A DNA stretch of 64,000 nucleotides from Cheilinus undulatus (Eukaryota > Chordata > Actinopteri > Labriformes > Labridae), in the NCBI RefSeq assembly GCF_018320785.1, contig NC_054873.1:27432196-27496195 (forward strand). The letters are read 5' to 3'. This document shows, in pieces, positions 1 through 64,000 of the stretch (its first letter is position 1; every line of letters begins with the position of its first letter). The position numbers and the translations under genes were made by a program. The notes below the pieces were generated by a model. That model ran no database searches and was not told the DNA's origin. It saw only the letters and a program-made list of their open reading frames with translations.

Positions 1-3000
1 AGTGTTCGGAGGCTTCTTGCTCCATGGAAATTTTTTGCTTTGAGATGACTGATGGAATTATGGGAGAGATCGATGTGAACAACTTCGTCTGGAATACCTG
101 TTGGCACCTCAGTCAGACCTAAAGACAAATGACAGGTGGTTTATTCAGATTTACTTTTACCTATTGCTAAAATTATGTGATCTACATGCTCAGCATTGTT
201 TTTCATTTAAAGTCCCCATAAAGTGATAAAAAAATATTTATTTTAGGTTTGTTGTATGACAGGCCACTGTGTTATGAACCACCAGGCCAAATTTCAGTTG
301 TGAAAAACATCTCTAAGTTTATAAAAATTGAGCTTGAGGCAGTAAAGTCTGCACTAGGATGGTATGGGTGTGTCTGTGGAATGAGCTGAAGCCACGCCCA
401 TTCAGGAGAAATATGATCCTCTCAAATTTAAAAATGCTTTTGATCAGCTGCCTGATTCTGTGCCAGAGCAGAGACAGAAGTTGGGGATTAAATTTACTGT
501 TTTCTGGCACAAATTTCTTTGTTATGATGCTTTTATTGACCCGTAGGCCACCGTAGCGGATAGAATTGGAAAATTTACCTCACAATGAACAAAATCATAG
601 CACGTAGGTGGCTGTTAACATTCAATGGTGGGCACTGGCATCAGCTAACAGCAGACTGTGCTGAGGTGAACTGCTTGGTGATTTTACATCATTGTAGCAT
701 GGGGGGGTTATAACTCAACTATTTTGGTTGTGTTATGAGCAAGGTTGTTATAGTTAACTAAAACTAACTAAATAACTAAAAGTAAATGGTAAAAATCATT
801 TTAGTTAACTGAAACTAAATAAAAATGGAGCTTTATGAGAAAAACGAAATTTAACTAAAACTAAATTCTGTACTGACAAAACTAACTTAAATGAAATTAA
901 ATTAGAGACAAAATCTCCTTAGTTTTAGTCTTTGTCAGCAGCAGACTGTCTGACATGAACACCCAGGCCCAGAGAGAGTAAAGTGGCCTGATTTGATTGC
1001 AGAAGACTTCACTCAATGGTAAATTTTGGGTCTTGAGTTGTATACAAACATAAAAATTAAAAAAAAATAATTAAGTGAAGAGCCCTTTTGGGTCTGGCCC
1101 TTGACAGGTGTCTCATATTGCTAAAAAAAAAAAAAACTAAAACTAACACTAAAACTAATAAAACTAAACTAAAACAAAGTATTTTTTCAAAATCTAAACT
1201 AAACTAAGAAACCAACTAGAAAAAATAATAAAAACTAAACTGAAATCTAAAGCAAAAGGTAAAAACTAAATAAAAATAAAAACTAATGATTAATCCAAAA
1301 CTATCATAACCTTGGTTATCAGTGATGTACAAATCTGCGTAACCATAGTAATGCAAAGTCAGTACTTCCAACATGCTGACAGCCATCAATGAGCTTTAAT
1401 ATGCCTCTATAGAGACCAGTAACGTGTTACTCAAACAATGTCCTTGTTTTAGACAGACTTATCATCCACTTTATACCTTAAATCAGTGGCCTTTGTTGCC
1501 TATGGACATATCCATACATTTACAGTATATTTAGTTGTACAGTTTCAGTACAAAAAGACTTTCCTTAAGGTACACCAGTGTGCCTTGCCACACCATTTGA
1601 GAAGCTTGTGTAAGAGTTTTCTTTATTGTATTTCAGCTTAAAGTACTAAAAAAAGGGCATGCAGATGGAAGCAAAACATTATGGAGCTCAGCCCACTTGG
1701 CAAATTTTAAATGCCTTTGCTTTTTCGTAGTCTGCTTCTGATGTATTAGCCTTACTTTGTTTAGCATACACTTCCCAAGATGTTCATGAGATAACAAATA
1801 ACTGTAAATAACAGATAGTCAGAGACGAGGGTAGCTTGTAACGTCACATTAAATAAAAACACCTGCTCAGTCAGTGTGTGGGTCTTTGCCATCTTTGCAT
1901 CTAACCTTCGAAATTCTTTGTGAAAAGGAAGTTAAGTCATCCAGTCATACAACACCATTTTAATCATAACCATGTGGGCTCTCTGACATGAATTTTGAGG
2001 CATTTTCTTAACCTTCTTGTTGCATAAGAAACATGTTGGGGTAATTTCTAAAACAGACTGATTCTGGGGACGAAAAGCTAATGGTGAGCTCACCTCGGTG
2101 ACTGCAGTCCATCCGCACTTCAGGGAACATGTAGGTGTGGCAAGTTGTAGTGGCATCTGGTTTGGTGCGAATGTGACTGGGCTCTATGGGAAATAAAGGC
2201 TCTGTTTCATCGCCCTGTGGTTCCCCAGCTGGGTCTGTCTCCTTACAGAGCAACTCAGGGTTGACCTGCTTCAACTTTACACCTTTAAGTCTAAGGGGCT
2301 CTGCACACCTGGAGAAACAAGCACACAACTTGTATTATGAGGGCTTATAAAGCTGTGAGATAAGAATAGCAGGTTACTTTTTCGTGAACAAACCTGGCAT
2401 GTGGTCCCAGATTGCGGTTGCTCGGGACCTGCAGGGTGCGGATGAGGCTGTCCATCGGACACAGACAGCTCCAGGGATTACCATGCAGACGCAGGTAGCC
2501 CAGGTTGGGCATTGGGATGAGGGCTTCCTCACTGAGCATTCCCAGGCGATTGTTTTGTAGCAGCAGGGTTGTAAGCTGTGTCAAGCCCTGGAAAGCCCCC
2601 TCCTCCACTAAAGTGATGTGGTTCTGCTGCAGATCTAGACTTATTAAACCCTCATATCCAGTGAAGGCCCCATCACGGAGGACTTTGATCCTGTTGCGGG
2701 CAAAGAGCAGGTGTTTTGGTTGTTGGGTCCAGGTCTGTGAGGGGGGGATGTAGTTGAGGCGGCGGTTCTGGCAGTCTATAAAGACTTCACCAGAGTCTGT
2801 AAGCTCAGAGCAATCTGGAGCCACCAATCTGGAGGTGCGAGATTTTCCGTGATGCCTCTCACCTCTCACTCTGTTTTAAAACACAAAGGCATGAAGTCAG
2901 ATCGATAGTAGCTCTGTAGAGGAAGGAGCATAAACAAGAGTGTAAGCAAACCTTTCTTGTGTGAGTTTGTGTCTCGCTCCTCGAAGGCCTCGGCCTTTCC

Positions 3001-3076
3001 CGGGTCTCTTCGCCTCACTGAATGGGAGCAGCAAAAGGAGCAGGGAGGCGAAGAGGAGAGAGGAGGTCAAACGCAT
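1..3076 (-). CDS. lrrc17: Leucine-rich repeat-containing protein 17 (5' part of gene, truncated by window edge)
   Basis: Secreted LRR protein; the mammalian orthologue is described as an inhibitor of osteoclast differentiation. Coding exons on the minus strand: 3076-2952, 2870-2394, 2308-2094 and 118 to beyond base 1. All junctions are GT-AG with matching phases (2, 2, 1). Exon 1 starts at an ATG followed by a Leu-rich signal peptide (MRLTSSLLFASLLLLLLPFS). Exon 2 holds the first LRR block, with LRR strands such as LISLDLQQNHITLVEEGAF, and an LRR C-terminal cap with NPWSCLCPMDSLI. Exon 3 is a linker that ends in the cysteine-containing start of the second LRR block. Exon 4 continues with VVHIDLSHNSISHLKAKNF. 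Order and spacing match human LRRC17. About 311 codons are present; the rest lies left of the window. The gene is antisense to, and upstream of the visible exons of, fbxl13. Confidence 0.9.
740..1314. mobile_element. hAT-like non-autonomous DNA transposon (copy 1 of a two-copy family)
   Basis: Terminal inverted repeats read CAAGGTTGTTATAGTT at the left and, reverse complemented, CAAGGTTATGATAGTT at the right. The element is flanked by 8-bp duplications differing at one base (GTTATGAG at 732-739 and GTTATCAG at 1315-1322). The interior is rich in AACTAAA-type sequence and has no coding potential. It lies in the last visible intron of lrrc17. A second copy in opposite orientation is at 19616-20195. 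The 8-bp duplication suggests the hAT superfamily; no transposase is present to prove it. Confidence 0.75.
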
Positions 3077-3444
3077 CCTGAGCCCTGCAGGGATTGTCCT
3101 TTTGAGTGAGAAGAGCTGGAGTCAAAGCAGCAGTTTTTGATGAGAGTCTTAGAAAAACAGCAGCACTGGTTCAGAGGTGAACAGTGCTATTGTTGATGGG
3201 ACACAGCTGCTGCTACGCCTGTGGAGAAAGTGAGAGGAGGAACATTATGTAAGAGCCAGGACCCTTTTGGGAATGTATATACACATCTGACAGAAAGCAG
3301 AGGACTATCACACTTCATGCTGGCTCTTACATAATCCCAAATATTAATTTTAATAAAGCAGTTTACATATAAAATTGTTGCTGAGCACCCCCACAAAGGG
3401 CAGTACAAGCATTTCTACAAACTTTGTTTCATGTTGTTTTTCAG

Positions 3445-6400
3445 GTGAATGCAGAAACCTGCAGGAGATCAACTTTTCTGAGTGTGTTAATGTCACAGTA
3501 AGTAGTGATTTTAGAAAAATCATAGTGTCTAAATGGCGTAAAAAATCAGTTCTTTTGAAAAATGTATAATTTCTAATGTCCCCATTTCTGAAGCACACCC
3601 TGGTATTTACCATAGATATGGAGAAGGCCTAATGTTAATAAAATACATTAAAATACAGGGTGAAAGAAGCCATTTACCTATGACTAGTAGAACACCTTAA
3701 TTGAACATTTAAATCTGTAAAAAAAAAAATCTCTGCTCTTTGACAGGATAAGATGGTTGAGAGGATTGTGAAGGCCTGTCCCAGCCTGCTCTACTTGAAC
3801 CTTTCCTTCACACTAATAACAAATAAGACTCTGAAAGAACTGTCCAGGTGAAGAACCTCTTACATGTTTTTATTTTACGGCTCCAAATTGTGGTCCAGCT
3901 CCCTCATATTTCACAGTTAAATAAAGAAACTTCTGTATAAATCAGTTCTCTTAGACTCCCTGGAATTATCTCAATTCTGTTTGTGCAACATGAAGCCCAC
4001 AGCGGACATTTATGTAATATTTTAGAGCAGCGTTATCCCTGCCAACTCAACGATTGATATAAACAGTTATGGTTCTTGAAACAAAACGTCTCTAGAGCAT
4101 TGATTTTAGTACATTTGGTAGGAGGATGATTGCAGTTTGGATAGTTTAGTTTATGCAAAATGTTAGATTTTATCCATGCCAGTATTTGAAAACTTGCTTC
4201 TTTACATCATTATAATGCTATTTTATAAGGCAGTGGTTCCTAACTTTTTATCCTTAGGCCCTCCCTACTCATATCTGAGGAGAGCCCCTCCCCCTTTCAC
4301 CCCCAGGACCCACTTGAAAAAAATACACGATGATTTGAATTGTTTTCAGCAACAGAATCCCTACATATTAGGCTGACATAAACTTGTTCTTGACCTAAAA
4401 TCTATGTATAAACCATTCATTAAGAAGACGGTTTATTAGGGCCACTCTAGAAAAAAATAATGAAGAGAATCTATTAATTTTCAAGGAAAATCAAAATTTT
4501 CAGGTTTAATAAGTTAACTGAAAAAAAGAAAAGAAAAAAAAATTTTAATTTAAAAGTCGCAAATATATGTTAACCAGAACATATTTTTGTGACTTTCAAT
4601 TCAAAGAGTCAAAAAAAAAAAAGTGCAGCCTTCGCCTCAGCGTACTCCCTCCGCTTCCTCAGCAGCTCCAGGGCGTAGTCATGGTCTAAGTTGACCCTGT
4701 TACCTTGAAATTCAAATCCTTTTTTCTGCCAAGCCCTTCTTAACATGTCCTCATTCATCCTGTAGCTCGAGAATTTGACCATGAGTGATCCGGTGCGCTC
4801 TCTCAGGGATAATGCCGAGGAGGCAGGGAGCTTCAGGCCTTTCAGCAGCAAATCTTCCACAAAAGCTACCACTGAACTCGAGTTACCTTCGGCTTCGTCC
4901 TGTACTCCGTATATTCTGATGTCACGCCGAGAACGGCCCTCCAAATCAGTTCTCTGTTTGCATCTGTAACTTTACCAACTCTGACCGTAAGTCCTCCGTA
5001 GACTGGATACGTCCTCTCTTATGCCATTTAGCCGCTGACCCAAGTCTTTCCTGAATTCTCTCAGCTCTTTTAAAACTAGGAAAGCACTCGGAGAGCGCAG
5101 ACCTCCACCATTAGCCCCATCTCCCAATAGTGAAGAATCCTTTAAAAAATTCCTGGATCCGTTCCCAATGTGCCCCACCACGGTATTCGCCGATTACTCC
5201 CTCCCTGGTGGGGTGGAGACACAGTGAGGCAAAGCACTGGCTTCGCTACGGGTGCCAACAGATGCACCCATGGTCCCACCGGAGGATGACTTGAAGTCAT
5301 GGCAGAGGGTGAATATTCTTCTATTACTCCCAGCATTGTGAGTACTCTCGCTACAATTTGCTGTGTTTCTCTCTGTTATGCTCTGACTCGTCTCCTCCAC
5401 CAGGCGTGCCTCTTTCAAACTCTATAAATTCCAAAACTTTGAATAGAAACACACCCACAAAAATTCTGCTGCTGGGATAGAAGTTACTCATGTCCACCAT
5501 CTCCTGGTGTAAAGTGGTAACAGTGCAGACCTCCCCTGTTAGCCCTATCTCCCAGTAGTACAGAATCCTTTAAAAAATTCCTGGATCCAGACGGTGATCC
5601 AGATCACTCCCAAAATCTAATTAGTTCTTCCTTATGTCATTTCTGACATTTCCTAAAAATTTCATCAAAATCTGTCCACAACTTTTTGAGTTATGTTGCT
5701 AACAAACTAACAAGCAAACCAACAAACCCACCCGATCACATAACCTCCTTGGCGGAGGTAATTAGGCTTAAATTTACATCTTCCTGAGGCTCCTGTGGCA
5801 CGTTGTCCCTCATGCTGTTAGCATTGCTAGCCTGTGGCATTTCGCCAACATCATCTCCACCATGCTTCTTAATTTGAATGACACTGCTTCCATATATATA
5901 TATTTTTTTTAAGATTTATTTTTGGGCATTTTTGTACCTTTATTATTAGATAGAGGAGGACAGTGGATAGAGTCAGAAACAGGGTCAAGAGTGGGGGAGG
6001 GACATGCGGTAAAGGGCCCCAGGCCAGATTCGAACCCGGGCCGCCCGTGTACACGGGGAGCACTTTTAACCACTAGGCCACCTGCTCCCCCTGTTTCCAT
6101 ATTTTAGGCATTTTACTATCGCCCAATGAATTAATATTAGATTTAACTCGTTTTCAAGACAATTCAAGCAATGGCAGGCGGCTTACCACTTTTAATGTCG
6201 GGAGCCTATCGCTCTACGCTGCCATCATGTAGCCAGCCAGACCGGAAGTCCAGATTCTCTTCATGTTTTAAATCTTTTAGGTTGGCCCCAATAGATTCTA
6301 TTTCTAATCATGATTATAAAGAAGAATATGCACACCCCCAAGAGGTGCCCGGACCCAAGGTTTGGAACCACTGTAATAGAGTATGTCCTGTAGAAGTTTT

Positions 6401-9400
6401 ATCAACTAAACTTAAAGCTCCTGTGAGGAACTTTGGTTATTTTGGCGCCCTCTCTTGCTAAGCTGTGGCTGTGCTGATTTTTTCTCGTACATGTATAAGC
6501 AGTGGTATTCTTCTTCTCTGAACAATCTAATGCCACATACAGCAGGAATTTTACTGTGGAAAATGCAAATACAGAAGGCTGTTATTGCATTGTGCTAACA
6601 CTTGCTTCATTTGACACCTACCTGGTGGCAGAGGTTAAAGGAAGCACAACATCAATGGTCTGTCTTTTCTCTAATGATTTAATTTGCCTTTCTAAGTCAT
6701 AAAGAGTCATCAGTATTAATTTCAGTCAGTTCCATATCCAGCTAAAACCTCCCCACAGTAGCCTTAAACACTTACATTTCTCGCTGTTTCATATTTTTTA
6801 AAAATCTAACTACTGGTTTGAAACAGGTATTGTGTCAACCTTCAGTACCTGAGTCTGGCCTACTGCCACAGATTTACAGATAATGGATTTATGTACCTGA
6901 GCACGGGAAAAGGCTGCCGCAATCTCATCCACCTCAACCTGTCCGGCTGCACTCAGGTCAGTTGGTACGCTCCAGATTTAAAGTCTCTTCTCAGGCGCAA
7001 ATGAAGAGGAATCAATGTTCTGCCCTTAAAATGTAGTTTTCAGTCCACCTTGTATAGATCAAGTCTTCCCTCTCTGTTGACACGTGTCTCCTCTTCTCCT
7101 TTAACGGTTTGCCCTTAGTCAGAGCAAATGAGCATGGATCTGAAAGAAAGGGGGAGTAAGATGCAGCTGTGGCCAAGTCGAGGGTTGGGTTTATACGATC
7201 AGCCCCCTCCCACTCACCATGTGCGCCCTCCATAACATGACACACATGCACCCCGACATAAAATGCTTTATCCTCCGGGAATGTGCTCAAGGGTTGGTTC
7301 CAGATGTATGTTTTTACTTAACGGGGCCCTCAAAATGCAAGGCGCCAAGGAGGGCTGCATCCAGGAAAAATGATTCAGATTCCAGCGTACACACATATTT
7401 TCCCCTGTCTCCTCATAGATGACTGTAAATGGGTTCAGATACATTTCAGCCGGATGCCCTTCACTCAGAGAGATTGTGATGGATGACACGATCACACTGT
7501 CAGATAGCTGTGTTTTGGTAAGTTTCATCATTTTTACCACACCACAGGTTTCATTTTGCATCAACATCACAGCTCTGGAATGTCAAACAACCACGTTGGC
7601 TAGAAAATATGAGATTAATTACACAAGAATTTGTCCCTTATTGCATAATTTTCTGGTCCAACCACTCTAATTTCCTTACTGCACAGACAACTTTTCACTC
7701 TGAATCTTGTTCAACAGGCTTTAATTGCCAGATGTCGCTGTCTGTCTGCCATGTCTCTGCTGGATGCTCCTCATCTTTCCGACATGGTCTTCAGAGCCAT
7801 CGCTGAGGTGGCCAAACTGAAAACTTTCACTATAGAGGGTGACACCATGTAGTTCCTGCAAAATACATTTATTCATACACCAAAAGAGAAGTATATTAAT
7901 CAAGTTGTGTGCAATTAAGGTAACAACCAAATCACTGACATCAGCCTGAAGGCTCTGTGCAGCAGCTCCCCAGGCCTCCGCAGACTCCATGCAGCAGAAT
8001 GTCCCAGAATCACAGATGCTAGCCTCACATCTGTGGCCAACCTCAAGAACCTGCAATACTTGGACATCTCACTGTGTAACAGGTGTGTCTTTGTAAAAGA
8101 ATTCTGCCTTTTCATCACATATTTTATCTTACTCAACCTTAATTTACCAGGAATTTTCTCATTGAGCCATAAAATCTCCTTAGAAGACACCAGATCAAGA
8201 CAGCAACTAGAACCATGGCTCAGAAGTTATGTTCCTTTTGGAGGCATACAACTGCTGAACAGTAAGAATACATTAGTGGGACCAGGAAATGCCTGGGATG
8301 ATTCAACATAATTCAACAGAGGTCCAGCCAGTTGGAGCTAGTAGTCTCACAATTAGTGAAACAGGGATCATTTGAGTGCAGTGAATGTGTCTCAAGTGAT
8401 TATAGAATAAAAACACCTGTGTCTGGAAGGTCCAGTCACTGGTAAATCAGTATTCATGGCTACTATTACACTGTGAAGACGAAAGAACCCTGCAAGCAAC
8501 TCAGAGAAAAGGTTATTAAAAAGTATATGTCAGGGGATGGAAACAATATAATATAAATATCCAAAGCCTTGAACATCTTCAGTGCTCATCATAAAGAAAT
8601 GGATGGAATTTGGTACATGTGTAAATCTGCCTCATTTAGGCTGTCCTCACAAACTGAGTGACTGTGCAAGAAGGAGACTAGTGAGAGAGGCCTATGACTA
8701 CTCTGAAGGTGTTACAAGCTTCGGCAGCTGAGATGGAAGAGACTCTGCATACAACAGCTGTTGCCTGGATTCCTCAGTCAAAGCTTTATGAGAGTGGCAA
8801 AGAGAAAGCCCCTGAAAGGCATGTGAGAGACTCCATGGTCAAGTGGAAGAAAGTTCTTTGGTCTGATGAGACCAGAACTGTGCTTTTTGGCCACCAGACA
8901 AGACACTACGTTTGACGGACACCAAATACTGTACATGACCACAAACACACCATCCCTACTGTGAAGCATGGGGGTGGCAGCATCATGCTGTGGGGATGCT
9001 TCTAGGCAGCTGGTCGTGGAAGGCTTGTAAAGGTAGAGGGTAAAATGAATGGGGCAGAATATAGGAAAATCCTCAAGGACAAGGATTTTTTTTTTGTCAA
9101 AAAAACCAAATTATATTGACCATGATTGATTTATGAAATCAATAAAAAGGTAAACATACTGTGCAAGGGGGTGAATACAGTATTCACCCTGTCCATAATG
9201 TGTCCATGAGATGGAAGGTTACTGCTATTGAAAGTGTGAGGAATCAATGGTGAATATAAGAGGTCAGGTTATAAAATGGACCTATAAAGAAAGATGGTTC
9301 TATTATTCTTTTGTGTGAGGAAGTTAGACCACAGTAGAGATAAATCTCAACCTGGTTTGGTACATTGACTGACTGAGTCTAGTATTTTCAGGGAAGATGA

Positions 9401-11332
9401 TGAAGTATTTACAGTATATAAAGTGTATCAGCATGTATTCACTTAGAAAACATTAAAAACTGAATTTACTTTAGAAGACACACTTTAATCTTATTTTCCT
9501 GATTATTTGTGTTTTATGTGTTAACTGTTTGTGTTTCAGTGTGAGTGATTATGGAATCAAGAGCTTAGCTGACGGCACCTCATCCAACAAACTGAGAGAG
9601 CTGAATGTCAGCCACTGCAGCAACATCACTGATGTATCTGTCAGAAGGATTGCACAAAGGTTTACACTTCAAATACACACTCATCTGAAGTAAATGTGCT
9701 ACTATTTAGTTGTAACCAGTTATTGACTTGTGCAAACAAATATCATTTTGTGGGAAGGAGATAATTACATTGTGTGCCAAAGTTATTTACTTGTTTAAAC
9801 AAGAGAAAAATATGTGCACACTGTTAAAAAAAACTTCTCCATAATGGACGTCAAAGGCTCAGTGATTTGAAGTGTTTTTTTAAAGTTTATGTCTGGACTT
9901 TTATATTTCTATTCAGATAAATTAACACAAATCATATGAGGAATATACAAAAGCAGGTTCAAAATCACCCTAATAATCTCAGTATCATATTAGAAAACAC
10001 CAAAATTAAAAATACTGATTATGAAAGGTAGAAAAGGAATTCAGCAAGAGATGCTGCCTTACCCCTGAGATGATCAACAATTTAATTTACTAGTTAGTAC
10101 CTGCAAACTACATTCTTTTGAATTTAGGCAATTTATATACAAGGTTACCCAGTGATAATTTGGCATTTATCACTGCTGCTGAATAGTGCCATGGGCAGCA
10201 GTTCTCATCCTACCTGTCCACTTTGTCAGGTTGTTCAACCTGTACCATCTCAACCTGAGTCACTGTGAGAGACTGACCGACAGGAGCCTGGAGCTGCTGA
10301 GCGGCAGCTCTATCAGCTCTCTAAATGTCAGTGGTTGCAACATCCAGGACCAGGTACTGGGTAGATTTTTTTTTTTTTTTTTTTTTTCTGATTAATCATA
10401 AGATCAGCCCTCCTTTGGAGGTCCGTAACCAGGTATCTGTGTTTTTAGGGTCTGGCTGCTCTCCAATATGTCTGCTTGAAGAGGCTGGTTCTTGCCGAGT
10501 GTGTCTGCATCACAGACGTTGGCATTGAGGTACAAAGAGAGAGGATTTCAAAACATGGCCAGATGTGGCATTTTTATTGAGAGGTTTACACCAAAGTGGA
10601 GTTTACTATGTTAGACTGGAGTTGCTAATCAACAGCTTTCAGTACACAAACCTTTGCCCGATCTGTTTTCAAATCCCAAAAAGATCACATTTGCAGTTGT
10701 TTGCTGCATGTTTTCCCCTCATTAGTCCTCATTCATTCTTCCATCTCTTCTCCTCTATTCCCCACATGTTCAGAAGCTGTGTAAGAACCTGAGTGATCTG
10801 GAGCATGTTGACGTGTCTCGCTGCGTATCTCTGTCAGACGCAGCCGTTAGATCCATTTCATTCTGCTGCAGAAGTCTACATACGCTGAAGATGTCAGGCT
10901 GTCCAAAGGTAAACAAACATGCACGGCCTCCTTGAGTCTTCAAGTGCTCCATGACCAAGTTAATTGATTTTCCTCTTTGTTGCCACATTTCTTATGCCTC
11001 TTTTAGATGACAGACATGGCAATTCAGTATCTGACAAGTGGATCTCAGTACCTGCGAGAGCTGGATGTAAGCGGCTGTGCACTCCTCACAGATCGCTCTC
11101 TCAGACACTTGGAGAGGATTTGTCCTCCTCTCTGCTCTGTCTCCATGCTCTGCTGCAGCAGCATCTCTAGGTAAGAAGAAAAACTTTGAGAATTTATATA
11201 AAGTTAGACGTTTTTTCTTGATACTGTGTATGATCAGAGGTTGTTTGTTCCCTCAGGGCAGCTGCCTTAAAGCTTCAGCCACGTTTGGATCACTGGGAGC
11301 ACAGCAGCGAGGATCCCCTGTACTTGTTTTAG
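3445..11332 (+). CDS. fbxl13: F-box and leucine-rich repeat protein 13 / dynein regulatory complex subunit 6 (3' part)
   Basis: FBXL13 (DRC6) is an LRR protein of the nexin-dynein regulatory complex of motile cilia. Twelve coding exons are visible: 3445-3497, 3747-3847, 6827-6956, 7419-7517, 7718-7838, 7920-8082, 9540-9659, 10230-10353, 10449-10529, 10774-10908, 11007-11170, 11257-11332 (stop TAG). Every junction is GT-AG and phases agree throughout, giving about 454 residues. The product is a run of Cys-containing LRRs of about 26 residues (for example LQYLSLAYCHRFTDNGFMYL and LRELDVSGCALLTDRSLRHL) that aligns exon by exon with the C-terminal two thirds of human FBXL13. The F-box and first LRRs must lie left of the window. 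The protein ends about 25 residues into the last exon, shorter than the human tail. It is convergent with fam185a. Confidence 0.93.
4600..5870 (-). pseudogene. L1-type LINE ORF1 remnant
   Basis: The minus strand encodes, at 4944-4609, a 111-residue segment typical of L1/Tx1 ORF1 proteins: RRDIRIYGVQDEAEGNSSS, a VEDLLLKGLKLPASS segment, LMVKFSSYRMNEDMLRRAW, and a final LELLRKRREYAEAKAAL. Upstream frames (5181-4972, and about 5870-5760) give the coiled-coil and acidic N-terminal parts, but in different frames with stops, so the ORF is dead. No ORF2 reverse transcriptase is visible. A 65-bp stretch at 5098-5162 is repeated with changes at 5525-5589. Confidence 0.75.
5570..5765 (+). repeat. LINE 3'-tail-like interspersed repeat (RTE type suspected)
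   Basis: The segment contains a text common in fish genomes: an atttcatcaaaatctgtcca motif, a run of AACAAACCAACAAACC-like sequence and the closing ATAACCTCCTTGGCGGAGGT. I recognise this as the non-coding tail of an RTE-related retroposon. The family name is recalled, not searched. Confidence 0.5.
5907..6092 (-). repeat. tRNA-related SINE-like repeat, copy 1
   Basis: On the minus strand the sequence has a box-B-like GGTTCGAATCTGGCC motif inside a tRNA-like head. On the plus strand it starts near gcatttttgtacctttatta and runs through gatagaggaggacagtgga. A second, diverged copy lies in the same orientation at 18770-18922, upstream of fam185a. Called SINE-like from the B-box and dispersed copies only. 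Confidence 0.55.
8330..9185 (+). pseudogene. Tc1/mariner transposon remnant with decayed transposase
   Basis: In the fbxl13 intron between the exons ending 8082 and starting 9540. Frames on the plus strand give Tc1-type transposase pieces: a helix-turn-helix-like stretch around 8640-8780, VKWKKVLWSDETRTVLFG at about 8840-8893 (first catalytic Asp region), then after a stop TIPTVKHGGGSIMLWGCF at about 8950-9003 and a GRLVKVEGKMNGAEYRKIL segment to about 9080. The C-terminal catalytic half is missing. The right end carries gggggtgaatacagtattca, resembling the usual Tc1-like terminus. Not functional. Confidence 0.8.
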
Positions 11333-12583
11333 TAGCACATGGCCAAAAATGGTTCATGGCATGGCAACTCAGAAAGGTGAAACAATGATAGGAGAAGGCA
11401 GATATAAGTGAATTAGCAAGAAAAGAGGGAGATAAGTCACAATCTTAACAGCTAAATTTTTAGTATATTATTTGTAAGCATAGTGTGAATTTCTTCTCAT
11501 ATTTAATGAGGTCATTAGTTGAATGTCATGGCAGTGAAACTAAACTGGTGCCTTTTAAACAAAGCTAAGTGTTTGGAGCTTGAGATAATTCCTGAGATGA
11601 CTCTCTGACAGGAACTCTGTCTTTATGTCGAAATCACAGACAAATCTAAAATCAGTCTTAAACTAGGTACACAATCTGTGGTCAAACTATGACCAGTACT
11701 CTGAAATCACTGGAAGTTGTAAAATAATTATAGTACATGGTAAGCAATAGCACCACCTGCTGTCTGGATCCTAAAGCTGACTGGACACCTCTAGTACTGA
11801 CTTTAGCATTATTTGTCTGATATTCAAGCTACTTTACACTGCAATGTAAATGAAAATACCAAACACTTTAAATTTGAACCCCGTGGTTCACACAATGTCA
11901 ACAGTTTTAATTTTAGATTTAGCACCGACGGAAAATGAATTATTTAGGAATATTTTATATATATTTTAAGATAAACATGACAGATCTTGTGAACTTCACA
12001 TTTGTTTCTCTCCTTTGAAGTGTTTGACTGTCAATATTTACAGTCTTTAAGTCAGAGGTTGCATTTATTTCGGTGAAAAAAGGCACAACCAGTCAAATGT
12101 AAATTTTCAGATAATAATCCTCCTTTATAAAGGCTTTATCTTGTAGGTTTAGGTTACATTGGACCTACATTGCTACACTAAGAGGATAATTGGAGACTCT
12201 TTTGCCCTACCACTCCAATTTTTGATAATTTTAACCACATTTCACTGTGGGTTGCATTCATTTTTGCCTCTTGAAACACATATTTACCACTTTGAACCCC
12301 TTTCTGCTACTTTTAAAATCCCATTTCACCTCATTTTCCACCAATTTTGCCACTTTTAACCCATTTATAAAGGCTATATACCATGACATAAAATATATAT
12401 TACTCAAGTAAAAAAATACATGGTTATCACAGCTTAATCTAAAATGCACCATGATTTTGCTGACCTCCATGAGCCCCCCCATTTGGTTGGGCCACAGAAA
12501 GCTCTCTCCTTTATCCCCCCTTGTGGGCAGCCTTGGTGCAATACCCCCCTTATGAAATTGTGGCAACCCTTCATGCTCCTGAT
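11333..12583. other. Non-coding sequence downstream of fbxl13
   Basis: This is the start of the 2.7-kb gap between the convergent stops of fbxl13 and fam185a. I see no exon-like open sequence and no clear AATAAA close to the fbxl13 stop. The 3' UTR of fbxl13 presumably lies here. Confidence 0.5.
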
Positions 12584-12591
12584 ACATTATC

Positions 12592-13273
12592 TTGTGTTGT
12601 ACTCAAGACCACACTATCCGAGACCAAGACTTGCCCCAGACCAGAGTGCACCAAGACCAAGACAAGACTTTTGGTGGTTGAGACCACGTCAAGACCGAGT
12701 CAAGCTGAGACCGAGACAAGACCAAGACCATGAAAATTAATTTTAAAAACCCACGACAATGGTGAACAGTTAAATAGCATTCTCTCTTTAATTTTAGTTT
12801 TCTTTTAAATAAATTTGACAGATAAAAACAAGGGGTCTGCAACTTTCAAGGCATAACATGCAAAAACTCATATCTTAACAAGTTTGTTCAAATAACTTCT
12901 TGTAAAAATAAATCCTTGTATGTATTTAAAAGCCACTGACAAGTGGGAAATTATTTTAAATATCTGAAAATGAGATTTTGTTTTCTAGATCTGTCAGGCG
13001 AATGAGGAACAAAGTTAGTGTTCAGAGGTATTTCTGACTAGAAATAAGATGGACTGATGTCCGAGATTTGGCAGGTGTAGCTATTTGTTGTTTTAGCAAG
13101 TGCATCTCCTTAATATCACATTAAGCCAAAGAATAGCAGATTAGTGCTGATCTCAACGGGTGCTGGAAATCCAGAGTCTGGCTAGTCCGAGACAGAAACA
13201 AGACCAAGACATTCAAAATGTGGTCTTGAGACCGGTCTCAAGACCAAGACTGTTCTTCAGTTCTACAACACTG
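12592..13273. mobile_element. hAT-like MITE with perfect 8-bp target duplication
   Basis: A 682-bp element between identical 8-bp copies of ACATTATC (12584-12591 and 13274-13281). The ends are TTGTGTTGTACTCAAG and, reverse complemented, CAGTGTTGTAGAACTG. The subterminal regions are full of GACCAAGAC / GGTCTTG-type motifs at both ends (12606-12735 and 13180-13250). No transposase is encoded. It lies between the convergent fbxl13 and fam185a genes. Confidence 0.85.
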
Positions 13274-13762
13274 ACATTATCAATAGTTGTTGACAGCATT
13301 TACATAAACAGACACAATACTGTTATCTGACATTTCTACTACAAACAAAACTTTAACAATTTTGTTTGAAATGAAACAAGATGAAAGATGTTTTTAGAAT
13401 TTTGAAAAAAAAAAAAAACTCCACTTTAAGGGTCATGTCGCCCTTGCATTTCAACCTAATCTTCCATTCCACCGAGAATCAAGGACCCATAAACGTGAAC
13501 AAGAAAAAATCCAGGGGTAGGATTAAATGATAGAGGCATGGGTGTATTGGGACTGAAATGAAGCTTGTTATTGGAGAAAAGTTTGAATCTGTGCAGTTTG
13601 TTTTTTATTTGGGCCACTGATTTAAGGCTTATTTGAAATATGCAAAGAATATGTTTAGGATTAAAAATGTCAGATTAGTTTTTAGCTAGATCCACCTTAA
13701 GACAGATTCTGTAAATCAGACAACAGAGGACGACACTGTCTTAGAATAAGACTTTCAACTAT

Positions 13763-13768
13763 TTTATT
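13763..13768 (-). promoter_or_regulatory. Candidate fam185a polyadenylation signal
   Basis: An AATAAA hexamer on the minus strand about 280 bases past the fam185a stop codon. Position and match are right for the signal; transcript ends were not available. Confidence 0.45.
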
Positions 13769-14048
13769 ACAGTATTTATGTCAGAATTCAGCGATCTTTA
13801 GCAATATCTCACCTCAACAGTGCAAATAAAAATTTCAAGAGTTTATGAAGCTTCACAGATGTGCAGTTTTTTAACACTATGTCTGTACAATAACAAAAAA
13901 GACATATTATTATTAAATCTTAAATACAAACAAAATGCCCCTGAGGACAGTATAGGACATGTACTCTGTATGCACATCTGAGGAGCAACAATAAATATCT
14001 CTCTGTAAGCGGTGCAGCATCATGAAGAGAAGTTTTGTCACTTAAAGT

Positions 14049-17000
14049 TTAGCTCCCAAGCTTTAAGGACTCAAACCAGCTTTGAGTCTTCAGTGTGATG
14101 GTGCCTCTGTCTGCCTGTGCTTTCACCCACTGCTCCACTGGAGGCTCTGCATTGATGGAGCCTGAGACACAGAGCAGAAATGAGAAATATGGGACCATGG
14201 AGAGGAAACACAATGTTCCTTGTTCATTTTCTTGTTTGTAGGTTTAGGGAATTTACTGTGCCCAGGAGTGTAGTGTAATAAAAACAAGAGCTCACCAGTG
14301 ACTGTGGTTTGGCCATCAGTTGTGTTGTTTTGTACTCCGTGCAGAATAACCTCCGGGCTAATATCCACCAACGCCCCACAAAGCTCCACCCCAGCTTTCA
14401 AAGAGGAGGGGACACGCACACATACACTGCCTATGTGTGAATGAATGAAGGAAAGACAAAACGGTGTGAGTCAACAGAAAAATTAATACTCTGGAAGAAG
14501 AGCTGTGGTACATTGGGTGTATTTTTTCATATATAGTGCGTTTACCTTCCTGACTGTGGAGTTCAGCGCTGCCACCGTCTCCCACATAGACATTGATGCC
14601 TCCGCTGTGTGAGGAAACCTTCAGGAAAGAATTTGAACCATCTGCAAAAGCAAAGCAGGCCTCAAGTAATTTTACTTTGACCAGACACTGATAGAAACCA
14701 TACGTACTGTAGATCATTGTGCCATCTGAAGGTTGGCTGTCTTACCTATCACTACATCTCCAGACTCGCTCTTCACAGTGGCATTACCTTTTGATTGAAA
14801 GCACAAGGTTGTTTTCAGCTCTTATAAAATATTATTTTCCTTACCAGCAAATAAATGTGAGTTAGACGAGTCAACGCCTAAGAGAAGTCTCCGTCAGAGG
14901 CTGTTTATCATTAACCTGCATCGCTGAAGTCAACAAGATAATTGTTTCCATGTATCTGTGCTAAGAGGCCTATCTGGACCCTGACTGAATTAAAATTCTA
15001 TGTGGATGACAAACTCTCTGCACTACACATTACAGCTCTTGTTGTTTTTATGATCTAACCTCTTTTCCAAGAATTTTACAACCAATACATTTAATAGTTA
15101 CTCCAAATCTGAACAAGAGCAGGCTTTGTAGTAATCGCAGCCACACTGCAGTTTAATAGACGCTGTTTGGATGAGAGCACTGGATTCCTCTCATACCAAA
15201 GACGCACTTCACCAACTTTACATAATGTCACTTCGGGTAAGATGTAAGTTTAAGACCTGATGTAGTGATTCTATGGCTGCATGTTGTACAATAATTTTTT
15301 TTTTTTTTTTTTAGTGTGTAGGCCGCTTTAACTTAAGTAAAGTTAGTTATTAATTATTAATCAAGAGGTTTAAATTCCTGTGAGAAACATGTCTTGTTAC
15401 AATGAAGAAATAATCTACCAAACACAAATGTTCTTACTTTTGTGCTAAGTTTAGATTTGCATAAATTAATATCATATTAACACATTTAATAGTTTATCAT
15501 AAGGTCTTTTTGTGTGTGTTAGGTTTTAATCAATTTAAAAAGTTATTTTTTACAGGAATATTCCATTTCTTTTTCATCTGTCCTGAGTGGCCCAGACTTA
15601 GGCCAAAATGTTAGTGCTGTTGGACATTACAAATCCATAATATTTCTCCACTTTTAACATGTCAGTAATTTAATTAGAGTAGTTTATATCAATTTAGATA
15701 TTGAAAGTGCATTAATATGAGTGTTTTACATTTATATTAATTTCACAATTTGACTGATTAAATTAATTCAAAGAAAATAAATGTGACTAAAATTAAAGAC
15801 CATGATGTAAGGATGTTTTATTGACTAAAACTAGACAAAAATGTTCTTGAATTTTCATTGATTAAAACTATAAAGGTTAAAAATGACTGTGACTTAAACT
15901 AATGAACATTTTAATCTAAACACAAAGACTATATTTAAAATAGCTGCCAAATCAACACTGCAATAGGCAGGATTAACCACTAACCATGCACATGTCCCAG
16001 TTCTACTCTCCCTGAGCAGGAGGACACACAGCTGGACTCGGCATAGATGGCTTTGACCTTCAGAGGCCCTCGCTCTGTTGAAACATTCATTCTGGTTCCC
16101 TGGAGCTTCTTGACATCCACTGCCTGCAAATACACATCTCATCACTGCACAAGACCATCACCAGGCGTTATACATTTCTTGCTCGGCCTGACAGTGAGAG
16201 GCATATCATAAAATACTGTGAAAACATGGGTCTCTTAATTCAGGTTACTGCTGCCCTCTATAGACGGCTGAGTGTACGTGTAACACTGCTTACACTGTCT
16301 CCACATGTGCTGATGTCCACATTACCGTGGATGGTGCCTGCACCTGTAACGTGTCCTCCTTGTGACTTGACTTCAACGTGGTGACTCTGATACAAAAAAC
16401 AACCAAAAGAAAGGGATGTCAGTGTGAAGGACAATCACTCAATTGGTAGGGCTGCTTAAAGAACGTTCAACAAAACAGTCCACTGGTTTGTTTATTTCTA
16501 CACTCACAGAGTACTTGACGTTTTAAGTGCATAGCTTTTTTTATGCTGCAAAGCATGCACAGACAGCAATATTTTAATGCTGTACAATAACAAGTTAATA
16601 TTAAAGGAAACATTGGAATGTTTGCCTCATATATAAAGCCTTTAATGACACCAGTAGACATTGATATTTGGTTTTCTGGCAACTTTTAAAGGTGTATGAA
16701 AATGTAAAGAAATGATAAAACTATCCTAGTATAACAATCTGCACTGGATCCAATACTTATTCTATAGTGATATTGTAATAGGGGGTATCAGTCATTATTC
16801 AGCAGGTAGATCTGACCAAGAGGAATAACAAGACTTGTGTGAAAATGTCTAGGCCACTAAAGGACCATTAAAAAGGCTCTTCTCTCACTGGTTGTGTGAC
16901 AGAAGAAAGCATGCACAGCTGTGTTTATAATCAGTACAAAAACACTCTTTCTAGTTAAATATTTCCTAAATAATTGATATACCTGAGTCAGGGGTGTCCA

Positions 17001-18200
17001 AACTAGGGCCAAATGTGGCCCTTGGCCCCTTTTTAATTGGCCCACAGAAAATTTAAAACATACATGAAAAATGACCCACATTAGGACATGAAACTTGTGC
17101 TCTTCTGAACTGTATAGTTTATCTGTTTTCTTATTGACTATAGTTTTGTGTGACCTTGGGGGCTCGTCTGGGAGGGCAACACAATACTACACTTGTCTGT
17201 CAATTAGAAAACAGATAAAATATATAGTTTGCGAAGACATTATGAATTTATTTGGATTAGTGTATGTTTTATTTTCAGCACTAGGCAAGGCTACTGCGCT
17301 AATTCTGTAAACAAACATTTTGACACAACGATTCATTAATGTACTTTTTTCGTGACTTAACTGTAAAGCATATTAAGTCACTTAGTGCATCTTTACCTAA
17401 ATTGGACTGGATTGACTCACTTTGATGTCATAAAGGGGAAGTGTATCACAGTGGCCCCACCATCCTTGAATTTTCTGTATGTGGCCCTCTGTAGAAAAAT
17501 TTTGGACACCCCTGGCCTAAGTAAAGTCAGGTTATATGATTTCTTTTTTTTTTTTTTTTTTTTACGAACAACACTTACCCTGATTGAGTGCAGCAGACAG
17601 TTGCCCTCCTCTGTCTGAACTTTGCATGTATCACACTCCATTTTCCTCACTTGCACGTTACCTTTTCCTTGAGTGGAAATTAGGACATCTTACAATAAAA
17701 AAAGATATGTTAGAGTAGAGGGAGACCAAATGACAAGCTGGTATAATAACAGCGCCATTAAAGGGACACTCACTGCTTTTGATAGGTGCCGCCACATCAA
17801 TAGACACACTGCTGTCCACTTTCTCGGCTGAGATGAGCAGCTCTTTGCTCTGTTCATCGTAGCGAACATCTAACTGATCCAGACCGATCTCCTCGGTCCC
17901 GTGTACAGTGATGAAAGCTCGGTCAGCCTCAGGGAAGCTGTGCGGGTCAAGCGGGCGGACTGAGATGCTACAGCCTAGCCGTGCACGTACCGTGCTGAAG
18001 GGGCTCACCTCCAGAGCCCACTGCTTCAGAGGAGGGTTTACCCCCTCATGTGATGGAGACTTTAAAGTGGCTGAGATGGAGAAAAACCTTGAAGGGTGCA
18101 GAGGACAGCGGCGTGCTGTAAGAGTCTGGTAGGTGAGAGTCACGGACCAGCAGCGGAGAAGCCGGAGACCTCCCCGCTGACCTGCCGAGACCCAGAACAT
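14049..18200 (-). CDS. fam185a: FAM185A (DUF4097 / adhesin-like beta-repeat protein), complete
   Basis: Eight coding exons on the minus strand: 18200-17774, 17688-17579, 16386-16294, 16123-15985, 14787-14746, 14641-14546, 14430-14296, 14161-14049 (stop TAA). All junctions are GT-AG with matching phases, for 384 residues against about 392 in human. I chose the ATG at 18200 because the frame upstream is closed just before 18221. The N-terminus (MFWVSAGQRGGLRLLRCWS) is Arg-rich without acidic residues, like a mitochondrial presequence. The body is a repetitive beta-rich DUF4097-type fold: VRPLDPHSFPEADRAFITV, VRKMECDTCKVQTEEGNCLL, VDVKKLQGTRMNVSTERG, LKVSSHSGGINVYVG, and a C-terminus ending KTQSWFESLKLGS, all matching human FAM185A. 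Exon 5 is only 42 nt. The molecular function is unknown. Confidence 0.92.
16989..17514. mobile_element. hAT-like MITE in fam185a intron 2
   Basis: Ends read CAGGGGTGTCCAAACTAGGG and, reverse complemented, CAGGGGTGTCCAAAATT. The flanking 8-mers ACCTGAGT (16981-16988) and GCCTAAGT (17515-17522) agree at 6 of 8 positions. The subterminal sequence carries GGCCAAATGTGGCCC-like text at the left and gtggcccc / gtggccct near the right, typical of Charlie-type hAT relics. No coding capacity. Confidence 0.7.
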
Positions 18201-18769
18201 CTCTGTTAGCTTCCGGTACACTCACACATTCATACCGTAAACTGGTGCACTCACTGTGAATTTACAACACAAACTACAGGGTAAGACAAGCTTTCATTCA
18301 GTCAACGTGAACTGTCTCCAGGAAGTCAAACTTGTTCTTTCAGTCAACATTAGAATTCTCTTTCCGGCACGTTTCAAACTAAAAGCATGAACTACTACTT
18401 TAGAAAGCCATGTAAAAAAGCAAACTCATGACTTAAATTTTGTTGAGGATTACAAAATGTAAGTAAGAAAAATATCTAGACCATAAGCTTCCAAAAAACA
18501 ATCATTTTAATCCTTGGATTAATATCCCATCCTATGAATAAGAACATTTTTCAATAAATATTAAACACTGAATTCGTTTGCTTAGTTAGGTTTTGGTGTT
18601 TTTATTTCAAGTGCAGCTCAGTCAAATAAATTGAATTAAATTAATCTAGCCTAAGCATCAGTCTCTCTCCTAATTTTCTTGAACTCAAACCTTCCTCTTA
18701 TGGATTTTTTAGAATATTCTTTTATTAAATCTTACTGTTGAATCGAATTTTACTTAAAAAAAAGAGTTA

Positions 18770-18922
18770 TTTTGAAATTTTTAGGCCTTTATTGATAGAG
18801 GAGGACAGTGGACAGAATTGGAAACAGGGATGAAAGAGCCGGGGAGAGACATGTGGGAAAGTGTCACAGGCCAGATTCAAACCCTGGGTGCACCTTAAAC
18901 CACTAGGCAACCTGCACGCCAG
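18770..18922 (-). repeat. tRNA-related SINE-like repeat, copy 2
   Basis: Diverged copy of the repeat at 5907-6092 in the same orientation, sharing gatagaggaggacagtgga, a gggagagacatg block and the ggccagattcaaaccc B-box complement, then aaccactaggcaacctgc. It lies upstream of fam185a. Confidence 0.55.
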
Positions 18923-19615
18923 TCTGACTGGTTTTTAATTCTATTCATTATCAGAATATAATTGTTTATTCACTTTCACTGCTGTGTCTATAAGTATTGT
19001 AAATGAACCACTGTGGTTACTGCATTATTGCATTTATTTTCTCCAAAAACACAGGCTACGAGATATGCAGTTTTATAATGCTGACAATTAATCTTGGGTG
19101 TTTAGCAAGCCCCTTCAATCATCATCAGTATACATATGTATTTATTATGACTGTGTAAACAATGCAATTTTTCATCAGTTTAGATTTTCCATGTCTCGTC
19201 TTCTCACCAAGCTAGATTGAATGTAATATTATTTTACAAGTAAGCACATGAGTAAAATAAAGAAAGCAGAACTACCTTTTACCCTTTAAGACGGAACTAG
19301 TGGCCTTAAGACATAACCTCCATCCTGAATTCAATGGGTCAATTTTCATTTTATTTTGAAGGCGGATTTCTTCACTTCTGGTCTGAATCCTTAGACTTGA
19401 CAGACCGGATGTACGATGTTGTGCAAACTTAGCAGCGTAACTCTTTTAACCAATCGCAAGGCGTATATAGAAAATGGCATGTGACGTTGTTCTCTTCAAA
19501 GGGGTTGTAGGGAATTTGAGTTTTCAACCTTAGAGAGTTTGACTGCGAAAAACAAAGTTTTAAGGTAAATTTTACTTAATTCAGTCGGGGCAGTAACTGA
19601 ATAGACTCTGTGATG
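18923..19615. other. Intergenic sequence between fam185a and the fgl2 3' side
   Basis: No exon-like or repeat structure recognised. Confidence 0.4.
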
Positions 19616-20195
19616 CAAGGTTATTGTAGTTTGGTTTTTTTTTAATCAGTTTTAATTTTTATTTCACTTTTTACATTAAATTTTTATTCGTTTTTCCTGC
19701 TGGTTTGTTAGTTTAGTTTTGATTTTTTTTTTTAAATACCTAATTTTAGTTTAGTTTTTTATTAGCTTTATTGATAGTTTTCATTTACAACAATATGGGA
19801 TTCTTGCCAGGGAAAGACCCAAGAGGGTCAGAAAAAGAAATCATCGAACAGTTAGAAAAAAACAGGTCTCTCTTCACTTTTCATTTGTTTATTCAAATCA
19901 GACACTTGAGTACAATTCACAACCTAAAATAATCATAATATGAAGTCTTCTTCAATCAAATCAGGCCATTTTGCACTCTTTAGGCTTGGGTGGACATGTC
20001 AGTCAGTAGACTGCTGTTGAAGGCTTTAACTAAGTAGATTTAGTCTCTAATTTTAGTTTAATTTAGTTTGTTTTGTAAACACAGAATTCGGTTTGAGTTA
20101 GTTTTCTTTTTAAGTTTTTTTAGTTTCAGTTAACTCAAATTGTTTTATCATTTTAGTTTTAGTTATTTAGTAAGTTTTAGTATAGAATAACCTTG
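19616..20195. mobile_element. hAT-like non-autonomous transposon (copy 2, inverted relative to copy 1)
   Basis: Left end CAAGGTTATTGTAGTTTGG; the right end reverse complemented reads CAAGGTTATTCTATAC. The interior matches the reverse complement of the element at 740-1314: gaagtcttcttcaatcaaat here against the same text with one change there, plus a shared GACCC-rich patch. No convincing 8-bp flanking duplication (CTGTGATG against CATTGGTG). Confidence 0.65.
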
Positions 20196-20275
20196 CATTG
20201 GTGTAAGTGTGATGCACTATATTGGCATACAAATTAAATGAAAAAAATGAGTCCAAAGCTGATGTACCCATTACT

Positions 20276-20281
20276 TTTATT
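20276..20281 (-). promoter_or_regulatory. Candidate fgl2 polyadenylation signal
   Basis: AATAAA on the minus strand about 450 bases past the fgl2 stop codon, just outside the upstream transposon copy. Confidence 0.45.
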
Positions 20282-20731
20282 TATCTTGACAAAACAATCA
20301 TGATTATAAAACAACCCAGATATCTTCAGTCAACCATCAACTGAATATCAGTCCTGAAATAAAAGTCCCAGTCTTTGTTGCCACGTATCCAGTTCAGATC
20401 GCCCTCAGTGAAAAATGACTTTTTACTTGAGGATTTTCCTTTTTTGTCCGGGGACAAATTCCACCAAAAAATCTTGTGAAATATAAATATATATAAAGGC
20501 TATTAAAATGGATATGAAATTGGGACATTAACCTCTTAACTATATACACCTTCAGTTATTGTCATATAAACAAAACAATATCACATAATCACCGTAAGAC
20601 ATCAGTATCGTGTCAGCAGTTAATATTTGCATGGATAGTGTAGTATACTGGGTTTAACTGTAAGCAGCATGTAAGAGCTTCTTGGCAAAAATAAGACCCT
20701 TTGTGTTTATCTTGCATGTCAGAGTTCCAGC

Positions 20732-21441
20732 TCATGATGCAAAGCCTTTTGGCCGTATCATCATCCTGACAGCTTTAAAAGACTGTCTGTCATTGGTGGG
20801 GTAATACTCTGTTGATATGTTATGCCATGTCCCCCAGAAAATCCCATCCCGAACACCCTTATACTTCCCAACATAATATCTCCCGTTCAGGTTTGCAGCC
20901 ATGCAGGCATCAAACCACCACCCAGAGCTGTAGTAGGCCCCACAGTTCCCAGATGGATACCTGTCATGGTCCCTATCTGGGGTGGTGAACGCCCTGTTGT
21001 TGTGGTCATAGAATTTACTGAAGCGCAGAGCATCACCTGCAGTACCTGAGTACCTGCCTACTGACAGTCTGTACTGCATCCGTTCACTTGCCACCTCAAA
21101 ATGATCGTACTCTGCAAACGCCATCACCCCATCAAAGTCCTCCAGCTCCACCCGCAGCACCATGTCCCTGTCCCGAGTCAGCAGGTGGATCATGTTGTTG
21201 CCCAGCCAGAACTCTCCCCCATCCAGCTTCCCAAAACCTGCTCGGTACTCCGCCCAGGTGCGGTTGAAGCTCACGCTGCCATCCTGTCGGCGCTGCAGGA
21301 GCGTCCAGCCTCCACCCTTTAGCTCCATGTCACAGAAGGCTGGGAAGCTCCTGCTGCGGAGGTCAGGGGTCACCAAGTACACCCCACTTTTTGTCTCCCC
21401 CCTGAGCTTGTAGTCTGAGCAGTCTCTCCTCACATTTGTTC
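20732..21441 (-). CDS. fgl2: fgl2 exon 2: fibrinogen C-terminal domain
   Basis: Encodes the whole fibrinogen-related domain: DCSDYKLRGETKSGVYLVTP at its start, GGGWTLLQRRQDGSVSFNR, EFWLGNNMIHLLTRDRDMVL, the GTAGDALRF segment, the calcium-site loop TTPDRDHDRYPSGNC and the WWFDACMAANLNGRYY block, ending MIRPKGFAS. The cysteines and calcium-binding Asp residues expected for the fold are present. The acceptor ttttataatcttcag precedes GA, so the exon begins with two bases of a split Gly codon. It is well preserved, which argues against a pseudogene. Confidence 0.95.
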
Positions 21442-24400
21442 CTGAAGATTATAAAAAGAGACAGCATTAAGAATCACTCCCATTACACCATGAAAACTTG
21501 CTCTACATCTTTTAGAGCCATGGTTCCCATCCCTTTTTCCTTAGAGGCCCCCCTAAAAGCATCTTGATTGTCAAAAATTGATCTAATTTAACTTTTTGAT
21601 CATATTTCAGCAGAAAAGGCCTAATAACACTTGCTTCTAGCAAAAGGCCTGTGCACAAACAATACACTAAATGTAATACTAGTTTATAGGGACCTCCTTG
21701 TGACCCCCTGAGAACTGTGGCACTTCCACTTGGGGGGTTTTAAGCCCAGGTTGAGAACCAATGTTTTACAGAGTCTTCAAACCAAAGTCCTGATTTAGCT
21801 AAACATGCAGGTAAAATCATCGCCTTGCAGCTGTGTGTAGCCATGAAATGAGGTCACTAGTGCAACAGGTCGGAGCTAAACTACTTTTCCACCATAAAAG
21901 CTCTGGTGTTTTAGCAGCCTTTAAAGGTGGACCTCCAGAGAAGTTTAGACATAACATTTGAATTGGAAAAAAATTGGAGATTTAAGTAGACACCTAATTA
22001 TGTATTTATCAGTAGAACAACTAATTTTCAGCCTCTCGTTGTTTCTTTTATAGACAAATAAAGTCACTGAAATGAAGTAGTGTGTAAGGAGAGAGAGGTG
22101 AACAAGTCAGAAACTCATTCTGACCCTAATAAACTTGTAAGTGTTCAATTCATATAAATTACATGAAGCCCAGTGTTCAAATATAAAATCCCCAACCCCA
22201 TGTCAGCTTCTTACTATAAAGGACTCCACTTAAAAATGTTTTAAAGCTGTTGACAGTTGTGGCTTTATCCTTATAACAACACCCATGCAGCCACATGCTT
22301 TCTGCAGACGTCCATAAATTAGTTGGGATGCATGGTGAAAAGATGTTCTTAGACCACACAAATATATTATAATTTCTCTTTTAAGAGGCTCTGTTGTGCT
22401 TATTGTGTGGTGCTTTTGACTGAATCCCCCAGCACATGCTTTCTTAATGAGTAATGCAGCTATAATCACTTGAATGATGCACAACACATCTACAGTTTTC
22501 TCTGTGCCTATTTTTTCTGATGTAATTTCGACAACAGACAATAGATTTTTATGAGCTTGGTCGTAAATTGAAATGAGTGTTGTGATGGTGGCTCTTTTCT
22601 TGTCAGGCTTCATTTACCACAGTGCTGAAAATCTCAAACAGTATTGAGAGAAGTTGAAACAAAGCAAATATTACAACTCTGGCATGCATGCTTTTATAAT
22701 TACACAAGCAAACTCTATCAAGGATAACCACAGCCCCTGCCGAAAAGTTACTTGAAATGTTTTGGTAGAGCATAGAGGGGAAAACTGATCAACATGCAAT
22801 GGTATAAAATATATTTTCTCTTGCCTTTAGATGATATCTTCTTTGGGAGATTGGTGTCAGGCTTGCTGATGTCCTCTGGGAGCTCTTTTTGATGCCTATC
22901 TGGTGGACTTTTACTTGGACTCAGGCTGTTATTGAGAAAAGCTGCCACCTGGTTGATCTTTACTCGCAGCTCCCTTGAACTGGGGGTGGAAGACTCAACG
23001 ACCGAGGGCTCGGGGCCAGAGGTGGCCGGGGTTGTTGACCTGAGGTCCGGGGAGGCTGTGGAAGTAGTTTGGGTGATGGGGGAAGGGACTGGAACCATAG
23101 TTTTGTCTGGATCTGGAGTTGGCCTGAGTGCTGTTTCTTGTGCATTGTGAACATGAAGGCTGGGCTCAGTGTGTGAAGTTTGTTTTGGCTTAGCAGATAC
23201 TGGACCGGGAACAACACTCTGGAGGATGCTACGCATAATTTTGTTAGGTGTTGTCACTGGAATGGATGGTGGTTGGCTAACAGTTGGTGGCCCTAGATCA
23301 GATGTAATCCTGCTGTTTGGGCTCATGGTGAATCCATCAGGATGAGCACGAAGACGAGGGGAGGGTCTAGTCTCAAGGTTTTTGGAGGTCTTTGGACCCC
23401 GAGAGACAGTTTGCATGTTGTAGTGTTGATTCTTTGGTTTGAACTCTGCATCCTCTGGGAAATGAGGCGTATCAGTTTCAGAGTTTTGGATGTCCTCTGT
23501 AGTAGAAGTGGTTTGAGAAGGAGCTACATCTGTTTTGATCTGTAGACTAGTTAGTTTTGGCCTTTGCGCAGGTGTTTCTCCTGGCTTAAATTTAGGCCTG
23601 ATTGGCATCTTGTGTCTTGGGGGAGGCCTTGATATCAATGTTTTGTTGATTTCTGCTTCAGTTTTTCCTTTAGGCGCCGAGTTGGTGTCAACATGTGGCA
23701 ATTGTTCAGGTGAAGATGTCTTAGGCCTTTTGTTGATTTGGGTTTGATCAGGTTTAGGCTTCATGACTGGTTTAGTCTTTTGTCCTGGTACAAGTTTTGG
23801 ATGTTTCTGGTTTGGTCTAGACACTTGGCCAGGTTTAAGCTTTTGGTTTATTTTTGGGGTGTTCTGACCAGGTTTAGGCTTCTGATTAGGTGGTTTGATC
23901 GAGGCATGGTCAAGTGTTTGTCCTGGTGTGGAATACTGGATAGCTGTTGTGTCAATCAAAGGATCCCCATCAGAGCTCTTTACTGTGTCAGTTAAAGGTC
24001 TTTGGTCATGTGTTGGTGTGAGGTTTGTCATTTCACTTTTTTCCATTTCACGAACAGGTGTCAAATTTGGGTTAAAGGTAGGCCTTTGATCTGGTTTTGG
24101 GTTTTCTCCTTTTTCTGGCTCTTTGTTGATTATTTGTTTTTGGTCAGGCTTGGCGGTGTGGGCTGGAGGAACCAGTTTCTTGTCAGGTTTTGGTGGCAGG
24201 CTTGTGTCAGTGCTTTCCTCTGTACGTTCACGTACAGGTGTATGTTGCTTGTCAGTTGCAGGCCTCTGATCTGGTTTGAGGTTTTCTCCACTTTCTCGTC
24301 CTTTATTGGGTTTTTGTTTTTGGTCAGGCTTGTTGGTTTGGATTGGAGGAACCAGTCTCTTGTCAGGTTTTGGTGGCAGGCTTGTGTCAGTTCTTTCCCC

Positions 24401-27400
24401 CTCATGTTCACTACTAGGAGTATGTTGCTGGTGAGTTGTAGGAATTTGACCTGGTTTGGGTTTTTCTCTGCTTTCTGGCTGTTTGTTGGGTTTTTGTTTT
24501 TGGTCAGGCTTGTCGGTTTGGGTTGGAGGAGCCATTTTCTTGTCAGGTTTTGGTGTCAGTCTTGTTATTCCACTTCTTTCCTCTTCAAGTTCATGAACAG
24601 GTGTGAAGTTTTGGTCAAAAGTAGGTCCCTCTGGTCCTTTGTTAGGTTTCTGTTTTTGGTCAGGCTTGTTGGTTTGGGTTGGATGAACCAGTCTCTTGTC
24701 AGGTTTTGGTGGCAGGCTTGTGTCACTTCCTTCGCCCTCATGTTCATGACCAGGAGTATGTTGCTGGTCAGTTGTAGACATTTGACCTGGTTTGGGTTTT
24801 TCTCCACTTTCTGGCTCTTCGTTGGGTTTTTGTTTTTGGTCAGGCTTGTTGGTTTGGATTGGATGAACCAGTCTCTTGTCAGGTTTTGGTGTCAGGTTTG
24901 ATGTATCAGTTATTTCCTGTCCACTTTCCCATTCGTGAACAAGTGTTAAATTTCGATCTAATGTAGGCATTTGACCTGGTTTCTGGTTATCTCCACTTTC
25001 TGGCAGTCCTTTGTTGGGTTTCTGTTTTTGGTCAGGCTTTTTGGTTTGGATTGGATGAACCACTTTCTTGTCAGGTTTTGATGTCAGGTCTGTGTCAATT
25101 CTTTCCTCCTCATGGTCACGACCAGGTATATGTTGCTGGTGAGTTGTAGGCCTTTGACCTGTTTTAGGTTTTTCTCCACTTTCTGGCACTTCATTGGGTT
25201 TCTGTTTTTGGTCAGGCTTGTCGGTTTGGGTTGGAGGAACCAGTCTCTTGTCAGGGTTTGGTTGCAGGCTTGTGTCAATTCTTTCCCCCTCATGTTCACG
25301 ACTAGGAGTATGTTGCTGGTGAGTTGTAGGCATTTGACCTGGTTTGGGTTTTTCTCCACTTTCTGGCCCTTTGTTGGGTTTCTGTTTTTGGTCAGGCTTG
25401 TCGGTTTGGGTTGGAGGAACCATTTTCTTGTCAGGTTTGGGTGTCAGTCTTGTCGTTTCACTTCTTTCCTCTTCAAGTTCATGAACAGGTGTGAAGTTTT
25501 GGTCAAAAGTAGGCTCCTCTGGTCCTTTGTTGGGTTTTTGTTTTTGATCAGGCTTTTTGGTTTGGGTTGGATGAACCACTTTCTTGTCAGGTTTTGATGT
25601 CAGGTCTGAATCAATTCTTTCTTCTGTACGTTCATTTACAGGTGAATGTTGTTTGTCAGTTGCAGGCCTCTGATCTGGTTTGAGGTTTTCTCCACTATCT
25701 TGCCCTTTATTGGGTTTTTGTTTTTGATCAGGCTTGTCGGTTTGGGTTGGATGAACCAGTCTTTTGTCAGGTTTTGGTGGCAGGCTTGTGTCAATTCCTT
25801 CGCCCTCATGTTCACGGCCAGGAGTATGTTGCTGGTGAGTTGTAGACATTTGACCTGGTTTGGGTTTTTCTCCACCTGATGGCTCTTTGTTGGGTTTCTG
25901 TTTTTGGTCAGGCTTGTTGGTTTGGATTGGAGGAACCAGTCTCTTGTCAGGTTTTGGTGGCAGGCTTGTGTCAATTCCTTCGCCCTCATGTTCACGGCCA
26001 GGAGTATGTTGCTGGTCAGTTGTAGGCATTTGACCTGGTTTGGGTTTTTCTCCACTTGCTGGCTCTTTGTTGGGTTTCTGTTTTTGGTCAGGCTTGTCGG
26101 TTTGGGTTTGAGGAGCCATTTCCTTGTCAGGTTTTGGTGTCAGTCTTGTCGTTTCACTTCTTTCCTCTTCATGTTCATGGACAGGTGTGAGATTTTGGTC
26201 AAAAGTAGGCTCCTCTGGTCCTTTGTTGGGTTTTTGTTTTTGATCAGGCTTTTTGGTTTGGGTTGGATGAACCACTTTCTTGTCAGGTTTTGATGTCAGG
26301 TCTGTGTCAATTCTTTCCTCTGTACGTTCATTTACAGGTGAATGTTGTTTGTCAGTTGCAGGCCTCTGATCTGGTTTGAGGTTTTCTCCACTATCTTGCC
26401 CTTTATTGGGTTTTTGTTTTTGATCAGGCTTGTCGGTTTGGGTTGGATGAACCAGTCTCTTGTCAGGTTTTGGTGGCAGGCTTGTGTCAATTCCTTCGCC
26501 CTCATGTTCACGGCCAGGAGTATGTTGCTGGTCAGTTGTAGACATTTGACCTGGTTTGGGTTTTTCTCCACCTGATGGCTCTTTGTTGGGTGTCTGTTTT
26601 TGGTCAGGCTTGTTGGTTTGGATTGGAGGAACCAGTCTCTTGTCAGGTTTTGGTGGCAGGCTTGTGTCAATTCCTTCGCCCTCATGTTCACGGCCAGGAG
26701 TATGTTGCTGGTCAGTTGTAGACATTTGACCTGGTTTGGGTTTTTCTCCACTTGCTGGCTCTTTGTTGGGTTTCTGTTTTTGGTCAGGCTTGTCGGTTTG
26801 GGTTTGAGGAGCCATTTCCTTGTCAGGTTTTGGTGTCAGTCTTGTCGTTTCACTTCTTTCCTCTTCATGTTCATGAACAGGTGTGAAGTTTTGGTCAAAA
26901 GTAGGCTCCTCTGGTCCTTTGTTGGGTTTTTGTTTTTGGTCAGGCTTTTTGGTTTGGGTTGGATGAGCCAGTTTCTTGTCAGGTTTTGATGTCAGGTCTG
27001 TGTCAATTCTTTCCTCTGTACGTTCATTTACAGGTGAATGTTGTTTGTCAGTTGCAGGCCTCTGATCTGGTTTGAGGTTTTCTCCACTATCTTGCCCTTT
27101 TTTGGGTTTTTGTTTTTGGTCAGGCTTGTCGGTTTGGGTTGGATGAACCAGTCTCTTGTCAGGTTTTGGTGGCAGGCTTGTGTCACTTCCTTCGCCCTCA
27201 TGTTCATGACCAGAAGTATGTTGCTGGTGAGTTGTTGGCCTTTGACCTGGTTTGGCGTTTTCTCCACTTTCTGGCACTTCGTTAGGTTTTTGTTTTTGGT
27301 CAGGCTTGTCAGTTTTGGTTGGATGAACCAGTCTCCTGTCAGGTTTTGGTGTCAGGTTTGTTGTATCAGTTATTTCCTGTTCACTTTCCTGTCCATGAAC

Positions 27401-30400
27401 AGATGTTAAATTTTGGTCTAATGTAGGCATTTGACCTGGCTTTTGGTTATCTCCACTTTCTGGCAGTCCTTTGTTGGGTTTCTGCTTTTGGTCAGGCTTG
27501 TTGGTTTGGATTGGAGGGACCAGTCTCTTGTCAGGTTTTGGTTGCAGGCTTGTGTCAGTTCTTTCCTCCTCATGTTCACGACCAGGTATATGTTGCTGGT
27601 CAGTTGTAGACATTTGATCTGGTTTGGGTTTTTCTCCAGTTGCTGGCTCTTTGTTGGGTTTCTGTTTTTGGTCAGGCTTGTCAGTTTTGGTTGGAGGAAC
27701 CACTTTCTTATTAGATTTTGGTGTCAGTCTTGTTGTTGTACTTCTTTCCTCTTCGTGTTCATGAACAGGTGTGAATGTTTGGTCGAAGGTAGGCCCTTCT
27801 GGTCCTTTGTTGGGTTTTTGCTTTTGGTCAGGCTTGTTGGTATGGGTTGGATGAACCAGTTTCTTGTCAGGTTTTGGTGTCAGGTCTGTGTCAGTTCTTT
27901 CCTCTGTACGTTCATGTACAGGTGTAAGTTGCTCGTCAGTTGTAGGCCTCTGATCTGGTTTGAGGTTTTCTCCACTTTCTGGCCCTTTATTGGGTTTTTG
28001 TTTTTGATCAGGCTTGTCGGTTTGGATTGGAGGAAGCAGTCTTTTGTCAGGTTTTGGTGGCAGGCTTGTGTCAATTCTTTTCCCCGCATGTTCACGACCA
28101 GGAGTATGTTGCTGGTGAGTTGCCGGCCTTTGACCTGGTTTGGGGTTTTCTCCACTTTCTGGCAGTCCTTTGTTTGGTTTCTGTTTTTGGTCAGGCTTGT
28201 TGGTTTGGATTGGAGGAACCAGTCCCTTGTCAGGTTTTGACGGCAGGCTTGTGTCAATTCTTTCCCCCTCATGTTCACGACCAGGTATATGTTGCTGGTG
28301 AGTTGAAGGCCTTTGACCTGGTTTGGGGTTTTCTCCACTTTCTGGCACTTCGTTAGGTTTTCGTTTTTGGTCAGGCTTGTTGGTTTGAGTTGGATGAACC
28401 AGTTTCTTGTCAGGTTTTGGTGTCAGGTCTGTGTAAATTATTTCCTCTTCATGTTCACGACCAGGTATATGTTGCTGGTCAGTTGTAGGTCTCTGATCTT
28501 GTTTGAGGTTTTCTCCACTGTCTTGCGTTTTACTTGGTTTTTGTTTATGGTCAGGCTTGTTGGTTTGGGTTGGAGGAGCCATTTTCTTGTCAGGTTTTGG
28601 TGTCAGGCTTGTTGTTTCACTTCTTTCCTCTTCGTGTTCATGAACAGGTGTGAAGTTTTGGTCGAAGGTAGGCCCTTCTGATCCTTTGTCTGGTTTTTGC
28701 TTTTGGTCAGGCTTGTTGGTTTGGGTTGGATGAACCACTTTCTTGTCAGGTTTTGGTGGCAGGTCTGTGTCAGTTCTTTTATCTGTACGTTCATGTACAG
28801 GTGTAAGTTGCTTGTCAGTTGCAGGCCTCTGATCTGGTTTGAAGTTTTCTCCACTTTCTGGCCCTTTATTGGGTTTTTGTTTTTGGTCAGGCTTGTTGGT
28901 TTGGATTGGAGGAACCAGTCTCTTGTCAGGTTTTGGTGGCAGGCTTGTGTCAATTCTTTCCCCCTCATGTTCACGACCAGGTATATGTTGCTGGTGAGTT
29001 GTAGGCCTTTGACCTGGTTTGGGGTTTTCCCCACTTTCTGGCTCTTCGTTAGGTTTTTGTTTTTGGTTAGGCTTGTCGGTTTGAGTTGGATGAACCAGTC
29101 TCTTGTCAGGTTTTGGTGTCAGGTTTGATGTATCAGTTATTTCCTGTTCACTTTCCTGTCCATGAACAGGTGTTAAATTTCGGTCTAATGTAGGCATTTG
29201 ACCTGGCTTTTGGTTATCTCCACTTTCTGGCAGTCCTTTGTTGGGTTTCTGTTTTTGGTCAGGCTTGTTGGTTTGGATTGGAGGAACCAGTTTCTTGTCA
29301 GGTTTTGGTGTCAGGTCTGTAAAAATTCTTTCCTCCTCATGTTCACGACCAGGTGTATGTTGCTGGTAAGTTGTAGGCCTTTGACCTGGTTTGAGGTTTT
29401 CTCCAGTTGCTGGCCCTTTGTTGGGTCTTTGATTCGGTTGAGGTTTGTCCGTTTGGATTGAAGGAATAAGTTTCTTGTCAGGTTTTGGTGTCAGGCTTGT
29501 GTCAATTCTTTCTGGTTCACTTTCACGTTCATGAACAGTTGTGAAATTTGGGTCAAAAGTCGGCCTTTTATCTGGTTTTGGGTTTTCTCCTTTTTCTGAC
29601 TCTTTGTTGACTATTTGTTTTTGGTCATGCTCGGTAGTTTGGATTAGAGGAACCAATTTCTTGTCAGGTTTTGGTGTGATGCTTGTTTTTTCACTTCTTT
29701 CCTGTTCATGAACAGATATTATTTGCTGGTTAGTTGTAGGCTTTTGATCAGGTTTTGGGTTTTCTCCCCTTTCTTGGTCTTTGTTGGATTTTTGTTTTTG
29801 GGCAGGCTTGTTGGTTTGGGTTGGGGGAACTAGTTTCTTGTCAGATTTCGGTGCGAGTCTTGTTATTTCACTTCTTTTCTCTTCTGGTTGATGAACACGT
29901 GTGAAATTCTGCTTAAATTTAGGCTTTTTATCTGGTTGTGGGTGTCCTCCACTGTCTGGCCGCCCTTTGTTGGGTTTTTGGTTTTGGTCAGGCTTTATGG
30001 TTTGGATTGGATGAGCCAGTCTCTTGTTCTGAGCCGGAGTGTCTTTGCTGGAACGAGTTGTGTTTATAAGTTGAGGTCTTTTGCTGGGACTGACAGACTT
30101 TTGACGAGATATTGGCTTCCCGAATGGAACCTGGTTCCGAATTGTTGTATGTTCTTGGTCATGTTTGGATATTTGAATGCTTTCTAAATTTTCATTGGTG
30201 GGAGTTGTATCAGTTGGACGTACCTTGTCTGGTTTTTGACTCTGGATCCGTTTGGGGTCTTTACCAGGTGCAAGTTTCTGGTCAGTTGTTGGTTGTTGAT
30301 TTGAAGGCTTTTTCTTTTGTTCATATTTTGTTGACTTGTCTGGAAAATTAGTTCGGTCAGGCCTTTGATCATTCTCTAGATTTTTAAGCTTTCGGTCTGC

Positions 30401-32101
30401 TTTAGGTTTGTTTCCAGGTTTCTGTCTTTCATTTGGTTTTAATGCCTGGCCTGGCAGAGGTTTAACACCACCATCAGTGATTGTGCTGATGTTCTTTTTA
30501 GTCATTTTTGTTGAACTATCAACATCTGTGGAGTCTGATTTGGGCATCAGGTTGGTTGCATATGTTGACCAAGAAGTAGTACTTGATATCTGTTGTCCAA
30601 AGTCATCCATTGTGCTTATTGTAGTTTCTGTTGTTGGCCTACTGGTGCTCCCAGCGCTCTGCTTTTCAGGAATATCACCTGCTCCTAAACCTGTGCTTTG
30701 GGTTGGAAGTCCATCAGCAGATATTGTCTTGTCTTGATCAACATCTATGATCAGACGTGGAGTGGAGCTTGACAAAGGAGGGGATGGAAGAGATGACGTA
30801 ATGGTTATAGCTTCATTCAAGTCCGTGGAGCCATGCCTCGGAGCTACACTAATGATAGAGTCAGTCGGGCTGATGGAAACAAAGTCTGTCCCCTCGGTTG
30901 ACTTGCTTGACTCTAATTCTCCATCACCGTCTCTCTGTGCACTTTGGACCGCTTTTTCTCTTACTGTTCTGATCTCCTCTCCTGTTTCCTTCACCTCCCC
31001 CTCTTTTATAGTCCTCTCTTTTTCTGCATGCCCGATGCTCTCAGTCTGTTTTGGCCTCTCATTATTTTGCTCCACTTTTATTCCCTTTTCCATTTCCTTT
31101 CTCCTCTCCTCCCTGTGCTGCTCTTGCTCCTTATTTGTATGCACATCATGATCCTCAGACATCTTTATTTCATCACTACCCCTGTCCCTTTCAGTTGGGG
31201 ACTTTGTGCCTGTTTCCTTTGTCTCATCCCGCCACACGCGATGGTCACTGTCTTGTGTTTTGTTCTTGTTTTCCACATTACTTGATATTGTCCTCTCCTT
31301 ACCTTTGTCCAGACTCCCCCCTTGATCCAATTTTAGAGTCCCTTTCCTATCTTTTTCTTTACTTATGTCCGTCACTGTCCATCTGTTATTATCAACCACT
31401 TTTATTCCTACAGTATCCACTATTCTGTCATCCTCACTGGTCGTTGGCACCTTTGCCTGTCCCCATATGTCCTTCTCTTCTGTTCCTTTCATCTGAGTTT
31501 TTCCTTCTATTTCTGCCACTTCGTCCTCATTATCTTTTATAACCATTTTTTCGTTCACTCTTTTAGAGTCCCGTTCCTTTCTGTCTTCCAAAGTTGTTCT
31601 TTTTTCAGAGTCAATATTGCCATCTTTCTCTATCATACCTTCTTCTTTAGTTCTGACTGTCCCACACTTTTGACTGACATTTTTCAGTCTCTCAGGGTTT
31701 CTCTCATTCAGCCAGTTCCTCTCATCCTCATATATATTTGCACCCCCATTCATTTCTCTCTGTCTCCCACATTCTCTCTCACTTTGGCTTACTTTACAAT
31801 CTGCACACATCCTCCTCAGTTGATCCACATTGTCCTTCAATGTCTGCAGATCCTCCACGATCTTCTCCAAATCTCTGAGCTGCTTTGGCAAGTGAAAAGT
31901 TAGCGGAGGCAGACTGAAAAGGTATGGACACGTGCTCTCATCCTGCCCCTGTCTGCACAGCCCCTCAGGTCTCAAAGTTGCAGCGCAGGGCCCAAATCCA
32001 TAATCCCCCAGGGGGTCTTCTTCATCAGAGTCTGCCATGCACCAAGAGAGGCTGAAGAAGGCCAGCAGGGTCCCACAGATGCACAGTGCTGTTAACCTCA
32101 T
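20732..32101 (-). CDS. fgl2: Giant fibroleukin (FGL2-like) with an enormous tandem-repeat insertion
   Basis: Two coding exons: 32101-22825 and 21441-20732 (stop TGA), for about 3,328 residues; normal FGL2 is about 440. Seen: ATG at 32101 followed by signal peptide MRLTALCICGTLLAFFSLSW; an FGL2-type N-terminus with Cys 39, 49, 58, 99 and 102 and the motif CPYLFSLPPLTFHLPKQL, closely matching human FGL2; a Lys/Glu-rich region about 120-400; a Ser/Thr-rich region about 400-550; a Lys/Pro/Gln-rich region; about 34 repeats of about 60 aa (about 690-2680); a Pro/Thr/Lys linker to 3092; then a complete fibrinogen-like domain. Family knowledge: FGL2 is a secreted or membrane-bound prothrombinase and immune regulator. 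Inferred: the insertion is an extended, polyampholytic, possibly O-glycosylated stalk. The intron joins in phase 1 through a GC donor. Which teleost paralogue (a or b) is undecided. Confidence 0.88.
21529..21763. mobile_element. hAT-like MITE in the fgl2 intron
   Basis: Left end CATGGTTCCCATCCCTTTT; the right end reverse complemented reads CATTGGTTCTCAACCTGGG. The interior has the AGGCCCCCCT and gggggg patches common in Charlie-type hAT relics. Flanking duplication not intact. Confidence 0.5.
21764..22820. other. fgl2: Remainder of the single fgl2 coding intron
   Basis: The intron runs from 22824 down to 21442 on the minus strand. Apart from the MITE at 21529-21763 nothing is recognised; open frames around 22177-22613 lack family similarity and splice context. 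Confidence 0.4.
24060..30030 (-). repeat. Tandem coding repeat array of the giant fgl2
   Basis: About 34 in-frame units, counted by the recurring core PDKKLVPPTQTNKPDQKQ. The full unit is about 60 residues (180 bp): TPKPDKKLVPPIQTNKPDQK, then QKPNKGPESGENPKPGQRPT, then THQQHTPGREHEGERIDTSL. A shorter class lacks about 12 residues and reads GPEGPTFDQNFTPVHEHEEE after the PNK core. Units alternate in types and are most uniform at 25600-27300. Frame is kept through all units. Codes for Lys, Pro, Gln, Asp, Glu and Thr almost exclusively, with hardly any Cys, Trp or aromatic residues. Confidence 0.95.
25600..27300 (-). repeat. 696-bp higher-order repeat within the fgl2 array, about 2.5 copies
   Basis: Blocks of four units (60+60+60+52 residues, 232 codons) recur at a spacing of exactly 696 bp: matching text begins at about 25636, 26332 and 27028. 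The first two copies are nearly identical at the base level, differing at only scattered positions; the third is partial. 696 is divisible by 3, so copy number can change without breaking the frame. Confidence 0.85.
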
Positions 32102-32398
32102 CACGTCCTGACAGTAAAGAGTAAAAGAGAGGAGCGGGAGAGTGTTAAAAAGACCCACCTCAGTTTGAGAAGTGCAGTGACAGGGAGAGGAGGAGAGGAG
32201 TGGGAGGGAGAAGAGGAGGAACTGATGGAGCTGTTTAGTGGAAAGAGAGTGCAAAAGAAATGAGCTCTGAGAGGGAAACAGGTGTAAAAAAAACAAAGAG
32301 GGTGGGAGGAGGATTGTGCGTGTATGGATGTTCCTTTCAGCAGACTGGGTGATAGTAATGATAAGAGAGACACGTGAGGAAATGTCAAAACATTTGTA

Positions 32399-32408
32399 CT
32401 TTATATAA
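32399..32408 (-). promoter_or_regulatory. Candidate TATA box of fgl2
   Basis: Minus strand reads gttatataaagt, about 300 bases upstream of the start codon. Transcription would begin near 32370, leaving a 5' UTR of about 270 nt. Single motif, so moderate support only. Confidence 0.45.
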
Positions 32409-32409
32409 C

Positions 32410-35400
32410 ACCTAAAATTAGGCGGAACGGCCACTAATCTGTCATTTAGATGCGTAAACAATGAGAAAGCTCTGTGCCTTTGTGCAATCCTTTTATTGCA
32501 TTCCAGTGTATCATCTCTGTAATCACATCACTTGATGAGGACCATTTGGTGTGCATCATTACTTCATACTTGAGCATCACACCCTTGTATTCTCATGTGT
32601 GTCACAGTTGCTTTGGCAGGCCCTTCCCTAGCTTCCCGTGCGTGGGTCAACAAGCATGCGAGTGGCAGATGAGACAGGTCAAAATATGCATTTGGACCAA
32701 AATATTTAGCTGCTGAGTCAGAGCCAAGAGTTTGTTGCACAGATTTTTGAGGACATACTGTATTTCGTTTTAGCGTATGCTGCATGGTTTGCTGCAGCCT
32801 CGAAGTAATGAAAGTCAGGAATGTCAGAGCTGTCCAAGAAGCCCGCTTCATTCAAATGCAATGCCGGGGGAAGAGGCCTTTCTTGTGTGCTTTTTGACTT
32901 TATTTCAGACAGTACTAATCCTCAACAAATGCTAGGTCTGCTGAGGACCATCTGTTCAGCCAGGTTTTAGTTCCTTGCTAATTCACTGTGTCTACATATA
33001 GTTTGAAAAAGAAAGAGCAGTCACATGAGCTAAATGAGGCATCCGCTTGGTGGGGAGTTTAGATAATGAGGCTTCAGTTTGTCAGACTGGGGGTGTAAAT
33101 GTCAATCCCACCAAAGGATATGAGATATGAGTGATACACACAATACCAGCCTATTCAGGAGATTTTCCATCTTTAGCCCATGTTAGATAACTTTAGTTGT
33201 CTTGTTTTTACTCTGCAAAGAAACATGACCCTGGTGCATTTTTTGTTCTCTGGCCTGTTAATCCAACTGCACGAAGCTGGGGAGATTTCTCAGCTGGCCT
33301 TTTATAATCACAAAGGAAACCATTTGTTTGGCGAGAGGACTTTGGGAAGCATCGGGTTAGAGATGAAAAATGACTTAAGTAGAAGAAAACAGCTCACGAT
33401 AGAACAGCACGGGCCTGTGAGCTCATTGTTATGGCTGTAGAAACAATACCATGCAAAAGCCAAACATTTTTATATGCTTCCGTTTGCAGAAATGTCCAAC
33501 TCCTCCTTATCTTTGAAAAGGAATCTGTTATAAGTTTCAGCAAGACAGTATTAAGACTTTGTTATTGAAAATAAAGGTGGCATATCTGCATATCTATCTA
33601 TCCAAACATGCTCTGTATGACTCATCTGTGCTCATGCAGTGATGAGCTCATTTGACATTTGGCAGCTGTTTGCAGGATGAAGCCAAGGAACAAGTATCCT
33701 TTCACCTTTCACCATCCATTCAGCACTTTATCAGCCTACAAATAGCATTAGAGAAGTGTTTACACTTGGGAAAGGCTCCTGTCTGCACACCAGGGTGTAT
33801 TGATTTGTTATCAGAGCCAAATCTTCACAGACAAACTAAAACCTCAGAGAATCACTGCTTAGACACAACAAGCTAACCTGCAGCAATAACATCTGTAGGG
33901 CCGAAACCGATTAGTGCATTTAATAAAGGGTCCGTTCATTCAATAGTCACCCATCTAACTGAGTAAAATATGTTCTCATCAGCAGCAGAAGCATGGTGAG
34001 TGACTCCATTGTCCGCATACTAACACCCTTACTCCTGACTTTACCCATTTATGGACAGTAGGTTTTTTTATCCTCTTGTTGCTCTCTCAGGATCCAGTGT
34101 TTTGAATTCCCCTGGTGAGCTGGCTCAGCCCACTCCCTGTCCCAGATCTTGTAAACACTGTGCTTTTTTTCCACACAGACTAGAACAAACATCTGACCAT
34201 CAGTCCAGCACTGCTGCCTGGGCTTCCTGGCAGGGCACTTCATCTCGCTCCACTTTGGGCAGAGGAGCCAATGTCGTCGGTCATGTCTGTTATTTGCATA
34301 AGTGTCCCATTTCCAACCAAACTGGAGTGAACGAAGGGACTTTTGGGCTGCAGCACCAACCAGCCTGTTATAACACCACCTTTGGTCTGTCTGTTTGAAG
34401 GTATAATCCGACCTGAACAGCACTATGACAGTAATTCGCTGATAGCATGATGAAAACAAATAGACATGTAATCATTTGACATGTGTTTATACATTAATTT
34501 TTAACTTTCTATCATGCTTTCTGTCAATCACATGCACATACATGTGCACATGCTTATAATCAAATGAATTATCTATTCCTGATTCCTTAATTCTTCTGTA
34601 ACTGATACATTCCTTTGCCATGTGCAAGACTGATTTTTATCAGTCTATTGATTGATAGTGATTCTTGAAAATGAAGCAACCAAGTGTCCAACATCTGGGC
34701 TGGATTTCCTACAGCTAGCTAACACCAGATAACGTCAAGTCAATTTATTTTTTACTCTTAAACCTGGAGTTTATCAAGACTCTTTTTCAAATTTCAATCT
34801 AAGAATTGACCTTTCTATAAAAGATAAAGAGAGCAGGGGCTTCTGTCAGTGTGAATAATACTGGGTATTTTTTAAAATGAGTTTAATAGTATTAAATTTT
34901 ATCTATAAAGAGTTGCCGTAAAAGAATTCAGGGGTAGGTTTCTATTTTATATCATATCCTGATGTTTACACTGATTGGATTTGGGCTGCAGTCTCCTTCT
35001 GTCCCAGCTGTGGTTAATAGAAACCATGTGGATGGACTGGATGTAAATGCAGAGTAAGGTGTGACAAAGTTTATAGCTTAAACTCTGATTTGTTGACCTA
35101 CTTATTTTCTCTGTACCAATTTTACCTCAGTTTTGGAGGAGTGCATTAGGCTCTTAAAAGTTATTATGTTTCAATAACAGCTTGATTTTTCCATTCAGAA
35201 TATGAAACATCTTAAGTAAAGGATCACAACACATCCACTAGGTAAAGGTATGAGCGAGAAAATACCCAGAAGTAAATGCACTTTGTTCAGAAGACTTTCT
35301 CCTTCTGGTTTTTAACTGTTTAATTAATAATAAGATTATGAAATGACTGCTTATTCATTTGTAGGAAACCTCACCCGACTGAAAGCAGTCAAATGAGGAT

Positions 35401-35499
35401 CTGTAATTTTACTTAGGCCTGTCTTGGGCTTCTTCATTTGTTATCTGTTATAATTTGGTTTTAATTTATCTATTTTAAGCTAATAATATTTTGTAGAGC
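32410..35499. other. Gene-poor intergenic sequence
   Basis: Lies upstream of fgl2 on its promoter side. No gene family recognised on either strand. The patch 34051-34459 is open on both strands and somewhat GC-richer than its surroundings but has no recognised product. Distal regulatory sequence is possible but not shown. Confidence 0.4.
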
Positions 35500-36380
35500 C
35501 TTACTTAAATCACTGTGATAAAATGCCTCCAATTAATCTACTTATTGCAACTTATTGCAACTTAAGCACTACTGTAAAATGTCTCACCACATGTGCATAT
35601 TTGTACTAATAAATCTATTGACTGCAACTTAAAACACTGCAGTAAAATGCCTCACCTCGTTTGCTCATTTGCATTCAATCTATTAACTGTAATTAAATCA
35701 CTGCTATAAAATGCTTCACTCAAATACATATTTGTACTAATTAATGTAGAAACTGTCACATCAAACACTGTGGTAAAGCCCCTATCTTCCTATACATATC
35801 AATACTGAATAATCTATTAACTTCAACTTAAATAACTGAGTTAAAATGCCTCACCTCACACGCACCTTTGCACTCATTAATCTATAAACTTCAACTGAAA
35901 TTACTGCTGTTAGATGCCTCACCTCATATGCATAATTGTTCTAATTAATCTATTACCTGCAACATAAATCACTGGGGAAAATGCCTAACCACACAGGCAC
36001 ATTTGCACTCATTAATCTGTGTCCTGCAATGTCATTTACTGCAGTAAAATGTCACACTTCATATCAATATTTGTACAAATTAATGTATGACCTGCAACTT
36101 ATATCGTTTTTGTAAAATGACTCACATCATTTGCACATTTGCACTCATTACCTGTTAATTGTAACTTACAACACTATTGTTAAATGCTTCCCCTTAAATG
36201 CATATTTGTACTAATTAAATTTTTAACAGTGACAAAAATTACTGTGGTAAAATGCCACGTATCGTGCACATTTGCACTGATTAAGCTATAAACTGTAACT
36301 TAAACCACTGCTGTATTATGCCTCACCTCAAACACATATTTGCACTACTTAATCCATTCACTGTTTTAACCATTATAATT
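35500..36380 (+). repeat. Diverged 67-bp minisatellite, about 13 copies
   Basis: The marker text gcctcacctc and its variants recurs at 35581, 35649, 35713, 35778, 35849, 35916, 35983, 36051, 36119, 36186, 36254 and 36320, a spacing of 64 to 71 bases. Each unit also has an attaatctattaactgcaac-like block and a catatttgtact / cacatttgcact block. Copies are clearly diverged, so the array is old. Degenerate remnants run on to about 36480. Confidence 0.85.
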
Positions 36381-36803
36381 ACTACTTTAATCTATTTACT
36401 GTACTAATTATTCATTTGATCTATTTACTATACTCAAATGCTGTCAGTAATAAATCTATTCACTGTAACACGAATACTGTAAAAAGGCTCTCTGTGGTAA
36501 AGGCCTCATATGCAATGCAATGCCCATATGCACACCCAATCAACAATCTTAAGTTATCTTTTAATTTGTGAACTGGCCCCATTGTTACATATTTTATACC
36601 TCTGATCATGTTCAGTCAGCATTCTTTTACCCTTTGCACATTATGTAGCTATACTTTGAATGCACACAGACTTGTGTATACTAGAAAAAAAACAAGAGCC
36701 TGAGCATATGCAAATCTTTTATTTTTTCCTGCAAAACACTCCTTACTTAGCTTTAACTTTTTGCACAGTTTTTGTTCTTGTACAGGCTATAACATATTTT
36801 GCT

Positions 36804-36804
<1 letters not shown>

Positions 36805-36852
<48 letters not shown>

Positions 36853-36868
36853 CATCTATCTATCTATA
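36805..36868 (+). repeat. (TATC)n microsatellite
   Basis: About sixteen TATC/TCTA units with one interruption (tatccatc). Likely length-polymorphic. Confidence 0.95.
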
Positions 36869-38590
36869 AAATCAGCAAATTTACTATAGTGGTCAGCTTA
36901 AAGTGAGTTAAAAAGTACAATGTTTTTTCAGAAGGAATTTAAGTAGAATCATCAAGAGGCGATAAACCACTAATACCACAATAATATTTGAGTTGCTTGA
37001 GTACTTAAGAAAACATCTACTGCTGATCCCTCTTTCTTCCGAAACCTTCACTTTAATATCCTGCAAACTTTATAACTATGAGTCAGTGCTGAGTTTACCA
37101 CAGATTAATAACAGATAACTCATTTTCTGAGCAAGCTGGTGTCCGTGCTGACGAATGACCAACTCCTCTCTCTCTTTTCCCGGATAAAGACTTTCGCCTG
37201 AGTGGTTATATCAGCAAAAGAAACAAACGAAATGGGTGTGACACAGTGGACCATTTGAAAGCACTTTCTCTGCTCTTTAACAGGAAGATTTGTTTCTATT
37301 CCCTCTCATAACAAACTGATAACTTTCACAAACCATTTGTCTTTTTCAAAATCAGCACTTTAAAAACAGTGCAATTATATAATGTTGTTATTAAATGAAA
37401 AATGTTAATTGAAATCTTGGCTGCAAAGCGTAGTGACTAACAAGGTCCTGCAGAAAGTTTGTTTTCAAAGAACAAATGCTCAACAAAAGATAAACAAAAT
37501 TACACTGCCACCTAGTGGCAATGTGAAAGAATATCTCAGTACTTGGTGAATACATCTGTCTGTTGTTACCCAACAATGCAGATCTCAGTGTGTCTCTTTA
37601 GTACAACATAAAGACTTTGCTCTCATGTATGGAGATTATTTCACCTCAGACACCCTTCACCTTGTTGATGTTTTTCAATGCTAAAATATTGCTTAAAACC
37701 AACATTTTAATAATATACAGTGATTTAATAAACAGAACTTCACTGCATAGAAAGACAATAAAACCGTTTTGATTACTAAATGCATACAATATTTTGCATT
37801 TCCTGCTAAATTATAACACTCATTTGTTTGGTATAAAAATTAAACGCCTCTCATACAAACATAAAATCTGTTATGGATATTTCAAGTAATTAATCTTTAC
37901 TTTTGACGGTGAAGGCAGTGTGATACAATAAGCTTTAATATGGTGTAACAAGAGTTGGAAAATAATGTTTAAGAAAATTCATGTAATTGAGTAATGTTTT
38001 TGGGTGCATTTTGAAATCAATTATTTTACATCTACTTAAGTAAGTTTAACCAGAGTAACTGTACTTTAACTTTGGGTCAATACTCTTGAGAGTATGAGAG
38101 AATGAATCAGCATCACATCCAAAAACAGCCATTGTACACAGCAAAACTTGAAGTCTTAATATCAAAGGGGAACACATTTCAGAGCTGATTTTAACAACCA
38201 AAATGTAATTTTAACTTAATCCTGTGTGAAATGGTCTTGAGTGTTGGACTGTGTTGATCCACCCAGTGTTTGTTAAACTCTGTAAAGAGTCAAATGATCT
38301 AAGCTTGGGCTCACTGAGATTTCAAATCTAGACAGATGTGTGGATAAACATCCCCATCTTTAGATGTCTTTTTATATTCGTTTAGTTGTGTTTGGATGTT
38401 GTCTGTTGTATAGTGATCTCCAGTTGTTGGTTTTCATGTGACACGCATTTGCACCATGAGTAAAGTTACCCACTAAGTTACAGTTCATAGGCTCATAGTG
38501 CATGTTCATCATCATTTTGCATTGCCTTGCTATGAGACTAACTCTCTGCTTTGCCCTCTGGAGGCTTATTTTATTAAAAGAATTTTATTC
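36869..38590. other. Intergenic sequence, nothing recognised
   Basis: AT-rich sequence between the microsatellite and the MITE at 38599. No exon or repeat structure found on either strand. Confidence 0.4.
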
Positions 38591-38598
38591 ATTTTTAA

Positions 38599-39210
38599 AG
38601 GGGACACATTTTACCAATTAAAGACAAGTTTTTATTGGTCTCAGAGGTCCCCAAAACATGCCTGTGAAGTCTGTTGCTCTAGTATAGGATTTTTGCATGT
38701 CTAAAAGCCACTCTGTTTTAGCCCTGCTCAGAAAGAGCTGTTTTTGTGTCTGTGGTTTTCAGTGTTACTGATCGGTGTGACTCCGCCCCTGACCACACCC
38801 CTCTCAGGAAATTGATGCAGCATTCCTGATGATACAGACACTTTTATCCAAAGTTAAGACCCTGTTGGGGATCTGAACCATCAATCTCCCAGACTAAAGT
38901 CAGCAGGGTAACCCACTGAGGTATCCAGCATCTCAGCTGGCAGCTGAGTGGAAGATCAGGAGAGGAGGGTGGAACTTTCTTCCAAGTGGGGAGAGCCAGT
39001 CGTACCTGGGGACGCAGCTAAGTCCCCACATGAGGTCATGAGAGGAAATCTGAGAACACTTTGTTTCAGCACACTTTTTCTGAAAGGTGGAGAAAGAGAA
39101 GGGGGAAGGGGATGGATTTTTCTGATACTTAAGGGGATTGTGGAGAGGCCAGGGGCACATATTGTTATTAGAAAAGCCAAAAAAAAAGATTTCTGCTTAA
39201 TATGTCCCCT
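38599..39210. mobile_element. TTAA-flanked MITE (AGGGGACA termini)
   Basis: 612 bp flanked by TTAA at 38595-38598 and 39211-39214. Ends are AGGGGACACATTTTACC and, reverse complemented, AGGGGACATATTAAGC. TTAA target duplications fit piggyBac or Kolobok elements; the AGGG start favours Kolobok, but this is inference. No transposase. Confidence 0.7.
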
Positions 39211-39214
39211 TTAA

Positions 39215-40080
39215 TCCTCATTTTTCATGATCAAATTTCCCCTGTAAATTTAGGATTTTACATGCACTAATTTCCTTAAATTATATTCATAAACAAACAC
39301 ACTTAAACATGAAACTTACATTTATATGTTAAAAATTATAATAATTGTTCTGTTATTTTTGATGCAATAGCTTGATGTCTGAGAACGGCTAAAATATTGA
39401 CCTCTGAGCCACAATATTTCCTTGATAAATTTACTGAATCATAACTGAAATTGTCAAATTGAGCACTCATGGGTGTAATTCAGTATGTGAACTTAACAAC
39501 TGATCTGGGGATAATGTTTTTCTAATGCTTATGAGAAATAAAATATTCTTTAAATATTGATTTTTATTTATTTGTTTTTATTGGCAACAAAGGAACAGAC
39601 AGAATACACTTAACTCCACACACCAAATAAATCCCAGCTGTAGACCCCTTCCCCACCCAAATACTTCTCAGACATTGTCAGTCACTGGACAAATTACTCA
39701 CATATCAGTTTGCATTTGTTTGTTTTCAAAGAGTAAAGGCACAAAGAAAACAGTAATGACAGTACGTTCTTAGAGAGGGAAAAATACAAAAACGTGATAG
39801 GTCATTAGATTATAGACATAATATTTGATAATCACTACATAAAAATATATATAGTATGGCATGCATTTCATTATTGGAAAGAAAATAGTAATTATTCCTG
39901 AAACCTAAACTGAATTTCCAGCTGTCCGGCTGATAAAAATCAGCGCAGACCTTAGCCTAAATGCTGCCCTCTGTCAGCAGGCCTGCGCTTCTGTATATTC
40001 ATGGTAACACTCTAGTCCCTGAATGTTCTCAGTGTTAGCAGTGCAGAGCTGTTTCTTGTCCTGCAGCCTGTAAACAATCC
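39215..40080. other. Intergenic sequence upstream of rsbn1l
   Basis: AT-rich up to about 39900, then rising GC and CpG content towards the rsbn1l start. The distal part shows nothing recognisable. Confidence 0.4.
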
Positions 40081-40200
40081 TGTCTGCTGCTCTCCCTCCT
40101 CCGTGCGTCGTACGTGACTCATGAAGCCCCGCCCCAAGCCTGGCTCTCGCGCACCAGTTACGTATGACCGTAAAAAATAGAAACTTCCAAGATGGCCGAG
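40080..40200 (+). promoter_or_regulatory. CpG-rich promoter region of rsbn1l with a YY1-like motif at the start codon
   Basis: CpG density rises sharply from about 40100 through exon 1 (cgtgcgtcgtacg, gcgcacc, and many CpGs after the ATG). The text CCAAGATGGCCGAGG at 40187-40201 contains the AAGATGGC core of the YY1 site and overlaps the initiating ATG at 40192. No TATA box is seen, as expected for a housekeeping CpG promoter. Confidence 0.5.
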
Positions 40201-43200
40201 GCCGTGGACTCCATGCATTTCGCAGCAAACAGCAAAACAAATTCCCCCAAACCCTTGATAGCTAAACGGCCACCGGAGAGCCGACCGCAGTCTTCCAGCG
40301 ACATTTACCCGCCGCCCCCTAAGAAAGTCCGGGTGGAGGAGAAGGGCCTGAAGCACAGGAAACTGAACGGAGAGGTGTGCGCAGGGGAAAAACACAACGG
40401 GAAGCAGAGTTGTGGTAGCCCAGCGAAATGGAGTTTCGGCCCGGCCAAGGCGAGCCACTCCACCGCCGCCGCGGTACCAGTGACTCCTGCTCGGAAAATC
40501 TTCAAAATCAGCAACTTCCTCGCCTCCCCGCCGAAAATGAAAAAGGCGAAAGAGAAACGACACAAGGAGAAGGAGAAAATCAGTGAGGCGCAGCGGAGCT
40601 CAGCCGTTAGTGTGGAGAGAGTGAGCCCTGCTAGCTGCCATACAAAGACCGAGAACGGCGACATGAAAACGCTACCGAGAGGTAAGACACTCAGCCAGCC
40701 TGTCCACTACAGCTCTCTGTTATAACACTTTATGATGAAACTTAACCCTAAATGTGAAGCAATACTGCTATAAAATGCTTTATAAGGCTATTACATAATT
40801 TCCATGCCATAGGCCCCAGTGTTTATTAGGCCCAGATAGTGTTATATACACGTGGAAATGTTTGTTCGTTATGTTGCTCAGACTAGATGTTGCAGTGTTT
40901 CACCTCAGTCTCCTCTCCTGTTCTCTACAGATCACCGTGTGAAGGAGAAAGACAAAGAAAAGAAAAAGGAAAAGAGCAAAGAGTGGAAAAATCACAGAGT
41001 GCCACCTTTACATGACATTGCAAGAGAAAACGGAGAAGTGATTTCTCCACAGAAAGGTGAGGAGACAATGTGTGACGATGGGAATCTGTAGTTATTTTTG
41101 TTTTGGGGTGTTTTCATCACATCAGTCTGCTGTATATGTGTTGTTCTAATGATACACCAAGTTTTTCAGTTGCAACAAATCATTACATGTTACAGAGTAC
41201 TTGTGGCAACCAAGTCTAATCTAGTTGAAAAAGTCACAACTAGTTTTAAAAATATTCATAAAAGGTTCTTAAAAATGAACAGAAATTGTATTTATTTTTC
41301 TTTCTGTTTTTTTTTTTTTTTTCAAAACAGTGTTTTAAATGTGAAGTTCCTTAAATGACAAACATTACACATACATTGTTGTGACATTACAAAAAGTTGT
41401 CAAAGCATGGTTGTTATATATGGCTGTTAATATAAATTACTATCCTCTCATATTAAAAGCCCTGAAATGAAGCATGGCATTGTTCTGACTCTTGTCTTAC
41501 TCTCCATCACAGAGTGTAAGGAGAAGCTCAAAGCTGGTTCAGAGGAAGACCTCCTGCTGAAGAAGCTTAAGAAGAAAAAGAAAAAGAAGCACAAAGATGG
41601 CGAGCGGATGAAGGAGAAACACAGCCGACCGAAAATGTATCACCGCTCATGTCAAACAGTTTGTTCAGGAGTGTCCCTCGGCCTTCCCGAGCTCCTCAGT
41701 CGAATCAATGGAAACAACAGCAGCAGTCTACTCCACACTGCAGCACCCACACACCACCAGGATCCTGCTGCTACCTCTGCCTCCATCACCTCCATGGTCA
41801 GGGACAGACTCGTCTACAGCTCCCCGCTGCACTGCGTCCCATCGCCGGACCTCCCTGGTCTGGAGTTCGGCCGGCTGATCCACATTGAGCAGCAGGCCAA
41901 CGGAGGGGCCTCTGTGGTGCACGCCTACAGTGAGCAGCTCTCCTGTCTGTCTCCTGCTGAGATGCAGCGGTTCGCCCAGGAGTTTGTGACACTATCGTTT
42001 AGCGAGGATAACGGCCAGGCTGCTTGTTTTGTGATGGGAATCATCCACGGAGCTGCTTCCTACCTCCCAGACTTCCTGGACTACTTCTCCTACAAGTTTC
42101 CCAACGCACCAGTAAAGATGGAGGTGCTTGGGAAGAAGGACATAGAAACGACAACCATGGCTAACTTCCACTCTCAGGTGAGATTATAGCGTTCTGTGTA
42201 ATCTTTCCTCTCTAAAGCTGTCTGCTGGGGAAAGCTCTGTGTGTTGGAGGATGCTGAGATGTCCACTTTGAGAGTGTGAAGTGTTTGAAACTGTGAGCTG
42301 CACAGACTCACAGGCTGAATCAACACATCCACAGTTTTCTTTGTGTTTTGAAGTTTTTGGTGTGTCAGTCCAGACTGTTGATGGCTAAAGCTTCTTATCC
42401 TTTTGTGCGTTCACTGTTTCAGCATTCAGGTTGTGTTGAAGAGCAGTGTGCCTTGGTGCTGTTTGACATTGTTTGTCAGTTTGGAAACTAAGTGTTCGAT
42501 AGCAGTCCAGGCTGAGGTTGTAAGAATTTATTCCGACAGCTGTAGATACTATTAATGCCAGGATTTTAATAATTACATCTCCTTTTTTTTATGACCCCAG
42601 TATATTTTGGTTAAATATAACTGATCTTATGTTATACTGAATGTTAATGTAATCTATCTATTTTGACCCAAATAAGTCCAAATTGCATAAAATACATTGC
42701 TGATTTTTGGTACAGAAACAAGAAATTTTGGCTGCATTCACACCACAGCCTAAAGCGACCTGATCCTATTTTTAATCCAGTGGGAGCCAGATCTGATTTT
42801 TAATGACAGTTTTAATGCCTCAAATCAATCTCTTCTTTTTCAAATTAGACGTGGACCATTTTCAGGTTACAACAAGAAAACCACATCTGTTTTGATGGTA
42901 TCAAAACAGATGTTACCATTCGATTTTTATCAGAATCAATTAAAAGTCTGGTACAGTGACAACCCTTTTAAAGCACTTTAATAATTGATTTTTAATGCAT
43001 TTAGTGCTTGAAGGTGAGGTTACAATAACGGCGTGTGTTATGTTATCACTTTACCTTTCCACCAGTGTTTCTGTTGTCAGCATAAGTAAATGTAAAGCTT
43101 TTGCTTTTTTAAACACTTAAAAGTTTAAATTGCTTAAAAAATATTCTAGTCTTGAAAAAATTTCCTTGTAATCTCTAACAATGAGGTGCTCAGTTCTCAT

Positions 43201-46200
43201 CTAAAATCCTATCATATGAGTAAATCTGAAAAGATATCAAAAGGATTTTTTCCATTCAGTGATCAGAAGAAAATATGAGCAAAGTTCAGACTCTTAAATC
43301 GTAGATTAGGTTTTTTATGTAGAGTTTGTCTTTTTTGTGTTTGTAGAAAGAGCCTTTCATAAAAATTTTAGTTCAGAAAACCAAAGTTTAGTTACTTATT
43401 TTTTTCCACATTAGACCGCAAACAGAAATGTTGTGACACAGTGAATTATATGAAGACAGTTTTAAAGTCCCATTTATTTTGGCTGGAATAATTGATCTTT
43501 GCTGTGTGAATTATTGCAGTTTATTTTTAAAAAGATATCTTAGTATGTAATGCATTCCAGGAAATATGAAAATACTTAGAAGAAACGACAAAAAATCCAA
43601 TAGTGGTCTGGTAAAGACAATTCTGGCAAAGAAAACAGAACTGGAGTGAGAGCAGACATGACAGTAAATGGACGGTTTTGGAGGCAAACATGGTAAGATG
43701 TGCAGTTATAAACTTAACCTGGGGCTTGCCTCTGCTCAGACACAAACCCTCCGACTAAACAATGTAAAATCAAAACCAATATTATTGTGTATTTCACTAC
43801 TTAACTCAGGTCAGTCACTACCTGTTAAAAGCTGTCATACCTCACGTACTGCAAAAACTTAAGTATTAACTACACCTACTGATCAAAACTCTATATTGAA
43901 GTACAACAGAGGCTTACACATTTTTGTGTAAATCTCCTCATGTTTCTCTATGTTCAATTTGAAGCACTCTGCTCTATTACAGGGCACGTGGGCGGGGCAC
44001 AAGGCCTGATCCAGAAAGTCACATTGATGGAGAATAACAGACGTGCTGTTATCAGAGATTTCTTTTTTAACTTCACACGAGAAATACAAAGTTGCACCAA
44101 AAGCAAAATTTAAAGTATCTCCACTGCCAAAGTATATCTTGGGATGGTGTTATTTCTGTCATTGTCTTGTAGCCTGGCTCAGGTTTCACACATTTTAAAA
44201 TATGAAGTATTACAAACAGAGAACAACATTTTTAAACACATGAGCTTTTTCCTGCCAAAAGCATCTTGAAAGCATACATTTGAGCAGTAGCTGCTTTATT
44301 CAGTGTTACTTGTTGAATTAGCAGTAGTGGTTGTTTAACGAGGGAGAGATGTGTTCATAGTTTATCTTTCATGAAAATCTTCATAATTGATGAAGAATGA
44401 AGCCGAGCACCCAGACAGAGGCTCGCTCAGCTCATAGCCCCTCTAAATGTGCTGTGAAACACGTGAAAGCTCTAACATGATGCAAGCACTGACCAACCTT
44501 ACACTTTCTGCAAGTATTTGAGGCATTTATAATATTGTACCTAATATTAGATTTGCTCCATTTAAAATGTTTTTTCACTCAGCTTTTAAAACGAGGCAAA
44601 TTTTTTAAGAAGTACCAAAAATGTACGCCTCATCTAGTTTGTCAATAATCACATCTTTGATAAGATAATACACAGTAAAGAAAGCTGATTCACCCGGGAC
44701 AACATTTGATTAAATTGTGCAGTACAGGACAGAACATATCCATCCTGCTGCTCACACAGTTTCTATTTATGCGTCTTTTGAACATGAAAGGATCAATTTG
44801 AATTTAGGTCAGCAAATCCACTAATTATTCAAGCCGAGGACCCCACACTGAAAGGAAACATTTTCAGGGTATTCCTCATGATTGTAGTGATACTTTCGCT
44901 CATTTAAGTTAATTTCACGACAGCCTCCTCCACCAATGTGAGTCACATGCTGCATTTTTGTAATGTGTATTGTAGATTCTCAGAATTCTTTGAATGCTTT
45001 AATACTTTTTGGTAGCACATTTTTGATATGAGGCAAGCTTTGTTACTTCAATGATCAATAGTATCAAAAAACATCCAAGCTTTGAAAATGATGGCTTTTC
45101 ACTCTTACTTTAACTAAAAAGGGCAGTAAGCAAAAGAAAGAGAGGTACGTCTATTTTACACAAATATATATTGCAAACATATTTGTGCAATTAAGTTGGT
45201 GTATAGGAGTTTTCTTACAAATTTTGGTATTTTAAACAAAAAATTACTCAATATTCAGTCCCTAGGACTTGTAGTTATTTTTATTGGCTGACCGCTGAGG
45301 TCAGCCCTACAGATGAGTCTGTCCCTGTCTGACTGACTGAGTGCCTGAGTGAGTGATGCTACTTTGAGGGCCCTAACATAACAGAGTTGCGTTTGCTTGT
45401 ACTGAATGCTGTCGCTAATGGCTGCCTCCACTATGTTAACTAGAGCCATACAGAGTTGCGCTATGGACGGGGTTAAGGGGGACTGAAAGCCCTCTAATGG
45501 CTGCCTCCACTGCTCTCAATACCTCACATTTAGCTTTAGCTTCTGTTTGACCAGAACTGGGCCACGTTTATGTATATAAGCTTTTTGTGTCGGGAAAGAT
45601 GTTTTTTACTCCTCTGGTGACCTGCTTTGGCATGACTGTGTGATAGTTGAGGTGGAAAAGGTAACTTCTTGTGTGAATGCTTGTGTACAATGGCTGCATG
45701 GAGCGATTAGCTCTGAATTAGTCACAGCAGCACTTTATCAAAACTGGACATTTCTTTGTTAAAACAAGTAAAGACAGCAGCACTAAAAGCTTTCTGTAAC
45801 GGAAAGGGTGTTTTTTGCTCTTCTGCCAAACTGCTTCAGCGTGTGTGATAGTTAAAGGGGGAAAGGGTTACTTGTTGTGCTTGTATACAACGGCTGCTAG
45901 CTGAATGTTAGCTCAGCCTTAGCCAGACCAACACATTTCTTCATTACAGTTGGCGCTGAGAGCAACACGGAAAGCTTTCTGCAACAGAAAACGATGTTGT
46001 CGCTCTTCTGCCGCCCTGCTTTGGCATGATTACGTGTTAGTTACAGGGAAAGGGTTAGTTGTTGTATACAGCTAAGAAGTTGTTGTGTCCCAGCTAATGA
46101 CTGAACTAGCAGGCCTGTCATTTGCTTGGACTGAGTCAGAGCGGCACTTTTGTCGAACCAGACAACATGTCTTATCCACACAAGCACTGAGAGCAACACT

Positions 46201-49200
46201 GAAAGCTTTCTGTGACAGAAAAAAATGTTCTTGCTCTACTTCCTGTCTGTTTTGGCATGGCTTTACAATCACGGTGGTGGGCTTTTCCATATTGTCCAGT
46301 GTTAGCTGTTAGCTTGGATGTCGCTGTTGGACCACTGCAGTTTACTCCGACCTGGACCGCTGTTCTTGTTAAACCCACAGCAGAGAGCTACATCGACAGC
46401 TTGTCTTGTGCAGAGAATATATTTTGTGATTTGAAACTTGTGCACAGTCTTCAGTTTTTTAATTCAGTTTTTTAATATTTACTCTTTCTCCTATCATCCT
46501 TTTCTCTTTGACTGTTCGTGCATCTTTTAAGCAGCAGTGTCTGCTGCTCTCTTCTCATCCTTGTATACTTTCATGCTGCATAAGAGTGACACACACAAAT
46601 GTGACGCTAATGCACACACCTACACTGAAACGCACACTAATATGTCGGTAGTGTAGACTTCAGGCTTCTATCCGTTGAGGGCAAAAGTTTCAGAATACTG
46701 GAGGATAAACAGCAGAACTTTCTCCCTTTAAAGCTCCTCTCTGACCACGGAGGACCAGCACGTCAGCGCTGTGTGTTCGCTCCAGCTGTGTGTCTCTGTA
46801 ACGCCCGTGTGAGCCAGGGGTGTGTGCTATGTTAATAAATATTTGGTAAATATTCCATTAATTCTATATGATTATGGGGAAAAAATAAACGTTAAAATCA
46901 CTGCATTTGCGCTGTTAAGAGAATGCTATACTTAAATGTTTAGCATGTCTTTATTTGCAGGGGATATGATAAATGTGTTGTTTATAGATATTAACAGATA
47001 TAAAAGACCATAGGAACACTAAAGTAGAAATTCAGCTTAATTTTACACATATAAAGACCCTTACACACCTGTCTGAGAAGAATTACAAATGTTCCTTAAT
47101 CTTTCTGCAATTTTTATTTAGTTTTAGTGTAAACAATTTGGTAACAGTTAGTGTTTTATTGTTAGTATAAACTTTTTATCATTAAAGACTTATATCTGAC
47201 ATCAAAACATTTAATCTCCAATGACTCAGTGGCTGTCTTTATCAGTAAAGTATGACACATGTCTCTATAGTGTTTCACATGTACACAGAGAAGAGCTTTA
47301 TTAAGAGGAGAGACAGAGAGAGAGGACGGCATACATTTAGGTTGCCACAATAAATTTGGCTCACAAAAAATAACAACAATGACAAAATCACTCTGCCAGT
47401 CAGGCATTTCAGCAGACATCACAGGTAGTTGCAGTCAGCCATATACTAGGTTTTTGCCTAGTCTTGTTGGTGGGGTGTTGAAATGGATACAAGTATTGTT
47501 TGATTTTTATTAGCATCATTTATAGTGATGCACTGATCTAACTTTCCGAGCTTCACCATCAATCTAATACCTGAGCTTTTGGTGTGTGCAGATATTAGGG
47601 GTGTGATGAGATAGGGCTGGACGATATATCGAGTATACTCGATGTATCCCGGCTTTTGCCACCCACGATGTATAAAATGACTATATCGCGAATATCCTAA
47701 TATAAATTATGTGAAAGTGCATTTCTCACTGGAGTTTCGCTTCTCCCATTGTCCCTGAACGCATCTCTCACAGCAGCGAGCTCACTCTCTCTCCTCCACC
47801 AATCCAGAAAACTCCTCTGCACATGCGCATCAGTGGTGAGAAGAAAGGGAAAGGAAGGTAAACACAGCAGGGTGGCTAGTTAGCGGGGAGTTAGTTGACT
47901 TTAGAGACAGAAACAGCGCTGGATCTGCAGCGTTGAGCAGACATTCAACTTTGAAAAGGAAGAGGTTGAACTTGCGGTATTCATTAAAATACGCTGCAAA
48001 ATGACTCCGAGATAACGGCAGCAGTATCACAACATGTCGCTAAAGACGTGAGCCCGGTGTTATTGAAAAGACACTTAACCCAGAATACGAGATTTGCCTG
48101 GGCGCAAGTATTTTGCTGAAAACTCCCTGTCAAAGTTACATGTCAGAGAGAAGACAGCCCAGCAGCCAGGACAAATGTGATCCACTTCTCCACAACAACG
48201 GATCTTATCTCAGCCTTACAGTTCAAAACACTGACAACGAGTAGTTGACATGTTCCTGCCTCCAGACAGGCTTTTTCCCCCATGATCACACAGGACAGTT
48301 TCTTGAATAAGGTCTAAAGATGCTCTCATGTTATGAACTTGTCAGAAACTGGTCCAGTGGTTATCGGCACAGATAATGGACTGATATAATCACAGCTGTG
48401 AGCCTGAGTGGAGGACTAGACTGCAGGGTTTTGGCCATTTACTGCAAGCATGATTGGTGAGTTCTGTGTAGGTTTGCTTCACCCTCAATGAGGCCAATAA
48501 TCATTTTATAGTCAGCAATAGTCAAATTAACATAGAAAATATTTCAGGACTTTCCATACACTGTAAAAAACCAAGTATTTCAAGATTTATGTATTTTTGA
48601 TTTATTAGTAAAAGATTGAGTAAAGTCCTTTACAAAATAAAACTGCGAAATTTGACTTTATATTGATGTTTACTTTCTGCAAAAAATTTATTAAAAATCC
48701 AATAGAACAGTCTATTTTTATCATCAAACTAGTGTCATTTGGGGCTGAAAGATTGCGATATATATCGTGTATCGGAATATAGCAAAAATACATCAGGACA
48801 TCAATTTTGGGCCATATCGCCCAGCCCTATGATGAGACTCTAATCTCACGAGATGAGGTAAGAGATGAGCTGATGGATGTGTGAGTGACAGACGGTGAGA
48901 CAAGAAAGAGACATGATGAAGCAGCGACTGAATCAAACTGAATCACAATTACAATCAAAATTACAAAGTCACAAATAACAGAACTATGAGCAAGTCTGCG
49001 CACAAACACAAACTAAATAAACACTGCTGTCTCCTCGTGAAGCCTGCACAGGTTTCCAGCAGCAGCACTGAGTCATTTCACAGTGTTATGATGAACTTAT
49101 TATGCATTTGCCTGTCATGTACGGCCCAAAGTAGCGCAAGTGAAGAAGGGATTGTGGGTTGGAGCGGTGAATGGGTCACGGATCAGCTCTGTTTCTTCGT

Positions 49201-52200
49201 TAGCTGTCAAACCAACAGTTTTAAAGTTTCCATGGCATCTTAGTGATCTTTTTTAACTTCCAGTTTGGTATTGCGTTCTGACAGGAGAGGTTCTGCTCCT
49301 GGTGTCTGCAGAGCATTGCTCTTGCAAGATGGTTTTCACCTTGACGAGAAATCTCATGACGTTTTGATTTGTCACACCCCTAGCGGATATATATAGATTC
49401 CCAATCTAATATCACTGTTTAATATACAACCTTTATTCCTCACCGTAAAGATAAGGCTGGAATTCATTTATGTGTGAGGCTGGCTTTCCCAACATTGAAA
49501 ATTAATTTAAAGAGGTAGTGAACACTTTAACAGTTTTTTATCATCTGTACACTAAGATAATTTACTGAACTATAGTAAAACACATCAGTGTTGGTGTTAT
49601 AGCTGAAATTTGCACCAAACTGATAAAAATCTGGATTTTATGGCTTTTATTTAGCTCAAACGGACATCTGCCTTGAAAAAAGTTTTCTGAAAAGGTGGGG
49701 CTTATGTGATGTAGAAACTGACCATTGGTAGGTTTCTACCTCACAAACTCTATATAAAAGGTAGCGCGTTACCGTCTCTAACTGACTTTACCATTCAGAG
49801 ACCACTCCCATACTCTCCTGCACTGCTTCAGCTCTGAGAACTCTGGCTGTAGTAACGCCACTGCTGGAGCAAACAACCCAAACAGGCAGTGCTCAACCAC
49901 CATGGTCCGCCACCACACTATAGCCTGTGTCAGGGGACTCTAGAGGCGAAAACTCTTCCTCTTTAAAAGATCGCTATGAGGCAGCAGTGTTGTGGGACTC
50001 TGTCTGTGTCTCTCTCTGACAAGGGGACATCACTGTCACTCCTACCTCAACTAGAAAATCCCATCCTTTTCCCCTCCCTCCTCTCAATACCAAACTATTC
50101 ACTTTCTGTGCATTTTTTGAATTACGGAGGTGTGTGGAGTTAGCTCTGAGCCGGGCGTTCACTTAAACTTTAAAATAAATGAACTCATACAACCTGAAAT
50201 TGTAATCAAACTCTGTTACACAACCTGTGAACTACACAACAGATTGACTCACCCTCTGTTGTCACACTAAACTTTTGTTGTTTATGAGCAGCGTAAGTGC
50301 AAAGCAGCTGAAGCTGTGCTCTCCTTTGTTGTCAGTGCTGTTTTATGTTGCTAGCAGTGATTATAGCATTTCCTTGATGGAAGGGGAAATTGAGTCACTT
50401 GTGTGTGATCCATGGAGATTTTTTGCCTCTATCCTGTAGCCTGTAACACTCCACTGTCTGGTAACGTCATATCTCCATGTATCTGGTGCTAGGCCCTTAG
50501 CTTTCACATCTCCCTAATCATACCCGAGTTTAAAATACTTGTTTTGTGACAACTCTGTGTGCATCCATATAATTTTTAAGTTCACCCAGTTTCAGTTTAA
50601 TGTCCCATGGAGTTTTGAGCCAAGTGTTCGGTGCCACTTGAGTCTCATTGAGGTATTGATTTATGGCTGTCTGTGCTTTTTGACAACATCTGTGTAGTTT
50701 CTTCAAAGGCAAATTCACATATGGAAGTAATAGACACTGTACTATAAGCTGAATTTTATGACTTCTGGATACCTTTTACTTAATTCAGTGTTAACACATT
50801 AAATACTCACATTTGACATGCAACATTTGGCCAATCAGATGGGCCTTTAATTCAGACTATTGGCTAAACATATGAGGGATGAAGTAACCACCAGTATATC
50901 TTAGATAAGTCAGTGCATGTTTGTAGGGTTCGTCAAGGTTAGGCTGCATGGTTTCTAAAGAAGAGAAGAGTGAGATGTTGATGATGAAAATCTTTCTTTG
51001 AAAAAGAACCAGAATTTTGTTTTGGACTCTTATAATCCCTGTGTTACAAACAGAGGTACTAAAACAACAGAAGGGCTAAACATTTATAGATTACAACTGA
51101 ATGATACATTTTGTAGTTGTTACTAGATGTGCAAATCGGAAAGGGCAGTAATCCCATCATATCGTTTCCTGGGGATAATTAAAAATAGCTACAGTATTGC
51201 TTTAAAAAAAAGAGAAACAGTATTCCTTTAAAAAAAGAGAGAAAGAGACAGAGCTCATATATTGCAGAGCACCAGGCTACATATCGCTGTGTGGTCCTCT
51301 CTAAAGTCTGACTGTTGACCGTGCACTGCTGGCTACAATACAAGTTTAAAAACTTGATTTTTCTTCTTTCTGTGGTTAAATCAGTGATGGAAGAATGAGC
51401 CAGCCACCTGTTTTACTATTCAGCTAAACATGCATTTAAATTGTATTAAATGACTAGTCTTAAATAGAGAAACTGTCAAATTTATCACATGGTCATTGTA
51501 TCAGTGGGTATATAATGTGAGCCCCATATACAGGCTTAAGTTAGCAGCTAACTCCACCATCCTTCATTCCTCTTTGCAGATTAATACAGGGCTTAAAGGG
51601 ATACTTTAACATTTTGGAAAATTCGCCCATTGCCATAATTCTTATAGTCTCAGTAATAGGTTCGTTACCTTTAGTTGTCCATGCAAGCTATTTTTAGATT
51701 GGCGCTGCCGAGTTCGGAGCTGCTGTGCCAACTCAATGGAGACAGACAGTGTTTTTGTCTTTCCCTCATCAAACTCATCAAATACATAATCCAACAACTC
51801 CAAAACACTTTTGTGGACAAGTTGTGACCTGCACATTCACCACGCTATGAAATAATGATGTGTAATCATGTAACATTACGACACATGAAGCAAATACTCT
51901 GAAATACTTTCCGAGTAAACCCCTGGGCGGAGTGACACAGTGCGCGCCTGTGGCAGTGCCATAATTACTTGGTAGTTCCAGCTTTGCACTTAACTTTAAA
52001 ACATCTCAGTCTCGTAACGCTCCATAATTATTTCATAGCGTGGTGAATATGCAGGTCACAACTTGTCCACGAGAGCGTTTCGGAGTTGTTGAATTGTGTA
52101 TTTGATAAGTCAGATGAGGGAAAGCAAAAAATACCGTCCGTCTCCATAGTGTTAGTTGTGCAGCTGGTATATCAGTCCCCCCAGATCTAGAAACAGCTTA

Positions 52201-55200
52201 CACTGACAACTAAAGGAAACAAACCTGTTACTAAGACTATAGGAATTATGGCAAAATGTTGAAGTATCCCTTTAAAGTGGTTCAGTTGAGTAGCTGTGTG
52301 GAGTAGAACAGCCTGCATAAAACTTTTCATTTTGTAGTTCAGCACTTGTCATACCATGCCGCTGCTACATCATGCTAACCGCTAAGCTTCTCATGTTTTA
52401 AGTGATTTGCCGGGAGGAAGGCAGTGGCCATTAGCTGAAGATACCGCGGAGTGGCTGGAGGCTTTATTACAGCTTTAAAACTGAACTTTCACACTCATGC
52501 TGGAAGTGGTCTCAGAATGCGTATATGAGGTGGAATCACACACTAAACCTGGGAAACGCAGAAGTGCCTTTTTAACTGCATTTCTCCCTCATTATGACAA
52601 AGTTATGAATGATTACAAGACATTGGGGTTCTGTTTAGCGAATACACCTCCTGAGGTGTTGTTCTCTTGAACAGAGTCTTCAACTCAAAATGAGGAGTAA
52701 AAGGCAGAGATTGGTAGAGATGGTCATTTGTGATGTTGTTTTGGTTGAGAGCCCCCTGGTGATGGTATTCTACATACTGTTGAGAAAAACATAAATTGTT
52801 CATGATATAGCAGTACAGCTGCAAATTTCTAGTTAAACCAGCTTGTTTGCTCTGAAATGATGACCTCTTATCTTCAACAGGATAGGGTAATAGACTGCAG
52901 GTTGTCTGTAAATTTGAAAAAATTAGGAAAGAACAATAATATTGTATACGTACTTTAACATTAACATGTTTGAATGAAAGCTGCAGTGAACATTTTTCTT
53001 CTTTTAACTTAATTCTAATTACCAAGAAAAGAATAACATTATTGGTGATGCACAACACTGGATTTTTGATGATATCCGATATGCTTATATTTCCAAACTA
53101 CTTTTAGCTGAAACCAATACTGATATACACTCACCAGCCACTTTATTTGTTACACCTTTCTAGTTGGCTTGGACCTCCCTTTGCCTTCAGAACTGCCTTC
53201 CTTCTGTGAGGCATAATTTTAACAATTTGTTTGATACATTCCTGAGATTTTGGTCTGCATTGACATGATAGTATCACGCAGTTGCTGCAGATTTATGGCT
53301 GCATATCCATGATGCAAATCTCCTGTTCCACCACATTGTAAAGGTGCTCTACTGGATTAAGATCTGGTGACTGGGGCCACTGAAGTACAGTGAACTCATT
53401 GCTATGATCAAGGCACCAGTTTGAGATGATTTGAGCTTTATGGCATGGTTTATTTTCCTGCTGGAAGTAGCCATCAGAAGATGGGTGCACAATGGTCATA
53501 AAGGGAAGGACATTGTTGGTAAAAATACTTAGTAGGCTGTGGCATTTAACTAAACAATGCTTAGATGGTACTAAGGGGCCCAAAGTGTGACAAGATAACA
53601 TCCTCCACACCGCATTACACTACCACCACCAGAACTTTTCATACGTGCCAAAAACTATATTTAACTTTTTGACTGCCGCTGAGGTCAGCCCTACAGATGG
53701 CTCTGTCTGTGTCTGAATGACCGAGCACCTGAGTGAGTGATCCTACATTCAGAGTCATAGCATACAGAAGTGGGTTTGCTTGTACTGAAAGCCGTCCGTA
53801 ATGGCTGCCTTCACTGCTGGAAATACCTCAGATATAGCTTTAGTATTGCGCCCTTTTTACTAGAACTGGGCCGTGTTTCTGTATGAAATAAAGATTAGAA
53901 ACAACCCTAGAAGCTTTTCTATGTTGGGAAAGATGTTTTCACTCTTCTGCTGACCTGCTTCAGCATGAATATGTGATAGTTAAGGGGGAAGGGTTACTTG
54001 TTGTGTAAATGCTTGTATACAAGGCCTGCCAGTGTAGCGATCAGCTTAAAATTAGCCATTGTGGCATTTTTGTCAGAAATGGACAGCATTCCTTTATTAA
54101 GACAAACACAGAGAGCAACACGGAAAGCTTTCCACAACTGAAAACGATATTGTCACTCTTCTGCCAACCTGCTTCGGCACGAGTATGTAACAGTAACGGG
54201 GAAAGGGTTGGTTGTTGTGAGTGAATATATACAAGACCTGCTAGTGGAGTTTTTAGCTGGGACTGAGCTGCAGCAGCGCATTTGTCTAAACTAGACCACG
54301 TCCCTTTATTAAAACAACGCATAGAACAACACTGGAAGCTTTCCATGACAGAAACATGGGGTGAGAAGCAAGATGTATTAGGTGAACTAGATCAAAGTTA
54401 AGATCATCTAATTAGGATACCATTATCAGTGGTGGGCTGATGTTTTTAATCCACTTTGTGCAGCTGTGGACACAGCAAGAAATCCTGTCATGACATAGGT
54501 ATCATTACTATTTTAACCTTGATTTTGAAAATAAGGAGCCAAAGCCAAGCCTAAGCACTAGCTTTAAAAAAAGACAGCAGATGTGTGATATTTAAAATAA
54601 AAATAAATAAACTTACAGCATGAATAAACAGTGTTTTGGAGAAAAGATTAATGAAGAAACTAACAATGTTAGAACTGTTCATATTGCCCCACACAAAGCA
54701 GGTGAAAAATTTAAATGTGCTAGTCAGCATCACCAAACCCTCATTGTTGCTTCATTTGATCATTCAGTGCTCTTCGTTTATTGTCATCCACCATCCATAA
54801 ATCTGTTACGCATGTTTGCTGTTATTCAGATATGACAGAAGAACATTTTGTCTTCTTACCTCCTCAGCAACATGAACTCACACTGAACCCTGTAATCCCT
54901 CTCCTTGACCCTCTTTATGCCATATGCTCACTCTGTATCATTAGCTGCCTCTAGCTAATGAGCATTGTCAGTTTACTTTATGTCCTTCATACTCTGTCTT
55001 GTCACCATGTCTTTATTCCTTTCTTTCTTTAAATCTCAGCATATTTATGTGACTCTGTAAATAAATCAGGAACACTCTGCAGCTGGAGCAAAGACAAAAT
55101 GAGTAAATAAAAGTCTAAAGCATGCTTGCCATTAGGTGGACCGGGCATCTACTTACGGTGGTCTACATGGGGTTATTCACGTGAATGAAATACTTCATTG

Positions 55201-58200
55201 TTGTTAGCTTCTAAAGAAATGAGACAAAATGACAAAACACTATTTGGATCTGATGGGGGAAAAAAAATCTTGTGATAGTATGGACTAGTTTGTTAGAGCA
55301 GACCCCTGGTACTAGTTGTGTGCCATTCTCTACTTGGATTGCCCATTGCTATCTCCTCTCTGTCTTGTGTCTTGTTGTACTCGTCTGTCACTCTGCCTTT
55401 TCATTCTCTCACACTCGCATGCAGGAAAGTCCAACTGACTAAAAGGTGTCAACCCTACAGAAATGTAATAAAACCGTACACTACCTATGTAGTAGGCTGT
55501 GACTAGGAGTGGGAATTGATAAGATTTTATCGATATCAATGCCGTTATCGATTTCTTCCTGTGAATTTTCTTTTTGGATTGCTAAAAATGTCAAACATCA
55601 AGTGTTTGGTAGGAGAGCATGCAAAAATAGACAAAAAAAATCTCTCTTTTTTTGGATATGTCTTAGTTAAACTGCTCTCTGGATCTTTAATTTGTGAACT
55701 TGAATTAGAATACAATATTACTGCAAACTAGTCTTTAAAAGACAAAACCTTACAATAAATATCAAACTAGTCTGGATTCCAGATCTCCGGAGATATCAAA
55801 GTAAATTGAACTCGTGCAAAATTAACAGTTATTGGGCAAAAAGATACACGTCATACATTAGACATCACTGTTTGACAGACGTTTCACATTGCCCTGTGTG
55901 CGTCATTTTTGGAGAAATGAAGCCACATTTTTGACCACTTTAGTCTGTGTTTGTGACAGTTCACTACAAATGGGTGGTAATACGGTAATACTGTATCCTG
56001 GGGTACTAAAAATAGCCACTTTGATTAACATCATGAAGATGGTGCTGTGGGATTAAATAATAAATTCCTCGAGAATATATGTATTTTTCCACCCACAGCA
56101 CCTCTGCCTGTGTATGAACACGTTTTAAAAGTGATGTCTGAACTCTGTTAATGATGTCGGGACAGCTTTGCAAAGGACGAACACGCACAGATACAGTTAC
56201 ATTTTTGAATGACTTGGTGTCTGAAGTTGCTTTGAAGACTTAAACCTTTGTTTTAAAGTTCCTATTTACAACCAAGCAATACTGCAGATGGTCAAAATGG
56301 GTGCTTTAATAGTGGAACAAAGGATGTTACATCAAACATTAACAAACCATTGGCTGTCACAGCCTTTGAGGAAAGTTGAAATGTTGCGTATAAAAGATAA
56401 AGTGTTAAAAAGTGTCTCAATGATCAGTGAAGAATGTTTTTTGGTCTTTCTTGCAGGTGAAGCGGACATACTCCCAGGGAACATACCGTGCCGGGGCCAT
56501 GCGGCAGGTCAGTCTGGTCGGGGCTGTGGATGAAGAAGTCGGGGACTACTTTCCTGAGTTCATCAACATGTTAGAGGAATCTCCCTTTCTAGAGGTTAGT
56601 GTTTTTAAATGTTAATGTACATGATCTCTATTTGTTTATATTTATGAATCTTTGTGTGACAAAATGCTTTTCACACTGTGTTTGTACAGCGGACTCTGCC
56701 TTGGGGCACGTTCTCTAGTCTGCGGCTGCAGAGTCCTACTGAGAGCGATGATGGCCCCATTATGTGGGTCAGACCAGGAGAACAGATGATCCCTATGGCA
56801 GACATGCCAAAATCACCCTTTAAACGGAAAAGGTGGGCTAGTTGGTCTATTTATGAAACATTTGCACAGGCGATAAACCATTGTTATCTTTCATTTATAA
56901 ATGGATGAAATTAAAGTTAACGACTTTCAGCTCACAGTTTAATTCCACCTACATGTACAGGTATTTTACAATCACTGAAACAGTATTGATTGTGGTGAAT
57001 AATTGTGTTCCAGGTCCACCAATGAGATAAAGAACCTGCAGTATTTACCAAGAGCCAGCGAGCCCCGGGAGATGCTGTTTGAGGACCGGACGAGAGCCCA
57101 TGCTGACCACATTGGTCAGGGGTTTGAGAGACAAACTACTGCTGCTGTTGGTGTGCTGAAGGCTGTGCGCTGTGGAGAGGAGTGAGTACTACTCCTATGC
57201 TTTTTTGTGGAATACAATAAAACAACCGTGTTGGACAGTTACAACAAGGGAACCCTCACCCTCTGTTACTACAGATAGTCCACACTATAGGACCTCCTAC
57301 AATCTAATTCACCCCACGATCTATAGTTAGCACATCCTCTCTAGAAGGAACCTAATCATTATTTGTGGATAAAGAATACTTTATGGGTAGTATTTTCTTG
57401 TTTCTACTTGTTTCTACAATGGTGCATAAGAACAGTTAGCATGGTGGTTTATGTGATGCCCGTCAGAAAACATGCCTTTTTATTGCCTCACAGCAGCGAT
57501 ACTCCTGCTCGGATCACCAAAGATGTTGTGTGTTTCCACGCTGGAGACTTCCCAGATGTGGTCATGAGGCTGCAGCTGGACCTCCATGAGCCTCCTCTGT
57601 CTCAGGTGGGTTACATTTATTAATGGTTCCCATTTGGATGTAATGGTTTAAATAGACATCTCCTTTTCTCTCATTAAAAACTCTACACCGTCAGGTGTGT
57701 TTTTACAAAGGGGTGGTTGAGGGGGGGCTTTAGCAGGCCTGTGAAGCTGATTCTAAACAATTTAGCTAGGAAAAAAAGCAGAATAATGCTTTTGTTGAGG
57801 ATGACCAGGATTTTTTTAAGTGGGCAACCTGGTAGCCCAGATGTTAGAGGACTGGACTAGTGTTTTATAACAGTACAGTGTGTTTAATCACAGATGAAAT
57901 CAGAGAAGGGTCTGGGCTCCTACCCCAGGAAATGTAGAACTTCAAATACTGAATTCCCTGAATTCTGGAGAATATTTATGCAACAATTATTAGAAGAAGA
58001 TGCTTATAATCCTATAAGATTTGCTAGAAAATAAAGAGATGAGAAGAACCTGTCTGAGTCAAAGTGCCTTCTAAAATTAAAGTAAGATCAGACTTTTTAA
58101 GACTTTCTAAGGCCTTAAATTTCAAATGTGCAATTTAAGACTATAAACACTTTTCAAGGATCTGCAGGATCCCTGTTTGAATATCTCAAGTGTCTTTCAC

Positions 58201-60123
58201 AATTTGTATCACGTGTCAAAACTGTTAAATAATGCAGACTAGGTACAAAGGCAAACAGCCCTCTTATATGCCATGGTTTCTATTCGTTGTGAGTATATTG
58301 TGGAAAAAAACTTCTCAGTTCAATGCGTGTGGTTCCTTTATGTGACATTTGAAGTGAGTCTGATCTTTGTCTACCGTGCAAGAACACAAACATTTGCTCA
58401 TTTTAAAGGGGATCTTTAAATATGCGTTTCTGTTGTGCCTCCACAGTGTGTGCAGTGGATTGATGACGCCAAGCTGAACCAGCTGAGGAGGGAGGGGATC
58501 CGATATGCCCGAATTCAACTCTACCACGACGACATCTACTTCATCCCAAGAGGAGTTGTCCACCAGTTCAAAACCGTTTCCGCAGTGTGCAGCCTGGCCT
58601 GGCACATCAGACTCAAACAGTATCACCAACATGAAGAGAAGGAGGAGGAAGAAGAGGCTAAGTGTGCACCCCAAGATGACACACTTCATATCAAAGAGGA
58701 GGAAGAAGATAAGGAGCTAGAGGAGAAGGCTTGCAACCCTGTTGCTGAGACAGTGGCAAAACAGGAGGATGAGGATCCTGAGGGAAATGAGAGTGCTCAG
58801 TCACAAGCTCAGACACAGATTTTCAAGGAAGAAGAAGAAGAGCAGGAAAACAGAGCAGAGACAAAGGAGCTGTCAACAACACAGTCTCCACCTTCTATCA
58901 AACAGGAGAGAGACGAAGATGTCGTCGCTCATACACTAACAGAGCCAAAGTCTGAGGAAGATGAGAAAGAGGAGGGTAAAGGAGGGCGAGATGAAGATCC
59001 AGAGGTGCAGCAGAAGGGCCAGGAGGACAGTGGAGCTGACAGTTCACTGTTGAAGTCACAACAAGTTAGGAAGGAAAATGATACAGAGGAAGAGAGGCTG
59101 CAAAAGACGACAACACCAGCCCAAGGTGTGAAAGAGAAAACAAAAGATAGCATAACAAGCACTTACAACACACATCAACTTAAAAAGGAAAAAGAGAAAG
59201 TCAAGAGGGAGAAAGATGACAAGGACAGGGTGAAGGATAAAGAGAAGAAGGAAAAGGATAGGAGTAAAGAGAAGGACAGGGAGAAAAAGGACAGGGGCAA
59301 AGACAGGGACAGAGAGAAGGAAAAGGGGAGAGAACAGGAGAAAGTTAAGGCTGAAGGAGGCAAAGAGGGCAGTTCATCCACGCAACTCGTGCCGCAGATA
59401 AGGAAAAAAGAGGAAGACGAGCGGACGAAAGAGGGCAGCAAAGCCTCTCAGACCCCTCTGCCTGCACAGAAAGATGAGAAATGGGCCAAGGAATGGGACT
59501 CAAAGACACAAACCCACGTCAAGAGAGAGAAAGAGCACACTGGGAGCGACAAAGATAAGGGAGCATCTCACAGAGAGGAGGCTCGAGATGCAAATTCACA
59601 TAAACACAAGTCTTCACATGGGAAGAAAGAAAAGAGTGGGCACAGGGAGGGCAATGCGTCAAGCGTGCAGGCAAAGTCAGGGAGAGAAGATGGGAAGGCG
59701 GGAGCTCCAAAACCTGCAAACATTCAGATTAAGAAAGAAGGAAAAAAGGACAAAGATGTGAGCAATAAAGAGGAAAGGAAGAAGCCTTCCTCTAGTACTG
59801 CTCCACCAGAACACAAACCACCACGGACGCTCATCACTTTTGACCTCTTTAAGCCCATGGAGGCTCACCAGACTCTGGCTCTTTCCTTCACAGACAGTCG
59901 GCCAAAGAGCCACCATCACAGTGACTCTCGAGGCTCCTCCTCAAAGCCTGGCTCTGACTCTCGGACACTTGTATCCCCTAAAGGACCAAAAGTAAAGGAC
60001 TCTGTGCAGGGGAAACCTGCCACACCCCTACAGGACACTCGGCCACTGCAGCACTCGTTAAAACAGCCCCTTAAAACCCACACGCCCCAAACAGAAGAAA
60101 GACCTCTTAATATGAATGTCTAG
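40192..60123 (+). CDS. rsbn1l: Round spermatid basic protein 1-like (RSBN1L), complete
   Basis: Nuclear protein of the RSBN1/DPY-21 family, members of which are reported as JmjC-type H4K20me2 demethylases. Eight coding exons: 40192-40681, 40931-41056, 41513-42177, 56457-56594, 56690-56832, 57014-57181, 57494-57605, 58447-60123; GT-AG, phases consistent, 1,172 residues. Residues 1-320 are basic and disordered with Lys-rich runs. The conserved core (about 320-673) is almost collinear with human RSBN1[100 protein letters not shown] and [21 protein letters not shown] did not assign the iron ligands. The tail (674-1172) is a long Glu/Lys-rich extension. RSBN1L was preferred over RSBN1 because of the neighbouring tmem60. 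Confidence 0.93.
42178..45280. other. rsbn1l intron 3, proximal part
   Basis: Start of a 14.3-kb intron. It holds the perfect hairpin at 42883-42913; otherwise no recognised gene, exon or named repeat. Confidence 0.4.
42883..42913. repeat. Perfect 14-bp inverted repeat (hairpin)
   Basis: ACATCTGTTTTGAT at 42883-42896 and its exact complement ATCAAAACAGATGT at 42900-42913, separated by GGT. Confidence 0.85.
45283..46480 (+). repeat. Large intronic repeat, copy A, with internal units of about 200 bp
   Basis: Begins with ctgaccgctgaggtcagccc, also found at the head of copy B (53668). Inside, a unit marked by gaaagctttctg...cagaaa followed by ttgctcttctgcc recurs at about 45588, 45793, 45976 and 46208. 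No coding frame. Family not recognised. Confidence 0.7.
46481..47587. other. rsbn1l intron 3, between repeats
   Basis: Nothing recognised on either strand. Confidence 0.35.
47596..49382. mobile_element. Outer hAT-like element, interrupted by another
   Basis: Ends TAGGGGTGTGATGAGA and, reverse complemented, TAGGGGTGTGACAAATC. Flanked by GCAGATAT (47588-47595) and GCGGATAT (49383-49390), 7 of 8 identical. Without the inner element it would be about 560 bp. Sequence right of the insertion (ctctaatctcacgagatgag) continues the left terminus. Confidence 0.75.
47612..48829. mobile_element. Inner hAT-like element with perfect 8-bp target duplication
   Basis: 1,218 bp; ends TAGGGCTGGACGATATAT and, reverse complemented, TAGGGCTGGGCGATATGG. 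Flanked by identical TGATGAGA at 47604-47611 and 48830-48837; this target is itself part of the outer element's left end. No intact transposase. The GGGCTGGGCGATAT terminus is a widespread vertebrate hAT signature. Confidence 0.85.
49511..50169. mobile_element. Possible TTAA-flanked MITE
   Basis: Left end after TTAA (49507-49510): AGAGGTAGTGAACACTTTAA. The right end before TTAA (50170-50173), reverse complemented: AGTTTAAGTGAACGCC. The two share AGTGAAC at similar depth but are imperfect. Confidence 0.45.
50174..51592. other. rsbn1l intron 3, between MITEs
   Basis: No exon-like or named repeat structure recognised. Confidence 0.35.
51597..52271. mobile_element. TTAA-flanked long-palindrome MITE
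   Basis: 675 bp between TTAA at 51593-51596 and 52272-52275. The two halves are near inverted copies of each other: the left starts AGGGATACTTTAACATTTTG and the right, reverse complemented, starts AGGGATACTTCAACATTTTG. Internal matches continue (for example ttcatagcgtggtga on the right against its complement on the left). Could fold into one long hairpin. Confidence 0.8.
52603..53014 (-). CDS. Possible 3' exons of an unrecognised nested gene
   Basis: Three minus-strand segments splice in frame: 53014-52950, 52894-52839 and 52776-52603 (stop TAA), about 97 residues. AG acceptors are present at each start and GT donors at the two inner ends, and the phases agree. The last exon encodes a protein-like stretch with [19 protein letters not shown] and a [19 protein letters not shown] segment. 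I recognise no family. Donors (GTATAC, GTTTAA) are weak, and no upstream exons were found because a Tc1 relic lies next to it. It may be a chance open frame or a decayed gene. Confidence 0.22.
53129..53640 (-). pseudogene. Tc1/mariner transposon fragment, transposase C-terminal half
   Basis: The minus strand at 53610-53293 encodes the DDE-domain end of a Tc1-like transposase: [19 protein letters not shown] followed by a catalytic-region motif [20 protein letters not shown]. The left edge at 53129 (acactcaccagccactttat) is a known fish transposon terminus. The N-terminal half and the other end are missing, so it cannot be active. Confidence 0.8.
53668..54360 (+). repeat. Large intronic repeat, copy B
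   Basis: Same orientation as copy A (45283-46480), sharing gctgaggtcagccctacaga, tttgcttgtactgaa, and the gggaaagatgttt / ctcttctgc unit, which recurs here at about 53921, 54128 and 54330 (spacing about 200 bp). Confidence 0.7.
54361..56456. other. rsbn1l intron 3, distal part
   Basis: Unassigned sequence. The text aggagtgggaattgataaga near 55506 resembles one end of a hAT element, but I found no matching second end. Confidence 0.35.
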
Positions 60124-60925
60124 ATGTCTAGTCCTTTTTTTTTTTTTTTAACTGTACAACTTCTGCCGAGGCTTTGTTAAAGTATTTGAGGATGCATTCT
60201 ACCTTCAGATGTCAACTGGTCTTTTTTATTCTCTAATGATCGACGAGCAGGTGCATTCCATTACTTTGCTGACACACTTTGCCCAGTAGCACGGTGAAAT
60301 GAGGATGCACTCTTCAAGTATTTTATCAGTGCCTAAGAATGTAAGCTAAGTAGCTCACTTCACGTTTGTTAGCGAATGTATGTAGGCTCTATATAAAATG
60401 TTATGTGACCCATGTGTCAGTGCCTGTGCACTACTTAGCTTCGCTCTTAAAGCACCTATTTTAGGTACTGGAATCGCCAATCTGAAAACAACCTCATCCT
60501 TTCTCTCTGTTATCTGAAATGCTTTTGTTCACTGTATTTGACATTTCAGCACACCACCATGCAGGCGCTGATATCCTCTTTGCCGTTTTGCTTTGGTTGA
60601 TGAGGTTTGTTATTTATAACACTCCAAAATCTGAGCAATTTGTTGTTTTCAGACTGGAAGTTGTTTGACTCACACAGGGCTGTAAATGATACTGTATGTA
60701 CCAAAACTGTACAGTATAGATGTTATTAGCACCAATGTGGGAAAATGTATACAGAAATTGCATATATTTTTTGTAAGACAAGTTTTATTTTCCATAGAAC
60801 TTATTTATATCATTTACTGTCCGTTTTTATTTGAAACCTATGTATGTGAAAAAAATGTTGTAAATACATTTTATTTCTTAAGATAAGACTTGGTAGTGTG
60901 ATTTATACTCTGATCAGAACCTCTC

Positions 60926-60931
60926 AATAAA
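60926..60931 (+). promoter_or_regulatory. Likely rsbn1l polyadenylation signal
   Basis: AATAAA about 800 bases after the stop codon, followed by T/GT-rich sequence (agtgtgaatttctctcct). A second AATAAA near 61020 is an alternative. Confidence 0.55.
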
Positions 60932-60949
60932 TGGTTCAAAAATAGCCAC

Positions 60950-63338
60950 TTAGTGTGAATTTCTCTCCTGCATATCATATTATTAAAGTTTTAACATTTG
61001 TCAGTGTAGTCGGTTTTTCAAATAAAGATCAAGTTCAACACTGTACACTGAAACACTACATCCATGTTTTCTGCTTCCAGAAAAGCTCAAAAAATCCAGG
61101 AGTTTGTCAAGATGACAACACTTCTGCCATACACCCATTTCAGACAGGGTGTGTGTTTACAGCACCACAGCTCTGGCCCATGCCATCATAAAAAAAAAAA
61201 TAATCCACCTTAAAAGCATCCTGCACCAATGAGCTGATTTTCTCCACATCAATACCAAACCAGGCTTTTACTTTAAAAGGTACAAACTGAAGTTTGGTTG
61301 TACGTTCTTTAGCTTCTGTGACAAATTGTACTGATATGGAAACAGGAAGCTCCAGCAATAGTAGAAGTTTAGAGAACAAATTTATTAGACTGACATGCTT
61401 CAGCTTGTGTCATTCATTAGTGTCAACCAGAAACACACTGCAAGCACATTAAAGGTGTGGAAACACTTTAAGGCAACTACTGCTCCATCATTTTCCCGCC
61501 TATTTTGGCTGAAAGACACTTCCAGAAAATATAGTAGAGCCTTCTATTCCCTGGATTTTCAGCCTGTAAGCCTCAGTGCTCACACAGGCAATCTTAAAGT
61601 CCTGATTTGTTAAGGTGCATGCCAAAATAAAGATCAAGCTGTGAAGCAGCTAAGACGCAGCTGTCGCACACCCACTCTAAAACAGCCATAAGCTCTATGC
61701 ACGGTTTGAAGCCCTGGGATGCCAACATGCAGTATGCATACAGTACTGTGCACAACTTTCCGGCATGTTTGGGCCAAAAATTGAGGCTGAAATAAGTAGG
61801 CCCCCCCGATGAAAATAGTCAGTTGTGGGCACCATCAAGTGGAAAGGAGGACTGACACAGCCTGGGCTGTGCTCTGGATGCCCTTGCTTATTACCAGGGG
61901 CATAGGGCACAGTGAGGGGTGGATGCCAGGAGTAAGCACCACGTGCCATGGACATTACAAGGGGATGGTGGTCTCAGGGGTGAAAAGGACTGGACAAAAT
62001 AATGCAGTTAAGCTTAACCTTGCCTGCTGAGGTACACATGCATGTGTCCAAATGTGGCACCTCGGCAGCCTCCAGCCCGGGTTGTGGAACATAGAGCCCC
62101 GTGATGAATCCTTAATGCCCTACATGCCTAAAGCGTATGCACATGACTGTAGGGACTAGATTTGTAATGACATATGGATCGATTTTTGTTTACATTTAAA
62201 CATGTTTGTATCATCCCAGGGAAAATAAGAAGTAAAATGCAAATTTCATCGGAAATGCATCTCTGCACACATTATGTACAGAGGGTAGATGGCCAGGATT
62301 CAACTCCTACCTGCTGCACTTTACTGCTCGACATTTTCTACTTTCATCTCCATTTCCAACTGTCCCCTCCAAAAAAATGGTCAAACAAAAAAAAACAACA
62401 ACTGTACACTCAGAAAAAGGATAGAGAGAGCTGGTTAGTGTATGGCTGTTTGACAATCCATTTAGACCCATCTATCATCAACACACCATGATATAAAGCA
62501 TCAGCCTGGCATGTTCTGTCCATATTTCTATCAGGGCCACATTTACACTCCCTGATCTACTTGCTTACTTAAATAAATCTAAGTTTTACATTTGACTTTA
62601 GTGTAATGCTTTTGCATCAGTGTTGAAAAAATATAAATATATAAAGAGCTACACAGTCTTGACATCATCATATGCCAGTTTGGTACACCAAACCTGAGTA
62701 ATGACAAAGAAATCTAATACATTATGTTTTCACTGAGGGTTGTTATGTCTCTAACTGCATTAAAGCTATATTTTACTATAATAGTGATTACATAAATCAG
62801 TACAGTATGGCTCAGTGGAAGGGGCAAAACTAGTGCAGATTGGATGTCTTTGAGCAGACATTCATGTACTGTATGTACAAATGTTTGTGGTCACCCTAAG
62901 GCAAAACTTACTTTATAGGGAAAAAGTAAAAGTAAAAACAACTCAGTGTAATCAAAAATGAAGAGGCAGGATTACTAGTTCTTTATAAAAGTATTACTTG
63001 ATGGATTGGTTTCTTTTTTTCTGCAGTAGTAAGGCATTTTGAAACAAAATTGCAGCTGACACATCACTTCTTGGTATTGTGAGATGGTGCTGTTTATCTC
63101 CCTTATTTCAAACTAGAAAGCCACAATCTGAACTTTAGGAACACTACAACCCGTGTACGTACTGAAAACGTGGCTTTTTAAAAACAACATTTTTTCATGG
63201 AATCAATCCAGTCTGACATATAATCAACTCACTCTTAAAATACACATTATCAGTCCTGATACAAATCCACTGGATTAGTCAGAGCATCCTTTTAAATTTA
63301 TGGACGTCTCTTTCTTAAAAAACCAAGAGCTGTCTGTT
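60950..63338. other. Sequence between convergent rsbn1l and tmem60
   Basis: Tail-to-tail gap. The tmem60 3' UTR must begin at 63338 going left; the clearest AATAAA on its strand is at 61386-61381, nearly 2 kb away. No other gene recognised. Confidence 0.4.
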
Positions 63339-63743
63339 TCAGTTTCTGCTGTAGTGAAAAACACTGTGTCCTAGTTCCACAAGTGCTCCACCCAACAGCA
63401 CCCACAGAGGCACACACACCACACTGACCCACATCTCAAAGAGCCTCTCCAGGTGTGAGCACAGAATCAGACAGAAGGCCAGTTTCAGCAGTAAGGCCGT
63501 CAGGTACCAGAGCTTCCTCTTCAAACCCTGCTCTCCATCCCGGGCATCAAAGGCCGGCTTGCAGCGTCCCGCCATCTTAACTATCAGCATGAGGATGAGG
63601 ATGGTGTCAAAGGTCCACACAGGAAGGAAGATAAGAAACCAGTTCCAGTGAATCTTAGAGTCCAGCTTGAGGACAAGCATGATGAGGAAGATGAGGGCGA
63701 AGATCCAGGAAAGGAGCACTCGCTGGGCCAGGGACATCTTCAT
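63339..63743 (-). CDS. tmem60: Transmembrane protein 60
   Basis: Single coding exon, 134 residues (human 133), starting at the ATG at 63743 directly after a splice acceptor (cttatcctctgtag), so a non-coding 5' exon lies to the right. MSLAQRVLLSW, the NWFLIFLPVWTFDTIL block, LIVKMAGRCKPAFDARDGE and LLLKLAFCLILCSHLE align along the whole length with human TMEM60. Four hydrophobic helices at about residues 8-27, 33-57, 76-94 and 103-125 predict a multipass membrane protein. Function unknown. Convergent with rsbn1l, the same arrangement as in mammals. Confidence 0.96.
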   Translation of the reverse strand: MKMSLAQRVLLSWIFALIFLIMLVLKLDSKIHWNWFLIFLPVWTFDTILILMLIVKMAGRCKPAFDARDGEQGLKRKLWYLTALLLKLAFCLILCSHLERLFEMWVSVVCVPLWVLLGGALVELGHSVFHYSRN

Positions 63744-64000
63744 CTACAGAGGATAAGCACCGAGCCAGGAGACTGAGGGCCACAGCCAGGGTGACACCTG
63801 CAGGCATCTGAAAATAAACTTAAATACAAAACAGAAGAGTCATTTTCAAGTTTTTTGATAATAAAATGGAGGAAAACGTTGGCAGCATGGCAGCCTTACA
63901 CTGTCTCTGAGATGGATCAGCGATGGGATCTGTAAGATGTGCCCCTATGACATGCTAAAGATAAGGGATGGCTAACAACATTTTAAATAGTGATAGTAAA

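Follow-up and report, generated by a model that had tools for sequence, protein, structure and literature searches.

A Cheilinus undulatus fgl2 locus predicted to encode a fibroleukin of about 3,300 residues with a repeat-built linker

The fgl2 (fgl2a) locus of Cheilinus undulatus, as read from its sequence, appears to encode a fibroleukin of about 3,300 residues in place of the usual length of about 440, the middle linker having been enlarged by repeat duplication. Within the 64,000-nucleotide stretch of DNA analysed here (the window), exon 1 (32101-22825, minus strand, 9,277 nt) joins exon 2 (21441-20732, minus strand) in frame over 9,987 nt, giving 3,328 codons with no internal stop and a product calculated at about 372 kDa without its signal peptide. 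The reading preferred here, in which moderate confidence is placed, is that this is a real coding fgl2 gene whose disordered linker has reached about 2,937 residues, chiefly through duplication of a 60-residue unit, that its fibrinogen-related domain (FReD) heads are tethered, and that a 502-residue form may also be made.

Gene layout and the open frame

The features of the locus, in the order in which they would be transcribed, are as follows.

22825..32101, minus strand: fgl2 (fgl2a) giant exon 1, 9,277 nt, with a phase-1 end and no stops in frame
32036..32101, minus strand: signal peptide region, approximately residues 1-22, a hydrophobic run with a helix at 4-16 in a low-confidence model
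31796..31987, minus strand: conserved FGL2 head, residues 39-102, with C39, C49, CPYLFSLPPLT (C58), coil 1 and C99xxC102; common to fgl2b; predicted helix 74-117
30002..31795, minus strand: pre-array linker, residues 103-700, unique and acidic/basic, with C111 and C146; matches only itself in the genome of the species; no stops
31303..31303, minus strand: candidate alternative GT donor (acaaag|GTAAGG), phase 1, codon 266, of which this is the final exonic base; no GT donor in exon 1 scores higher
23990..30001, minus strand: tandem array, residues 701-2704, made up of 34 units (52-64 aa each) and including a 696-bp higher-order copy, from repeat comparison
22985..23989, minus strand: post-array linker, residues 2705-3039, unique and P/T/S-rich; matches only itself; no stops
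22925..22975, minus strand: putative coil-2 start RELRVKINQVAAFLNNS, residues 3043-3059, from an ungapped match to the coil-2 start of fgl2b
21442..22824, minus strand: intron, phase 1, of GC-AG type with the best-scoring donor, and with no coil-2 exon recognisable within it
20732..21441, minus strand: exon 2, FReD, with the stop at 20732-20734 (Pfam PF00147, E 6e-83; FGL1 in the PDB, E 6.4e-53)

The coordinates and strand proposed in an earlier note on this DNA were borne out, as was its fibroleukin of about 3,300 residues. The FGL2 N-terminus that it described is present, with a signal-like hydrophobic stretch, five cysteines (presumably those at 39, 49, 58, 99 and 102) and CPYLFSLPPLT, an instance of the CPY..SLPPLT motif that we take to be the N-terminal mark of human FGL2. 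Its low-complexity region of about 2,970 residues was found as residues 103-3039 (2,937 residues, the stalk), and the in-phase intron leading to an intact fibrinogen-like domain was recovered with phase 1 on both sides. The gene thus read would have two exons, with the intron immediately before the FReD, whose exon starts at 21441 after cttcag.

The start codon at 32101 is the sole in-frame ATG within the 360 nt up to and including itself, the earliest ATG, GTG or TTG of the open stretch being a TTG at 32461, and from 32101 the frame stays open down to 22748. An AlphaFold model of residues 1-267, built on a two-sequence alignment, had a mean pLDDT of 47 and reached fair confidence (means of 85 and 80) only over residues 81-100, in the coil-1 helix. 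Two further cysteines, C111 (31769-31771, minus strand) and C146 (31664-31666, minus strand), lie at the start of the stalk and are absent from fgl2b; they might pair with each other or across chains. No cysteine occurs from residue 147 to residue 3099 of the joined product.

FGL2 typically stands beside RSBN1L and TMEM60 in gene order. Fragments in the window which we take to be RSBN1L-like lie at 40192-42189 (plus strand) and in a charged open stretch at 58435-60123 (plus strand), neither with a Pfam match, and a presumed TMEM60-like fragment at 63339-63743 (minus strand) coincides with a match to Pfam PF10269. Pieces assumed to be LRRC17-like (2345-2869, minus strand, with LRR by Pfam), FBXL13-like (7919-8062, plus strand, an LRR piece) and FAM185A-like (17658-18221, minus strand, no Pfam match) lie on the other side of the gene. 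A Tc1-type transposase-like fragment was also seen at 53293-53619 (minus strand; DDE_3, E 1.9e-4, short of the Pfam cut-off), and Rfam gave no matches in the window at gathering scores.

The coding frame of exon 1 contains no stops, compared with 94 and 298 in the other forward frames and 127, 54 and 102 in the reverse frames, and the longest open runs in these non-coding frames are 56 to 301 codons. For the stalk, about 121 stops per frame were expected from 100 dinucleotide shuffles and none was observed, the longest frame in such shuffles (n = 200) being 150 residues on average and 260 at most. When residues 103-266, 267-700, 701-2704, 2705-3092 and the FReD were shuffled separately, stops appeared in 500 of 500 dinucleotide shuffles of every segment, so the A-rich, T-poor composition is insufficient to explain the open frame. 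One out-of-frame reading of the array also fell below its shuffles (41 stops, against a mean of 77 and a minimum of 56), indicating that repetition and codon use lower the stop count, though not to zero. Antisense open stretches were seen over the array at 24002-24901 (plus strand, 299 codons) and 27431-28240 (plus strand, 269 codons), and probably follow from its composition and repetition.

Growth of the tandem array and selection on it

Of the 34 array units, the last of which had its end placed by hand, 20 are of 60 aa and 6 of 52 aa, and the frame is intact across all seven of the unit lengths present. Adjacent 696-bp blocks are 97.8% identical in the one pair compared, and other chosen pairs of array blocks are 92-95% identical over the stretches compared; this high identity points to repeated and fairly recent growth by unequal exchange. 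When a repeat query was run against the 1.17-Gb genome of the species, 29 of 29 among the matches listed fell in this one frame, and the pre-array and post-array queries, among the best candidates scored, matched only themselves. Since all three match only this exon, the array most likely arose in place, as judged from these sequence searches. Derivation of the stalk from a mobile element or by gene capture was rejected at that search sensitivity.

Searches for known domains in the stalk returned no Pfam families for exon 1 (E up to 0.01), no NCBIfam matches for a five-unit piece of the array or for the first 267 residues, and no PDB chains for the five-unit piece (E up to 1). A homing endonuclease match to the first 267 residues (E 0.0078, residues 60-101) was weak and taken as chance. 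A scan with the FReD exon gave no pattern match in viral contigs and six in prokaryotic contigs, none of them a relative.

At least 375 substitutions are required on a neighbour-joining tree of the units. With these treated as independent, and given their codons, random changes would have produced 14.3-16.4 stops, the range reflecting transition bias; the units contain none (P 5e-8 to 4.5e-7). At the residue level the constraint is weak: mean pN is 0.189 and mean pS 0.238, with pN below pS in 443 of 561 pairs, and dN/dS has a median of 0.76 and a pooled value of 0.92 over 267 pairs with dS below 0.3. Of the changes in the anchor TxKPDQKQKPNK, 29 are at the first two codon positions and 34 at the third, compared with 244 and 131 for the whole unit, the middle of which varies freely. 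Weak constraint together with a conserved anchor indicates that selection appears to act on the open frame and on short anchors, and less on residue identity. The argument for selection made in the earlier note therefore stands for the frame and does not extend to strong selection on sequence; a dN/dS of about 0.8-0.9, implying little constraint on residue identity, counts against the preferred reading.

The same weak constraint, and the proneness of tandem arrays to misassembly, could be taken as signs of an assembly artefact or a decaying gene. This is very improbable, given that the units differ by many substitutions and the frame is nevertheless intact, that the head and the FReD are intact, that the assembly holds a single locus, and that even the compared 696-bp pair differs by 2.2%.

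Coil 2, the paralogue fgl2b and splice sites

The genome of the species also carries an ordinary paralogue, fgl2b (C23:21008612-21019216), which shares the head, coil 1 and FReD with the giant fgl2. The head and coil 1 are 42% identical to those of fgl2b over residues 1-104 (E 3.4e-12), and the fgl2b FReD, which is in three pieces, is 66%, 60% and 75% identical to the FReD of this fgl2. Exon 1 of fgl2b has 197 codons and ends at a GT donor; the fgl2b linker, at residues 118-192, is already a loose sequence 75 residues long. A separate 68-codon exon, which begins in phase 0 and ends in phase 1, carries the full coil 2 and a C-x3-C pair. The introns of fgl2b at the coil-2 start and within the FReD are both absent from the fgl2 of the window, so the intron layout differs between the duplicates.

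The segment RELRVKINQVAAFLNNS matches the coil-2 start of fgl2b with an ungapped score of 44, the best of 300 shuffled queries reaching 35. Beyond this start, coil 2 and its cysteine pair had no convincing counterpart in exon 1, in the three frames of the intron or in 20001-33500, where tblastn of the fgl2b coil-2 exon gave a best E of 4.1; a coil-2 exon hidden inside the intron was likewise looked for and not found. As the coil-2 start sits near the end of the giant exon, the growth is placed in the linker that runs from the coil-1 CxxC to coil 2, and would have proceeded mostly via unequal duplication of the 60-residue unit. The coil-2 start would have been kept and the remaining coil 2, with the pair of the Cys184/Cys187 type, lost, probably secondarily. 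The missing pair limits any claim of a human-type tetramer and not the descent from FGL2. It was overlooked in the earlier note, together with the GC donor at the exon end and the internal GT donor that would give 502 residues.

Non-GT donors are a rare type. The best end for exon 1 is nevertheless a GC donor, AAAG|GCAAGA at 22825 (22823-22825, minus strand), in phase 1 and with a score of 6.18, although 1.23 sites scoring as well are expected by chance in exon 1, so that it is unremarkable by score alone. From the coil-2 start (22925) to the stop there are 13 GT or GC sites, 7 of them in phase 1, and the other six phase-1 sites score 0.1 or less (0.1 for a GC at 22867, the rest below zero). 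With only one well-scoring phase-1 site after the coil-2 start, the position at which exon 1 ends is well defined. Among the weaker sites, a GT at 22915 (score -1.39) would, if used, shorten the protein by 30 residues.

The earlier note spoke of one open exon of 9.3 kb. The frame is indeed free of stops, and that it forms a single exon we infer, because a strong in-phase GT donor lies within it at 31303. This donor scores 7.18 against 6.18 for the GC site, the cost of GC being ignored, and joined to exon 2 it gives an in-frame product of 502 aa. Its use in most messages, with the giant form minor or conditional, is possible if somewhat doubtful: it outscores every other GT donor of exon 1 and has the same phase 1 as exon 2, the 502 aa are near the exon sum of fgl2b (a 197-codon exon 1, a 68-codon coil-2 exon and a FReD of about 230), and phase-1 acceptors inside exon 1 at 23454 and 23199 would also keep the frame on removal of the array, giving 712 and 627 residues. 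For the long form, moreover, splicing would have to pass over this better-scoring donor in favour of a GC (or weak GT) one.

However, when the 1.8-kb stretch is shuffled, a GT donor this good turns up in 24% of cases if phase is disregarded and in about 8% (one third of that) in the right phase, so the 31303 donor is suggestive and not proof. The splice scores come from a hand-written weight matrix, which gives two fgl2b donors only 2.3 and 2.5 and is therefore coarse. Codons 267-3092 are stop-free in both unique and repeated parts, which an intron would not maintain; this argues that the giant form has been translated through most of the growth of the array, and does not indicate how frequently it is used. 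Under the reading preferred here, in which the giant form is a real product, a shorter 502-residue form through the alternative donor would be possible alongside it.

Stalk composition and related proteins

The stalk is 33% charged, with a net charge of +0.012 per residue and 13.8% Pro; its charges are more evenly mixed than in shuffles, and its hydropathy is low and well on the disordered side. An AlphaFold model of a five-unit piece, which as a single-sequence prediction is weak evidence, had a mean pLDDT of 47.5 with 0 of 292 residues at 70 or above. The description of the stalk as a stretched charged polymer in the earlier note holds for the charge and probably not for the stretching, since the near-neutral balance would favour a flexible coil tens of nm across over a stretched rod. 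The contour length would come to about 1 micrometre (2,937 x 0.36 nm), but a chain of this kind would by estimate coil up, its ends lying some tens of nanometres apart.

Mucin domains are usually recognised by 100-aa windows with at least 40% Ser and Thr. In 100-aa windows of the stalk Ser plus Thr reaches a maximum of 38 and a mean of 16, with no window at 40, and the mucin likeness suggested earlier was not upheld. A glycan-bearing rod, in which the fibrinogen-related head would carry a domain of mucin or chondroitin-sulfate type, is unlikely: the stalk does have 488 Ser/Thr, 211 of them with Pro at -1, +1 or +3, and 26 Ser-Gly, of which 17 occur as [DE]SG[DE] and 22 have acidic residues within three positions on both sides, but there is no SGxG and one third of the residues are charged. 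Chondroitin-sulfate proteoglycans bear their glycosaminoglycan chains on Ser-Gly sites, and some of the Ser-Gly sites here may do the same, so the proteoglycan likeness suggested in the earlier note may yet apply. Lubricin (PRG4), in the part of the published account drawn on, has KEPAPTTP repeats over about 500 residues and a heavily O-glycosylated mucin domain with about 31% Pro (PMC13067954). The giant fibroleukin resembles PRG4, so far as that account goes, in a central repeat-built part rich in Pro, Lys and Thr between folded ends, and differs from it in having less Pro, more charge and too little Ser and Thr; homology of the stalk with PRG4 is not expected.

The likeness to FGL2 lies in the N-terminal head with CPY..SLPPLT, the coil-1 CxxC of the Cys94/97 type, the four-cysteine FReD and the intron just before it; the differences are the 2,937-aa linker, the GC donor, and the failure to find the 184/187-type cysteines or the greater part of coil 2. 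At the position of Ser89, the prothrombinase serine of human FGL2, a hand alignment to the human sequence tentatively places Gln94. The FReD cysteines are spaced 29/130/13, compared with 29/129/13 for Cys206/235/364/377 in the available extracts on human FGL2. According to the portions of two accounts that were drawn on, human FGL2 has 439 aa and two exons, the first covering 204 aa, its chains are joined via Cys94, Cys97, Cys184 and Cys187, and its monomer reportedly suppresses immune responses more strongly than the oligomer does (PMC5356913, PMC11141035).

The product is most likely secreted, and its head cysteines and coil 1 would hold the chains together near the N terminus, presumably by disulfide pairing. 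Each FReD head would hang on its own long, flexible, nearly charge-balanced and proline-rich tether, and with coil 2 and its cysteine pair lost the heads would no longer be bundled. The alpha-E form of fibrinogen adds a FReD to the alpha chain. The giant fibroleukin is like the fibrinogen alpha chain, as far as the published extracts describe it, in having a coil, then a disordered tandem-repeat tether, then (as in alpha-E) a FReD; the alpha chain, however, belongs to another branch of the family, with a 13-residue unit in 10 copies in human, compared with the 60-residue unit and 34 copies here. In the part of a study that was available, the alpha-C connector of fibrinogen is described as tandem repeats that vary in number and period among species and as contributing to fibre flexibility (PMC8745514). 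By analogy with this connector, on whose likeness any proposed function of the tether depends, the stalk would give reach, multivalent capture and extensibility.

It may tentatively be proposed that fgl2a is a gene of two lengths, in which a switch between the GT donor at 31303 and the GC donor at 22825 would yield either an ordinary fibroleukin of 502 residues or a tethered one of 3,328 residues with unbundled heads, converged on the alpha-E-fibrinogen plan. Paper listings from the openly readable literature on FGL2, fibroleukin and fgl2a (teleosts, skin mucus, tandem repeats) showed none describing a giant fibroleukin, most subscription papers and all sequence-database annotation being beyond their scope; in the accessible part of a cichlid study, a marker named fibroleukin serves genotyping (PMC12530302).

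If the preferred reading of a real gene with tethered heads is true, the locus would serve as a natural experiment on an immune regulator that is already known, with the second cysteine pair removed and the heads placed on long tethers. It would also join the fibrinogen alpha chain as the second case in which this protein plan has gained a tandem-repeat tether at a comparable position, and it offers a clear example of a disordered region whose frame is under selection while residue identity is loose.
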